A stretch of 64,000 nt of DNA. It comes from Lanius collurio. Taxonomy: Eukaryota; Chordata; Aves; Passeriformes; Laniidae. The position numbers were made by a program, and so were the translations under genes. The stretch lies in contig JACBWW010000003.1 in NCBI GenBank assembly GCA_020086605.1, positions 60,678,949 to 60,742,948 on the forward strand. Reading direction: 5' to 3'. This document shows positions 1-64,000 of the stretch, piece by piece. How positions within the stretch are numbered: position 1 is the first letter of the stretch; every line of letters starts with the position of its first letter. Under the pieces are notes generated by a model. That model was not told where the DNA came from and ran no database searches. It saw nothing but the letters and a program-made list of their open reading frames with translations.

Positions 1-1928
1 TGTCATGGGGTCACCCCACCTGCCCCCAAAGGGCTGACACATTCATCCAGGGCTCTGGAGAATACTGTGAAGGGACCTCCAGGCTGGTTTGCACAGGCCA
101 TTTTTGCTCTCAGAGCAAGACAACAGCGTTTGTGTGGCTGAGCCAAAGCAATTTTGCTTTTTTGGTCTCTGCCCCACACCATGAGGGTGCACTGCAGTCA
201 GAGAAGCTTTCCAAATCTCTTCACCCTATTGCTTTGGGAAGGTCTGGACTTTCTTAGTCACTGGGGAGATGCTTTTCCTTCTTTCTGTTTTGCTTATTAC
301 AGCTTCTGTTATGTGATGTTATCAGAGAATGAGGGATTGGGGTGTTTGAGTTTGTTATAATTTGTTCTTTATTTCCACTTTTTTTTTTCTTTAAGAAACA
401 TTGATTGTTGATATGGAAAAAAGACTTATCTATTTCACCCATTTGTTCATCAGTTAAACTTCCAGGTGCCCAGAGATATTTGTGTCTGAGAAAAAAAGGG
501 AATCCCAACCACAGTCACATGGAAATGTGAAAACTGCAGCTAAAATACCAGTCTAGGTGAATGGTGAGGATTATTCCAGCTCACACTCCACAAGAAACAG
601 GGCTATGGCTTCTTCCTCTAGTTTCTCTGCTCCCTCTTCCTCTGTTGCAAAGATACAAAACAAAATAAATGTGTGTTAAGGCTGCCAACTCCTTATTCCC
701 TAGCCCTAACTGAATCTCCCTAATATTCATGCCCAGGAACTGATTATAGGGTGTACTGTTGGTTGGTGGCTTTTTCCCCCTTTTTACCATCTGTCTGCTG
801 TGAATTCATCTGAAATCTCTGGCTTCACCAGCTAAAATGTTCTCAGCAATGCAATTTTTTTTCTCTTCTAATTATCCTTTTAATTTTCTTCTGCTCAACT
901 CCCACACCTCCTCCCCCTTACCAGATTGTTTATATTTTTTCCAAAGAGCTTCTGAGAATTGCTTATCCTGCTCTTTTCACCCTTTTCCTGCTCCTTATTT
1001 GAGAAATTATTCTCATACTCTCCTTGCTGTGACCTTGCAGGAGTGAATGTGGATCACAACATTCATGACTGTTTCTGACAAATTGCCCCATGGAGAAATA
1101 ATCTGTGATATTAAAAGTATGTTCCTGTTACCCAGACCTCTCTATTCCACATTAGGAAATGGGAAAGATTCCAGTGATTATGAAGAGGTTTGGTACAAAC
1201 CAGTAGTACTTTTTTTCTGGAGAGAGATACTTTATCCAAGGACATCACCAAGCTACACAAACATCTGCTAACTGAGAATTGACTCAAAACGTGTCTCTAA
1301 AGAAATATTTGAGTGGCTGGAAAAGTGTATCTTGGAAAGAAATCATGGGACTGGCCCTGGGAACAGTGTATGCATGAAAGATTTAGGAATGAAACTGTCA
1401 TCTTCCCAGCCTGGGCGCTTGATCTGGGCATGGATGCAGACAACTAGCACAAGGAATAAGAGACACTGAGGTGTCTGGCTCCAAAATCTCATTGCCACAA
1501 CTTGTTTTTAGGTACCATTCAAGACTGGTGACATTTGAACTCTCTTGCCTCTTCAAATTCCCTCAGCCTCAGCACAGCTCTGTCTGAGCCCCTTCCTCTT
1601 GTCTAAATGTAATCAGGGAGCAGGAGGGAGGCAGCAAGAGGATGGTGTCTCCTGGGGAGCTCCATGCAGTTTTCAGATCTTCCCTAACATGCAGTGACAG
1701 AACTGGGTTCCTCAAGAAGCTGTTGCTGGTGGTTTTATGTAAGAGCCAACTCCATAAACACATTTGTAGATATCTATAAAAAGCCTTTGCTGTAGTGTCT
1801 GCATATGAACTGCTAAGCTTCATGTAACATGTATGGAACACAGTACATGCAAGGTATTCCCAACAAATAAACTGTCAGTTGTAAAAAAATAACCATATTA
1901 ATATAATAATTTGTATTTTATATAATAC
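1..1928. other. Unique AT-rich DNA, no gene recognised
   Basis: No frame here exceeds about 90 codons and none resembles a known protein. I see no repeat signature, RNA gene or convincing splice-bounded exon. Confidence 0.6.
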
Positions 1929-2215
1929 TGTTATGGTTTAACCCCAGATGGCAGCTAGGTACCACGCAACCACTCACTCCAGTCTTCCCCTGCTCCCTGT
2001 GGGATGGGAAAGAGAAGCAGAGGAGTAAAAGTGAGAAAAGTCTGGTTGAGATAAGGACACATTAATAAGTAAAGCAAAAGCCATGCCCACAAGCAAGGCA
2101 GAACAAGGAATTCATTCACCACTTCCCATGTTCAGGTGGGTGTTCAGCTGCACCCAGGGAGGCAGCTCTCCCTCACTCATAGCAGTGACTTGGGAAGACA
2201 AACACCATCACTCCA
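1929..2215 (-). mobile_element. ERVL-type LTR fragment, antisense
   Basis: Read on the plus strand this opens with TGTTATGGTTTAACCCC and continues with motifs typical of the reverse complement of a common avian ERVL LTR, including GGTTGAGATAAGGACAC, TTAATAAGTAAAGCAAAAGCC and CTTGGGAAGACAAAC. The LTR 3' end, complementary to the opening TG, therefore lies at the left, and the rest of the LTR is truncated at the right, where CR1 sequence starts directly. I assign the family from remembered bird repeat consensus patterns, not from a search. Confidence 0.7.
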
Positions 2216-2535
2216 AATCATACAGGATCATTGAGTCCAGCCATTAGCCCAACACTGCCAAGTCCATCACCAAACCATGTCCCCAAGTACCACATCTACA
2301 GTGAGTCCACCACTTCCCTGGGCCTTTCAAAAACAATGGCAAGGATCTTGGCAATGGCATCAGTCAACTCTCAGCACCCTAATTTGTGTATCCTGTGATG
2401 CCATGGACTTGAATGTGTTCAGTGGGTTTGACTGCTTCCTATCCACATCTACCTCTGATGAGGTTGATGTTGCCTTCCCACAAAATATGCTGGTGGGATC
2501 AGGGACCTTGGAGGACAGAGAACAGACCTTTTGAG
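2216..2535 (-). mobile_element. CR1 LINE fragment, internally deleted
   Basis: The plus strand reads as antisense CR1: ATCATTGAGTCCAGCC, AACACTGCCAAGTCC and CCACCACTTCCCTGGGC occur in the order expected from the CR1 3' end inward. Parts are missing between these blocks. Downstream, CCATGGACTTGAATGTGTTC and the region to about 2520 resemble more 5' CR1 sequence, so the copy has internal deletions. It abuts the LTR fragment on its left. Confidence 0.65.
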
Positions 2536-2643
2536 TAAATTTGGCAGAGTAGAAAGAGAACTTTACCTTTCAAGTCCATCCACCTCACATCCAAATATTT
2601 AATCCTAACAAACATTCAAATTGTTTCAGTTCAGAGATATTTC

Positions 2644-2957
2644 CCAGAATCAAAGAATCATTAAGGTTGGAAAAGACCTATAAGATCATTGAGTCCAGCA
2701 TCCACCACCATGTTCACCACTGAACCTAGTCTTCAAGTGCCAAACCCACTAGTTTTTGAACACTTCCAGGGATGGTGACTCCACCACTTCCCTGGCAGCT
2801 TGTTCCAATTCTTGACTACCCTTCCCATGAAGAAATGTTTCCTAATATCTAATCTAAGTCTCCCCTGGGAAAAGCTGAGCCCATTTGCACTCATCCTGTC
2901 ACTTGTTACCTGGGAAAAGAGAATGACATCCACCTCACCACAACCTCCTTTCAGGCT
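2644..2957 (-). mobile_element. CR1 LINE 3' end, antisense
   Basis: It starts with the CR1 tail complement CAGAATCAAAGAATCATT. Then follow GGTTGGAAAAGACC, GGGATGGTGACTCCACC, CTTGTTCCAATTCTTGAC and CCTCCTTTCAGGCTTGG, all in canonical antisense CR1 order. The element is 5'-truncated near 2957. Chance reading frames on both strands within it are not genes. Confidence 0.9.
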
Positions 2958-5470
2958 TGGCATTGAATTTTGTCTATCCAAGCTGCTGTGGTGAATCATG
3001 AAAACATAGTCCACAGCTTTTCCCTCTTCCTCAGGCTGGTGTCCTCACCTCTATTTCCTTTCCCTTGAGGCACCCTGGTTCCCTTGATAGCTGAGCTGTC
3101 CCCATGATTCATGTGTCACTTATTTTGAACAGTAACTTTTACTGTTTGAAAAACAGAAAGGATGTAACTTTTCCAGACAGTTTTCTTTCATCAAAAGCCG
3201 AACAAATCAATAGAAGTAGATCAGCTCTCACTGGTGATATTTTGATTGTCCATTGTGTTCTAGCTTAGGGATTTTCTCTGAGGTTAAATTCACTCCTGTG
3301 AAAACAGGGCAATGCAACAGAGACCTTGTTCTTGGTCAGCCAGCTGGAGACAAGAGGCCAGAGGAATTCTTGTAGCTGACAGGGGACAGACTGACCTGAG
3401 CAGAGGAATGGAGGACAAGAAGGAAGCCCCCAGACCTAGACTTCTTACAAGAACAATGAAAGGCAGCTGAGGGGGAGGGATAGGCAAGATACAAGACACC
3501 AGCTCTACAGTGATGCAGAGTTTATCATAGCACAGCTACTGACTCTGAATCCTCCTGCCAGCCAGGGGTGCTGCAGTTTTGACTGCACAGTCAGGTTTGA
3601 AGCAGAGCAAGGACTCTGACTGCACAGCTGATCAAATGGGCCATCAATCAAGTGACTCACTTTGTGTACTTAAAACTCCAGCTCAAAGTGAGGTTATAAT
3701 TCATACAGCTGAACACCTCCCAGAGCAGCTGCCTGAAACTTAAGGCAAGAGATGCTAAAGGAGGTAAAGCAGGTGAAAAATTACATTGCCAGTTACTAAT
3801 AATAAACATGAGAACTCCTTCTCCCAACCTTCTTCAAATGACATCTCATAAAATTATAGAAATGAGGTTTTTTAACTCGTTGGGGATTACCTTTATAGCA
3901 ATGCAAGGAGGAACATTAGAAGATAACTGGAGTAGGAAATTGCTGACCATGCAAAGAGTGGGCAGTGAACAAGACTTTAAAAAGGACAGGACTAGCCAGG
4001 TGTGAAAGAGAGTCATTGTTTCCTTGTGTGACTCTGCACAAAGTAAAGGCACTGGAGCTGGCTGGATCCAAGCTGGATCTTGATTTGTTTGCCTACAAAC
4101 AGGTTTCTGGTGCCATGTGAGATGGCTTGAGGTGTCTGAACAACTGCACAAGGAAGTCTGAAATGAGACTGTACTTCACAGACTGACAGTCTTCAAGATC
4201 AGATGCTAAATCCAGATTGTGAGACTCTGGGAGATCTCAAATGGCACTGCCATGATCAGACATAGAACACATCTATAGTACAGATCACTCAAGTTAGCTC
4301 AGGTGACTCCTTCCCCTTTCATAGACTATCAGAGGGGAAACCTGTAATGCAACATTACCCTTGTGCACAGAGCATCTGCTGCTACTTCAGTTTAAGCAAA
4401 TTTGGTTTAATGGAATAGGCAAGGAAATTACAGTAGTGTTGCAATTTAGATTCTGGAGTGTGATTTATGTTTGGGGCACAGATTTTGCATGTAAGTCATT
4501 GCAGTGTTTCTGTGCTCACCTCCTGTGCACAAAATGAGCATAACTGCATTTTCCCTTCTTTATAAAAGCAACCAGAAGTAGAATGTATTAATCAGGAGGA
4601 GAAGCTCTGACACCCAAGTAGAAGGCATTGCCATAGACATGGGGCTGTTGTGCAGTAATAGCTATTTTTGTCAGGTCAGCTGCGTTAGGGTCTTAAATGG
4701 AATACAGTTATTAAGAATAACACTATAACTAGCATTCAGGCATCTCCCTAATGTTGCATTCACTAGGAACAAGGAAATATGGTTTTCTGGAAAGAGATTT
4801 TTTACTTTCTTAAAAGACAAAAGGCCTAAATATTTTGTCCAGATATCTCTGTTTTCCAAGTTACAAATCTTTTTTTGGCAGAGCTGATGTGCTAAAACAC
4901 CTAAAAAATATGATAGGACTATGCCAAAGCCTCTGCAAAGGTAGCAAAAGCTACTTGTTAGCAGCTCCTTAAATAGACATCCTGGTGCAGACTGGGTGAG
5001 TGAAATAATGTGGAAAAATTTGGTCTTTATGTTGCAAAAGTGAGCAGACAGGAACAATGAGATATTAGGATGTTGGTTTTAATTGTTGCACATATATCAA
5101 TTTTAAGTCAAATTCACAGAAGTAGTTTATCTGCTGACAACATTGCCATGAACAGTACGGAACCGAAGTGTCAGAGTATAAGTGTGACTCCAGAAAATGG
5201 TCCTAACTGCTGCCCCCAGGAATATACATCTTTGTGTCTCTCTAAAGCCAAAGCTACTCTGGAAGCTGATGAAACAGATCTTTGAACATTGTTCACAATT
5301 TTGTCCAGTATTTGGGGACTTCTCCTGTGGCATGGCATAGTCCAGAGATATTCAGGGATGCCTTTGTTACTTCCTCACATGTCTCCTTTCTTCATGGGAT
5401 TTCTCTCTGGTACAGAGGCTTTGAAGGGGAAGGCTTAGAAGTGGGCCAGTCCCAGATCCCATGCCTTGGA
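2958..5470. other. Unique DNA, no gene recognised
   Basis: The longest frame is 128 codons (4671-5057, minus strand). It is rich in hydrophobic and cysteine codons as expected for AT-rich chance frames, and shows no domain. No repeat family is recognised. Confidence 0.55.
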
Positions 5471-5715
5471 TTCACAGAATCATTTGGCTGGAAAAGCCCC
5501 CTAAGGTCACTGAGTCCAGCCATCAGCCCAACACTGCCAAGCCCACCACTAAACCAGGTCTCTCAGTGACACAGACACACATCTTTTAGGTATCTCCAGG
5601 GATGGTGACTCCACCACTGCTTTGAGCAGCCTCTTCCAATGCTTGACAACCCTTTCAGTGAAGAAAATTTCCTAATATCCTATAAAAACCTTTCCAGGCT
5701 GTTTCCTCTTGCTTT
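5471..5715 (-). mobile_element. CR1 LINE 3' end, antisense
   Basis: The plus strand reads TCACAGAATCATTTGGCTGG, then CCAACACTGCCAAGCCCACC, GGGATGGTGACTCCACC and CAATGCTTGACAACCCTTTC, the antisense CR1 3' region. Similarity fades around 5715. Confidence 0.88.
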
Positions 5716-7875
5716 TGGAACATGAAGGATTGTCTTGAACATCTTATTTTTGGTTCTCTGTTCAGTCTCAGGGTTTCTTTGTGTTCCATGAGGACTGCTG
5801 ACCATTAGGACCAGGAGCTGGAAGACACTGCACTTCACACACGGCTTCTTCTTTGTCTGGCCAGAGCCCCTGCTACTGTGCAGCATCCCAAAACTCTGTG
5901 TGACCTCACTGATATCCTTTCCAGCTGTGCTGCAGCACCTGCTGCCTGTATTCCTGTGGTAGCACTGGGAAAATGTATAAATAAACATGAAGGAAAGAGG
6001 CACAAAGAAAGTTGCTCCCTTGGGGAATTTTATTCAAGGGAAAACAAGACAAAGATTTTGGTGGCTCACCTTGCATTGTATTTTGCTCCCATACAAGAAA
6101 GGTGTAATATATCAGGGCTGCATGTCTATTTAAAGTGTTGGCAGCTATTGCTTCCAAAATAAAGTTGGTTTTTAAGTATTCGGGGTCATATCAAATCCTA
6201 TCACTATGTCAACTCTGGATTGCCAACTGTCATGAAATATTGAAACCTGGCAAAAAAGAGAAGCTATCAAAATTGGCTGTCAATAAAACCAGTGAAGAAA
6301 AGAAAATGAATATCAGTAAAGACTTTAAGATAGTTTCAGAGAAAAAGAGAATTTTTCCCTCTTAATCTGGTCTTAGTTCCTAAACTCAATTTATGTTTTA
6401 ATATATAATTTGGATTTATTGGCTTTTTAATAATTTGTACAATAGATTCAGCACAAACAAGTTATTCAGTGCTCGACTGTAAAGACAGGTGGGAATCCAA
6501 AATTGCTTTAAGAACATAATTTCCTTATATGCAGAGGCATTTGTAATGTTCTATCTGTATTTATTGTGCTTTTATAGTCTGAAGTTTTATTAAGAAAAAA
6601 GTTGGGAGAGTGAAAACCAAATGCAAATTTTCCCCCTACTTTTTTTGTTGATGTTTGATTCTCTAGGCCAGAAACTTCTTTCTTGCTTCTGTAAGCAGAT
6701 CAGCAAAACTCAGTGGAGATGCACAGGTGTAATGCCAGTGTAAATATTTTCTGTTTTATGCTATGTGATGATCTTGCCTCTCACCTCCTTTTCTTATAAA
6801 AATCTAAGAATTTAAAGTAAAATCTACAAGCTGTTTAGTAATAACTATATTTTACTTTTCCATCATGATTTCCTCAAGGTTCTTTCTCTGATAGCCTCCA
6901 TTTTCTGACAGGACAGATCTCCTAGGAAGACCAAGGGATTTTTTCAGATATGCCTAGAGGATCTGAGAGCAAAATTTCTATGAAAAGTGCACTAGTCATT
7001 CGCCTCTTATGCTATTAGGAATTACTGGTCATTTTTGGAAAGGTTTTTTTCTCCCAAATGTGAGTTCCAATAAGCCCTTCCCTCATGGGGAAATCTTTTA
7101 TGGCTGTCAAAATTAGGCATCAGCATTCCTAGTGTGCTTTAAGGATGCAGTTCAAAATTCAAGCCAGGTGAAATATGGAAGTCTTTGTCTCTGACAGGGG
7201 GAGAGCTTGCACACTGCAGATTGTGCATGTGTGGCTAAATTGCCTTCTCCAAAACATGCATCTGCATCCAAACTGCTTCTTGATTCACACTGTTCCCTGC
7301 ACCAGCCTGACCATTTTCTGGGAAAGTGTAGGATGCAGGGAAATAAAGGTTTGTGTTTCAAACAATGCTGGTGCCCCAGTCCTATGGTGTTCTGGTCCTG
7401 TTTATTTCATTAATCAGGATGTAGCCAGAGAGACAGATTGGGAATTAAAAGCACAGACAGAGATCAGATGTTTCAAGTTTTATCTACTGAAATGTCAAGA
7501 AGCCTACTGAGCACTGACCAGGTACCTTGTGCATAAATCAGCAGGGAAAAACTAGGAACCATTTTCAGTTAGTGGAGAATTTTTACTTTCACTCCCAGAA
7601 AAAGAATCTGTTAGAAGATGAGGACATTTTGGGTAAAAAAAGAGAAGTTCAGTGCTTGTGTGTAGTCTGAAATGCCTTCATCATGAGGAACACTGCAGCT
7701 TGTAAGAAGGACAGGTTGATGCAAGACCTAGAGCAAACGATTCTCTGATCCAGCTTTGTTGTAGTAATCTGGATCTCAGATCAAAGCCAGACCTGCTATG
7801 AATCCTTGGAGCTACCACAATTCTGCTGCTCACACAGCAAAATAGAAAACTAAAGAAGCCAGAATTATGGAACTG
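5716..7875. other. Unique AT-rich DNA, no gene recognised
   Basis: The longest frame is 111 codons at 7175-7510 on the plus strand, without domain or splice context. I see no repeats or RNA genes. Confidence 0.55.
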
Positions 7876-8083
7876 TAGAATCACAAAATGGTTGGAGTTG
7901 GAAAGGACCTTACAGATCATCCAGTTCCAACTCCCTTCCATGAGCAGGGACTCCTTCCACTAGACCAGGCTACTCAGAGCCCCAGTCAGCCTGGCCTTGG
8001 ATACCTCCAGGGATGGGAAGTCCACAGCCTCTCTGGACAACATGCTCAGAGAGACCAAATAATTTATTCAAGGTCTAATCTCA
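7876..8083 (-). mobile_element. CR1 LINE 3' end, antisense
   Basis: TAGAATCACAAAATGGTTGG, GGAAAGGACCTTACAGATCA, CCACTAGACCAGGCTACTCA and GCCTGGCCTTGGA follow the antisense CR1 tail order. The copy is short and 5'-truncated. Confidence 0.9.
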
Positions 8084-9380
8084 AGTCACTAGCAGAGTAA
8101 GAAAAATAATTCTGATCTGCTCTTTCCAGCTGATCATGTTGCCAGCTGACTTTATTCATAGCATGCAATAGCATGCTGTTAGAGGCAGATCAAATCTCAG
8201 TGTGAATAAAAAATATTCTGAAAGCACCATTTTCCTTTCCTTGTCCAGGCAGGGGCCAAGCTACTACAATTGGAAAGAAAAAGCTTAAAATAATCCCCAA
8301 ATCATATTTTCAGAAATCCCCATACTTCCACCTGTGGCACATAGAGATTACAGGCGTGTCTCCTGGAGAAACTGAGATTTGGCTTATAGTTAACCAATCA
8401 GTCTACTGCAGTTCTGGGCTAGCTTTACTCATTATTCTTTTAGTACCTGCATTGTGCTGGCTTACATCTAAGTTGAAGCAACCCTTTTGGATAGTCTAAA
8501 AAATATGTGTTTCTTTTTCTCTAAGCCTGATTCCACCTGGCTGTGTAACTATGGGTTTCCTGTGTATGTGCTGTCTTGGTTTTCAAAAAACATTGTCTCT
8601 CATGCTGACAATGAAGCCATCTCGGAAGGCGAGCTCACAGATAGCCTCAGGTGGGATATTCTTGAGTCTTCTTGTATACAGACCTAAAAAATCTTTTCAA
8701 ACTCAATCTATTTTCCTGTCAGTTGCAGCATTCCCCCCTACCCCTAGTTCCCAACCTCAGTGTCCTAATTTCCTCCCTGACTGATCGCATGAGTCTTTTT
8801 TCCTTCTGCTGCTATTGTTGCTGTCATTGTTACCCTTGTTATTTGGGGAAGTGTTCTGCAGCTCCGTTAAGCATCCTGAAGTCAAAGAAAAATGTGTTAG
8901 AAAGCCACAACGATGGGGAGGGATTCAGTGGAGACATGTGTTGACAATCCTGTTAGGTCAGCAGCCCATGGCATTGACAGCCTAAGACCTAAAAAAGCTG
9001 CAATACTGGAAAGCTGACAGCTTCTGCTGCCAGAAATCTGAGGGTCACTTGTCACAGCAAATGCAGGTACAGCTCCTGAGCAGTCAGGGTGAAAGCTGAG
9101 CCAGGAAGGCTCTGTGTACCTTCACCTGCAGCTGTGGAAGATGCAAATTGAAAAGGATCAGGCTGCAGAAGGACTGGTTTGGTTTTTCCTTCTGAGCCCA
9201 CATCTTCACTGCTGTGTCCAGCACTGGACTCCCCTTTGCAAGTCAGACATTGCAAAGTGCAGGAGATCAGCAAAAAGCCCCACAGAGATGGCTGGGGCTG
9301 GAGCACTTCCCTGGTGAGCAGAGGCTGAGGGGGCCCAGAGAAGCTGTGAACTCTCACCTTGGTCACTTATAAAAGCAGAT
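8084..9380. other. Unique DNA, no gene recognised
   Basis: Frames up to 104 codons (minus strand, 9052-9366) show no family resemblance. No repeats are recognised. Confidence 0.5.
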
Positions 9381-9489
9381 GGATGAGGTGTTGAGTAACC
9401 TGATTTTAGCTGGCCTTTCTTTGAGAAAAGCATTGAACTAGATGGTCTTCAGAGTTCGTTTCCAACCTTGATTATCCTGTGGTTCTGTC
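9381..9489 (+). mobile_element. CR1 LINE 3' terminal fragment, sense
   Basis: TTGAGTAACCTGATTTTAGC, then CATTGAACTAGATGGTCTTC and GTTTCCAACCTTGATTATCC match the last part of CR1 before its 3' tail, in sense orientation and diverged. Confidence 0.75.
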
Positions 9490-9810
9490 TGCAGTGAGGA
9501 ATTGTTATTACAGAGTTCTAATAAAAATTCTGGCCACTGATGTGTTTTATGTTTTTGGACAAAGTTAAAAAAGAAAAAAAGGGCTTGGAAAGGGTTAATG
9601 GTTAAAGCTACTGATCAGTTAATGGAGACCATTAAAAAACAAATGTTCTATGGACAACAAAAGGGAATAAAAATTTGAAAAGTGTAAGCAAAAATGCAAT
9701 ATTAATATTCTTTTGAAAAAATAGAAGCATTTCAGGGGACTCAAAATAGCAAATGTTGATGTATAAATAAGTTAATTGAAAACTTTTGTTTCCAAAATCA
9801 TCATAGTAGG

Positions 9811-9952
9811 TTCTTTATTTTTTTTTTGTTTGTTTTTTTTTTTTTGTTTTGTTTTGTTTGGGTTTTTTTTTTTTGTTTGTTTTGTGGGTTTTTTTTGTTT
9901 TGTTTTGTTTTGTGGGTTTTTTTTGTTTGTTTGTTTTTTGTTTGGTTTTTTT
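9811..9952 (+). repeat. T-rich (TTTTG)n low-complexity tract
   Basis: About 140 bases consist almost only of T runs broken by G (TTTTG, TTTG and TGGG variants). The complementary strand is an A-rich CAAAA repeat. Frames across it encode Phe/Leu or Lys/Thr homopolymers and are artefacts. Confidence 0.95.
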
Positions 9953-11329
9953 GCAACTTAAAATTTGAACTTGTGACTTAGAATTCAATTTTTCAGTCTT
10001 CAGAGAGAAGCTTCGGTTCCATTTTTTCCATCTGCTTCTAATATATGATGGCAGAAAAAAACCTGTATATACCAAGACATAGAAGAAAAAATTTCCTGAT
10101 GTCACTTTATGTGACTACAGAGGGTTAGCAGGAATCTCTGAGCAAGCACCAAAATCTTTTAGGGTTGTACTTTGTGAACCAATAGAGAAGACTTCACTCA
10201 TCCAGTAGAGCTGTGCCCTTCCCTATTGCCAAAGGGTAAAGTTGCCTCTTTGTTCCACTGTTGATTGCAGCCATTTTTTATCTTCTGAATCTCCAGCCTT
10301 AGAATGAAATTTTTGAGGTTTATCCTCTGCCAGAAGGTCACCTTCAAAGCCAGTTCAGCTATTTTTTGTATAAAATAAATATTAGGCAAGAAACCTGCTT
10401 TCCTTTTGACCATCTTCTCCTCCTCCCACAATCATTTATTCTTATTCAAACATTTTGATTTAATCTGGATGTGTGGCTGATTGAATAACTCTTAGATTGA
10501 AGCTGGACACTTTTTGTTTACATTTTATTGTCCTTCCATTAAACTAAGGACAATCTGACTATTTATGCTGTCTCTGAGCTTTTCCCTTCAGTTCTTGCTG
10601 AAATATACTTCTGATCCCTGCATGGCAATTGGGGTAGTTTAGATTTCAGAATGGACTGCTCCCAGCAGAGTCCTAAAAAACCCTCAGGGTCCAGCTATTT
10701 GTGACATCCATCACTTGTTCGTGAGGTGGCATATGCAGGACCTCAGCTAATCCATGGCACAGGTTACTCTGGAATGGCTGAACACGGACTGCAGATGGGT
10801 CTGCCTTTATTAACAGATGCAAATGGGATCACTTTTACAGTTTGCAATAAAATGTGTATTACAGAACACTACAGCACCTACTTTTTGGTATGGTTGGCAT
10901 GGCCATGTCCTCTTCCTGTGCAGGGACTTCAGGGGCTCTTAAAGGCTGCCACTAGAAATACTCTAAAATCTCTTACCAGCTGTTCCATCTGGAGACACCA
11001 GGCAAAAAGACATGCAGTTAGATAAGCAGCATCTCAGAACTGTAGAGGATATGTCCAACTTCTAAAACAGTCATTGGATTGTTCACAACAATCTCCTGCC
11101 TTTGGAGTCAGCAAGGTATCGTTGGAGTCAGACCAAGTTCTCACCCCTACTAGAACATGAGAAAAAATACAGAAAAAGGGAAAAAGCCTTTCCACATGGG
11201 GTCTGGAAAGTCATTGAAAGGAAGAAGGACTTGCCTTCCTCAGGGTGAACCAGCTGGAGTTGAGATGAAAACCTGCGTGCAGCTTGGACTGAGGCTGAAA
11301 GCGCTATCTTGCTTTCTTGCGTTGCTTTG
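9953..11329. other. Unique DNA, no gene recognised
   Basis: No coding, RNA or repeat signature is seen. The longest frame is 99 codons at 10726-11025, without domain. Confidence 0.5.
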
Positions 11330-11390
11330 GGTGATTAAGTAGATGACCTTTTAAGTCCTTTCCAACCCAAAACATCCTATGATTCTGTGA
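11330..11390 (+). mobile_element. CR1 LINE 3' terminal fragment, sense
   Basis: TAGATGACCTTTTAAGTCC, TTTCCAACCCAAAACATCC and TATGATTCTGTGA are the sense CR1 3' end. Only about 60 bases remain recognisable. Confidence 0.85.
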
Positions 11391-14300
11391 ACAAAACATG
11401 CCCAGTTGCCAGCCCAGCTGACTGTAAGCATATCTCACCTGTTTTTTTGGGCATCTGGGGGTGTGTGCATGTTACACATCTGCAGAGAAAGGCAGAAGGA
11501 GAATTCACGTTGGAACAGCTGAAATGCTGGTAGGAATAAGAAAGGTGGTTTGTGTAAGGGGTGTTAGCTACACTGTCACTGGAGTCTAAAGCAAGCTCAG
11601 ACCAAAAGGTCAGTATAGTTTCTGAAGATGTTAAGTACTTCTAGCACAAGTGGTTGGTGCTGCAGATGCTTCTGGTTTCCAGTATTTGCTGAAAAGGGAA
11701 ATGATGCAGGAAAGAACAATTCTTTCCTGCAGTAAGAAAAATAACTCTGCCAGAGGAAATAAGGACATGCTGGTATTCAGATTGCCTAATGACATAAGAG
11801 AATGTTCAAATTCAGATCAGTGATGCTTGGTCTGAATCAGGCAGAAAGAGATATCTACCCTTGATGTCTTACCCTGTACAAGTGAGCAGCCAAATCATTT
11901 ACATATCAGTCAGTGAACTAGAGCTAACAGAGGGTTTCAAAGATGTTTTTAACCACCTCTCCTATGAATTACCACCTTCCAGGCCTGCCTGGTGAATTCC
12001 TGACTCTGAAAGAGCAGTACTGTGTCCCCATCCACTGATACAAAGCTCTGACATTGATGTAGTGAAATGGGGATGGGACTAATGACTTTTTTTTGTGTGA
12101 ACTGTTTTATATAAAATACTAATCCATGCATAATCTCTGGAGCCTCTGAAGTCACTTTGGTTACTCCCTTAACAGCAGAATTTCATAGTAAACTGTACAA
12201 AACATAGTAAAAGCAAACTGCTTGAGACTGGACTCTTGCTAAGGAGTGATGGTGCAGTCCTATGACTTTCCTTACCTGGAATTGCTACAGATCATCCCAT
12301 GAGGCAGCCCAATTATTGACTTCACTTTGAAGGATTTCTTGGAAGCAGAGGGTTTTTCTTTTTGTTCTGCTTGTATGTTAGTAACCAAAAAATCCATGAA
12401 GGAAATCAATGTGAATTAAGAATGTTAACTCCCAGTTATTATAAAGAGAATGAAGAGAATACAGTGAGCTGGGTACCTTAATTGTGTATCTTTCAGAGAG
12501 TTTGAAAAATATGGGTTTGCTTGCTGTACTTATTGCCTTTATTATCCAGTACAGTTTGTAGTCAGAAATATATGAGAGTCAATTAAGGTTTTGAAGAAAA
12601 GTTTTCTTTTCTTTTCCAAACGAAAGCATCATATATCATGGAATATCAACTCCAGTGTTAGACTAGAAGAAATTTACTGCACCATGTCCCTGCAGTGAAA
12701 ATTTGCAGCTAGATTAATGTTCCTTTAGCTGGCATTAAATCAATTTCATACATATGCTCGTATTTTCACCAGTGACATTCTGCAATAGCTGATGTTTTGT
12801 AGGAGATGTAAAGAAAAAAATCAGAAGATTTTGTTTAAGCTTCATATATATGTATGTATATACAAGTGAACGAGATACTTCGTGCTTCACTCACTATCAA
12901 AAAGTCTTGAGTTTTTAAAGTTGGCCAACTCTTCATCTTTTTCATGGCATATCCACTGCTTATTATCAGTACACCTTCATGTAGTTGAGAAACATTTAGA
13001 GATACATATATCTAATCTGGATAGAATTGACATTTTCTTTTTTCCCCCCAGTTTATTGGAATTGCTCTTGTTATGAAACTTGCACGTCAGCAATTGACAT
13101 ATGGGAATAAAACTGTCACATCTTCCTACCTAACGCTCACCACGCTGCAGCTGATTTCATCCTGGCTGGTTGTCAGTGGATCCATGAGAAAACAGCCCCC
13201 TCCACAAGACATTCATTGCTCCAGAAGGTTCTGCACATCTGTGGGACTTTGCCTCCTGACCAGGGCACAGCCATCTCCAAACAGGCCACTTTTCTCCTGA
13301 GTGCTCCCTCTCAGGAAAGGACACTGCAGAGAGCAGAGGCAGCTCATTTAGGATGTTCTCAGGGAGCAACCACTGCAGCCCTGGAGACAAAGTCAGTGTC
13401 AGTCACCCAGGGCATAAGGAATGGTTTGTGTAGCAGTGGCATCACTGTGACATCACCATGACAGCACTGGTAAACAAGCCAGTGGAATCTTCTCAGTTAC
13501 CTTGTGGCAGATAAAACCACACTGATTGCCTTGGCCATCAATTGCTGTAACTCCCATTCTTGTACTGGAAGGATGTCTCATTGCTGCTTGACATGACACC
13601 AGGAATACAAAATTCAGGGAAAAAGCCATTTCCTCACCTAGAGGATCTGATATGAAAAAGAAAATCTCATTTATCTCACAGTAGTAAAGGAGGAGAGAGT
13701 CTAATGTGTGGAGAAATCACTGCAAGTGAAAGGAGAACCAAGTATGAGATTTGCAAGTAGCTTTAATATGGATTTACAATTGAGGAATTTACTGGGATTT
13801 TTGGATTTTCAAGTATTTAAGCATAGGTACATTCTGTGCTGAGACACCCTAGGATGTAGAGATAATGTAGCAAAGACATTAAAAATATGGGTATGTCTAA
13901 ACATGACCAGGGAAAAGTTGTTTCCTTTCCAGCATTATTGAGTATAATGAGGGACATGTGAAGGACTCTGAGGTCTCTTGGAGTGACAATCAGTGGAAAG
14001 TGCTGACCTTGAAAGCCACCCTCAGGGTGCAAGGGAGCTATTTTAACTCCTTTATTTTTGTATGATCTTCATTCTGTAGTATCTAAGCACCCCACAGGCA
14101 TCTCCAGCTCTCAGGGAGATAAAAAACACTCATTGTGTTTAGAGGAGAGAACAGAAATATAGAGATTACCAGAAAAAAACTTGATTGGCATTAATATCCA
14201 CAGGTCCAGCTGATCAGCCACAATTCTGAGGTGTTTTGACTTTCCTTATGTATCTAAATTTTATGCCAGAAGGACTTTAGCTTGGGAAAGCAGCTCTTCC

Positions 14301-16360
14301 TGCACCGGGAAAAATTGGTGGGTAAGGTCTCCTTGGGATGCTGCTCAATGCTGATGTATTATTTGTGATGTTTCCATGTTGTTAAGATTGTGCATAAAGC
14401 CTGTAACTAACCTGGGTAACAAATTTGACCTGCTTGAATGCCTGTTTTGCACATAGTTTTCCCTCTTCCTAAGTCTTTTTAGAAAATCAGATCAAGTTAT
14501 GTTTCTGAGAGGCATCCAGAAACATCAGCATCCTCCAGTTTTCTTCAAAGGAGGGATTCAGTTTAATTCTCTGGTTTCATATGTCCTTTGTCACTTATTT
14601 CTTAACCCTTTGTCCTGTTGTGATAATTGACAGCACAGAATACAATTGACATCTTATACTGCAAAGAGAGGTTTGGGGTTTTTTTCTGACATGGGAGGCA
14701 GCAAAATTATAAATTAATATAAAGTAATGGGTCACAAAGAAAACAACCCATTAAGCATTGATTATTGCAAGTTGCTGGAATCAGCAGCATTGAATGTAAA
14801 GATAGGTCTCTTACATATATTTATCTTGAAAAAGCAAAACAATGCCATCAGAAGTGTTATGGGTGTGGTTCCTTTTTAACACATATGTCTTGGGGTTTTC
14901 TTTCCCCCTTCTCCAATTACTGTATAATTTTCAGTGCAAGGTGAACTATGCACTAACAGAATCATAAATGAAAAGCTAACTGCAAAAATCCTCAAAGATC
15001 TGACAGCCCTGGAAGACAGCTGATTTTTAGATATCTTCCAGCCTTGTGCATGCAACAGCCAGTGCATTGGTTCACACACCTCCACCTGCTTTATTGTTCT
15101 TATGAAAGAAGTCACATTTTCCACACAGGTGACTGACTCTCTAAAACTAAAGATAAGCTGCATAAAAATTTTATTCCTTAAACTTCTCACTTGGAATCTG
15201 TGCAATGTGTTTTATCTATTGATTCCTTAGCTCTGTTGTACTGTCAGGTTTTTTTTAATATGGGTTATATGATATTTATATGATGTAGGAAAAGAAAGTC
15301 TGAGAATCATAATAGTTGTAGGCTGCGTCCTTGAAATGTTCAATTTTTTATTTTCTGTGCTACTTCTTCGGGGTTTTTTTTGTTTATGTATGCACATGCA
15401 TGCATTATCCATACACATTCTTCTCTATCGTCTCAATTGCCTACCCTGCCTTTTTTATAAATCACTTTTTAAAATTACTGACTATTTTCTGTGTCATAGG
15501 TAATTTAATACAATATTTATAACCATGGTAAAATGAACAATCACGCAGTGCTCTTCCGTGCATAGTTTGAAGCAATTTTCATAAATAAGGATTTAATAAA
15601 AAACTGGTTTCATTTTTTACACTCTAATTAAAAATTAAAAAGAAACAAAATAAAAGAAGAGCAATAAAACCAGACTGAATTCTTCTCTAAATTGCATACA
15701 CTAACCTGATTGGATTCACTGGATTTACTTTGATTTAGAATGTGTATAAGGGAGAAAAGCAGAGCTTGGAGTAGCCATTCCTGAAATGGAGAGGGAGCTG
15801 CAAAACAGGGTAGTAATTAAGGACTGCCTCTAGCAGTCCTTCAAAGGAGCTTATGTCCCTTTGCTCATTCTCCAAGAGTGTTACCTGAAAATTCACTAAA
15901 CTCAAAGCTTCAGGTTTAGCAAGGCAGCCAACACATCAGCAGAGACCGGGGAAATAATTGTCGCTGTTGATTTATTGCCGTTCAGCTGACTGACAGGAGT
16001 GGGTTGTGGTGTCTTGGGGTGTTATGTACCTCCCTACCACTGCCCTGCTCTGTTTTGTGACCTCTGCTGGGGGCTGTGGGAATTTGATCCATCGTGGACT
16101 TCTCATCCACAAGCAGCTCTTTCTCACCCTCTGGAAGAAAGAGTGTCTGAAGTGGCGTGGTGCAGATGGGACATTCCATGGTCAAAGCTCAAATTCTAAT
16201 TTCTGCTCAGAGGGGTTTCTTATAAGCAGTGTGGAATACACACAAGGAACTGGAACGATAAATTGGAGGGGGGAAATCCTTATCCCCACTATGCAAAAGG
16301 CTCTGAAAAGGGACACTGAAGCATCCTCACCTTTTCTTCTCCATTGTCTTTTGCCTTCTA
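11391..16360. other. Long unique AT-rich stretch, no gene recognised
   Basis: There is a short TA-rich patch near 12846-12867. A good acceptor-like pyrimidine tract ending in CAG at about 13035-13052 is followed by an open frame that matches nothing I know. No exon, RNA gene or repeat family can be supported here. Confidence 0.5.
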
Positions 16361-16857
16361 TTGCACCCAGCTCTGGTGCTGCAACACAGGAAAGATGGGG
16401 ACCTGTTGGAGCGAGACCAGACAAGGCCAGGGAGATGTTCAGAGGGCTGGAGCACCTCTCCTGGGAGGCTGCAAGAGTTGGTGTTGTTAAGCCTGGAGAA
16501 GGAAAAGTTTCAAAGAGAGCTTACAGCTCCTTCCTGTACCTAAAGGGGACTGCAAGAGATCTGGAGAGGGACTTTTGACAAGGGCATGGATGAAGACAAG
16601 AGGAATGGCTTTAAAATGACAGAGGAGAGGTTTAGATTAGGGGTAAAGGAGAAATTCTTCACTGTGAGGGTGATGAGGTACTGGAACAGGCTGCCAAGAG
16701 AAGCTGAGGGTACTCCAAGCCTGGAAGTGTTCAAGGCCAAGCTGAATGGGGCCTTGAACAACCTGGTCTAGTGGAAGATATTCCTGCCCATGGCAGAGGA
16801 GTTGGAACAAGATGATTTTTAAAGTCCCTTTCAACCCAAAATGTTCTATGATTCTTT
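16361..16857 (+). mobile_element. CR1 LINE 3' region, sense
   Basis: CACCCAGCTCTGGTGCTGC, GACCTGTTGGAGCGAGACC, GGGCTGGAGCACCTCTCC, CTTCACTGTGAGGGTGATG, AACAACCTGGTCTAGTGGA and TTCAACCCAAAATGTTC run in consensus order to the tail. About 500 bases of the end of ORF2 and the 3' UTR are retained. A 190-codon frame that overlaps its 5' half is incidental. Confidence 0.95.
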
Positions 16858-17380
16858 GTGGCTTTCTGTTGCATGAAGAAATCCACATAGAGAACATTAC
16901 AATTTTCTGCATTTCCCCTCCCTGAATGCACACTGGAGGCATAAATCCATATGATTTTACTGGTTTTAAAAGATTTATTTCAGTTCCTTTCTACTATTGG
17001 CTATTTTTTGTGGCTTTGATTTTTTGTTTGTCATTTGTTAGAGGCCAAACTTATTTGTGAAAAGGAAATGGAAACATTTATTCTCAAATTCATTGCATTG
17101 GATATATTCAGCATTTCTAATGCTCAGTCTTTTTCCATGTCCAGCCATAAGATATAGGACTTATTTTGAAAAAAAATATTAAAATTAAAATTAACCTAAA
17201 ATTAACCTAAAATTAAATCAGAGAAATCTTTTTACATGAGCAGCAAGCTCAAATCTTAATTATTTGTAGACATCCAGAGATCATTTCACACATTCACACA
17301 GGTGAAGAGGAGTTGTTCATGTCACCCTTCTGTAATTATATGAAGACAAGACAGGAAACCATCTGGCAAATGAGACCAAT
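16858..17380. other. AT-rich unique DNA
   Basis: Contains a small AT-rich reiteration around 17168-17218 (AAAATTAACCT repeated). Nothing else is recognised. Confidence 0.5.
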
Positions 17381-17443
17381 GGGGTTGGTACTGGATGAAC
17401 TTTAAGATCCCTATCAACTCAAACCATTCTGTGATTCTGTGAT
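17381..17443 (+). mobile_element. CR1 LINE 3' terminal fragment, sense
   Basis: GGTTGGTACTGGATGAACTT, then TAAGATCCCTATCAACTC and ATTCTGTGATTCTGTGATT, are the CR1 3' terminus including its short tail repeats. Confidence 0.85.
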
Positions 17444-20400
17444 TATATAGAGCAATCCAGGGTAAACATGAGTAATAACACCTGAGAGGTATTCAAGATT
17501 GTTTTTAAATACATAATTCTTTTCTTTTCATGAGAGAACAAGAAAGGAATAACCCAAAAGAACCCAACCCCCAAACTTATTTTCACCTCCAAAACAGTCT
17601 GATGTTGAGTGATTTTGGGCAAAACTGAGGAAACCAAGGTTCAGTGCTTCTCTGGAAGGAACAGATGAGTGTAAAATGCTATTTGGATCCAATCCCTGAA
17701 CCATTAAAAACACATTAGAAGCCAACGTGACTTGCTTGAATCTGAAAGTGTTACTTGTACGTCTAGAATTGCCCTTTGTCCAGTTCAGAGAAAAATCTTT
17801 CCTAAGTAGGAGCAAAACCCCACAATTTTCACACTGTGGAGGAAAACAATAGGGAGAGGACTGGACTAACCCACATTTTAAAATCTAAGGTATTCCATAT
17901 GGGACAGCACATTTCGTATGGAAGTGAAACACTTTTGATCTGCTAAATGCTTAAAAGTGAAAATCTTCATCCTAAGGGAGAGAATGAAGTCTCTTATAAA
18001 TTAAAATATTCTCATTTGGATTATGAAATACTTTCTCAATGGGAAAAGAATAAAATTAGAAACAGGACTTTTAGTGTGAAAACAGGGGAGAAGGGTGTTA
18101 TTAAACTGCTTTCTTTCTTTTTGGGACAATGAAAAAGGCTTTCCATGTTTTCAAGGCAATCATTCATGGTCAGTCCTCAAAGGACCTTGCAAATATTACT
18201 GAGGTGTAAAAATGCTGCATGAGAGAGGCAGGCAGTGTTTGGGCTGGTGGAAGGGAGCATCACAGAGGGAGCCTGGAGCCCATGGAGCTCAGAGTGACTG
18301 GCAGCTTGAGGTTATGTGAGGGCTGTAATACTATTAAGGCTGAGAGGTTAAACCCCTTCTGAGAGTGGCACTGAAGTCACTTACTCTCTTAATGCTTTTG
18401 CAAATTGTGCTCATAATTTTGGAAGATGACTTCACCTGGATAAGAATGGGAGACAGCCAGAGACCAGATGCACCATGAAGGTTTTTCCTCAGTTAATTAT
18501 TGTTAAAATGAAGGATTATAATAAGGAAGTCAGAATATAACCCTCCAAAGAGCACATTTGTTTATGCTTTATGTACCTACATGTACTAGCATTTATTATT
18601 TTCTGTTGCAAGCAAGCAATAATAATCCTGTGTCTGGCTTCATAAAGTGCATGAATTTGCAAATATGTCTGAATCAATATATAGCAATGCACAGTTGGCT
18701 GGAATTTGTTTGCATCTATCTGTATTTCTTCAGAGCTAATTTCATCTCCTATCCAATATAAACCTGTCAGGTTGTCTGTTATGCTGGGAGACCATTACAT
18801 TTCCATTTGTGCACAGTTAAATCATTGTTTGCAAAAAGTCCAACTCTTTCTTGTGTGTGTGTGTCTGCCGCTGTCTTTCTTTAGTTCAAACAATGCTGTG
18901 TTGGCAACTGCCCAAGAAAATTTGGGCACTCAGCATCAGAGCTGCTCCATCATTAAAGTCTTCCAGACATATGCAGACATTGAGAGGTTAAGAGATAACA
19001 TTTCTTGTTTGTTAAAGCCTCAATGCAGTATGCCTTATGCTGACTCAGAAAAAGTTTTTACAAAAGCCTTGTGGGATTAGTAAAGGGGGCTAAAATCTAG
19101 TCTGATTACATCAGAATTGATTAAATGTGCTGTAATCTTCATTCTCTGATGACAGACTTTTAAACTGAATTTAGTTTCCCTGGATTACAGTTTAAAACAA
19201 AGTTCAAGGACTTTAGGTAAGTAAAGCCACAGAATTACAGTCTCTCTGACTCTCAAATGTGAAAAACTATGATATCAGATAAAAAAGGTAGGTATTATCA
19301 AAGTTATTATTTTGACAGTTTTATCACAGTACAAACAACTGCTCAGGCTTCTGAGTATTTACTGATACGTTGGTTTTTTTTTTTTTTTTTTGCATTCTTC
19401 AATTTAGGTCAGCTTTTCAAAGCGAAGGTAGTCATTCTTTTCAGAGGCAGAACACTATTTAACTTGCCTTTTCACAGGCAATTCAAAGTGTTTCATTGTT
19501 GTCTGGAATGTGACAGTAGAATCCTCCTCTAGAAAAAGAAATAAATTTTCTTCTAGAAAACTCCTTAAATTCTAAAGATCTAATCAGAAATAAAAAAAAA
19601 AAAGTTTGAAAGGTTTGAACCTCAACAAGCAGAGACACACAACTTTGCTGCCTATAAATCATTTGTTAGTGATGTGGTTTCAAAATCCAGGCAAGATTTT
19701 CCTCCGTCTCAACATAATATTTATAAAATGAAACCTGTCATGCCCGTCACCGTGTCTGTCAAGTGCAGGCTTAGTGACTCTTCTGCAGAGGTGGCAGGGC
19801 AGCAGATACCTCAGACTGGAGGTGCAGCCAATTAAACTCAGAAAGCTGAAACATGGCAGACCTTTAAAAGCGATTTCTCCCACCTGTAGAACAATCTCTC
19901 TTTTGCTTATTAGGTGGCTTTAGTACACCTAAGTCTGACTGAAGCCTAAGAATTTTTTTTCATTAATCCCACTGGAAGTGAGATGGAGCAGTTGTTTTGT
20001 TTAAAGAGTAGCTTGTGAGGAGCATCTTTCCTTCTTTATTTTATGAAAAGGCTTGTATTTGTCCCCTCCTAAGACAGTAGTGTTGATGAGCCATAGGAGA
20101 GTAGGTCTCTGTATGATACAGATGCTTCTTCATTTTAAATTTAAACAAAACTGCTGTTTGTTTCACTATAAGATGACTGATAATAAGTAATTTATTGATC
20201 TGTTTGGCCCAACGAATATCCTTGATCCCACTGGGCACAGCCCAAACACCCCTGTGCTTATCCTCTAACAAGAAAATGCTGGGACACAGAGAGCTGGGTT
20301 ACTTTTTGCTCCATGGAGAGCTGTCCTATCACTGCTAAATTTGAAAAGCTTCAACCCTGACAACAGCAGATGAAACCTGTTGGTCCTGGCATGATGTATC

Positions 20401-21953
20401 TTCCCCATAATCGTGTGTGCGTGTGTATGTCCTATTAGAGGTAATAAGGGCTATGTATTGAGAGCAGATGCTCTTTAACCAATAACTGTCTCATACTATT
20501 ATGTCTGGATTTATTTAAAAGCTGTTGTCTACCCATACCATGTGAGCATTAGAGTGCAGATTTCCACAACAAACCATTGAGAAAACTGTCAGTGCTGCTG
20601 ATTATCGCAGTGCAAGGATAAATTTCAGATCCATAAGGCTGGCTTTTTTTCTGAAGCTGACTTCACTGGTGTCAAACAAACCCTTGGAACACAAAAGATA
20701 AGTGTTCCCTCTACAGAAAAGCTGAAGTTCAAAATAATCTTGGATATGAGAAGGTGCACCTCAATGTTACATTACAGTTGGACTGGCTTGTGCATGGGTG
20801 GGGTTTTGACCAGAGTTAATAAAAAGGCAGAGGTTGGAGACAGAAAAAAAATAATCTGTGATAAGTTTGCTCTTGGGTTGAAAGTGCAATTTAGTGTGAG
20901 GTGGGTTCACTCCCTTCTTCATGTCAGAGTCATGAGGTATTGCAAAGCTCACTTTCCAGCTCGGGTCAGTCAGGGCAATAGGTTACAAAAACCTCTGTGA
21001 GAACTCAGGGAAAAGTAATGGGAAATGCTCTGCTTCATAAAAAAGGCAGAGAAAGAGAGAAAGCGACATAGAAAGTAGAGTGTGGGTGAAGAAAACCAAT
21101 AACAAAACACATTTACTGTGCAAGTGCAGCTCAGCATGGGGAGCTGAATTGAGTCAGGGGAATGCAGAGGTTTTGTTATCACACACATTTTTCATCTCAG
21201 TCCTCCTCTCTCCCTACACACAAAGGCAAACTAGTGGGCTCTGTCTACTCCACATAGGATTTCACATTTCTCTTTGAGCTGTGACTGCACATCTAGAAAC
21301 TCAGGGCTGCCCTGGGATCTCTCTTTTGGAGGTTCATGTTTTCTCTTCTTGAGCCTGTGGACTTCTTCCCTGATATTCTGCAGGCAGAAGTGGCTAGATC
21401 CTTTTAAAAGCTATTTATGAATAATTAAGTCCCCTCCCTCTATGCCGCATGAAATCTCATGATGCAGAACACTCTTCTGACATTTAGCATAGAGTATATA
21501 ACATTCTCAAACTCACTTTGCAAAATGCCTTTATTGCTGGTTCTTCACTGGTAGGTCATGAGGTTTCAGGTAATGTCAGCTAATTTATAAGGGAGAGCTG
21601 TCTGTGCTTTCTTTACCACAGACCTGGGATTATTTCTATTGTGGGAGAAAATAGGTAGCAAGAGTCAAAGACTGCAACCTCTGAAATGCCCCATTTATGT
21701 ATTTACTTGATTACATAAAACTTGTGCCACCGGGCAGAAAACATAGATACTGAACTTCTAATTAGATGGCACAGAGAAATCCAGTCCTTATTTCCACAGA
21801 GGTAAAAGCACAGATGTACAGACACACTCACACATGGGGGTGGCAGTCCTCAGAGACTGGGACAGCCCAGTTAGGATTCACTATTGTCTACCCAATGTAC
21901 AGGACTCAAACAGAGTACTTCTCTTTCACAGAAAAATTCTTTTTTCTCTCTTA
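17444..21953. other. Unique AT-rich DNA, no gene recognised
   Basis: The longest frame is 124 codons (18706-19080) and lacks any domain. There is a short (GT)n near 18857-18870 and a T run near 19373-19391. The stretch ends at the target site of the retroviral element. Confidence 0.5.
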
Positions 21954-21959
21954 GGTGAC
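21954..21959. repeat. 5' target-site duplication GGTGAC
   Basis: Six bases directly before the 5' LTR, identical to the six bases directly after the 3' LTR at 24533-24538. Confidence 0.95.
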
Positions 21960-22253
21960 TGTGGAGGTGCTTTCCCCTGAAATCGCAGGGGGAGGGACCC
22001 TGCAGGGTACGGGTCTGTCCCTGTCCCTGTCCCCATCTCACGTGTGCCCCATACCTGTTCCTGATTGGTTGTGTTTGGGGTGCCCGGGCCCGGGAAAGGA
22101 GAGAGGGTCCCATGACTGGGGTCTGCCTGGGAACTCCAGCCATGCAGCTGGAGGAATAAAATCATCTCTGAACATCTAAAGAAATATCGCTTCATCTTTC
22201 CTTCCAAGTTCATCACTGTCTTATATATGTTGTAAGGATTCCTCACTACAACA
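21960..22253 (+). mobile_element. 5' LTR (294 bp)
   Basis: Starts TGTGGAGGTGC and ends CACTACAACA. U3 is short and GC-rich, with GTCCCT reiterations, a palindromic E-box CACGTG at 22039-22044 and an inverted CCAAT box (GATTGG) around 22072. AATAAA at 22155-22160 can serve as poly(A) signal. No separate TATA box is obvious. By eye it differs from the 3' LTR at about 25 positions including small indels. Confidence 0.93.
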
Positions 22254-22255
22254 AA

Positions 22256-22274
22256 TGGTGGAGAATGCGGGCAT
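22256..22274 (+). promoter_or_regulatory. Primer-binding site, tRNA-Ala type
   Basis: TGGTGGAGAATGCGGGCAT begins two bases after the LTR. It is complementary to the 3' end (with CCA) of a vertebrate tRNA-Ala whose acceptor and T arm end in ATGCCCGCATTCTCCA, as I remember it. After these 19 bases there is one extra T, then CGATCCC resumes the match. The remembered tRNA is established knowledge; the match is by eye. Confidence 0.75.
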
Positions 22275-22377
22275 TCGATCCCTGAAAATGATTTCTAAAG
22301 GTCCGGAGTACACCGATGTGAATTGTGAGTAATTTAACTTTCTTATTGCCTTGTTTTTGGCTGTACTTTCTGACCAG
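22275..22377 (+). other. Leader with possible splice donor
   Basis: About 100 bases between the primer site and the first gag ATG. It contains a consensus-like donor GTGAGT near 22325. A pyrimidine-rich stretch ending CAG lies directly before the ATG at 22378. A packaging signal would be expected here but cannot be recognised by eye. Confidence 0.4.
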
Positions 22378-22827
22378 ATGGAGAAATCAGAGGAGTTGTG
22401 GCTATCTGAGCCAGAGAGAAAAATGTACTTGGAAGTGAAAGAAATTATAGTGAAACAAAATGCAAAACTGGACCCAGGACATTTAAAACACTTCTTTAAC
22501 TGGCTTTTCAAGAATTTCTTTTATGTCACTCCAGACTTAATTTTTGATGTTGGTTTTCCTGTGAATAGAGGGGACAATTTTTGGAAAGAAATCAATGAGT
22601 TGATAATGATTCAGTCAAGAAGTGGAATGGTAGTAGAATTGATATTAGCATCTTTTGCAATTGAAGATGCTCTCATAAAGTACATTCTCGGTCTCAGTAA
22701 CACAGAGGTGCCTGCGGCTGAGGTGCCTGCGGTGAAGGTGCCCAGCCCCCCTAAAAGCACCAGCCATAGAGCAGATCCCATCCCGGTATTGGAGTGCACT
22801 CCTGAGGGACAACGGGTGAGAGAGTGA
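22378..22827 (+). pseudogene. gag: Gag matrix-like frame of the provirus (149 codons, then TGA)
   Basis: The first ATG after the leader opens a frame of 149 residues. Residues about 12-100 have the helix-rich pattern of a betaretrovirus-type matrix domain (Gag p10 family): a K/L/V-rich first helix, an H-F-F-N-W-L-F aromatic helix, a G-F-P-V turn, a W-K-E-I-N-E-L-I helix, and a helical end. Glycine is absent at position 2, so N-myristoylation as in many Gags is not expected. A run of E-V-P-A repeats and prolines (about residues 112-126) follows, as in the linkers after many matrix domains. The frame ends at TGA 22825-22827, but the same frame is resumed by the cold-shock domain downstream. Capsid and nucleocapsid are not recognisable. 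The matrix call is by pattern only. Confidence 0.55.
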
Positions 22828-23538
22828 CGACGAAGACGCTGGATGTGAGAGTGCATTCCTAGAGTTCTCTGAGGTATCCTTACAGTGAATAAAGAAGGAC
22901 AGCTAGTAGGAATAGCTGCTGAAAAACACAAGGCATGAGCTGTGAAAGCAGAGGCACGAGCAGTGAGGGCAGCGGCGAAGGCGGCAGTGAGGGCAGCAGT
23001 GACAGAGGCACATCCTGGCGATGGCCGCCTTGCGCCGTGTGGTGAGTGATGGTCCAAGCCCGAGCCCTGCGCCGAGAAAGGCAGCAGCGATTGTGGCAGT
23101 CTCTATGGCAACCGTGGTGAGCCACGCCGAGCCGGGGTGGAGTGGGGATGAGAAGGGAACCGCGCTAACTCCCAGCAGTGACACGTCTGTAGTTGACGAC
23201 AGCAGCAGCAGCGGCAGTGCCAGCAGTACAAAGCCGCGCACACGCGAACGCCTCACAGGGCGCAGCCGTGCAGCCGCGTGAACGCTCAGAAAGCGTGGAG
23301 CAGTCACGGGGAGCTCCAGAGTAGAAGTGAGCACAGCACCAAGTGGTGGTGCAAAGGGGGCCGAAGGTGGAGCAGCCGGCAGGGTCAGCGTGCAGCAGCA
23401 CAGCCAGACTGGACCCGCACGGCCCCACACGCGATCCTGAGGAGTCCAGACCCTGCGACAGGAACGCACTGGCGGCCCCAGCCCCGGTGGTCCCGGCTGC
23501 GGCAGCTCCGACGCGAGAGTGAGAAAAACTAAAAGTGA
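22828..23538 (+). pseudogene. Disrupted GC-rich linker between matrix and cold-shock domain
   Basis: In the gag frame this stretch has TGA stops at 22846, 22870, 22936, 23047, 23149, 23179, 23194 and 23536 and a TAA at 23530. Between them are Ala/Val/Lys/Arg-rich repeats (about 22939-23010) and a long open part at 23197-23529. Other frames are also open in pieces: 23021-23281 (Ser/Ala/Pro-rich, frame 2), and 23331-23519 (frame 3), whose end is Ala/Pro-rich. Host Y-box proteins have an Ala/Pro/Gly-rich N-terminus just before the cold-shock domain, so part of this may be captured too. Composition is GC- and CpG-rich, in sharp contrast with the A-rich matrix and cold-shock parts. A 215-codon antisense frame here is a by-product of GC-richness. 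Confidence 0.5.
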
Positions 23539-23823
23539 AAGCAAGAACAAAGGAACTCAGAAAATGAAAAGGTTATCACAGCTAGGGTTTTTGGAACTGT
23601 AAAATGGTATAATGTAAAGAAAAATTACGGTTTCTTGTTGAAAAACGATACTGGAGAAAGTATTTTTGTCCATAAATCTGCTATTGTAAAAAAAAACCCC
23701 AAAAGTGATGTTCCAAGCTTAGAAGAAGGAGAAAGAGTAGAATTTAAAATTGTGCAAGGAAGGAAGGGCCCACAGGCCACATGTGTTACAGGCCCTGGGG
23801 GTGTCCCCTGTCAAAGACAGTAG
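23539..23823 (+). pseudogene. Captured Y-box type cold-shock domain (YBX-like)
   Basis: Ninety-four codons open between TGA 23536 and TAG 23821, in the same frame as gag. Residues about 11-90 form a cold-shock domain. It starts E-K-V-I, followed by F-G-T-V-K-W-Y-N-V; RNP1 is K-N-Y-G-F (28-32), RNP2 is I-F-V-H (42-45), then S-A-I, an insert with N-P-K, V-E-F (67-69), and the Y-box signature V-T-G-P-G-G-V-P (83-90). The four residues that contact single-stranded nucleic acid in YBX1 (Trp, Phe, Phe, His) are all present at 23, 32, 43 and 45. The long loop and the C-terminal signature point to YBX1/2/3 rather than LIN28, CSDE1 or bacterial CspA. Differences from host YBX are mostly conservative. 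There is no intron and no in-frame ATG before the core, which supports translation as a Gag fusion. The likely role is RNA binding, perhaps genome packaging in place of the missing nucleocapsid (inference). Confidence 0.9.
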
Positions 23824-24025
23824 ATACGTTAGACAGCATCCTCATAATCCCTGTCCTTCCCCCTATCCCACCTTCCTCTTTTCTCCCATGCCCTTTTATC
23901 CCCCATGTATGCCCAGCCAAAATTTCCCTTTCTGGTTCCCCTCACAAAACCAGGCTTTTCCATTTGCCATGAATCCCTTTGCAATGCCAATGGGGGGGAT
24001 GAAAAGGAGGGAGGGAAGAAATTAA
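23816..24025 (+). pseudogene. Frameshifted Pro/Phe/Met-rich C-terminal tail
   Basis: Just before 23816 the cold-shock frame still encodes the G-G-V-P signature. The residues expected next in Y-box proteins, a V-x-x-S-(K/R)-Y motif, are found not in that frame but in the +1 frame. The break is explained by one extra base in the short C run near 23810. The shifted frame stays open for about 68 codons to TAA 24023-24025. It encodes a low-complexity tail rich in Pro, Phe, Met, Ser and Asn, ending in a basic K-R-R-E-G-R-N. This does not resemble the arginine-rich islands of host Y-box tails, so it is either viral or strongly diverged. Confidence 0.65.
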
Positions 24026-24226
24026 CTGTCATTTTCTAAGATTCCAACAGGTACAGAAAGGAAAATCCCTTCCTCAGTTTCCATCTGAAGTGTGCTCAAG
24101 CCCTGTCTCCCTTCTGATGCTCCAAGGAAAATCTGTTTGCACATTTGGGGACTCAAGATAGTGGCTTCCTTTCCTTTGAAAATGTTTTGTTGTTTATCCA
24201 ACTGTATTTTCCAATGTTCTTTATTT
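24026..24226 (+). other. 3' untranslated region of the provirus
   Basis: About 200 bases between the tail stop codon and the polypurine tract. No envelope remnant is visible. Confidence 0.6.
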
Positions 24227-24243
24227 AAAAAGAAAGGGAGAAT
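24227..24243 (+). promoter_or_regulatory. Polypurine tract
   Basis: AAAAAGAAAGGGAGAAT directly abuts the 3' LTR, where plus-strand priming of retroviral reverse transcription occurs. Confidence 0.85.
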
Positions 24244-24532
24244 TGCGGAGGTGCCTTCCCCTGAAGTCCCGGGGGGAGGGACCCTGCAGGGTACGGGTCT
24301 GTCCCTGTCCCTGTCCCCATGTCACGTGTGCCCCATACCTGTTCCTGATGGGTTGGGTTTGTGTGCCCAGGGCCTGGGAAGAGAGCAGGGTCCCATGACT
24401 GGGGTCTGCCTGGGAACTCCAGCCTTGCTGGAGGAATAAAATCATCTCAGAACATCTACAAAATATCACCTCATCTTTCCTTCCAAGTTCATCGCTGTCT
24501 TATATATGTTGTAAGGATTCCTCACTACAACA
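24244..24532 (+). mobile_element. 3' LTR (289 bp)
   Basis: Starts TGCGGAGGTGC (the 5' copy has TGTGG) and ends CACTACAACA. It keeps the E-box CACGTG at 24323-24328 and AATAAA at 24435-24440. The inverted CCAAT box of the 5' LTR reads GATGGG here and is lost. A short CAG-type indel lies before the poly(A) signal. Confidence 0.93.
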
Positions 24533-24538
24533 GGTGAC
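24533..24538. repeat. 3' target-site duplication GGTGAC
   Basis: Directly follows the CA of the 3' LTR and matches 21954-21959. Confidence 0.95.
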
Positions 24539-26610
24539 CAGGAGTAAACTTTGAGGAGGTGCTTATTGTGTATGAATCTACAAGAAAATACATTAACACA
24601 TTGCTCAGCTTCTGGCTATGTAGCAATTCAGATTATTTCAATGACCGTTGTCAGTAAAAATTCATATTTGTCCATGCAGCTCCTTAATGTGGGTTCAAAT
24701 GCATGGCTGACCCATACATTTTTAAGCAGCTAGTTTTAATCCTGAGACTGACTTACTTTTTGCATAAAACATTTTTTTTTCTGAATATATATCATGTGCT
24801 CTGCAGGGTAAGTACATGTCAGTGGTTAAATTTACTGAACACTCCAGAGCAGCAGCAAAAATGACCTTTCTGACTGGGCCTTAGGTGAGCAAAGAAATGT
24901 TGCTCTGATGTTTCTGTCTGGTGTTTCAACCTTGCAGGACTCTTTTTTTGCAGCACAGATGTCTGAGCAGCCTCCCAAAGACAGAGGTGAGCAATTCCTC
25001 AGGGGAAGCAAGTCAGGCATCTAAGAGATGAAGAGCTGTTGAATTTGCAGTACTTCTGTCTGCTTTTCTAACCCAGACCCAGACTTAACAGATGGGTCCT
25101 AAGGTCTGTTTCATGACCCCCATGCTGTCATTGAGATCAGAAATCCCCGCTGCAATTACTGGTCAGTTCCCTTGTTCTCATCTGTATGAATGTTGACTCC
25201 CTGGGGAGAACATGGAAGTCAAGGAACTGAGTAAGGCTGACACTGTGTTAGTGAGCTCACAGGATGGATCCAAAACAGGATTCTTTATTTTAGGGTGGAT
25301 TACTGAATTTTTTCCTTTTTTTTCTTTTTAATTGTCTTTTCTGTTCTTTCCCAGTTTAAAGCAATTATCCCAATAGCAATCTGCTTAAAGAAAGGCCAAT
25401 TACAACAAATAAAAAAGAAAAAAGGAAAGGGATGAGGTAGGTCACTTTGCTATAAACCCTTTAGTAAACTGTGAAAAATGCAGAGCCCCAGAAGGCTTCC
25501 ACCAGCAGCTTTTGATCTAAGGATGAGTGGCTCTATCTCCTCTTCTGCAATTGCAGTCTTTGCTTCAGTTACATTATTCCTCCTCAGCTTGACTATGTTT
25601 TTCTATATTTCCCCTGTCTATTTTCTGAAGAGGCAATTGTTGTGAATGGTGGAGAAGGTTGAGTGCCTGACTGAAATAAAGGAAAATTAGTTTTTAAGGA
25701 GAGTAAATTGGATAGAATAGGACCCGTAAGGATAACAAGTTGGCGATAATTCAGTGTAGTCTTCCTGTTCTGCTCCTGTTTATTAAATATTCTTATTGAC
25801 TTCTGCTTCTCAGTACTCTGTGTTCTAGTGTACTAAATTACTGTAACTGAATATTCTGTCTACATATGCTGACTGGTCATTTGAGAGATGAGTGCACTTA
25901 AGACAGAAATGTTTTCCTTTAGTTCTTGGATCCTTGAAATGCCTATTATAAAATGTACATCTGTGAGAAGGCACTTCTCCTTGCCAAATGAGATTTAATG
26001 CTGAAAAAGCTACAGAGGTAAATAAAATAATAAACATTGAGGAGGAGCCTGCTTTTTGACTCACATTTCTCATTTCTAGCCACTAGAATTTTGGGTTAGG
26101 AATTAGTGCCTCCATATTCCCTCCAATAAAAGAAGTCCTAATACACAAATATTCCACAAAGCTTATTTTCCCCTTTTTGTGACCTACTGATTGAGCTTCC
26201 TAAATTTTTTACATTTTGGTTTCTGTTGCTTGGGGAGTAAGATGCTCTGAGTGTCAACTTCTTTGGAATGATATTGGGCCAAGGAATGCTGTCAAGCACA
26301 ACCAGGAATTCAACCCTCATATTTAACTCTTACTGTTTCTCCTGAAATAGTTTTGTCAAACACATCTAAAATTCTTTTGGATGATGCCTGCTTGTGGCAA
26401 GGAGAACAGCATAAGCCCGTGACTTCTCTCAACACAGATGAGACCATCCTGTTCTTGTGTGAGAAGCCTTGTTCCACATTTTTTTGGCCAGACAAGTCTT
26501 GGTTAATTTTCTTTCTGCTGCAGAGTAGATTAAATGTTCCAACTTTCTTTACTTTTCAGAAGAAGGGGATAGGGAGAAATTCCAGTTCTCTCACTTCCCT
26601 GACTGATTTA
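24539..26610. other. Unique AT-rich DNA, no gene recognised
   Basis: Only short chance frames. A purine-rich patch lies around 25387-25436. No repeat family is recognised. Confidence 0.5.
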
Positions 26611-26681
26611 GTTCAAGGCCAGCTTGGATGGGGCTCTGAGCAGCCAGGTTTAGTGGATGATATCCCTGGTCCTGGCAGGAG
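26611..26681 (+). mobile_element. CR1 LINE fragment, sense
   Basis: TTCAAGGCCAGCTTGGATG, GGGCTCTGAGCAGCCAGG and GATATCCCTGGTCCTGGCAG match the CR1 3' UTR a little upstream of the tail. The tail is missing. The 176-codon frame around it is chance. Confidence 0.75.
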
Positions 26682-27602
26682 AAATTTCATTGCCTGGAAG
26701 CCAGGGCATTTGCCAGGACAGTACAGCTTTGAGATCCCTCCTTCAATGAAAGATTTGAAGCCAATTCTTCCAAGGGCCAGGCAGATATGTGACTATTTGG
26801 AGGTTTTATGGCAGTGTGGAATTTTCTTAGCAGTAATTTTCTTTTTTAGATCACTTTTATCTGATATATTGGTTATTCTCTGAGAAGACTTTTCACAATA
26901 AGCTCCCAGAGGAGAAAAAATAGGGAACAAATGCCTAATTTCCTAATCTCAGTTAAGATTGTTTGTTAATCAGATGTTGAACTGCTCAACAAACTACACA
27001 GCAAAAAAAGAAGTGCTCCTCCATTTGCTCAGAGATAGAACTTGCTGGCTCGTGATAAATTTGGCACTGAAAATAGTCACATTTATGAATTTCAAGTGCC
27101 TCCAAATACAGATGGAAGAAGTACATTACTTTAGGAACATATTTAAAATTATGATGTATAAATATAAATTCTATCCCTCAATGCCCTCATGTTATAGGGC
27201 TGCCTTTATTCCCTGTATTAGCGATTGAGATTTGTCCTTGCTTCTCCTGGAAGACCGTTCTTTGTCTTCCATTGCTGAACTAAATATGTGTTCCATCTTG
27301 CTTAGCTGTCTCTGCAGCAGAGGCTAAGCCTGCATCCAAAAGGGAATTCAGCATCCTCAAACTCAGCATTGAGCACTGAGTGATTTGGAGGCAGCTGTTC
27401 AGTAAACATTCATCTTGCTGTCATTGATCTCTCTCTTCCATTCGGAGGATCAGTCTTTTAAAACAAATGCAAGACTCCCACTGAATTAAACCTGAGGGCC
27501 CCACACTTTCCACAAGAGCCAGGAGAATTTCCCTGCTTTGGAAATCCATAAAGCAAATGCAGTCTTTTACTGAGGAGGAAGATAATTTTTCCAGTCGGAA
27601 GT
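26682..27602. other. Unique DNA, no gene recognised
   Basis: No coding or repeat signal. Frames do not exceed 90 codons apart from the one shared with the CR1 fragment. Confidence 0.5.
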
Positions 27603-27848
27603 AGAATCACACAATCATAATGTCTGGGGTTGGAATGGACCTTAAAAGATCAGCCAGTTCCCACCCCCCTGCTATGGGCAGGAGATCTTCCACTAGACCA
27701 GGTTACTCAGAGCCCTACCCAACCTGGCCTTGAACAATTCCAGTGATGGGTCATCCACAGCTTCTCTGGGACACTTGTGCCAGGACCTCACCACCCTCAC
27801 AGTGAAGAATGTCTTAAAATCTAATTGAAATCTACCCTTTTTCAGCTT
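27603..27848 (-). mobile_element. CR1 LINE 3' end, antisense
   Basis: AGAATCACACAATCATAATG, GGTTGGAATGGACCTTAAAA, CCACTAGACCAGGTTACTCA and CCCTCACAGTGAAGAATGTC are the antisense CR1 tail. The 5' boundary of the copy runs into a short duplication. Confidence 0.9.
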
Positions 27849-27883
27849 AAGCTTAAATTGAAATCAATCCTTTTTCAGCTTAA
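27823..27883. repeat. Tandem duplication, 28-bp copies at 33-bp spacing
   Basis: Copies at 27823-27850 and 27856-27883 share AATTGAAATC...CCTTTTTCAGCTTAA and differ at two or three bases. The duplication lies at the 5' end of the CR1 fragment. Confidence 0.85.
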
Positions 27884-30530
27884 ACTACTTGCCATTAAAG
27901 ACAAGTAGTTAGTTATCTGTTTTAAATTACTTTACACAAAATTGCATGAAGTATAAGATATCTAATTAATTGCTCTGAGATATTGTACCTAGCCAAATAC
28001 CTGAGCTCTTGTACCTCAGCTTAGAGAAATGCTTGGGAGTAGAACAGGTAAGTCTGTTCTCTCTCTGTGGATACAAGATTTAAGTTTTATACTACTGGGC
28101 TTCTTTAAGACAAGGAAGGCTTTGTAAGTGCTTTGCTCAGCCTTCCCAGTTTAAGGTATCGCTCAGCTCCACATTGTAGTCTTTGGAAAGAAGAGTAGGT
28201 GCTAGCTCCCATGTTTGCATCAGAAAAATCATTTTGAATTATGAACCCAACCTGTCAGGTTCAATTCTTTCTCAGGGTAGAATTCACACCATACAATTAA
28301 GGTGCTTATTTCATCACCCTCTTAAGGGAGAAAAAATGAAATAATGAGAATAGAAGTAACCTGGGTAACAATGATCATTTAACTCTTTCCTGAGTTTTTT
28401 TTCAAGATGTAAGTCACCACTTGCTTCTTGGGACTAGGCCTGGAAGAGCTCTTGTGAGTCATCCTCTCAAGTCTTCTATTGCAGAAAACCTCACCATCTA
28501 ATCTCTAATTTAATAAACTCAGAGTAAGTTCAAATATATATATGTACCTTGCAAAATTTTGATTTCCCTTTCAAGACTTAAATATCTTGAAGAAAAACTA
28601 AAGAATATGGATTCTGATCGTATGTAGTTGACCTTCCCCCAAACTGAATTATATGGCCTCCATATGCCCCCTTTCCTGAATTATTTTATATATGGGATTC
28701 CATTGAGATTTTCAATCTCACGATCCTGTTGGAAAGAAGTGAAAATTTGATAAGATCATTGCTTTTGCTAATATCATTAACTGCTCTTATTTTACCATGT
28801 TCATTTCTCTGAGATGCTTCAGCTTCTTCTGTTTATTCCCAAAAATGGTTCAAAGCAGAAGCTCTACAGAGATGCCAGCATTTGGAACAGAAAGAAGACT
28901 AGTAAAAATCTGTTCAGAAAGAGGATGGGGAATAAAAAATCACTTTTTATTTCCTTTATTACCACTATCTCTATTTCTATGTCTTATGTTAATTGCAAAA
29001 ATGGAAATAGCCAGAACACAGAGAATAAGTGGAAATATTTCTATTGTCTTTAATATATTCTGGACTTTGACACAGTTTGGATCTCCACAGAGGGTGGGAA
29101 GCATATTTGCTGACAGGAGCACATGCCTTCACCAAGTCTGTTAAATGCCACACTGTGCAGGCCAGTTGACCTTGGTGGCTTCTTGTCCCCTGTGGAGGCA
29201 GAAGCCATTCCAAGCAAGGCATAAGCAAGGTTATTATACATTGCCTTTAGCATGCAGGCCCTGAGGCCCCCATGGCCAACGTGTAGAGTGTATGGAAGAA
29301 CATTCTGCTTATTCTCCAGTGTTAGCAGAATGTCAGACCAGGGCGTCTGGGCTTCTATTCCTTTTCCTGTGCCTGTTCTCCACCTGTCTACCACAGAGAA
29401 CAGCAGTTTGTTCTTATTGCCATGATCTCAGTCTCGTTTTTGAAACTTTTTCCATGCTGGCAGCAGAAAGAAGGGTGAAGGGCTAAGATCAGTTTTTTTG
29501 TGTGAGTCAGTCAGCACTTCTATTTATGCTGGAAAGAAACAGAATTATTATGGGACATCTCAGCAGGTCTCATTAGCTCAGAGTTGGCCACTGTGAGAAA
29601 GCACATATGCCTGTCATGTTTTGCAGATTATCACAGGAAACCCTCCTCCAAGTCTTCTCTACCTCTGCTTTGCTCCCAGGGAAAGGACTGGGATGAAACC
29701 GTTGCTTTTCCTATTGTTGTTGTGTATTACTCATGAGGTGAGGGTGGTTTGCAGGGAGCTTTAAAAAACCCTCTCTGTCCATGGGTCTGCTTAATTAACA
29801 GACTGAACAAAGTCATAGATGAAGGAGGGACAGCCAAGAAAGGACTGCTGCATTGCAAAGCCCTGACAAAAGTCAGCAGGGCTACAGCCAGCTGCACAGC
29901 AAAAGTCCTACAAAGACTGAGAACATCTGAACATGGATTTCTAGGAAATAAAGCTTTATCTCTTAACCCTCACTCTGTTTCCTTGACTTCAGGTTGTGAA
30001 GCTATTTCCTAATCAAGATGCAGTAACTTAGGTAGCAGTCATGTAAAGATGTGGGTGGAAAAGATCCTGTCTTGAATTTCTGCTTCTGTAACATTTCTTC
30101 TATGAAAGCAAGTAGCATCAAGTATTATATTTCAATGCCATTATTAGTTTAGTTATATTGATGTAATCACTGATGTGATTACAGTTAGTGTGAACCAAAG
30201 AAAGCTCCTTAGTGAGACTGTAACTTGTTAAAGCAGTAACCTGTTCCTGATAGCTGGAGAAGGAAATACAAGAAAAGCAAGGGTGACATTTCTCCTGATA
30301 TAACGTCCTAAATACCATGAACCAGCACTTCAGATGCTTCCTTGTCTGAATGCTGCATCTGTATAGTTATGTTTAAAGGTGTTGATGGACTTTTTTCCAA
30401 GGATCTGTCAAATCACATTTTGCATTTCTGGAATTGTGTTTCTATGAGTTCCTCTATTCCCTTGTGCTCTATATGAAAGTATAAATCCTTTTCATGTTTG
30501 CTAAATTCCTGCCTCATTGTTTCACTCGTC
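27884..30530. other. Unique AT-rich DNA, no gene recognised
   Basis: The longest frames, 115 codons (28797-29144) and 114 codons (29050-29394), overlap on opposite strands and show no domain. No repeat is recognised. Confidence 0.5.
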
Positions 30531-30940
30531 ACAGAATCACAGAACCATCATGGTTGGAAAAGACCTCCAAAATCATCAAGTCCAACCTTTGACTGATCAC
30601 CACCTTGTCCACTAAACCACAGCACCAAATGCCACATGGAGCTGTTTCTTGAACACATCCAAGGATGGTGACTCCATCACTTCCCTGGGCAGCCCATTCC
30701 AATGCTTAACCACCATTTCAGTGAGAAATTTCCAAAATGAACATCCTCTTTCACAGCTTGAGGCTATGAACTCTCATCCTGTCACTTGTTATCTGGGAGA
30801 AGAGCCTGACCCCCACTTTGATACACCCTCCACTCAGGTAGTTGTAGAGTATGAGAAAGTATCCCCTGGGCCTCCTTTTCTCCAGGATGCACAACCCCAG
30901 CTCCCTCAGCCACTCTTCATATGACTTATGCTCCTATTCC
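30531..30940 (-). mobile_element. CR1 LINE 3' region, antisense
   Basis: ACAGAATCACAGAACCATCA, TGGTTGGAAAAGACCTCC, GGATGGTGACTCCATCACTT, GTCACTTGTTATCTGGGAGA and CCTCCTTTTCTCCAGGATGC follow the antisense CR1 order for about 400 bases. Confidence 0.93.
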
Positions 30941-31295
30941 CTCTTAGGTTGTGAGAAAAAATGCATGACCATTGCCTGTTTCCTTTCTCCAAAATTTTCA
31001 AAATTATATATTTCACCACGGTACCTCCCTCATCTTCTTTTTTTCCATACAAACAAATTTTTTGTTTAGTATCTCTCCATATAGGAAATGATCCATCTCT
31101 TTAGTAATTTTTTTTTCTTTTTGTATATCTTCTAGTCCTAATAATTTTTTTTTTCATATAGGAGTGAGAATAGATGCAGTATATGAGATGAATGATTACT
31201 AAGATTTTACAGATTAGAATGACAATATTTTCTGGTTTGTTCTCTGTTCATTTTCCTGTAAAGCCTCCTGATGAGGATTGGTTTCTTCTCCAAAA
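30941..31295. other. T-rich unique DNA
   Basis: Short T runs around 31110-31155. No feature is recognised. Confidence 0.5.
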
Positions 31296-31565
31296 TAAAA
31301 AGAGCAATAGGAAATGACCTCAAGTTGTGCCAGGGCAATTTAGATTGTATATAAAATTTTTTATATAATAAAAATTTCTTCACTGAAAGGTTTGTCAAAG
31401 TTGGAACAGTCTTTTCAGGGAAGTGGTGGAATCACCACCCTTGTAAATATTTAAAAGACATGTAGAAGTGGTACTTAGAGATATATTTTAGTGGTGACTT
31501 GTTAGTGCTGGCTTGACAGTTAGACATGATTATCTCAGAAGATTTTTCCAGATAATTGATTCCAT
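31296..31565 (+). mobile_element. CR1 LINE 3' region, sense, diverged
   Basis: GACCTCAAGTTGTGCCAGGG, TTTCTTCACTGAAAGG, GGGAAGTGGTGGAATCACCA, AGACATGTAGAAGTGGTACT and AGTGCTGGCTTGACAGTTAG are in CR1 sense order. An AT-rich insertion sits near 31350-31372. The copy is older than most in this window. Confidence 0.8.
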
Positions 31566-32692
31566 AAGTGTGTTACCCCTGCAACTCTGTCTGCTCTTGA
31601 GGACTGAGGAGGCATTTTCAAGATGTGAGTCTGTGTTACGAGGAATCTCTGATTAACCTGATTCTATGAAAACACAGTATTTTTTTAATCTACATGCAGA
31701 AACAAAAGGATCTCTCACAAAGTTTTTGTATAAAGGCATAGGTGGGATAAAAAGCAGTGACAGAATAAGAATCAAAAGGTGGGTTATGAGGTCTTATCTG
31801 ATTGACTCATTCTTGGAATTGGGAAGAGATTTCTGTTTGAGTGGATTGGAGGTCATCACTGAGTACAGTTCCATGGTGATTCTGGCATTCTTTGGTTCTG
31901 GATATCTCTAGGAAAGCCCCAATCTGAGACATATGTACTATGGGTAAGACAGAATCTCCTACTAAGCAAGACACAACACTGTCATCTCCATTGTATATAG
32001 GAGACAAAAATAGTTTAAAAAAATGGCATTTAAAACTTGATAAAAACCCTTAAAACCCAACAAAAAACAGGACTTTTTTTCCCCAAATTGTTTTGTTCCA
32101 AAAAGTTGTTTGCCTGCAGGTTATGGCTAATCTTGGAGTGAAGCTCATGGCACCTGTTCAGGATGCCAGGACAGAGGGTGTTGTTCAGATAGGGATGAAG
32201 CTGTCCTTTATCAATAACTCACTCAGTATAAACAAGCTTATTCCATCTGTGCTGCATCCTGTCATTGCCTGAACAATGCTGAAAGGAAAATCCTACGGCC
32301 CACTTACTTCCTGCTCTTGACATATGAAGTGCCAAGAGATTGAAGGCAGCACATGGTTGAAAAGAAAGAAATGAGGTAATGGCTGAGCACTGCACAGCTC
32401 TCCCATCTTGCTGACTCCTCCAGAGATGACAGAACAGTTTCACCTGATGATAACTCACCAGAAATCCATGATGCTGTGAATTTTAGGTATTGTCTTTTGC
32501 TTTGGTTAGATTGCAAAGGGAAAAAAAATGCCAGGTGGAGGCTTTTTGTTTTTCAGTTCCAGAGCTCCACAATAATGAACAAAACCAACATACCATTTTA
32601 CATGTGCTGGATCTGAGATGCCAAGGTAAAGGCAGACTTGTGCTTCTTATGCTTCTTATGAAACACCTTCTTACATGTTTCTTATGAAAGAA
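31566..32692. other. Unique DNA, no gene recognised
   Basis: No domain-bearing frame or repeat. A short CTTCTTATG reiteration lies near 32642-32660. Confidence 0.5.
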
Positions 32693-33293
32693 AACCAAAT
32701 CCTGGGCTGCATCACAAGGAGTGTGGGCAGCACTTTGAGGAAGTGGATTCTCTCTCTCCATTCTACCCTTGTGAGACCACACCTGGAGTGTTATGTACCC
32801 TTCTGACGTCCCCAACATAAGAAGGACGTGGAAAGTGTTGGAGCAATTCCAGAGGAGAGCCATGAAGTCTGTATTGATAAGAGGACTGGAACATCTCTCT
32901 TCTAAAGACAGGTTGAGAAAGTTGGGATTGTTCAGCCTGAAGAAGAGGAGGTTCCGGTGAGAACTCAGAGCGACCTTACAGGATGTTAAGGGGCTACAGG
33001 GAAGCCAGAGAGGGACTCTTCATCAGGAACTGTAGTGATAGGACAGAGAGTAATGCGCACACATTGAAAGAGGGGAAAATTAGGCTGGATATTAAGAAGG
33101 TCTTTACTGTGAGGGTGCTGACACACTGGATCAGGTTGCACCATCCCTGGAAGTGTCCAAGGCCATGTTGGATAAAGCTTGAGCAACCTGGTCCCGTGGG
33201 AGGTGTCCCTGCCCACAGCAGGGAGTTTGGGACTGGATCATCTTTAAGGTCCATTCCAACCTCTTAACATTCTATGATTCTGTGATTCTGTGA
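32693..33293 (+). mobile_element. CR1 LINE 3' region, sense
   Basis: About 600 bases run from CCTGGGCTGCATCACAAGGA through GTGAGACCACACCTGGAGTG, GTTCAGCCTGAAGAAGAGG, TTTACTGTGAGGGTGCTGAC and GAGCAACCTGGTCCCGTGG to TCTATGATTCTGTGATTC. This covers the last codons of ORF2 and the 3' UTR with tail. It is 5'-truncated. Confidence 0.96.
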
Positions 33294-36200
33294 TCATGCA
33301 AGTTGAGCACTCCAGCTCTGAGTGACAAAGGGAGAAACAGACATTTGATATTTGTGGGCCTGAATAAACTAGTAATAGATTAATAACAAGAACTGTGATG
33401 GAAGAAAACTGCACTACAGCAAGCGTGAGGAATAGCTATGTCATATTTCTGCTCTTCAAGTCTGCTCACTGACTCCACTGACCCCTGCTCTAGCCCAAGA
33501 CAAGCAATTATAAAATGTAGTTACTTTGTTTCCCCTTGCACTCTGAAGCATTTGGGTTTTTTAGGTTCTGGAAAGATTTCTCCAACCTGTCGTACAGGCA
33601 CCATTCACAGATGTGATGAAACACCGGTATGTTGTTCACAAATGAAGGAAAAATAAAGAGCTCTGTATTCCAACATTTAGTTCCATACCCATGTAGCTTG
33701 GCCCTCTGCCACACTGGAGCAGGGGCAGGCATCTCAGCCACACCACATTGCAGGCTGTTCCTCATTACATTCTTTCCCCTTTATTTTGCAGGAAAAAAGA
33801 GAAAAATAATAATAAAAACTCAATTTATGGACACATAGGAGAGATTTTTCATCATGCAAGTGGAGATAGAAGCAGCACATTCTCTTGAAAGTCATCTCTT
33901 TCATCTCCCACCTCCGAATACCCTTCACTTTCTGTATCCTCACTGGTGAGCAGAGGTTGTGCAGACCCTCACCCTACTGAAGGACCTAATGGATGCACCA
34001 GGCTTGGCACAGACTGAGGTCTGCAGGGCAGCAGCAGTAAACTCACCTTTCCTCTGCTCTCCTGTGTTTGCTGACAACATGAACAGCTCACTGCACCGAT
34101 AATCAGGAGCATCCACAGCAGGAAACAGGTTTGGCCAGTTCTTCATTCACCTGACCCAAAGCTAAAGACAAACATGTTACCCAGAGGAAAGTGGTGGGTT
34201 AGAGTTATGTAGGGTGACTGGCTAGTGCCTAGTTAATGGAGGAGATGTTCACTGAAGCCCCTGTGCAAAAATTCCGCCACATGAGAAAGTATCCAAATTA
34301 AGAGGGGTATTCAAATTGAAGTATTGTAATCCTCTGGAAGATCTGAGTTTTAAAAATACCACCTGTTCTTCTCTTTCCTGAGAAACATCTTGGCAAATTC
34401 ACAAAAGCAGCTGCAGCCTCAAGGCTGTGGCTCCACAGCTCCTCACCCACTTGTTCCAGTTGTGTCCCCAGTGGAAGGTAATTGCCTAATGGAGCCTAAG
34501 GATGGTTGAAGACTAAAAGCACTTAAGGCCCAGGGTAGAAACACAGGCATCCTCTCCTCAGAATTTCCTACCTCTGCCTCAAATTGGAGGGCAGTTTTGT
34601 GGAATCAGTTTTTAATCTCTCCTCAGTCACTCTGCTGGAAGCTTAGGCTTTTAATTCTGTGCAGTAATTTGGCTAAGAACCTGGTGAAGACTCAGGTGTT
34701 GAGACCATGCCCTTCTTGCTTTTCTCTGACATGTCCTTTACATCCTCTCCCCATTTTAGAGTCACAGCAATTGATGATCTTTGAGCTAGAGCTGCTGAGG
34801 ACTGAGGAGCCTGGTGCTCTGCCAAAACCATGCAGTGAAAGGAAATACTCAGCCAACAGTTCCCCTCTTTTCCCTCCTCTCTGTGGCATCCCATCTTAAT
34901 AACAAGGGGCTTTGGACCCTTCTATTAAATATGAGAAAAACTTTTGCATGGAAGAAAGTTAAGTTTTGTTCTCCTCAACCAAAACATGACTTTTATTCAT
35001 CTTTGTTTGTATAAGTGTAAGGTAAGTGGGTAATATGGCCACAAGGGCCTGAATTCATGCCCACAATTTTTAAAATTTTCTTCTAAGAATATAAAGAAGA
35101 ACAGCAGCAGCAACAACCACAATAAAAGAACCACAAAATCCAACAACCTTTCTATAAAATGTTGTTTCATAACAAAATTAGCACACCCCCTCCCCACCCC
35201 CACCCCCCCCAACCCTGAAGTGTCCTTTCTGGTTGACACGTTCAGACTTAGGTCTTACATGGCACCAGGTAACCTCTACTGAGGAAATCAGGGCTATTGC
35301 AAATGAAGTGCAGAATAGAGGGAGAATATGGTTAAGAGAGATATTAACAATAATAGTAACCTCAAAGAGAATATTCATATTTACAAAGGGACAAATAAAC
35401 CTCAATATGACTGAGAATTTAGGGCAAAGGAAACTTTACCCTACATTTTGTTGTTGGTAGTATATCACTGTAGGAGGTGCTAAGTCTGGCTTTAAAGTGC
35501 CTGAAAATATAGAAAAGAACATACATCAGAATCTGCCCTCATTAAAAACTGTGTTACTTCTCTGACTTTACCAAAAGCAGAATATGGTTTTCCAAAAGCA
35601 GATTTTAGCCTCACAGATGACTCTGATCATATACAGTGCTATAAATTGCTAATGGGCTTGTGGATTCTGTAAAGCAGGAAGGAATTGGTTGGAAAAGTGC
35701 TGTTTTCAAAAGAGTTTCTAAAAGAGGAGAGAAGTGAACATAATCAGGGTTCCTGCAGAAATCCAAGGTCAGGCTGGGAGCAGAATTTTGGAGAAGGAAA
35801 TCAGTAAAGAATGAAAAGTTAGGAGGATGAGAAGGGCTTCCCTTCTCAGAGAAAGGATTAAAATGACTGTGGAAATGAGAAGGATGTCCCAAAATGTTAA
35901 TCATGTGGCAAGGGCTTCAGAAAGCCCTTGCTCTCCGGCTAAGCCACTCTGCCTGTGGTCTCTTCAATGGTTCTTAGCTGGGACCATCTCTCTATTTGTA
36001 CAAAGTTTAGCACAACAGGGACCTGCTCTCTGCTCTCTTATATCTGCAGGCATCAGCGTCACACAACTAATTAACAGCAGTAATAAATGATACTGTATTG
36101 CCTCTTAACCCTTGGCATTTATTTTTCCGTGGGCTGCATTAAAAAGAACAAAAAAATTAAAAAAGAAGAGAAAGATTAATAATCCTCAGTCAGAGTGAAC

Positions 36201-38865
36201 CTCTGAAGAGATGACACCATCTGGATGATTACTACTTGTTTCATTTGCATGTTGAACTCAGTACTCTTCCGGCACTAATTATTGCTTACCCTTTCCTTAT
36301 TCCATGACTTCTGGGGTTCTGTGTGGGATATAAATAGCCAGACTAATGACATGCTGCATGTTGCTCAGGAGACCTCCTGTTAGTTTACAGCATTTCTCTG
36401 ATTATTACTTTTTTAATAGAGAGAAGATAAAATACTGGTCTCACAAGCGCAACATGAGAGTCTTAATTTGTTCACATTTTTCTCAGAGCCAGTGCATGCT
36501 GAAATATTTATGTGTTCCTCTCTGGCTGCAGCATTTTGAATGTGCTGGGTTGTTTATTGTTGTAGTTAAGGACTGATGGGGAAGGAAGTGCTGGAGCTCT
36601 CGGTAGCAGCGTATCCATGTCAAGCGTGAAAGCAAAATGGATATAACCAGAGCAAACATAACTACAGATGGTGCTAAGGGCCTGACCTGCCCTTTACAGG
36701 TAGAGAATTTAATAATGGGTCAATTGATGAAACATTTGTAGGGGAAGTTGCAGAGTCAAATGCTGTTCTTAGCACTGAAAGGCAAGACAAACATGAGGTC
36801 ATTAAAATGGCTCATAATGCTGACTAAAATAATGAGGTTTGTCATCTTACAGAGGTGTAACACAAATTATCTGCAGTGGCCAGGAGAGGAAACAAAGCCA
36901 CAGCTTTTGGATGCTGTCTGAAATATAGACACTGCTGATGAGATGTCCATCCTTGGCTAGTCTAAATGTGACCTGGTGACACATTATTCTCTTTTAAGTT
37001 TCACCCCAGTGTGTTCCTTTCTAGCTGTAAATTTACAATTTACAAAAATCAGTAGCTGATGAGGCTTGGTGTGGCATTTCTGCTGCCGTGATGACATTTT
37101 GGTGGGTTAACTCATTGCCCTTGGGATGAGTTAATAAGCATTGATTGTTATTCACTCTATGTATTGAGACTAGCAAAGACTTCTCTCTCTGTAAAAAGCG
37201 TGGGTTTAATAAAGATCTTAAGAACAGTGTCATGGCATATGAACAAGTGTACATTCTAGCTTAAAGACTAGACAAGTCTAGAAGAATTAATATTATCTTC
37301 TGCTACTGATTTTTGCCATAATTCCCTTGTTTGACCCTTTTCTGCCCAGCTCACACTGTTTAGATCCCAGAACAGTGCCACTCTGCTGCCAGTCTGCAAG
37401 TCTCTGCAAATAGGCATTTAAACCATGGAGTACAGCACAGCCTTGAAAATCACTGTTCTTTACTTCTAGCCAAAAATTTCCAGTCCATCCGTGCTTTACT
37501 ATTGCTCACAAGTACTGGGACAACCCTGGAAGGAGACCCTGGTGCTCTGATGGATGTCCACTCGAGAGATCTGCAAGAGAATCTGAAATACACCATAACA
37601 CTGTGCTCAGGAGACACAGACAGAACTGAATAGGTGCTGGGGAATAAAAGCAAAAAGCAGCTGACACCTTTTGATTAGGGCAGGATTTTAGCTGTTCCTC
37701 TTGCCTGATTCGTTGGTCTTCGATTATCCAAACTCTATCCTGAAAATTTAAGGCTAGTGAAAGCAGGTTTATTTTGCTTAAGTATCTTTTGTAGGTCACA
37801 GACCCTCAGAAGGCTGCAGCCCATTTTGAAATGTAGAATTGAACATCTGTCATCAGAAATAGTCTAGGTTTGGGTAAAGTCAGAGCAGGAATTTAGGGAC
37901 TCCATGTGGACTGAAAACACTCAAAGCATTTAAAGTAAAGGGGATATGCTTCTCTTTCCCTTCCACTGTGCTGTTTCCCCGCTGACATTGCTTGTCTCTA
38001 GCCCAGAAGATGAAAGCACTATCCTTTTCTGCACTCCTTTGGGTCTCCAGTCCTTTATCTCCACTGAAGCCTTCACATCCACAAAGTCCAAGGGCCAAGA
38101 AATGGGGTAAGGAGAGGGAAGTCTCCTTACTACATTCTCTTAACTTTTTGTGCACTGCTAGATGCAATCCTGTCCCTCTCTGATTCATAAACTACCCAAG
38201 TTGTTTCTTTTTCTTTTTTTTTAAACATGCTCTTAAATCAAAGAATTTTGTTTCATTGCCTCCTGCTGCATGAAGGTCAAAGCCTAGTGGTGCATACTTC
38301 AGTGATTCTTTATAACAGTGCACTCTTCAAGATCAGTTTCATTTGCCATGTGTCAATGGTTTCCACTCCTGTCTTCATATAATTACAGGAAGGTGACTTG
38401 AACAACCCCTCTTCACCTTTGGGAATGTCTGAAACTATCTCTGGATGTCTACAGGTAATTAAGATTTGAGCTTGCTGCTCATGTAAAAGTCTTTCTCTGT
38501 TTTGATTATCTTTTGTTTTTTTCCTAAAGAAGCCTTCTGTCTCCTGGCTTAGATTTTAGAGCTGGGCATGGAAAAATGAGTGCATTGGAAATGCTGAATG
38601 TATCAGATACAATGAATTTGAGACTAAATGCTTCCATTTCTTTTTCACAATTTATTTTGGCTTCTAACAAAAGACAAACAAAAGAATAAAACCCACAAAA
38701 AATGCCCTAATATTTGAAATGAACTGAAGTAATTTAAATTAAGGAGAATTATATGGGCTAATACAAATACTCAGAGAGGAAAAGGCAGATAATTACAATA
38801 TTATCTCTCTATTCAGTATATAGACTGTTATGGATTTCAAAATGCATGTATAAAACCCCATAGTA
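33294..38865. other. Long unique stretch, no gene recognised
   Basis: Frames of up to 102 codons show no known domain. A C-rich tract is at 35185-35210. I find no exon supported by both splice sites and protein-like sequence. Confidence 0.45.
35185..35210 (+). repeat. C-rich tract
   Basis: CCCCC runs separated by T or A over about 26 bases. Four C runs on this strand mean G runs on the other. Confidence 0.85.
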
Positions 38866-39112
38866 TTATAGAATAACATAATGGTTTGAGTGGGAAAGTG
38901 TTGCAGTGAGGGTGGAAAGGACCTTAAAAGATCACCTTGTTCCAACCTCCTTGCCATGGGCAGGGACACCTTCCATAGACCAGGTTGTTCAGAGCCCCAT
39001 CCAACCTGGTCCTGAGCCCTTCCAGGGATGGGGCATCCAGCACTTCTCTGGGCAATCTGTTCCAGTTCTTATCACTGTCATAGTAATGAAAGTCTTTCTA
39101 ATAACCTGAATC
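38866..39112 (-). mobile_element. CR1 LINE 3' end, antisense
   Basis: AGAATAACATAATGGTTTG, GGAAAGGACCTTAAAAGATC, CATGGGCAGGGACACCTTCC and CAGAGCCCCATCCAACCTGG mark an antisense CR1 tail. A 20-base insertion near 38897-38912 interrupts the start. Confidence 0.92.
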
Positions 39113-39154
39113 TATTTTAATATTAAAATATTTTAATATTATTTTAATATTAAA
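39113..39154. repeat. AT palindromic reiteration
   Basis: TATTTTAATATTAAAATATT and variants repeat about three times. Each unit is nearly self-complementary (TTTTAATATTAAAA). It sits exactly at the 5' end of the CR1 copy. Confidence 0.85.
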
Positions 39155-41386
39155 GCCCATACCTTTTTTTCCTGTTCTTTTACTTGAAGATATGGCAAAA
39201 CTTCCATTGGTTTAATGACTTGAAACCAAGGTCTTGGTAAAAAAAGAAAATCCTGCTCTTCTTTGTAGGTTTTTTGTCTCTGATTATATTTCAAATAGTA
39301 TGCAAATACAAGTACTATGTCCTGCCACAACATTTATTAAAGTGTGTGCTGCAATAAACACAACACATTAAAACACATTGTTTGGACTACAATTGCATAC
39401 TTCATATTAATAAAATAAATAAAATACAATGCAATAAAAATATGTGGAAAAGATAATACTGTATCACAATACATACTGGAATATATGTAATACAATCCCA
39501 TAATAGACTACATAATTTTTCAAAATATCTCTTTTCTGATTATTTTCAAACAAAAAAGGTGTTGATGGGAGAGTAGTGTAAGAGATGAGGATGTTTTTAC
39601 TAAAATGTATTAGATTTTAGTATGAGAAAATTCAGATATCTTGGCCAAATATCAAGAAAACATAATAATGTATATTTGGAACTACACAAAACAGGAAATG
39701 TCCCTTTTTTCCTGACTTACTAATACCATCTGCCTGAACGGCTCTGGCAGGAGAAGAGCCTCTGAAGGAAAGTGCTGGGATATGTAAGACTAGATTGGAC
39801 AAAACCCAAGCAAAAATTCTGTATCAAAAAATTGATGGACTGGAGAATTTAAAAGGCTTTTTTAGTCTCTGACTATGTGTTGTTTAATGGCTTTGGATCT
39901 GAGCTGTAGAGCCTAATATTTAATATTGAAATATTTTGAAAAGTGTCATAGAAACAGTATTGCTTTTGTATATTGCTCAAGACAGGACAGCAAAATGGCC
40001 AGCTCAGTGTAGTGATGATTTTGCAGGACCTCGTTGTCTTTCTTTTCACTAAACACAATCCCTGCCATGGAGCAGGCAGGAGGAGAACCCCAATCAACGG
40101 TGCTTTTACTGTAGTGTGTGCCAGGTAGAGGTTTTTGATCCCATGATGCTCCCAAGTAACCACTGAGGTTTTCTAGTGATGACAAAATCTTGCAGAAGAA
40201 TGGAAACTTCCAGAAGAAAAAGACTTACAGATTTGGTAGTAGGAAGAGTGAGGAAACGAAGGATTTTATGGCAGGGAATTTATGTAAAAAAGACAATAAA
40301 AATTCACATTATATGCAAAGTGAGCCTTTGCATTATATGTAGATTGCCTCCAGTTTTCTCAGATTATTTCACTGACAGATGAGAAAGGAGCATGGCTAGT
40401 CAGGTGTGTTCCCTGATTTGCACATCCAGTCCTGGACAGGGTCTGCTTGCACATACAAGACTTGGCTACAGGTAATGCTGTCACTTTTTAATCAAGTGTC
40501 CTGTTTCTCTTAATCTTGCAAACAGCCAATATCAAGGTATGCAGCATTCTTGACCTCCAATATGGTTTTATATGGGCTTCTTAACCACAGTGTAAATGCT
40601 GGAAAGAACAGCTGAGGCATTCTCAAAATCCTTGCAGCAAGTGCATTTTCTTTCTAACAGAGCTGGGAAAAAAATCCTAAATTTTATGGAAAACAACTGA
40701 AAGTGGTCACCAATCTTGACATTTTCTTGAAAAAAATGTGAAATGTTTAATATGTAGCAAGAATCTGTGTTGTAGGACAACTTTGTTCAGTGCTATCTGC
40801 AAGAACTGGGCAGGACAGGGAAGGTTAACTTATCACTTTCAATGTGCCCGCAGAAGTGTCATCCATACTAAGAGAGAGGAGTAGAGAATAAGATTTTGAG
40901 AGGCAGTGACTCCTCTTAAACTAATTGTTTCACTATTGATTGATGCCAGTGATCAGAGCAGCAAGTGCCCACTCACAGCAACCTACACACTTGGATAAGC
41001 CCAACAAACATCCAGTACAATGCATAGTCTTTTAAAAAGATACTACTTCTAATTTAGAAGCATTTTCTTTCTTTGTTTTGTTTCTTTGTGTGTTTCTTTT
41101 CCTCCATATTATTCAAATCCCTTCACTATTCACAGAAAATAATTATTGTTTCCTCCTTTATTGAAATTATTATTACTATTTACCCCAGTGACAAACTCTC
41201 TCGAGCAGTGAAATCATGTTTAAGAGTCAAGAAAGGTTTAGATGTTGGATGCCTCACATTTCTCTTAGCTCCAGAGCTAATATAACTAACAGTGATGACC
41301 AGAGAAACCAGCAATGAGATTTCTCTGATTTGGGAAAGAAGTTGACTTCAGTGAGAGCTGGGTTAAGCAGTGGCAAGGCACGGGGG
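39155..41386. other. AT-rich unique DNA, no gene recognised
   Basis: The part around 39395-39510 is very AT-rich with irregular AATACAAT-like reiterations. No frame exceeds 100 codons and no repeat family is recognised. Confidence 0.45.
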
Positions 41387-42017
41387 TGTCCTGGGTTGCA
41401 ATGTAAAATGTACCCAATAGTCTGTATTCTGTCACCATCTTCATAAACTGTTAAAACTGGTGGGACAGTGTTCCCCACCTCCCTCATGACTCATCCCTGA
41501 TAAGCTCATGAGGCTATCTTCTGTTAATGGGCCAGCTGTTGACACCAGGTGGGGCAGAGTCCTTTATCTCTCCTATACTATCTCCTGTTAATGGGCCATC
41601 ACCGCATGACTGATAAGACTGTATCACCCATTGTGAGATGCTCCGCCCAGAGGGAGGAACCAAGCCTTCCAGCCTGGATATAAGGAGATTTTGAACACCA
41701 CAGGCAGCCTTTCCACTGGATTCTCAGAGGAAGACCAGACCCTTCTACATCGCCACTGGACCTTCAGAGGAAGACGAGACCTTCTCTACAGAGCCACTGC
41801 TTCAACGGAACCATCACTTCAGGAGGACTGCAGCCACCATTTAAATTGCACTGCTGCTGACCCCCTGACTGTCAGGGGGTCAGGTTTGTACTCTGACTCT
41901 GTCAGTGGGTTGTGGGGTTTGGGGTTTTTTTGTACTATTACATTTATTTTATTTCTTTCTTATTAAATTGTATTTCTGACTTGAAGTCCCTCACTAGTTT
42001 GCTTTAAAACTAGCACA
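41387..42017 (+). mobile_element. Solo ERVL-type LTR (631 bp)
   Basis: Begins TGTCCTGGGTTGC and ends AAAACTAGCACA. It is flanked by a perfect 5-bp duplication GGGGG (41382-41386 and 42018-42022), the length typical of ERVL and gammaretrovirus-type integrases. It contains a TATA-like GGATATAAGG around 41677 and ATTAAA at 41962-41967 as poly(A) signal. It also has two internal duplications (a block with TGTTAATGGGCCA, and a block with TTCAGAGGAAGAC) and a 27-bp perfect palindrome. The TGTCCTGGGTT start is shared by many bird ERVL LTRs. No internal proviral sequence remains, so it arose by LTR-LTR recombination. Confidence 0.9.
41857..41883. repeat. 27-bp perfect palindrome inside the LTR
   Basis: CTGACCCCCTGAC, one T, then GTCAGGGGGTCAG: 13-bp arms with a single-base centre. 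It lies between the TATA-like box and the poly(A) signal, so the transcript would carry it as a very stable hairpin. Confidence 0.95.
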
Positions 42018-43527
42018 GGGGGTAACTCCCACTGGCAGGGCAATCAAACTGTTTCTGAATCTGACACGAAAGGCTCTGTTGGAAGGAGCCAGACAGAGCC
42101 CACGTGTTCCACATCCAGCAGCTCATCCCAGGCAGTTCAGTAAACAACCATCAGCTGGTAACAGATGTTCTCTGAGCCTCTTGAGGGGGCATTTTAACAT
42201 ACTCCAGCCCACTAGTCTTCAAGATGTTTGCTCTTAATCAGTAGTACCTGCCTTTTCCAAAAGTTTTGGAATAGGAGCCCATTCTGTTTTCACTGTAAAA
42301 ACAAATGTGCAATAGTATGGTGAGCTGCTCACATGCCAAGTGAATGCTGGGAGGAATTAATCAAGATTTAAAGATCCAATGCAAAGCAGAGACTCAATCA
42401 AAAATGAGTCTCCAGAATGTCCTGACCCAAGCAACATATAGAGAATATTAACATTAAAAGGTGCTAAGAGTCCATCATTACAGAAGAATAGAGCTATCCT
42501 TATTTAATTGACTTCTAAATTATTTTCAGATATTGCACTTCTCTCTGCAGTTCTCTCCTTTGTCCTCTTTTCCTGCTGCTTTCATCTTCTTCATGTGTGT
42601 ATGACTGGCAAAAAAGGAGGAGGGTTGAGAATAGCTAATGTTGAGCACTAGAAAATATCTGGAAGGCAAAAAGACTTCTCGTATCTGAAGCTGTCTAGAT
42701 GCTTTCAGTACAGCATTCACCACAGCTGCCTTGTCCCTTCAGGATGCTGGAGAACTACACCAGTGCAGGAGTTGTAGCACTTCTTTGAAATGCCCCTTTT
42801 GTCTCCAGATGCTTTGGTTTTAACTCTGATAGTTTAACATGTATGGTAGTTCCCAGCTCAAAACTCTAAGAAGAAAATATTTTTTCCAGATAAATTCTCA
42901 CCAATAATTGATGAATCTCTTTGCATTAGAGAAAGAAAAGGATGTTCTCAAAAGAGATGGGCAAAGTTCTACACATCAGTGATTTTGACATTTCATTTTC
43001 CCCACACTTTTGTGTTGGTGGTGCTTGATGATATCTTAGTGTTACTGCTTGATCTAATTTCTTCCTAAGAATACCTGATAATAGCAGAGACCTAATAGGA
43101 AACATAAAAAAATGCATAAAACCCAACCCCCAAGAAGCTCCTTTTCTCCCAAGTGCTGCACAATAAATTGAGCTAATCACTTAAGAGACTAATTTTAAAG
43201 AAGCTACCTGTTAAAAGAAAGAGTTCATTATGTGTCAGTAAAAAATATTAAGTATCCGTGACCCAGGAGAAGAAAAAGAGAAATTGAATTTGATATCTGA
43301 GCAAAAACTCATGGAATAAAAACAATTAGGGCATTAATGTAAAAGGATTCAGCATTTTTTAATGTAATTGACCTTTGAAGCCCTATGAATCTATTTTACT
43401 CTTTCTTCCATTTTTTTTTAAGATTGCAAAGCATCTCTAAGAGCCTATTTGGGAACATGACAATTTAGAAAATGGAAAATGCATTCCATAGCCTGACTTT
43501 AGTGCAGTTGCAGCCTCTCAGCATTAC
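42018..43527. other. Unique DNA, no gene recognised
   Basis: No coding signature or repeat seen between the solo LTR and the candidate exon. Confidence 0.45.
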
Positions 43528-43799
43528 CCATGAGAAAACACTTCAGTTATCATGTTTTTCTGTTTCCCAGACTCAGACAATTGCATCCCCAGATACCATG
43601 TAGGAATCCTGGGTGTTCGTGCATCATAACGCTTCTGCTTCACTCCTTCCCACCCCCAAATTGGATTAGGTCCATCATCCTTAAATGCAAGGGCTAGAAC
43701 ATGAATCATCCGTCCCTCTAACTTGGAGAAAACTGTAAAGTGCTGTGGAGTTCCAGAAGAGGCTTTTAATAAATCCATCAGATCATCCTCAGACACAGC
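43528..43799 (-). CDS. Candidate internal coding exon of an unrecognised gene
   Basis: Read on the minus strand, a 272-bp open block begins after ACATCAG (acceptor-like AG at 43801-43800). It ends before GTAATG (donor-like, 43527-43522). It encodes about 90 residues starting A-V-S-E-D-D-L-M-D-L-L and ending T-E-V-F-S-H. The composition is that of a soluble domain: balanced charges, five Trp/Tyr residues in G-W-E-G-V and I-P-T-W-Y-L-G-M contexts, and few Cys, unlike the Phe/Ser/Cys-rich chance frames elsewhere. The frame is also open upstream to a TAG near 43870. The pyrimidine tract before the acceptor is weak, and if the donor is not used a TAA follows immediately. I do not recognise the family. 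It could also be a fragment of a processed pseudogene. Confidence 0.5.
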
Positions 43800-45080
43800 C
43801 TGATGTAATGGTTTCCATGGGCAGTAAGTGTAATAATGAAACCACAGATAATGAATAACAAGATCCTAGTAGGATGTTGCAATAATAGAGGGTTTGGGCA
43901 GGCACTGTCAATCCTGGTGACACCTCTTTAAAATGTTCATTAGTGCAAATGTAACAAAGTGTAAAGTAGGAGACAAGTCCTTGATGTCTTCTCTGACAGT
44001 ATTTTAGTGCACTTAACCATTAGGGTATAACTTAGTGCATTTTATCATTGAAAGGATGGTTCAGTTTCTTCTGAAAGACCTAGTGGCACAAATAAAATGT
44101 TGTTAGTTCCAGTCATTCTAAGCTGTGGGTAGTATTTCTCCTCTACGAAGTAGTCAGCTTATGGCTTGAAAGTTAACAGGACTTCACCGTAGAGGAAAAG
44201 GAATGCAAAGTCAGAAGGGCAAATTGTAACTTAAGAAATACCATGACACATTGCTACTGCAATGGGATTCCAGCAGAAGTCAAGGAGTAATTTCCTCTTC
44301 TTTTGTAGATGAGTATTCGCTGATGGGGCACAGCAGCCTCCATTTTTTCCCCTTGGGCATTTCTATTCAGACTTGTAATTGTGCAGATTTCATACAAGCT
44401 AATTACAAGTAAAAGTTTCTAATATCTTTATTAGCATTCTATTTCAATCCACCACCCATACTGTTTTATTCTCACCCATCTTTTGCCTTGACCTTTTTCA
44501 TGGTGCTGCTTCCTCTTGACACAAAGCCAAATGTCCATTCCACCTTATGATATTCCAGGTATCCCTGTTCTGCATTTTACTGAGTACTGTGCAAGGGAGA
44601 GACTGCTGAGACACCCTTCCATGAGCTCAGCTGAACGTTTGGGACAGCACAGTATAATGCACTGGATAAAGCACAGGAATCCCCATCCCTCTTTCACAAA
44701 CCCTACTTGTTATATATACTTCTTTATTTGTTAATTCCACAATTAATTTAGTTAGGTTGGAAACACCTTCCTGTGTATTTGTTTCTATGTGTAAGGAAAA
44801 AACTTTCTCACATCATCTGGCTGTGTACAATGGGTCAAATTCTGTCTTTCACACTGTTTATATAACAAAGCTGGAGCCTGTAGGGCTTAGTGAAAACAAC
44901 CTTAGCATCAAAGCCTGATGAGAGAAGGTGTAGGGGTAGTGAAATTATAGCACTGTGAAGAATTAAGGTTTACTGGACATCCACAGGCCTGTGAGGGACT
45001 TTGGATGGCCTGTGAGGACATCTAGGGGAACAGCCACAGAACTGATGTTTCTTTTGGACAAAAAAGCCTTGTCTGGATGG
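43800..45080. other. Unique DNA, no gene recognised
   Basis: Apart from the upstream extension of the candidate exon frame, nothing is recognised here. Confidence 0.45.
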
Positions 45081-45138
45081 CTTTCCTTCCAACTTCATCG
45101 CTGTCTTATACTTGTTGTAAGGATTCCCCATTACAACA
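45081..45138 (+). mobile_element. 58-bp LTR remnant of the cold-shock-domain retroelement family
   Basis: CTTTCCTTCCAACTTCATCG to CATTACAACA matches the last 58 bases of the LTRs at 22 and 24 kb with a few changes, including the CA terminus. The bases GGATGG directly before (45075-45080) and directly after (45139-45144) are identical, like a 6-bp target duplication. The rest of the LTR is missing. Confidence 0.8.
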
Positions 45139-45338
45139 GGATGGTTCTATTCCACAGTTACTTCAAGTTAGAAACTGTTAAAGCTGTTGATTTAGATTAG
45201 GTGTTTCTGCTCTTAGGACTGATGGTGTTAAAGCTCTTTGCCCTGAAGGAGAAAAAATTGACCTTTTTGTAAACTTTTCATTGATCAAGATCAAAAGGAA
45301 TTGATATTTATTTAAGAAAAAAAATCTATTGGAATAAT

Positions 45339-45628
45339 GACTTTTTGCACAGGTAGAAAGTGATAGGAAGGGGGGAATGGTTTTAAACTAAAGGAGGATA
45401 GACTTAGATTAGTTATTAGGATGAAACTTTTACTGTGAGGGTGTGAGACACTGGTACAGGTTCCCCAGAGAAGCTGGGGCTACCCCAGCCCTGAAAGTGT
45501 TTGAGACCAGGTTGGATGAGGCTTTCAGTAACCTGGTCTAGTGGAAAGTGTCCCTGCCCATGGCAAGAGGGTTGGAACAAAATGATTTTTAAGATCCCTT
45601 CCAACCCAAGCCATTCTGTGATTCTGTG
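45339..45628 (+). mobile_element. CR1 LINE 3' end, sense
   Basis: AGTGATAGGAAGGGGGGAAT, ACTTTTACTGTGAGGGTGTG, GTAACCTGGTCTAGTGGAA and CCATTCTGTGATTCTGTG follow CR1 order. It shares a long identical core with the antisense copy at 47774-48038. Confidence 0.95.
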
Positions 45629-46213
45629 TGTCACCAGGAAGGGAAGAGGGGTGATTGCTCCTCCATGACTTATTTTAACTCTAGTGCAATGCTAGAGGCC
45701 TAATGGCAGTGTGTCAATATTTAGGAGATGTTGCTATGAGTGCATGCAGTGTATTAGACTGCAGCAGGGTGTCCTGGGGGAACCAATGAAAATGTTGCAT
45801 CTCGAGACCACAACCTGCACACCATATCACACATAATCCTCCATAATATATTAAAAAGACTGTTGTAGTAATGAGGAAGAAGAGAATATGGTTTGATACA
45901 GTCTTTATCTTGGTTCCTAAACAAAAAGACCAAATATGTTATTCTAATATAAGAGCTAGAAGAATAGGAATTTTATCAGATGGTGAGTCACTCTTAAAAA
46001 AAACCCACAAAACATAACAAACAAATACAAAAAGAAAATAATTAATTTGCTTCCAGGAATTTTTTTTTCAGTATTCTTGCCATGAATAATTCATAATTTA
46101 TCGTATTCACATAAGTGAGAGGATACATGATGTGCAGTCTTATTCATACAAGCAATGGACCCATTTTATCCAAAGTAAATAACTAAGGGCGCTGTGGAAG
46201 CCTGTATCAGAAC

Positions 46214-46249
<36 letters not shown>

Positions 46250-47773
46250 AATGTCTTGAATCCTGATGTAGTTCCTCAAGTTCAGGGAAATGTTCTCTTC
46301 TTTGTTTGAAGCTGATCCCTCTGATATGTTGCAGTGGTCAAAGGTAACGATTTTTCTTCCAAAAAAGAAAGAAGAAGATATTTAACAATTGTAGAATTTT
46401 CACGTCTTTTTTCTGTATCTGATGAATATAAATGCTTTTTATAAAAATGAAATCTCTGATGTCTGACTGTACTTCAAGATAAGATTTTTGCATTCATGGG
46501 AGAGCTTTTACTTGCATAACAGAAAACAAATTTTAGTAGGATAACACTGGAACTCAAAGACAATGCATAAATATTTTGGTATCTTAAAACCCTATGGAAC
46601 AGCAATTACAAAGGAACTCATGCTATTTGTGAGTCTTACTGCTCTTCTCTTTCCACCTCTTTGGGATCACAGATAATATATTTTCAGGCAAAAGAATACT
46701 GAACTCAAAAAACCCTCAGAAATTTGGGAATGAAAGAAATGAGACCTCAAAGATTGTAAAAGTAGAAACATTGGTGATATGATGACTCATAAGATTCACA
46801 ACACGCTTATGGAGAAAGAAGCACAGAATTTTATGTTTGTGTTAAATTACACAGCATTTAATGCAGTTTTAATATGAATTATCTATGAATTATGCATTCA
46901 CACCTAATAATTTAAATAAATACAGTGGATAAAGCAAAAGAAGTGTTATATAAATGAAAAGGGCCATATTTGTAATATATGTGTGGTAATATTTTATTTT
47001 AGATACGGATATAAACTTCTGTGTTCATGGAACTGGTTTTTCTTACTATAAAGAGTATGTCTTAAAGACAAAAAATGTCTCTGAATTCTCTGAAATGTCA
47101 GAGAATACATGTTGTATATAGGTAGGTGCAACCCCACACATCCCATGGCCATTTGCTGCTGTGTGAATTGAGTATCTCCCTGATCCAGACAACTTACATA
47201 AGTTCTTTTAAATTGCAGCAATGAAATTATTCATAATGACAAAGAAGGGAACTGACCCAGTTTACTTGAAATGAGATTCCCCTCCTTCCCCCCAGCAATA
47301 GCTGACACTAGCAAGTTTCACTTCAAACTTGAGTTAAGGAATTTTTTAAAACAGAAGAGCAAATTTACAGAAATAACCGTTGCAAATGGGAAACAGGCGT
47401 TCGTAAGCAAATGACAAGCTTGGGTTTTTTAAAGCTGATGTTAGGAAGCTGATTGCACTCCTCAGTTATTTATATCTAAATGCCTCCACTCTTTAAATAG
47501 TGTCCATTTATATTTCAAGTGGCCTACATACACAACGCTGGTGTTACACGGCTGCTCCACATGCATTGTAATTGAATTACTGAACAAAGTGCAGGCAGGA
47601 GTTCTGACTTCTGATCCTGCGTAGTTAGTGCAGCCTGCTAAGGTTGGCAAAGATTAATTGTGAAATCAGACTGCTCCATTTGAGGAGGAATGACAAGAAT
47701 AAAGCATCATCCATATCACCTTTCAAAGTCATGACTGTTTTATTGTTCTGCACTCTTTATTTTATGCTTGTGA
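45629..47773. other. AT-rich unique DNA
   Basis: Holds the 30-base A run listed separately. No gene or other repeat is recognised. Confidence 0.45.
46215..46244 (+). repeat. Poly(A) run of 30
   Basis: Thirty uninterrupted A residues after AGAACC. This could be the tail of a decayed retrocopy or a simple homopolymer. No source gene is recognisable upstream. Confidence 0.9.
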
Positions 47774-48038
47774 ATCACAAAATTATAGAATCAGAGAATG
47801 GCTTGGGTTGGAAGGCACTTTAAAGATCATCCAGTTCCAACCTTCTGCCATGGGCAGGGACACCTTCCACTAGACCAGGTTGCTCAGAGCCCCATCCAAC
47901 CTGGCCTTGGACACTTTCAGGGCTGGGGTAGCCCCAGTTTCTTTGGGCAACCTGTACCAGTGTCTCACACCCTCACAGTAAAAGTTTCATCCTAATATCT
48001 AATCTGAATCTACCACCTTTTATCTTAAAGCCATTTAA
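47774..48038 (-). mobile_element. CR1 LINE 3' end, antisense
   Basis: ATCACAAAATTATAGAATCA, GGTTGGAAGGCACTTTAAAG, CACTAGACCAGGTTGCTCAG and CCTCACAGTAAAAGTTTCAT show an antisense CR1 tail. Its nearest relative in the window is the inverted copy at 45339-45628. Confidence 0.95.
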
Positions 48039-51000
48039 AAACATTAAAGACGTGTTGTCTACTGCCAGCTGTGCCTGGTGCCAGCTCAGGAGTTGGGAAA
48101 TGGCAATTTCCCAATCTCTCTTGCTGAGTTGCACATTGCAAGAGTTTGCCAGGAAAAAACGTTCAGCATTTGAGAGAAGAGGTTTTTCCTCTTTCGTTTC
48201 GGGTTGGAAAAAGCATCTTTGGAAATCCTTGGTATTCAGCTCTGGGGAGGAAGGAACTAGGAGCTGGGATGTGGTTAGCCCATGGTTAAAATATTCACTG
48301 GTAACAGGGAAAATGTTCACTGGGACAGAGAACCAAGGCTTCTTTCAGCTGCCGAGATCACAGAGGGCATAATCATTAGTATACTGAATACTGTAAAGTA
48401 GGTTTTCTCTCACTGGGAATTTTACTGTGAACACAAAAAAAAATCTTTTCTGATTAAGATTCAGCTGACACATTTCATCATGAAATGGTTCAGTTAAGAC
48501 AAAGTAGCATATTCTAGGGAGAATAATTTCACTAAAAAGATTTAGCCAGATCTCTGCTTGCAACCTTTACTAAAATAGCTCCACAACAGGCAGATGTGGG
48601 ATCATCTGTTTCCTCCATCCCCTGCTGTGTCCTCTTTCTGAAAAGTTACAGTGCCAGGTAAGATACAGGAGTCCCTCACTGCCAGTCCTACATTCAGGGC
48701 ATTATTCAATTTGAATAACTTACAGCATCTGAATTTGCATTTGCATTCTAAAAACTACAAGAACTCCTTTTTTGACCTCTGCTCTACTAGAAATACTTTT
48801 CCTAAGGAGGCTCCAAGGAGAATATCTGGTGTATCCATAGTTTTCCCAGATAGTTTCCTTTCTGTGCCCAGCCTGGTATCTCAATTTACAATATTCTCTT
48901 TCACTCCCACAGGTTTTACTCAATTCGTTTGTTTTCCTGTTATTTCAGCTCAGAAGTATATATGTTTTCTTAAGTAACTTAAATTTCCTTAATGATCATC
49001 TTGTTTAAGAACAAATACCAACCTATCTCTTACTCAGAGATAACTGAGTTGTGGATTTACTTTTATTTATGCATTATTTTTTTAATTAGGGCTGTAGGAG
49101 GTTGTTTCACTGGCAGATACAATCTGAACCTTTACTTTCTCCTCTGATTATCCTGATGGCCATATGCATGGCTCTAATGTGTGCATGATGTATACATATA
49201 TTCTGATAAATGAGTAGGTATTGCAGCCCCAAATAGAGCATCTCACAATTTCAATGCCATTCTCATGGCAAGCAGGACAAAAGAAAATGAACTGGATGGA
49301 TAATTTCAAGTTTAAAAAATGTATTTCATTTGGTTGATGGCACATTTTTAACTTCAGTAAAGTTTCTACCAGCTACAGAGGAGATATGTAAAGATTATAA
49401 TACATCTCTGTGCTCTTCCCTGTAGAAGGTTTTGTGAAAGCTTAACAGAGGCTGATCACATGGCAACTTGTTGGCTCTAAAGGCTGCCCAGAAATTGAAT
49501 TTATAAGGGCTAAGAGATCAGGCCATGTTTCTGTAGCTTGTAAGTGCAGGTGACACACCTCTCAATTGGCAGGTCTGGGAGTCCCCGAGCTCTACAATGA
49601 ATAATGTGTGACATGAATTGCCACTAAGATGTAGCAGAAAAATGCTGAGACCACATGATGGAGTCTCCTGCTGGTGCAGCTTACCCTCAAGCTAACCTTG
49701 GGGAAACGCTTTGAAATGGAGGCTGAATAACAAGGAAGCCAGTTTTTGTATGTCAGTGGTGTTTCAGACACTGACTTAGCAACATTTATAGTTGTTTCTT
49801 TGCTCAAACTTTTATATTCTGCTAAGAGAGAACTACTGAGGAACAGAGTACCTTGAAAGAGCCACTGTCATTTTTCAGCATTATTTTCCCAAGGAGAAAG
49901 AAATATTTTCCTGAATCTCAGGCTCTAAAAGCATCACTGTCATAATGACCTAGAAAAAAATTGACTTGTTCACATGAATTGCTAGGTCATTGTAGTCAAA
50001 GGCTCAAAAATCAGTTCCCAATTTCCCACAGTGTTGAGGTAAAAGCTGGAAAAAAAAGCATGCTAGGGAAAAATAAAAAGAGCTTCAAAGTCTTTCAGAA
50101 TATTTTGCATACACTATTCCATATATAATTTTTAAAATAAACATCTTGGGACAATATTAGGCAATACAAAATACTTACACAGATTTTTTAAATTAAATTT
50201 AGAAGAAATGGTATAAATTCTGACAATTTCTACCCACAAGTGAAGACAACCCCAGGAATTTAAACTGATTTAATAATTTCATGAACTAAACTTGTTCCCT
50301 GTATTTTGCATGTTCAGGATGGTTTTAAGGAAACCTTTCCTTTCAGGGAAACTGAAGATGAGGTTCCTACATTAATCAATGGCTTGCTTAAGTTGGCTCA
50401 AAGAGCATAGGAGGAGCTGAAGGCAGCTGTTGACTCTTCATCTTGCCATATTACTATCCAAAAGGCAAATATGGTTCCTTAAACATTTACTGTATTCCAG
50501 TTTGTTAAGCTTGGAAAGCTAACAAGGGAATAGAAGATACTTAAAAAGTCTGATAGACATGACTTCCCTTGAAAAAAATGAAGTAAGCAAATAAGAATCC
50601 CAGCTTTTCTTTGTCTCTCGTTTTGAGAAGACTTATTTCATTTATATTATTTGGATGGATCAAAGGTGTGGGAAATTGGTGTAAGAGCAATTTTTAAGAA
50701 AATTATAAATCAAAGAAAATCTAAATTCTAAATTTAATCCATTCCATGGGCTGGGAGTCCTTTGAAGTCAAATCAGGTTCTGACTAACAGTTTTTACGCT
50801 AAGTATAGTCTGACATGACCTGTTTGTACTGTGACTCCCTCTCTCCCAGTGACAAACATACACTTTTTGTGTTCACATGCACAATTTGTGCCTTTTGCTC
50901 ACACAGTGGACTCTTGACAGGACAATTGTTTGATGACCAGATCTCTTTCCAGGCTTTCTCCATCTCTGCTGCCTCCAAGAGTCCATGTAAACAAACTGGG

Positions 51001-51470
51001 ATGTTTTACACAGCCTGTATTTACAGGCACCATTGCAACGTGAGATCAGAAATAAGGAAGAGGTCAGGAAATCGCAACGCATCCCTTCATCTTCTCAAAT
51101 CCTTTGTCCTCACTTTTGCTCATCTTCCCCATCTCCCCTGCCCTGTGACACATCTCTGTCTCGTTGCTTGGTAACATCCCAGCACTGGTGTGCACGCCGG
51201 CATCAACTGCTCCCTGCTCCCCCTTCCACTTGCTCAAAACACCCAGTCGAAAATCGGATGAGATTTTCTTCTCTCCGCTTCTGACAGACAAATCAAATTC
51301 AGAGGAAACGTGGAAAACTCTTTCAGAGCATAAATTCTCAATTAAGGAAAAGAAATAGAGGAAGATACACATTCAGAAACAGCTGATTAACAGCATGAGA
51401 TTTCTATATGCCTGTTCTTTGGATAGCTGATGGAAACCCAGCTACTAAGAAAAAGATTTAAAAGGTTGTC

Positions 51471-51558
51471 AAACAAATAAAAAGAAGAGTGAAAAAAGAA
51501 AAAAGAAAGAGAAACAGAGGAGAAAAAAAAAAGAGAAGGATGGAGAGAGAGAGAGAAA
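51471..51558 (+). repeat. Purine-rich low-complexity tract
   Basis: Almost only A and G over about 88 bases (AAAGAAGAG, GAAAAAAG and GAGAGAGAG blocks). Confidence 0.9.
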
Positions 51559-52420
51559 TTGGTTATTACTTGTGTAGCACCAGTGGCTAAAGATCCAGCT
51601 GGAAATGAAGATGTAATCATTTAGCTATTATACAACAAAAACAAGGCAGGTCTTATCTGAAACAGCAGCAGGGTAAAAAGATTGACTGACTGTTTTAAGC
51701 ATCAGGATATCATCTTGCTAAAGAACACTATATCTCCCCATCCTTTTTCAAAATAAATTGGCAGCTTCTCATGCATCTTGTGCTTGGTGTTAGTACCCAA
51801 ACTATTATGGAAAATCACAGATTAGTAGATTTCTTTTGATAATAGTTTTAAAAATGCATATTTAAGAGGAAAATGGCAGGATTGAGATACCTGCAGGTGC
51901 AAGTGGGATTTTAAGTCTTTGAGGAGGTAGAGTGTTGAAATCGGACATTTTAATAGAGTGGGGTGCTTCCAGATATCAATCAGATACAGACTGGAGGGAA
52001 AACATAGTTTTGTACTGAGCTGTGGCCTGAAATGGAGTTGTTGGACCTGGCTGAAGAAGCTATGTCCAGCATAGGACAGGTCCTAGTCTCTTTCCACACA
52101 GGTACCTGTGCTTGGTCACCAGACACATGGACATGCAGAAGACCAATACCTAAAGGCAGAGGAGGTTAAGCAAGGATATTTCACAAAGCATTAGACACCT
52201 ACATCTCTGTGGCTAAATTTTGCCTCTAGAGTTGGATTTATTTTCAGAGTATGACAAGTGAATTTGGCACTGGAGTACCCAGTTCTGCTCAGTCTGTCTA
52301 GGACTGCCTGCTCTCACTGCACTCAGCAGAGACAGTGGAGCCCAACTTTCCGATGACAACGCAGTAGTGCTTATTTTAGATGAGTTGAGTTGCAGTCAGG
52401 TCTGTGTTGAGGACTCAGGT

Positions 52421-52446
52421 AACTCAGGTATGTAACTCAGGTATGT
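52421..52446 (+). repeat. 13-bp tandem duplication
   Basis: AACTCAGGTATGT occurs twice head to tail. Confidence 0.9.
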
Positions 52447-54730
52447 GCCCAGGAATATCTCAAAAGCTTTAGGCCATCCTCCCTCATCACCAGATGTGTC
52501 TGCAAAATGGTCTGGGTCTCTGGCACACAATTTTTCCCAGTTGTCATCTGCATGGGGATGCCTTGAATGATCTACAGAGATTTAGATAGTGCCATATATG
52601 TATGTGCAAACCTAGACTGCACTGATGCCTAATAGGAACTTGGATATCTAGCCCAAATGTAGGCATTGCAGAGAGAAACCTAAGTTTCTGTCTGCAATCT
52701 GGAGGAGAATTGCACTCTCTCTTTTTGTCTGTTTCTTAGGGACTTTTTCCTCAGAACCTGCATTCTATGAAATGCGTCTGTACAGTGAAATTGTAGGGAC
52801 ACTTGAAATCTTAGACTCAACTAAGAGAGTAGGAAGGCACATTCAGGATTTCTGAGGCATCCTTTGGTAGAATTCAGTAGTAATTTAGTAGTAACTGAAG
52901 AGGAGAATGACTGATGTCCTAGTAATGACAAGGAAATCTCTGCAGTGAGGCAGACCCCTGTGTTTATCTACACATACAGACACACACATATACACACACC
53001 AGACACCTTTTAAGTACAAAACAAAAACAAGGCTTATATTCCTCTAATGTTCAACAGATCTTTCTCCCAGCAAGTCCATGCTGCTGCTCAGCCACCTCAA
53101 AAGAAGCTGATGAGAGCTCGGGGGGGCTCTTAGTGAGTGAAAGATCAAGTAATTTGTATTCCCTTCCTTGGTCAGTAAGGACTTGTATCTTCCTTGTCCT
53201 CATAATTTTCTTACACTTCTTAGATGGTTTTCAGAATATTTATCCTTTCCCCCTGCTTTCTTCCTTTATTTTGTGAAAACCCCCCACCATGGAAACACAA
53301 AAGGTGGACTGACTTTTATTTTTCATAAAAGAAAGGAAAAAAAGCAACACAAGGGAGAGTAAAGGGGAAAGAAAAAGGACAAACAATATGCTTTTTTGTA
53401 GTCTTTTGATTAAAAGCATTGACAGCAGCTTCACCTGAGGAAAGCTGTATTTTACAGAGCACCTGTCTAAGCACCATATGTTTATAGGCTTTCTCCTTCT
53501 AAGATTCTGTATTCTTCTAAAAATGAGGCTTTGATTGTTTCAAACTGTTCCTATATCTTATGACACTTATTCCAGCTGGCACCATGTGAATATCATTAAA
53601 AGTGAGGAAGGACCAGAAGATGCAAGACTATAAAACCAATCCCCTTTCTTTCAGAGAAATTGAGTGATTCATATCTCATCAATTATTACTCTGTAAGACT
53701 TTTTGTCTGAGTAGAAGAAACCTCCTTTTTGGAACATATGGGTGAGTCAAACTGCAATAGGAAGAAAGCATGTCTCAGTAATTTAATTTCAATTGCTCAT
53801 TTACATCAACAAAAAAAATACTGTAAACAATGCAGGAATATTTTCTTTAGCAATGCACCAGGATAGCTGTAGATGTCTGCATGAATATACAATGGGATCT
53901 GTCTGACACATCTCATTTATACTTTTATTATTTATATATTAAGGAACAATGCAAGTCCTATTAGATTCTTCTGCATTCACCTAATGGGGAAAAACAAAAT
54001 CCTGATGTCTTTCTTCCCCAACAAAATCTGATGTGTAAGGATAAAGTCACTCTGACTGCAGACTGCAAGGGGATGAGAATAAATTGCAGCACATATTATG
54101 CTCCCAAGTTTCCTGCCATATTTAACAAGTTCCATTCTGACAAAAGCAAACATTAATTTGGACTGACAAGCTGATGGGAAAGAAATTGTATAGCCACAAA
54201 TGACATCATGGGTATCTCTGTTCTCTGCAACTCTAATAAAATTTTTCATCTGAAGTCTTTTCCTATTATCTGTGTAACAAAATGGATTCTACTCACCAAA
54301 CTAATTCTACAATAAAATCCTGGACAATAAAATGAAACATTTCTCTTCTTGTACAGGCAGTTTACTTGGCTGAGAAATAGAAGCAAAAAGTAAACCTGTG
54401 ACATTTCTGGAAGATTTTGTAAAACCAAGGAGGAGTTGTTTTATTCTGAGAATGCCATAATTTTAATTAAAGTTTTAAAGAACAGAATTTTTGTTTCTAA
54501 CCTCTTAATAGGCATAAAGAGTGACTGCACTGGTTCAGAAAACTGCCAGTTTAGTCCTCCATTTTGTGTTCAACCACAGCTGAAATAGAGTGTACAGAAG
54601 CAAATATGAGCAGAGCAATTGTGGTGCCTCTGTGTAAGCCTAAATAGTAATCAGTTATTGATACTTTTCCTATTTCTCCAATCTTCCTTTAAACCAGTGA
54701 AACTGTCTTGCATCCACTGAGATCCTTTCT

Positions 54731-55000
54731 CAAGGAGTTACACAGACCTACAACCTGCTGTGTGAAGAACTAAATCCCCCTGTTTTTCCATTTTGAACTG
54801 GGTTCTTACTCGTTTGACTGCCTTTAGACCTTACCCTGGAGACAGAGTAAAAGTGGCTCCCTGCCCATTTGCTTCATGCCCCTCACGACTCTGCAGACCT
54901 GTCACATCTCCTTTAAATGTGCTCTCGTAAGAAGCTTTGCTGTTTTTCTTGGTAGCAAGACCTCTTCCATGCCTCTGATCATACGTGCTGCCTTCCCTCC
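54731..55000 (-). mobile_element. Ancient diverged CR1, antisense
   Basis: AAGGAGTTACACAGACCT, CTGTGTGAAGAAC, TGCCCCTCACGACTCTGCAG and AGACCTGTCACATCTCC keep the order of the old CR1 subfamilies shared by birds, turtles and crocodilians. There are many substitutions. Family assignment is from memory. Confidence 0.5.
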
Positions 55001-56659
55001 TTCTTTTCCCCTTCTAATACAATCTTTTACTGAGGGGAACAAACTGCTAACTGTACCTGAGTTTTGGATGAACTATGGATCTGCCAAAGGAGCATTCTGA
55101 GTGCTCATGAACTCATAGCATCAGGCCTTTTGAATGCCATATTAAAATCTTCAACTTTCCAGGCAATTCCCTAATGTAGGAGTTTTGATTTAGTGGTGGA
55201 AGTTTCTCCACTAACTTTAATGTATTGGGATTTTGTGCGTGACCTTAAATTTATTTGGTTTACGAATGAATTTCACAAGGTTGGCTGCTGGGTTTTCCCT
55301 GTCTAAATAATCACAGGAATAAGGGTGGTCTATGCAATATATTTTGTAGGATTTGGAGAATTTTTTACTATTGTTGAGGATGTATCTAACTGACAATACC
55401 TAAATGGGGTAACTCATCTATTCTTCTCTTGCAAAATTACTTACCATCAGTCAGTTTTCTTTTTTCTGAGAGTTAGTATTAAAATATCAGGAAAACTTGT
55501 CTGAAAATTTCCCAATCATCCTTGAATCTGGAAGAGCTCACAATTCCCAAATGCACCCAGATTAAGGATATGTTAATAAGTGCATTCAGATTTCTAGCAG
55601 TCATGTTTCTCTACTAAATAAGCATAGCAGTTTTTCAGCTTTTTTTCCACATGAAGGGACTATTAAGCTGTCTCCCTTGTCCATTTTTTTTTTTTTTTTA
55701 CTTTCTTGAATTCATGCACTGAATTTTATACATTTTCAACTTTGATCCAGGTTGTAAGTTTATATCCTTCAAGCATTCACTATGGTCTTTTGAACTAAAA
55801 AAAAAACCATGAAACTGATCCGTGTCCTTTTAAATAAATTATCTCAAAATATTCACATTTTCTTAATAATATCTTCTTCAGTGAATAAAAAAAAAAAAAT
55901 CTAAGTGAGTTTACTGCAACTGGTTGTTACTTTATTTTGTATTTTTCCCCCCTCTGCAGGGTGTACTCTATAGTTCCTCTATGATTGCCTCTTTATCTAT
56001 CTGTATGAAAGAAAAAATTGAAAAACAGAAGGCACAAAGCATTTTTAGGTTTAGGATGCCAAATTTGCTGTTACACAAAGGTACATTTCATAGAGGAATA
56101 CAGACATAGACCACAAAATAATCACTGTGATTTGTGATACGCTACCACTGGGTTGAATTCACAATGGTGGAGTACTGATTTTTAGTTTCATTCTTGAGCA
56201 AAAATAAGTAAAAGAGAACTTTAACCCATTTATTAGAAGAAAGAACATAATGCCCGTTAAGTTACACCGACTTCTAGTAAATAAAATTAACTGTCTTGGG
56301 AAGCTATTCTCTGTGTTTCTTAGGTGCAAACATGAGTTCTGATTCCTGAGACTTTTTCCCATGACCACCACCATGGCATTGTGCTAAATGCCATTCATCA
56401 CAAAATCATTCTCCCCTTCTCTTCATCAAAAGCCAATTTTGAGCTTTTCTAGGTAATGCAGGTGTTACATTGTGCACAGGGATCACCCTTAGGAAGGGCT
56501 GTGTTTGCCAACAGCTTTTGCAAGACAGTAGCTTAAATATTTTTCTATATTTCAAAGAGAAAAGTGGGTACTTCCTATAAAGTAAGGCTAATGCAGACTT
56601 TGTACTGTGGCTGCTAAATTGATAGCAGGATTCAAAATATGGGGTTTTAACCAGTTCAG
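55001..56659. other. AT-rich unique DNA, no gene recognised
   Basis: A strong acceptor-like tract (TTTTTCCCCCCTCTGCAG) ends at about 55960, but the open sequence after it has no donor or recognisable protein. Short T and A runs occur near 55686-55700 and 55889-55902. Confidence 0.45.
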
Positions 56660-57645
56660 TTCAACAGCTTCATCAAAGTCATGGGCAGTGGGACTGAGGT
56701 CACCCTCAGCAAGTTTGCTGATGACATCAAGCTGTGTCACACTGGAAGGAAAGGGCATCCAGAAGGACCTGAACAAGCTTGGGATTTGTGTCCGTGTGAA
56801 TCTCATGAGGTTCAGCAGGGACAAGGGTAATGTCCTGTAACTGGGTTGGGGCAACATCTGGTGTCAAACACCATCTGGGGAATGAAGGAATTGAGAGCAG
56901 CCCTGCTGAGAAGGACTTGGGGGTACCAGGGGCTGAAAGGCTGGCCATGAGCTGGCAGTGTGCACTTGCAGCCCAAAAAGCCAGTTGTGTTCTGGGCTGC
57001 ATCAAAGGAGGCTTGGCCAGCAGGTTGAGGGAGGAGATTCTGCCTGTCTATTCCACTCTCATGAGACCCCAGCTGGAGACCTGCATCCNAGGAGATTCTG
57101 CCTGTCTATTCCACTCTCATGAGACCCCAGCTGGAGACCTGCATCCAGCTCTGGGGTCCTCAGCACAGGAAAAACATGGGCCTAAGTCCATGAGAGCAGG
57201 CCCACAAAACAGAGGGCTGGAGGACCCTTGCTGTGAAGACTGAGTGAGTTGGGGCTGTTCAGCCAGAGAAGGTTCTGAGTAGAACCCATTGCAGACTTTT
57301 GGAACTTGAAAAGGGATTTTAAGAAAGATGGGGGTGACCTTTCTGTTGGGGACTGTTGTGATAGGGAAGGGGGTAAAAACAGTTCTAAACTAAAAGAAGG
57401 CAGACTCAGACTATACATGAGGAAGATATTTTTACAATGGCCGTGTAAATGAGAGTGTCTTACAGTGGTAAGACACTGGCACAGATTGCTCAGAGATGGG
57501 CCCCATCCCTGGAAACATTCCTGGTTTAGCTAGACAGGACTCTGAAAAACTGATCTAGTTGCAGATGTCCCTTCTAACTCCAGTGAGGCTTGACTAGATG
57601 ATCTTTAATGTTCCCTTCCAACCCAAACTATACTGTGATGCTATC
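56660..57645 (+). mobile_element. CR1 LINE, longest copy here, with assembly gap
   Basis: About 930 true bases of sense CR1 cover the C-terminal part of the ORF2 reverse transcriptase protein and the 3' UTR. TCAGCAAGTTTGCTGATGAC, TGAACCTCATGA-like sequence, CTGAGAAGGACTTGGGGGT, CAGCCCAAAAAGCCAG and CTGGGCTGCATCAAAGG lead to the tail at TTCCAACCCAAACTATACTG. The frame is broken at many points (stops and indels), so it is inactive. A single N at 57089 with identical flanks interrupts it. Confidence 0.95.
57032..57146. repeat. 57-bp exact direct repeat around a single N
   Basis: Bases 57032-57088 and 57090-57146 are identical and are separated only by N at 57089. In the CR1 consensus this segment occurs once, so the second copy is probably an assembly artefact. 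Confidence 0.95.
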
Positions 57646-60128
57646 CACATAATTAAACCCCCAGCTGTCATTAGTCAGCACAACTACAATCCCTCTGGAA
57701 CAGACTCTGGGTAAGAATTTGATTATTATAAGATTTTTTTTTTATTCCACTTAATTAGACTTCTCTTTTCATCTTTCAATTTTTTTTCTTCCGACTTACA
57801 TATACCTTCCCCTATATGAAAAAAAACCCCAAACTCTCATATGTTCTAGCCATATTTCCAGTGTTCAGCTGGTTTTAAAGTAAAGCAAAACATGCTCAGC
57901 CAATTGCCAGACACTACTCCCCTCCTCCCCGCCAAAGTAATGACTTTCTATTTCAGCAACCCATTCCTGATTACAAAAACAGATGGATTGCTCTATACTA
58001 CATGAGTGTGTGCATTCTTGATCAGAAAGTAGCAATCATTGAATATATCATGTACACTGACACCAGGGAGGGAATTGCTCTTCCTTCTGCCCAGTGAAGC
58101 ATGTTGAACACCTGTTTCTTACCCTGAAAATGTTTGTGGCTACTGCCAATGAATTTAGTGCTGAAACAGCACCATGAAGCCAAGTTATCCTGCTTGGACA
58201 CCTGTTGAAAAAGAAAGCTGCCTATGCAATTCCAAAGTTCAGCTGGTCTCAGGGATATCACACCTCTCTGCTTATGGGGAAATTCTCCTATCAGTGAAAA
58301 ATCTGCTGTTTGAGGAAAAGGAAAGCTGAAAGGGAAATATTCTAGTTTATAAAACTTCCAGTTATGGAAAAAAGTATCCTTTGCTAGGCAAGGTTCACAG
58401 GAAACACAAGAAATTAATATAAGAACTGGTGTATTTGAAAGAAATAGTGTGAACTCCATTCCTTCTGGGTGGAAGGAACCTGAGCTGCAGCCACAAAAGT
58501 GGGTCAGAAAGCTTTCTAAATTCAGACTTGTGCATCCTGTGTTTTATTGCACGTTAACTAGCATGTTGATTATCTGGCTCAAATGTACATGTGTTTAATC
58601 ACATGAGTTCTATTCCCTACTCTGAATGAAAGAGAAATGCACTGTATGTAGAGTGTATAAGAAAATAATCACACTGAACACCTACTGTTAAGATGAGATG
58701 AGGTCATTACCGCTGCCACTTAATGTATTTTCTTCATGAATGGATGAAAAAGAAAGATTGGGGATATTTGGCCTTGCAGTTTTACTAGCTCCAGCACTGA
58801 CATTGAAACTAGGTAACAAAACTAACTGAATTTGTGGACCATTGATTTAAGTGGTATACAAAAGAAAAAAAAAATATCAATTTATTTAAAGCTACACAAG
58901 TCAACTTTATTTTTTTTAATTGAACTATTTTGCAGTGGATTGGAATCTATATCATAAAACAAATCAATGCATTTGTCCTTTGCTTTTATTAAAATTTAAC
59001 CTATTTATGGTCAAATATTTTTCATTATTTCAAAGCTAATGTACTACTAAATTTGCAACTTTCTGTTGAATCAATTAAATTACTTTTATTAAAAAACCCT
59101 CAAACCTAGTTAATCTCAGGACTTAATTGTTTTTTATTAAATCCTTCTGTACAAGTAGAGAAAATCAGTAAAGTAGTTTCTCTAGCTGAAGAGCATATTC
59201 TATCTTAAAAATTATCTCTGGCTGTCACACATAAATTTCTTTATTTTTATACTGAAAATAGTTACTTCTGACCTGAGACTGAGCAATAATAATTTGGGAT
59301 CCTGGGCTTCAAATACTACAGGAGGTGCTAATGTTGCTTGAGGACCACTAAATATGGGGGCCACTACACAAGACATAAATCAGTTGTTTAGAAACATGAT
59401 TTACACAAGTGGGTATACTTAGAATTTTCTGATTAATTACCAAAATGTTTTTATTGTCTTTATGGTATTGTAAGACAAGTGTCACAAGCAACAACAAGAA
59501 ACTCAAAACAAAGATAGAGTATCACAAAATATTCTCTTTGTGTCTGAATTCAATTAACTAGTAAGTCTTCTACTTGAAGCAATATGCAGGTCTTGCCAAA
59601 GAAAGTAGTGTCAGAATTAACCATAGCATGATTGCAATTATTTTAATCTTTTGATAATTTCTCACCATGTGGCTTTCTCTTCACTATTTCTCAAATCTTC
59701 CCTGGAGATTTCACAGCATAAACAGGCCAAAATAGAAGTATCTTCCACTCATTTTACAAAGTGAATCTCATACGTGTTACTCAGTATGAGGCAATACATA
59801 AGGTTTGAAGAATGCTGAACTCATGCCTTAGTTGCAGGTCAAAATGACACAAATTTAAAGAAATGTACCAAATGAAATCTCAGTGGCATGTAACTTCGAT
59901 TTAGCTATGCTGATTGCATTGATGGAGGAAAGCAAACAAAGGCAACAAACGGAAAAAAACCCAACTGAAAGCCTACCCCCCCCCCCTTAAAGAGAAAACT
60001 CTTAGGGAGAAAATAAGAAGCAAAGTAGTAATAGAGGTAATTTCATCACACTCACGAGGTACTCAATTATTAGAAGTATCTCATCACTTCATATGAAGAG
60101 TACATCAGGAAAGTTTATATAAATCCAT
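57646..60128. other. Unique AT-rich DNA, no gene recognised
   Basis: The longest frame is 145 codons on the minus strand (58022-58459). It is Phe/Ser/Cys-rich, lacks a recognised domain and reads like a chance frame. A C run of 11 is at 59976-59986. Confidence 0.45.
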
Positions 60129-60252
60129 TAAAAAGACCTGTGGATGTGGCACTTGAGGATCTAGTTTGGTGGTGAATACACTAGTGCTGGGTTAACAGCT
60201 GGACTCAGTTATCTTGGAGGTGTTTTCCAACCTAAATGATTCTATGATTCTG
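60129..60252 (+). mobile_element. CR1 LINE 3' end, sense
   Basis: AAAAAGACCTGTGGATGTGG, TAGTGCTGGGTTAACAGCTG and TTTTCCAACCTAAATGATTC lead to TATGATTCTG. Confidence 0.92.
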
Positions 60253-61327
60253 AATACATTTAGTCTGTATATTAGAGCTTTCCCAGCCATGAAATCTATT
60301 GTGGAAAAATCATAGAAGAAATGTGATAGAAAACTATTGCTTAAATTATTTTGTAGATGAGACTGGACGGATCTGGAGGAAAACATATTGTGAAAAGTAA
60401 AATTTCCTTTAAAGGGAGATACACTAGCTGATCATCAAGGTCTCTCTCCTATCTGTTTTCTCTGGTAATAATTATAGCTTTCCTTCCCTTTTCCATTTTT
60501 CCCTCTTTATCCTTTTCTCTGATCAATATCTGAAGCACAGATATATGTACATGCTTAATAGATACAATAAAAAAATCCCAGTCAGCCAGAGGAGAATGCT
60601 CCTATTTTACTACTATGCTATGTATCCAGATGAGACACATGAAGATAAAAATATATTAGTTTGCATAATTGTGAGAGGAAAAAATCATAAGGAATTTCCA
60701 TTAAAAAAACCACAACAAACAAAACAACTACAACAATCTCAAAGAAACAAAAAAAAGTGCCAAAAACCCCAAACCCAAAACCTTTCCATAAATTTTTCAA
60801 AATTGAGAATGTAAAGAAGAAAAAGAAACATTATGGGAAATACAGGAGAGTTTGGTGGCCAAAATTCTTTGACCACTCCCTAAACCATTATCTTGAATAC
60901 AAAGCCAGCTATCAGCAAGGGTGGAAGTGTGGTGGCTGCATTTGCTGCCAGGAATAAAATGAGAAATGAACTGGAATAGCTGGAATTTGCAACAGCCAAT
61001 AGTATGGACATTTCTGATTTGTTCTTTTGTCACTCATAAGGCAGAGTTGTGAAGACCCAGGCCCAGCATATCTGGTGAGCAGGTCCTTATGATCAGCTGT
61101 TGGCAGCCAGTGGTCATTGATGTTCAAGTTCTCAGAAATGCTGAGTCTGGCTTTGACTGGCCACTTCTGCTGATGAGTTGGCACCTTAACCTTTAGTGTC
61201 AGCCAGGCCAGCAGCCAAAATGAGTCTATTTCCACCAAGCCTTTTATTAAAATGGTATTGCCAGGTAATATATATATATTTTTTTCAAACTGTGAAATGC
61301 TGTCAGCTCATAGGAAACTGAAGACTT
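60253..61327. other. AT-rich unique DNA
   Basis: An A/C-rich low-complexity part (about 60700-60785) and a (TA)n/T-run patch near 61268-61286. No gene is recognised. Confidence 0.45.
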
Positions 61328-62190
61328 TGTTATAATGGTTGAAGACAAGTGTTTAATGTGTATGCATCAACCACCAATAGCTGATGGATGTGGAGCCAAC
61401 CAAGGGGTGCTGCTCATAACAGACAAGAATTTTTGGTAATTACCAAGGACAGTTGGTAATAACCCAGTGAAGGAAAGAACAAGATGTGTCTGGAGAGGTA
61501 GGGCAACACTCTTCCAGGACAAACATGGTTGTTGTTCCTGGAGATAAGCACAACAGAGTCCAGTGCAAGCAAAGGAAGTGGGCTTTGGAATGTAGGGAGA
61601 GAGCAAGACCACCCAAGGTCCCCGATGGCTCCAACCATTTCCAGAAAGTCTGAAGGAATAGACTGTGCATAAATAATTTGTATAGAAAGTGAGAAGTCTA
61701 TCTTCAGGCTGGGGAAAGCCTAGCTGTAAAAAGGCAACTCCATCAAGCCCAGCTGCGTGCCTCAGGATCTGGCACATTCCATCAGCTGGATTGATGCTGG
61801 AACCAGGAATTTTGATCTTTTTCTTGCTCCCTTCCTCCCTCCCTCCCTTCCTCCCTTCCTTCCTCCCTCCCTTCCTTCCCTTCCTTCCCTTCCCTTCCTT
61901 CCCTTTCTTCCTCCCTTCCTCCCTTCCTTCCCTTCCTTCCCTTCCTTCCCTTCCCTTCCTTCCCTTCCTTCCTCCCTCTCTTTTTCATTTTCATTTTCAT
62001 TTTCCACTTCTATCCAAAACCCACTGCTGAGTGCTTATATAACTTTTACCAATTTCTATGCCAAGTGTGTAATTTACTAACAAAATTTTGTGAGTTTTTG
62101 TAAACCCTCTGGCTTTTATTGTTCCTTTTGACCACAAGTATCTACAAATTTTGGATGCTCCCTTTCTCATAAGAGTGGGATGACACAATG
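61328..62190 (+). mobile_element. Possible degenerate LTR
   Basis: Blocks such as CAGCTGGATTGATGCTGGAA, TTTTGATCTTTTTCTTGCTC, CCAAAACCCACTGCTGAGTG and TGCTTATATAAC (TATA-like, 62035-62042), followed by TTTTGTGAGTTTTTGTAAAC, have the feel of a bird ERV LTR containing a pyrimidine microsatellite. A start at TGTTATAATGG (61328) and an end near GATGACACA (62189) are possible, but I find no matching target-site duplication. This rests on pattern memory only. Confidence 0.35.
61828..62004 (+). repeat. Polypyrimidine microsatellite
   Basis: CCTTCC/CCTCCC units from 61828 to about 61985, then four TTTTCA units. One strand is pure pyrimidine over about 155 bases. Pro/Ser/Phe-rich or Glu/Gly/Lys-rich frames over it are artefacts. 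Confidence 0.97.
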
Positions 62191-63593
62191 ATGAAGCAGA
62201 AATGAGTTCAAGTCACTGACAAATTTTACAGATACTGGGTCCTCTGCCCTTGACATTTCAGAAAAAGATTGGTTAGAAGGTGCGCACAGGAAAAAAAATG
62301 AGGTTGAAAATCTGAATCTCTCAAGAGAAAGAAGGAAGAAAGTTAGTGCTAGATTGATTTAAATTTGGAACACTGAAAAAGAAAATAAAAAAAACCCAAC
62401 ACATCTGGGAACGACTTTAGGCAGCTAAGTCAGAAAAAACTGACAGTGCACTCAATTTTCATCATCCTTTATTGGCTACTGAGAATCTGTGGTGCAAGGT
62501 GAGTTTCACTGTCCTGAAAAGATTTGAAATGCAAATATTATTTGGAATTAATTATTGTTATTTGATATATCTCATTACAGACATCATATAACATGCTCCT
62601 TAATTGTTAGATTTAAGTATTTTTTTAATAAAGACCGAAACTTCTAATAGGAAATACTTCTTTATGGTTTCACAACACATATTTGGACTGTAGTGCATAT
62701 CTTGAAGTACTGTAAGGCATCAGGGTCTGATAATGCAGTGCCAGAACTGCTACAGACAGGTAGGAACTCAGTTTTGTTGTGGCTCTTGACCCTCACCAAA
62801 CACATGGAACACTAACACAGACCATCCTTCCCAATGACTAGGGAAGGCTAGGGTTGGTGTATCATCTCAAAACGGTCATCATGTAAATAAATCTTTGATA
62901 AATATTGTTTTCAACTGAACAGTTTATTTTTAAAAGATTATAATGCTTAATGTGCATTTATCATCACTACAAGAGAGCTAAGGCTGTGCATGTAACACAG
63001 CCAGGCTCCTGTCATGATTCTCCTGAATCTGTGCTGCTCACTGGAGCTCCTCATACCATTGGAGACCCATAACAATTTAGAGAGTATAGAAAGTAGGTGA
63101 AAACTATCACTATTTTTCCAAACACACATGCATATATGTTCCTGCAGTTGGCAGAAATGCCACTGCCGGGTGGTGGATGAAACTGGGAGATGACCCCTGA
63201 TGGCTGTTACAGTGTAATTAGAGTGCTTGTAATTATAACAGTGAAATTAATGTTTTTGTATAGCAGTAACATTTTGATTATGAACATGCTAAGTATTTTA
63301 TTTATGTATCATTATCCCTGACCTGTAACTATCATGCTGTAGGAGGATTGCAGATACTTTTCATTTGAAAAATTGGAGACTTATTGCTGTACAATTGAGT
63401 CACATCTCTTTGAATCTTGACTGTTTTATTGGAATGTTTTTTATTGCTTCTACACAAAGGGTGTGCATTTGTAACTCTTGAGAATCAGTGAAGTATTTTC
63501 TGACACTGGATAAGGTTCTCAGCCAGTAAAATTTTGTATTTAGTTGTTTCACCTACATGAATTGAACTTTAGTCACTACAGTATAGAGGGGAA
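62191..63593. other. Unique AT-rich DNA, no gene recognised
   Basis: Only short chance frames. No repeat is recognised. Confidence 0.45.
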
Positions 63594-63937
63594 GATCACA
63601 GAATTATACAATCCTACCTTGAGTTGGAAGGGATCCACAAGGGTTATTGAGTAAAATCCCCTGCTCCTTACAGGGCTACCTAAACCAAGGCCATGTGACT
63701 AAAAATATTGTCCAGACACTCCTTGAACTCTGATGGGCTTCATGCCCTGACCAGCTCTCTGGGGACCCAGTGACTGACCACTGTCTCAGTGAAGAACCTT
63801 TTCCCAATGTCAGTCTAAACTTCCCCTGATACAGCTTCATCCCATTTCCTCATATCTTATCTCTGGTTATCAGAGAGTGGAGACCACCACCCCATTCCAC
63901 TTGCTCCCTCGAGGAAGATGCAGACTGTCATGAGGGC
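63594..63937 (-). mobile_element. CR1 LINE 3' region, antisense
   Basis: GATCACAGAATTATACAATC, GAGTTGGAAGGGATCCACAA, CTGTCTCAGTGAAGAACC, TTTTCCCAATGTCAGTC and GAGGAAGATGCAGACTG match the antisense tail of a CR1 subfamily that differs from the others here (the GGGATCCACAAGG variant). Confidence 0.88.
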
Positions 63938-63938
63938 A

Positions 63939-64000
63939 CTCCTCTCCTCTCCTCTCCTCTCCTCTCCTCTCCTCTCCTCTCCTCTCCTCTCCTCTCCTCT
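63939..64000 (+). repeat. (TCTCC)n pentanucleotide array, runs off the window
   Basis: At least twelve perfect CTCCT units fill the last 62 bases, directly after the CR1 copy. The right end is cut by the window edge. Confidence 0.97.

What the first reader, a model, noticed from the sequence alone, without database searches (positions are those of the whole stretch)
21954..24538. Provirus with a captured Y-box cold-shock domain fused to gag
Seen: two LTRs, matching 6-bp target duplications, primer site, polypurine tract, a matrix-like frame and, in the same frame, an intronless Y-box cold-shock domain with all four nucleic-acid-contacting residues. Known: YBX proteins bind and package RNA and interact with several retroviral RNAs, and retroviruses can transduce host genes as gag fusions. 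Inference: this is a transducing, non-autonomous retroelement family in which a host RNA-binding domain replaced or supplemented nucleocapsid. I know of no described family with this layout.
Basis: partly seen in the sequence, partly recalled or inferred. Interest (0 to 1): 0.95.

Follow-up and report, generated by a model that had tools for sequence, protein, structure and literature searches.

The report
Bird retrovirus carrying captured cold-shock domain
A short, broken ancient retrovirus, in what looks like a bird genome, carries an RNA-binding-type domain whose closest match is the animal protein YB-1; the virus lineage likely took it from its host and likely kept it working before this copy inserted, which would make it an unusual case of a virus adopting a host RNA-binding protein.

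Summary
The provirus is real. Two LTRs of about 290 bp (K2P 0.058), identical 6-bp target duplications, a primer site matching tRNA-Ala(AGC) 18/18 (recalled tRNA) and a polypurine tract bound a 1,990-bp interior without RT, protease or zinc-knuckle motifs. Inside lie a 149-codon gag-position ORF and a gapless Y-box cold-shock domain (CSD; Pfam 2e-21; 46/83 identical to YB-1, four contact residues kept). "Fused to gag" is not shown: the frames share a register, but ten stops and a CpG-rich block separate them, the CSD has no ATG, and no profile recognises the gag ORF. The main new result is timing. Two vertebrate YB-1 chains are identical over these 83 residues, yet the proviral copy differs at 37; LTR divergence allows about 5 since insertion. 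dN/dS is about 0.2 (human codons recalled), and 1 of 5000 neutral simulations reproduces the pattern. So the domain was probably captured well before this insertion and kept under selection in an element lineage. Other copies could not be sought: no bird genome was reachable. ERVs with captured host mRNAs are known (crocodilian KIT-ligand, nectin3); my searches listed none with a cold-shock domain.

The parts
21954..21959 (.). left target-site duplication GGTGAC
21960..22253 (+). 5' LTR, TG...CA, 294 bp, AATAAA at 22155
22061..22068 (+). inverted CCAAT (Y-box core CTGATTGG) in the 5' LTR; changed in the 3' LTR
   Evidence: alignment; name of the motif recalled
22256..22273 (+). primer-binding site, 18/18 to recalled vertebrate tRNA-Ala(AGC)
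22378..22827 (+). gag-position ORF, 149 codons, ATG to TGA; not recognised by any profile
22900..23520 (+). G+C- and CpG-rich block between the gag ORF and the CSD, origin unknown
23539..23823 (+). stop-to-stop ORF with the Y-box cold-shock domain (83-codon alignment to YB-1 at 23566-23814); no ATG
23741..24025 (+). ORF in another frame that overlaps the end of the CSD; its part after about 23815 is Pro/Phe/Met-rich and may be the displaced continuation of the Y-box frame
   Evidence: open length of the tail not significant (204 of 1000 shuffles); no Pfam, NCBIfam or PDB match
24227..24242 (+). polypurine tract, 16 purines, one base before the 3' LTR
24244..24532 (+). 3' LTR, 289 bp
24533..24538 (.). 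right target-site duplication GGTGAC

Best explanation
This is a 2.6-kb defective LTR provirus without RT, protease or zinc-knuckle motifs that carries a gapless Y-box cold-shock domain, which was likely captured from a host YBX1-like mRNA by an ancestor of the element, likely kept under purifying selection while that lineage copied itself, and is predicted to bind the element's RNA. Shown: the LTRs, target duplication, polypurine tract and domain, and the lack of those motifs (simple patterns, six frames). Inferred: that the copy came from spliced mRNA (exon borders recalled), and that the capture predates this insertion, from 37 of 83 residues changed against about 5 expected since insertion. 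Inferred: that a helper virus moved it in trans. Untested: the function. The mechanism I commit to is that the product coats and stabilises the element's own RNA, as host YB-1 is reported to do for MLV genomic RNA, and so would give it an edge in packaging by the helper. Whether it was made as a Gag fusion or as a separate protein is open.
For: Provirus borders. The CSD aligns to YB-1 without gaps over 85 residues at 101.5 bits, against 52.6 for the best bacterial cold-shock chain. YB-1 chains 6lms (human, by recall) and 6a6j (zebrafish, as named) read identically over these 83 residues in the printed alignments, so a freshly captured copy should be near 100%, not 46 of 83. LTR K2P 0.058 gives about 0.029 per lineage, by my arithmetic about 7 base and 5 residue changes in 249 bp since insertion. 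Codon-position identity to recalled human YBX1 is 59, 66 and 38 of 83 for positions 1, 2, 3; dN 0.32, dS 1.55. In substitution-only neutral simulation to the same identity: no stop in 1157 of 5000, four contacts kept in 306, changes as conservative as observed in 19, all three together in 1. The LTR pair shows 6 gap runs per 16 substitutions (my count), the CSD alignment none. Residues that YB-1 shares with CspA are kept at 23 of 30 against 12 of 35 elsewhere (p 0.0007); with CspB 21 of 29 against 13 of 32 (p 0.012) (Csp letters recalled). No RT, protease or CCHC pattern in six frames. Plausibility of the function: YB-1 is reported as a cofactor of HIV (abstract start, passages), and a title in that paper's reference list says that YB-1 stabilises MLV genomic RNA.
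Against: Only one copy is seen. The domain has no ATG and is cut off from the gag ORF by ten stops; no acceptor with a good pyrimidine tract lies just upstream of it. dS includes the host branch from human to bird, so the ratio is biased low. Human YBX1 codons and the Csp sequences were recalled. ORF length alone is modest evidence (4 of 1000 shuffles of 23530-23830 reach it, but 172 of 1000 of 23530-24243). At the LTR indel rate about 2.6 indels would be expected in the CSD since insertion, yet none is seen; so that rate may not carry over, which weakens the indel argument. LTR gene conversion would make the insertion look too young. A diverged host paralogue as donor is not excluded. RNA binding and any role in packaging are untested.
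Confidence: 0.6

Rival explanations
1. One-off LTR-mediated retroposition: during the reverse transcription that made this very insertion, the enzyme switched templates to a packaged YBX mRNA and back, leaving a chimeric retrocopy that never replicated again.
For: Mechanism is described for animals, with chicken among those using it (Tan et al. as described in passages of PMC5408686). Single copy in hand.
Against: The copy would then be about as diverged as the LTRs (about 3% per lineage), but 37 of 83 residues, and 86 of 249 bases against recalled human codons, differ with the reading frame kept.
Confidence: 0.12
2. Recent capture from an already diverged host Y-box paralogue or retrogene, so the divergence arose in the host and not in the element.
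For: No bird genome could be searched, so such a paralogue cannot be excluded.
Against: The two YB-1 chains are identical here and the YBX2 chain 7f3i differs from them at 6 of 83 columns (my count); a host paralogue at 55% would be exceptional. At those 6 columns the element agrees with YBX1 at 4, YBX2 at 1, neither at 1.
Confidence: 0.2
3. An independent YBX retrocopy inserted later into an older provirus.
For: The domain has no ATG and does not join the gag ORF.
Against: No run of 6 or more A between the domain and the 3' LTR, and no 9-mer shared by 22828-23566 and 23816-24226; a copy younger than the provirus should not be more diverged than the LTRs.
Confidence: 0.03
4. The domain is an accessory protein made from its own spliced message in the element lineage, acting on transcription (binding the Y-box motif in the LTR) or translation rather than on packaging.
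For: Separate position from the gag ORF; donor-like sites (7 of 9 consensus bases) at 22325, 22816 and 23042; a CTGATTGG motif at 22061 in the 5' LTR, one of three in 64 kb on both strands.
Against: No good acceptor just upstream of the domain; the motif is changed in the 3' LTR; CCAAT boxes are common in LTRs (recalled).
Confidence: 0.25

Closest known systems
Crocodilian ERVs with captured host mRNAs: CrocERV29 (KIT-ligand) and CrocERV31 (nectin3), Chong et al. 2014, PMC4299795
   Same: Vertebrate ERV lineages carrying a captured host mRNA reported as under purifying selection; a nectin3 consensus is about 76% identical to the host protein (passages and section 10 read)
   Different: Captured genes are a cytokine and an adhesion molecule; KIT-ligand came without loss of an ERV domain, nectin3 replaced env; several copies known. 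Here an RNA-binding-type domain, a 1,990-bp interior, one copy seen
Bs1 of maize
   Same: LTR element with transduced cellular gene sequences (passages of PMC5408686; its short, non-autonomous nature recalled)
   Different: Plant element; three other cellular genes
Acutely transforming retroviruses (delta-gag-oncogene genomes)
   Same: Defective LTR-delta gag-host gene-LTR layout moved by a helper (recalled)
   Different: Those are young, often fused in frame and encode growth regulators (recalled); here no intact fusion and a diverged RNA-binding-type domain
LTR-mediated retrocopies in metazoans (Tan et al. 2016, as described in PMC5408686, passages)
   Same: Host mRNA brought between LTRs by template switching
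   Different: Copies of a parent gene made in one event; here strongly diverged with frame kept
Host YB-1 as retroviral cofactor (PMC6040738)
   Same: Same kind of domain, acting on retroviral replication (passages read)
   Different: Host-encoded, not carried by the virus

Membership tests
Y-box cold-shock domain | CSD profile match, with Y-box proteins as best matches and the C-terminal VTGPGGVP stretch | tested here: met
Y-box cold-shock domain | four nucleic-acid-contacting residues (W, F, F, H; recalled from YB-1 structures) | tested here: met
LTR retroelement (provirus) | paired LTRs, target duplication, primer site, polypurine tract | tested here: met
   (tRNA recalled)
Class II (ERVK / betaretrovirus-like) ERV | 6-bp target duplication (recalled as typical) | tested here: met
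Class II (ERVK / betaretrovirus-like) ERV | RT phylogeny | not testable with these tools
   no RT motif in the interior
Class II (ERVK / betaretrovirus-like) ERV | recognisable class II Gag/matrix | tested here: inconclusive
   gag-position ORF has no match, but divergence could hide one and structure prediction was off
Transducing (host-gene-capturing) retroelement | intronless host coding sequence between LTRs | tested here: met
   exon layout of YBX1 recalled
Transducing (host-gene-capturing) retroelement | several insertions with the same junction | not testable with these tools
   genome search unanswered; viral scans empty
Gag-CSD fusion | continuous frame from gag ATG to CSD | tested here: not met
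   ten stops from 22825 to 23536, in this copy
Non-autonomous element | lack of pol and zinc-knuckle sequences | tested here: met
   six-frame patterns for protease, RT and CCHC empty; of 9 interior ORFs scanned in Pfam only CSD passed its cut-off (5, 4); integrase and env had no pattern of their own

The most novel reading that the evidence does not exclude
A bird endogenous retrovirus lineage swapped its zinc-knuckle nucleocapsid for a stolen Y-box cold-shock domain, making the host's general mRNA-packaging domain the packaging domain of a retroelement.
Probability: 0.15. Interest if true: 0.88.

Novelty: new variant of a known kind. Interest (0 to 1): 0.6.

Why it matters
Capture of host genes by retroviruses is described as uncommon (PMC4299795), and the captures that I know of are mostly growth, signalling or adhesion genes (partly recalled). 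Capture and apparent long retention of an RNA-packaging domain would mean that a genome parasite took over the host's own mRNA-coating chemistry, and would give a natural experiment on which cold-shock residues matter for retroviral RNA.

Tried and rejected
Tried without result: protein collection with the CSD piece (4 candidates, 3 hits of 63-68 aa, which I read as bacterial-type cold-shock proteins) and with the gag piece (5 candidates, none at E 0.1 or better); the third search was not used. Four of 8 viral-contig scans used: CSD, gag, LTR pattern, primer-site pattern, no relative. Genome-contig scans (bacteria and archaea): LTR pattern 0; CSD 34 loci out of 108 matched stretches, all with bacterial record titles, a control rather than relatives. 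Tail ORF against PDB: none. tRNA and Rfam scans of the window: none. Structure prediction was off, so the matrix question stayed open.

Rejected: late retrocopy inserted into the provirus (no A run or flanking repeat; too diverged). Rejected as evidence: the shared register of gag and CSD frames (one in three by chance). Weakened: the Pro/Phe-rich tail as coding (204 of 1000 shuffles as long); its resemblance at the junction to the residues after the YBX1/YBX2 CSD is recalled only. Ten paper searches listed no paper whose title or printed start of abstract describes a cold-shock or Y-box domain inside an endogenous retrovirus. Several lists were capped (20 of 217, 12 of 15, 10 of 29, 12 of 198, 12 of 55), and of the papers only passages, one outline and one section were read.
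Full report
Observation. The stretch 21954-24538 is a complete LTR-bounded insertion. The LTRs (21960-22253, 294 bp; 24244-24532, 289 bp) begin TG and end CA and align at 271 of 296 columns; 287 aligned bases carry 8 transitions and 8 transversions, K2P 0.058, with 9 gap columns that I count as 6 runs. They are flanked by the same 6-bp word GGTGAC. Two bases after the 5' LTR an 18-base stretch matches the 3' end of vertebrate tRNA-Ala(AGC) at all 18 positions; the best of eight other recalled tRNAs matches 14 (tRNA letters recalled). A 16-purine tract ends one base before the 3' LTR. At a recalled bird neutral rate of 2-3e-9 per site and year the LTR divergence means roughly 10-15 million years.

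Host. The window holds several copies of a dispersed repeat, some with ATTCTRTG tails (three), which I recognise from memory as CR1, the bird and reptile LINE. A bird host is therefore likely; 'songbird' was not tested.

Interior. A 149-codon ORF with an ATG at 22378 sits in the gag position. Its stop-to-stop length (164) was reached in 0 of 1000 dinucleotide shuffles, so it was probably coding, but no library recognised it (Pfam, NCBIfam, PDB, protein collection, viral contigs). 'Matrix' is thus position plus impression. Six frames of the interior contain no CCHC knuckle, no protease D(S/T)GA-type motif and no (Y/F)xDD motif by simple patterns; of 9 interior ORFs scanned in Pfam (5, 4) only the CSD gave a match above its cut-off. 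Integrase and env had no pattern of their own.

The cold-shock domain. The ORF 23539-23823 matches Pfam CSD at 2e-21. Its best PDB matches are Y-box proteins: YB-1 1.9e-28 (101.5 bits) and YBX2 3.2e-27, against 3.7e-13 for the best bacterial chain and 7.1e-10 for the best LIN28 chain. The alignment to YB-1 is gapless over 85 residues and crosses what I recall as several exon borders, so the copy is probably mRNA-derived. Of 83 residues 46 are identical, and the four contact residues are kept. At the 6 columns where the printed YBX1 and YBX2 chains differ, the element agrees with YBX1 at 4, YBX2 at 1, neither at 1 (my count), so a YBX1-like donor is favoured but not proven. The length of the ORF alone is modest evidence: 4 of 1000 shuffles of 23530-23830 and 172 of 1000 of 23530-24243 reach it.

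Not a fusion in this copy. Gag ORF and CSD share a register, but ten stops lie in that frame from 22825 to 23536, and the CSD ORF holds no ATG. Between them is a block of 58-72% G+C (22900-23499) with CpG observed/expected 0.41-1.07. Of the 21 other 100-base windows from 21900 to 24599, 15 lie at 0.40 or below; the six above it include 22800-22899 (0.76) and the start of the CSD, 23500-23699 (0.93 and 1.14, few CpGs). The origin of the block is unknown; a host CpG island captured with the domain is one guess. Donor-like sites (7 of 9 consensus bases) occur at 22325, 22816 and 23042; the acceptor-like sites found start exons at 22378, 22535, 22886 and 23917, none just before the CSD. Behind the CSD the frame is lost and another frame stays open to 24025; that tail is not longer than chance (204 of 1000 shuffles).

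Timing and selection. The printed alignments show YB-1 chains 6lms (human, by recall) and 6a6j (zebrafish, as named) identical over the 83 residues. A bird host copy should have been essentially the same (inference). LTR divergence implies about 0.029 changes per site since insertion: by my arithmetic about 7 bases and 5 residues in this stretch. Observed are 37 residues and, against recalled human codons, 86 of 249 bases. So most of the residue change predates this insertion and took place off the host gene's constraint, yet not freely: codon-position identity is 59/66/38 of 83; dN 0.32 and dS 1.55 (dS includes the host branch, so the ratio of about 0.2 is biased low). Of 5000 neutral, substitution-only simulations run to the same identity, 1157 had no stop, 306 kept the four contacts, 19 had changes as conservative as observed, and 1 met all three. 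The LTR pair shows 6 gap runs for 16 substitutions, whereas the CSD has none against YB-1; but at that rate 2.6 indels would be expected in the CSD since insertion alone, so the rate may not carry over and I lean on this less. Sites shared with bacterial CspA were kept at 23 of 30 against 12 of 35 elsewhere (p 0.0007); with CspB 21 of 29 against 13 of 32 (p 0.012) (Csp letters recalled). The simple reading is that the domain was carried and used by an element lineage. LTR gene conversion, or a donor that was itself a diverged host paralogue, would weaken this.

Mechanism. I commit to an RNA role: a CSD product that coats the element's RNA, stabilises it and favours its packaging by a helper virus. 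Host YB-1 is reported as an HIV cofactor (PMC6040738: start of abstract, passages), and a title in its reference list states that YB-1 stabilises MLV genomic RNA (that paper not read, the attempt found it not held). Whether the product was a Gag fusion, and whether it replaced nucleocapsid, is not shown. A transcriptional role is a rival: the 5' LTR carries CTGATTGG at 22061, one of three such words in 64 kb.

Comparison. Closest are crocodilian ERVs that captured KIT-ligand and nectin3 mRNAs, with codon tests for purifying selection (PMC4299795, passages and section 10), and maize Bs1 and LTR-mediated retrocopies (PMC5408686, passages). Boman et al. on estrildid LTR families (PMC6523648, outline and passages) have no 'cold' or 'Y-box' in the main text; a paper on passerine ERVK solo-LTRs (PMC11009239, passages) has no 'Y-box'. 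No paper on a cold-shock domain in an ERV appeared in the listings of ten searches, which cover open-licence papers only and were partly capped.

Limits. One copy; no bird genome reachable; structure prediction off. The claim of a lineage or family therefore rests on divergence alone.

Noticed in passing
window 45081-45139: A 58-60 bp stretch 90-92% like the end of the LTR, ending ACAACA; no matching LTR body by BLAST and no clear target duplication around it, perhaps a related older LTR.
   Followed up: partly
window 22061-22068: Y-box core (inverted CCAAT, CTGATTGG) in the 5' LTR; altered in the 3' LTR. Only two others in 64 kb, at 15706 (+) and 8394 (-).
   Followed up: partly
window 22900-23520: G+C- and CpG-rich block inside the provirus; could be captured host 5' sequence.
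   Followed up: partly
window 23815-24025: Pro/Phe/Met-rich tail behind the CSD in another frame; contains a Y-P-x-x-L-like word, which recalls late-domain motifs; weak (motif recalled).
   Followed up: no
window 7876-8044, 16604-16860, 27608-27850, 33103-33294, 38910-39114, 45376-45625, 47786-48035: Copies of one dispersed repeat, recognised from memory as CR1.
   Followed up: no
window 2642-2955, 5469-5679, 30529-30838, 31363-31562, 60131-60252: Second dispersed repeat family, not identified.
   Followed up: no
window 57032-57146: Two identical 57-bp copies in tandem, one base apart.
   Followed up: no
window 23539-23820: The CSD also scores to the NCBIfam retron Se72 effector family (4.6e-8, below its cut-off), a bacterial cold-shock protein tied to a reverse transcriptase (recalled); probably only shared fold.
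   Followed up: no
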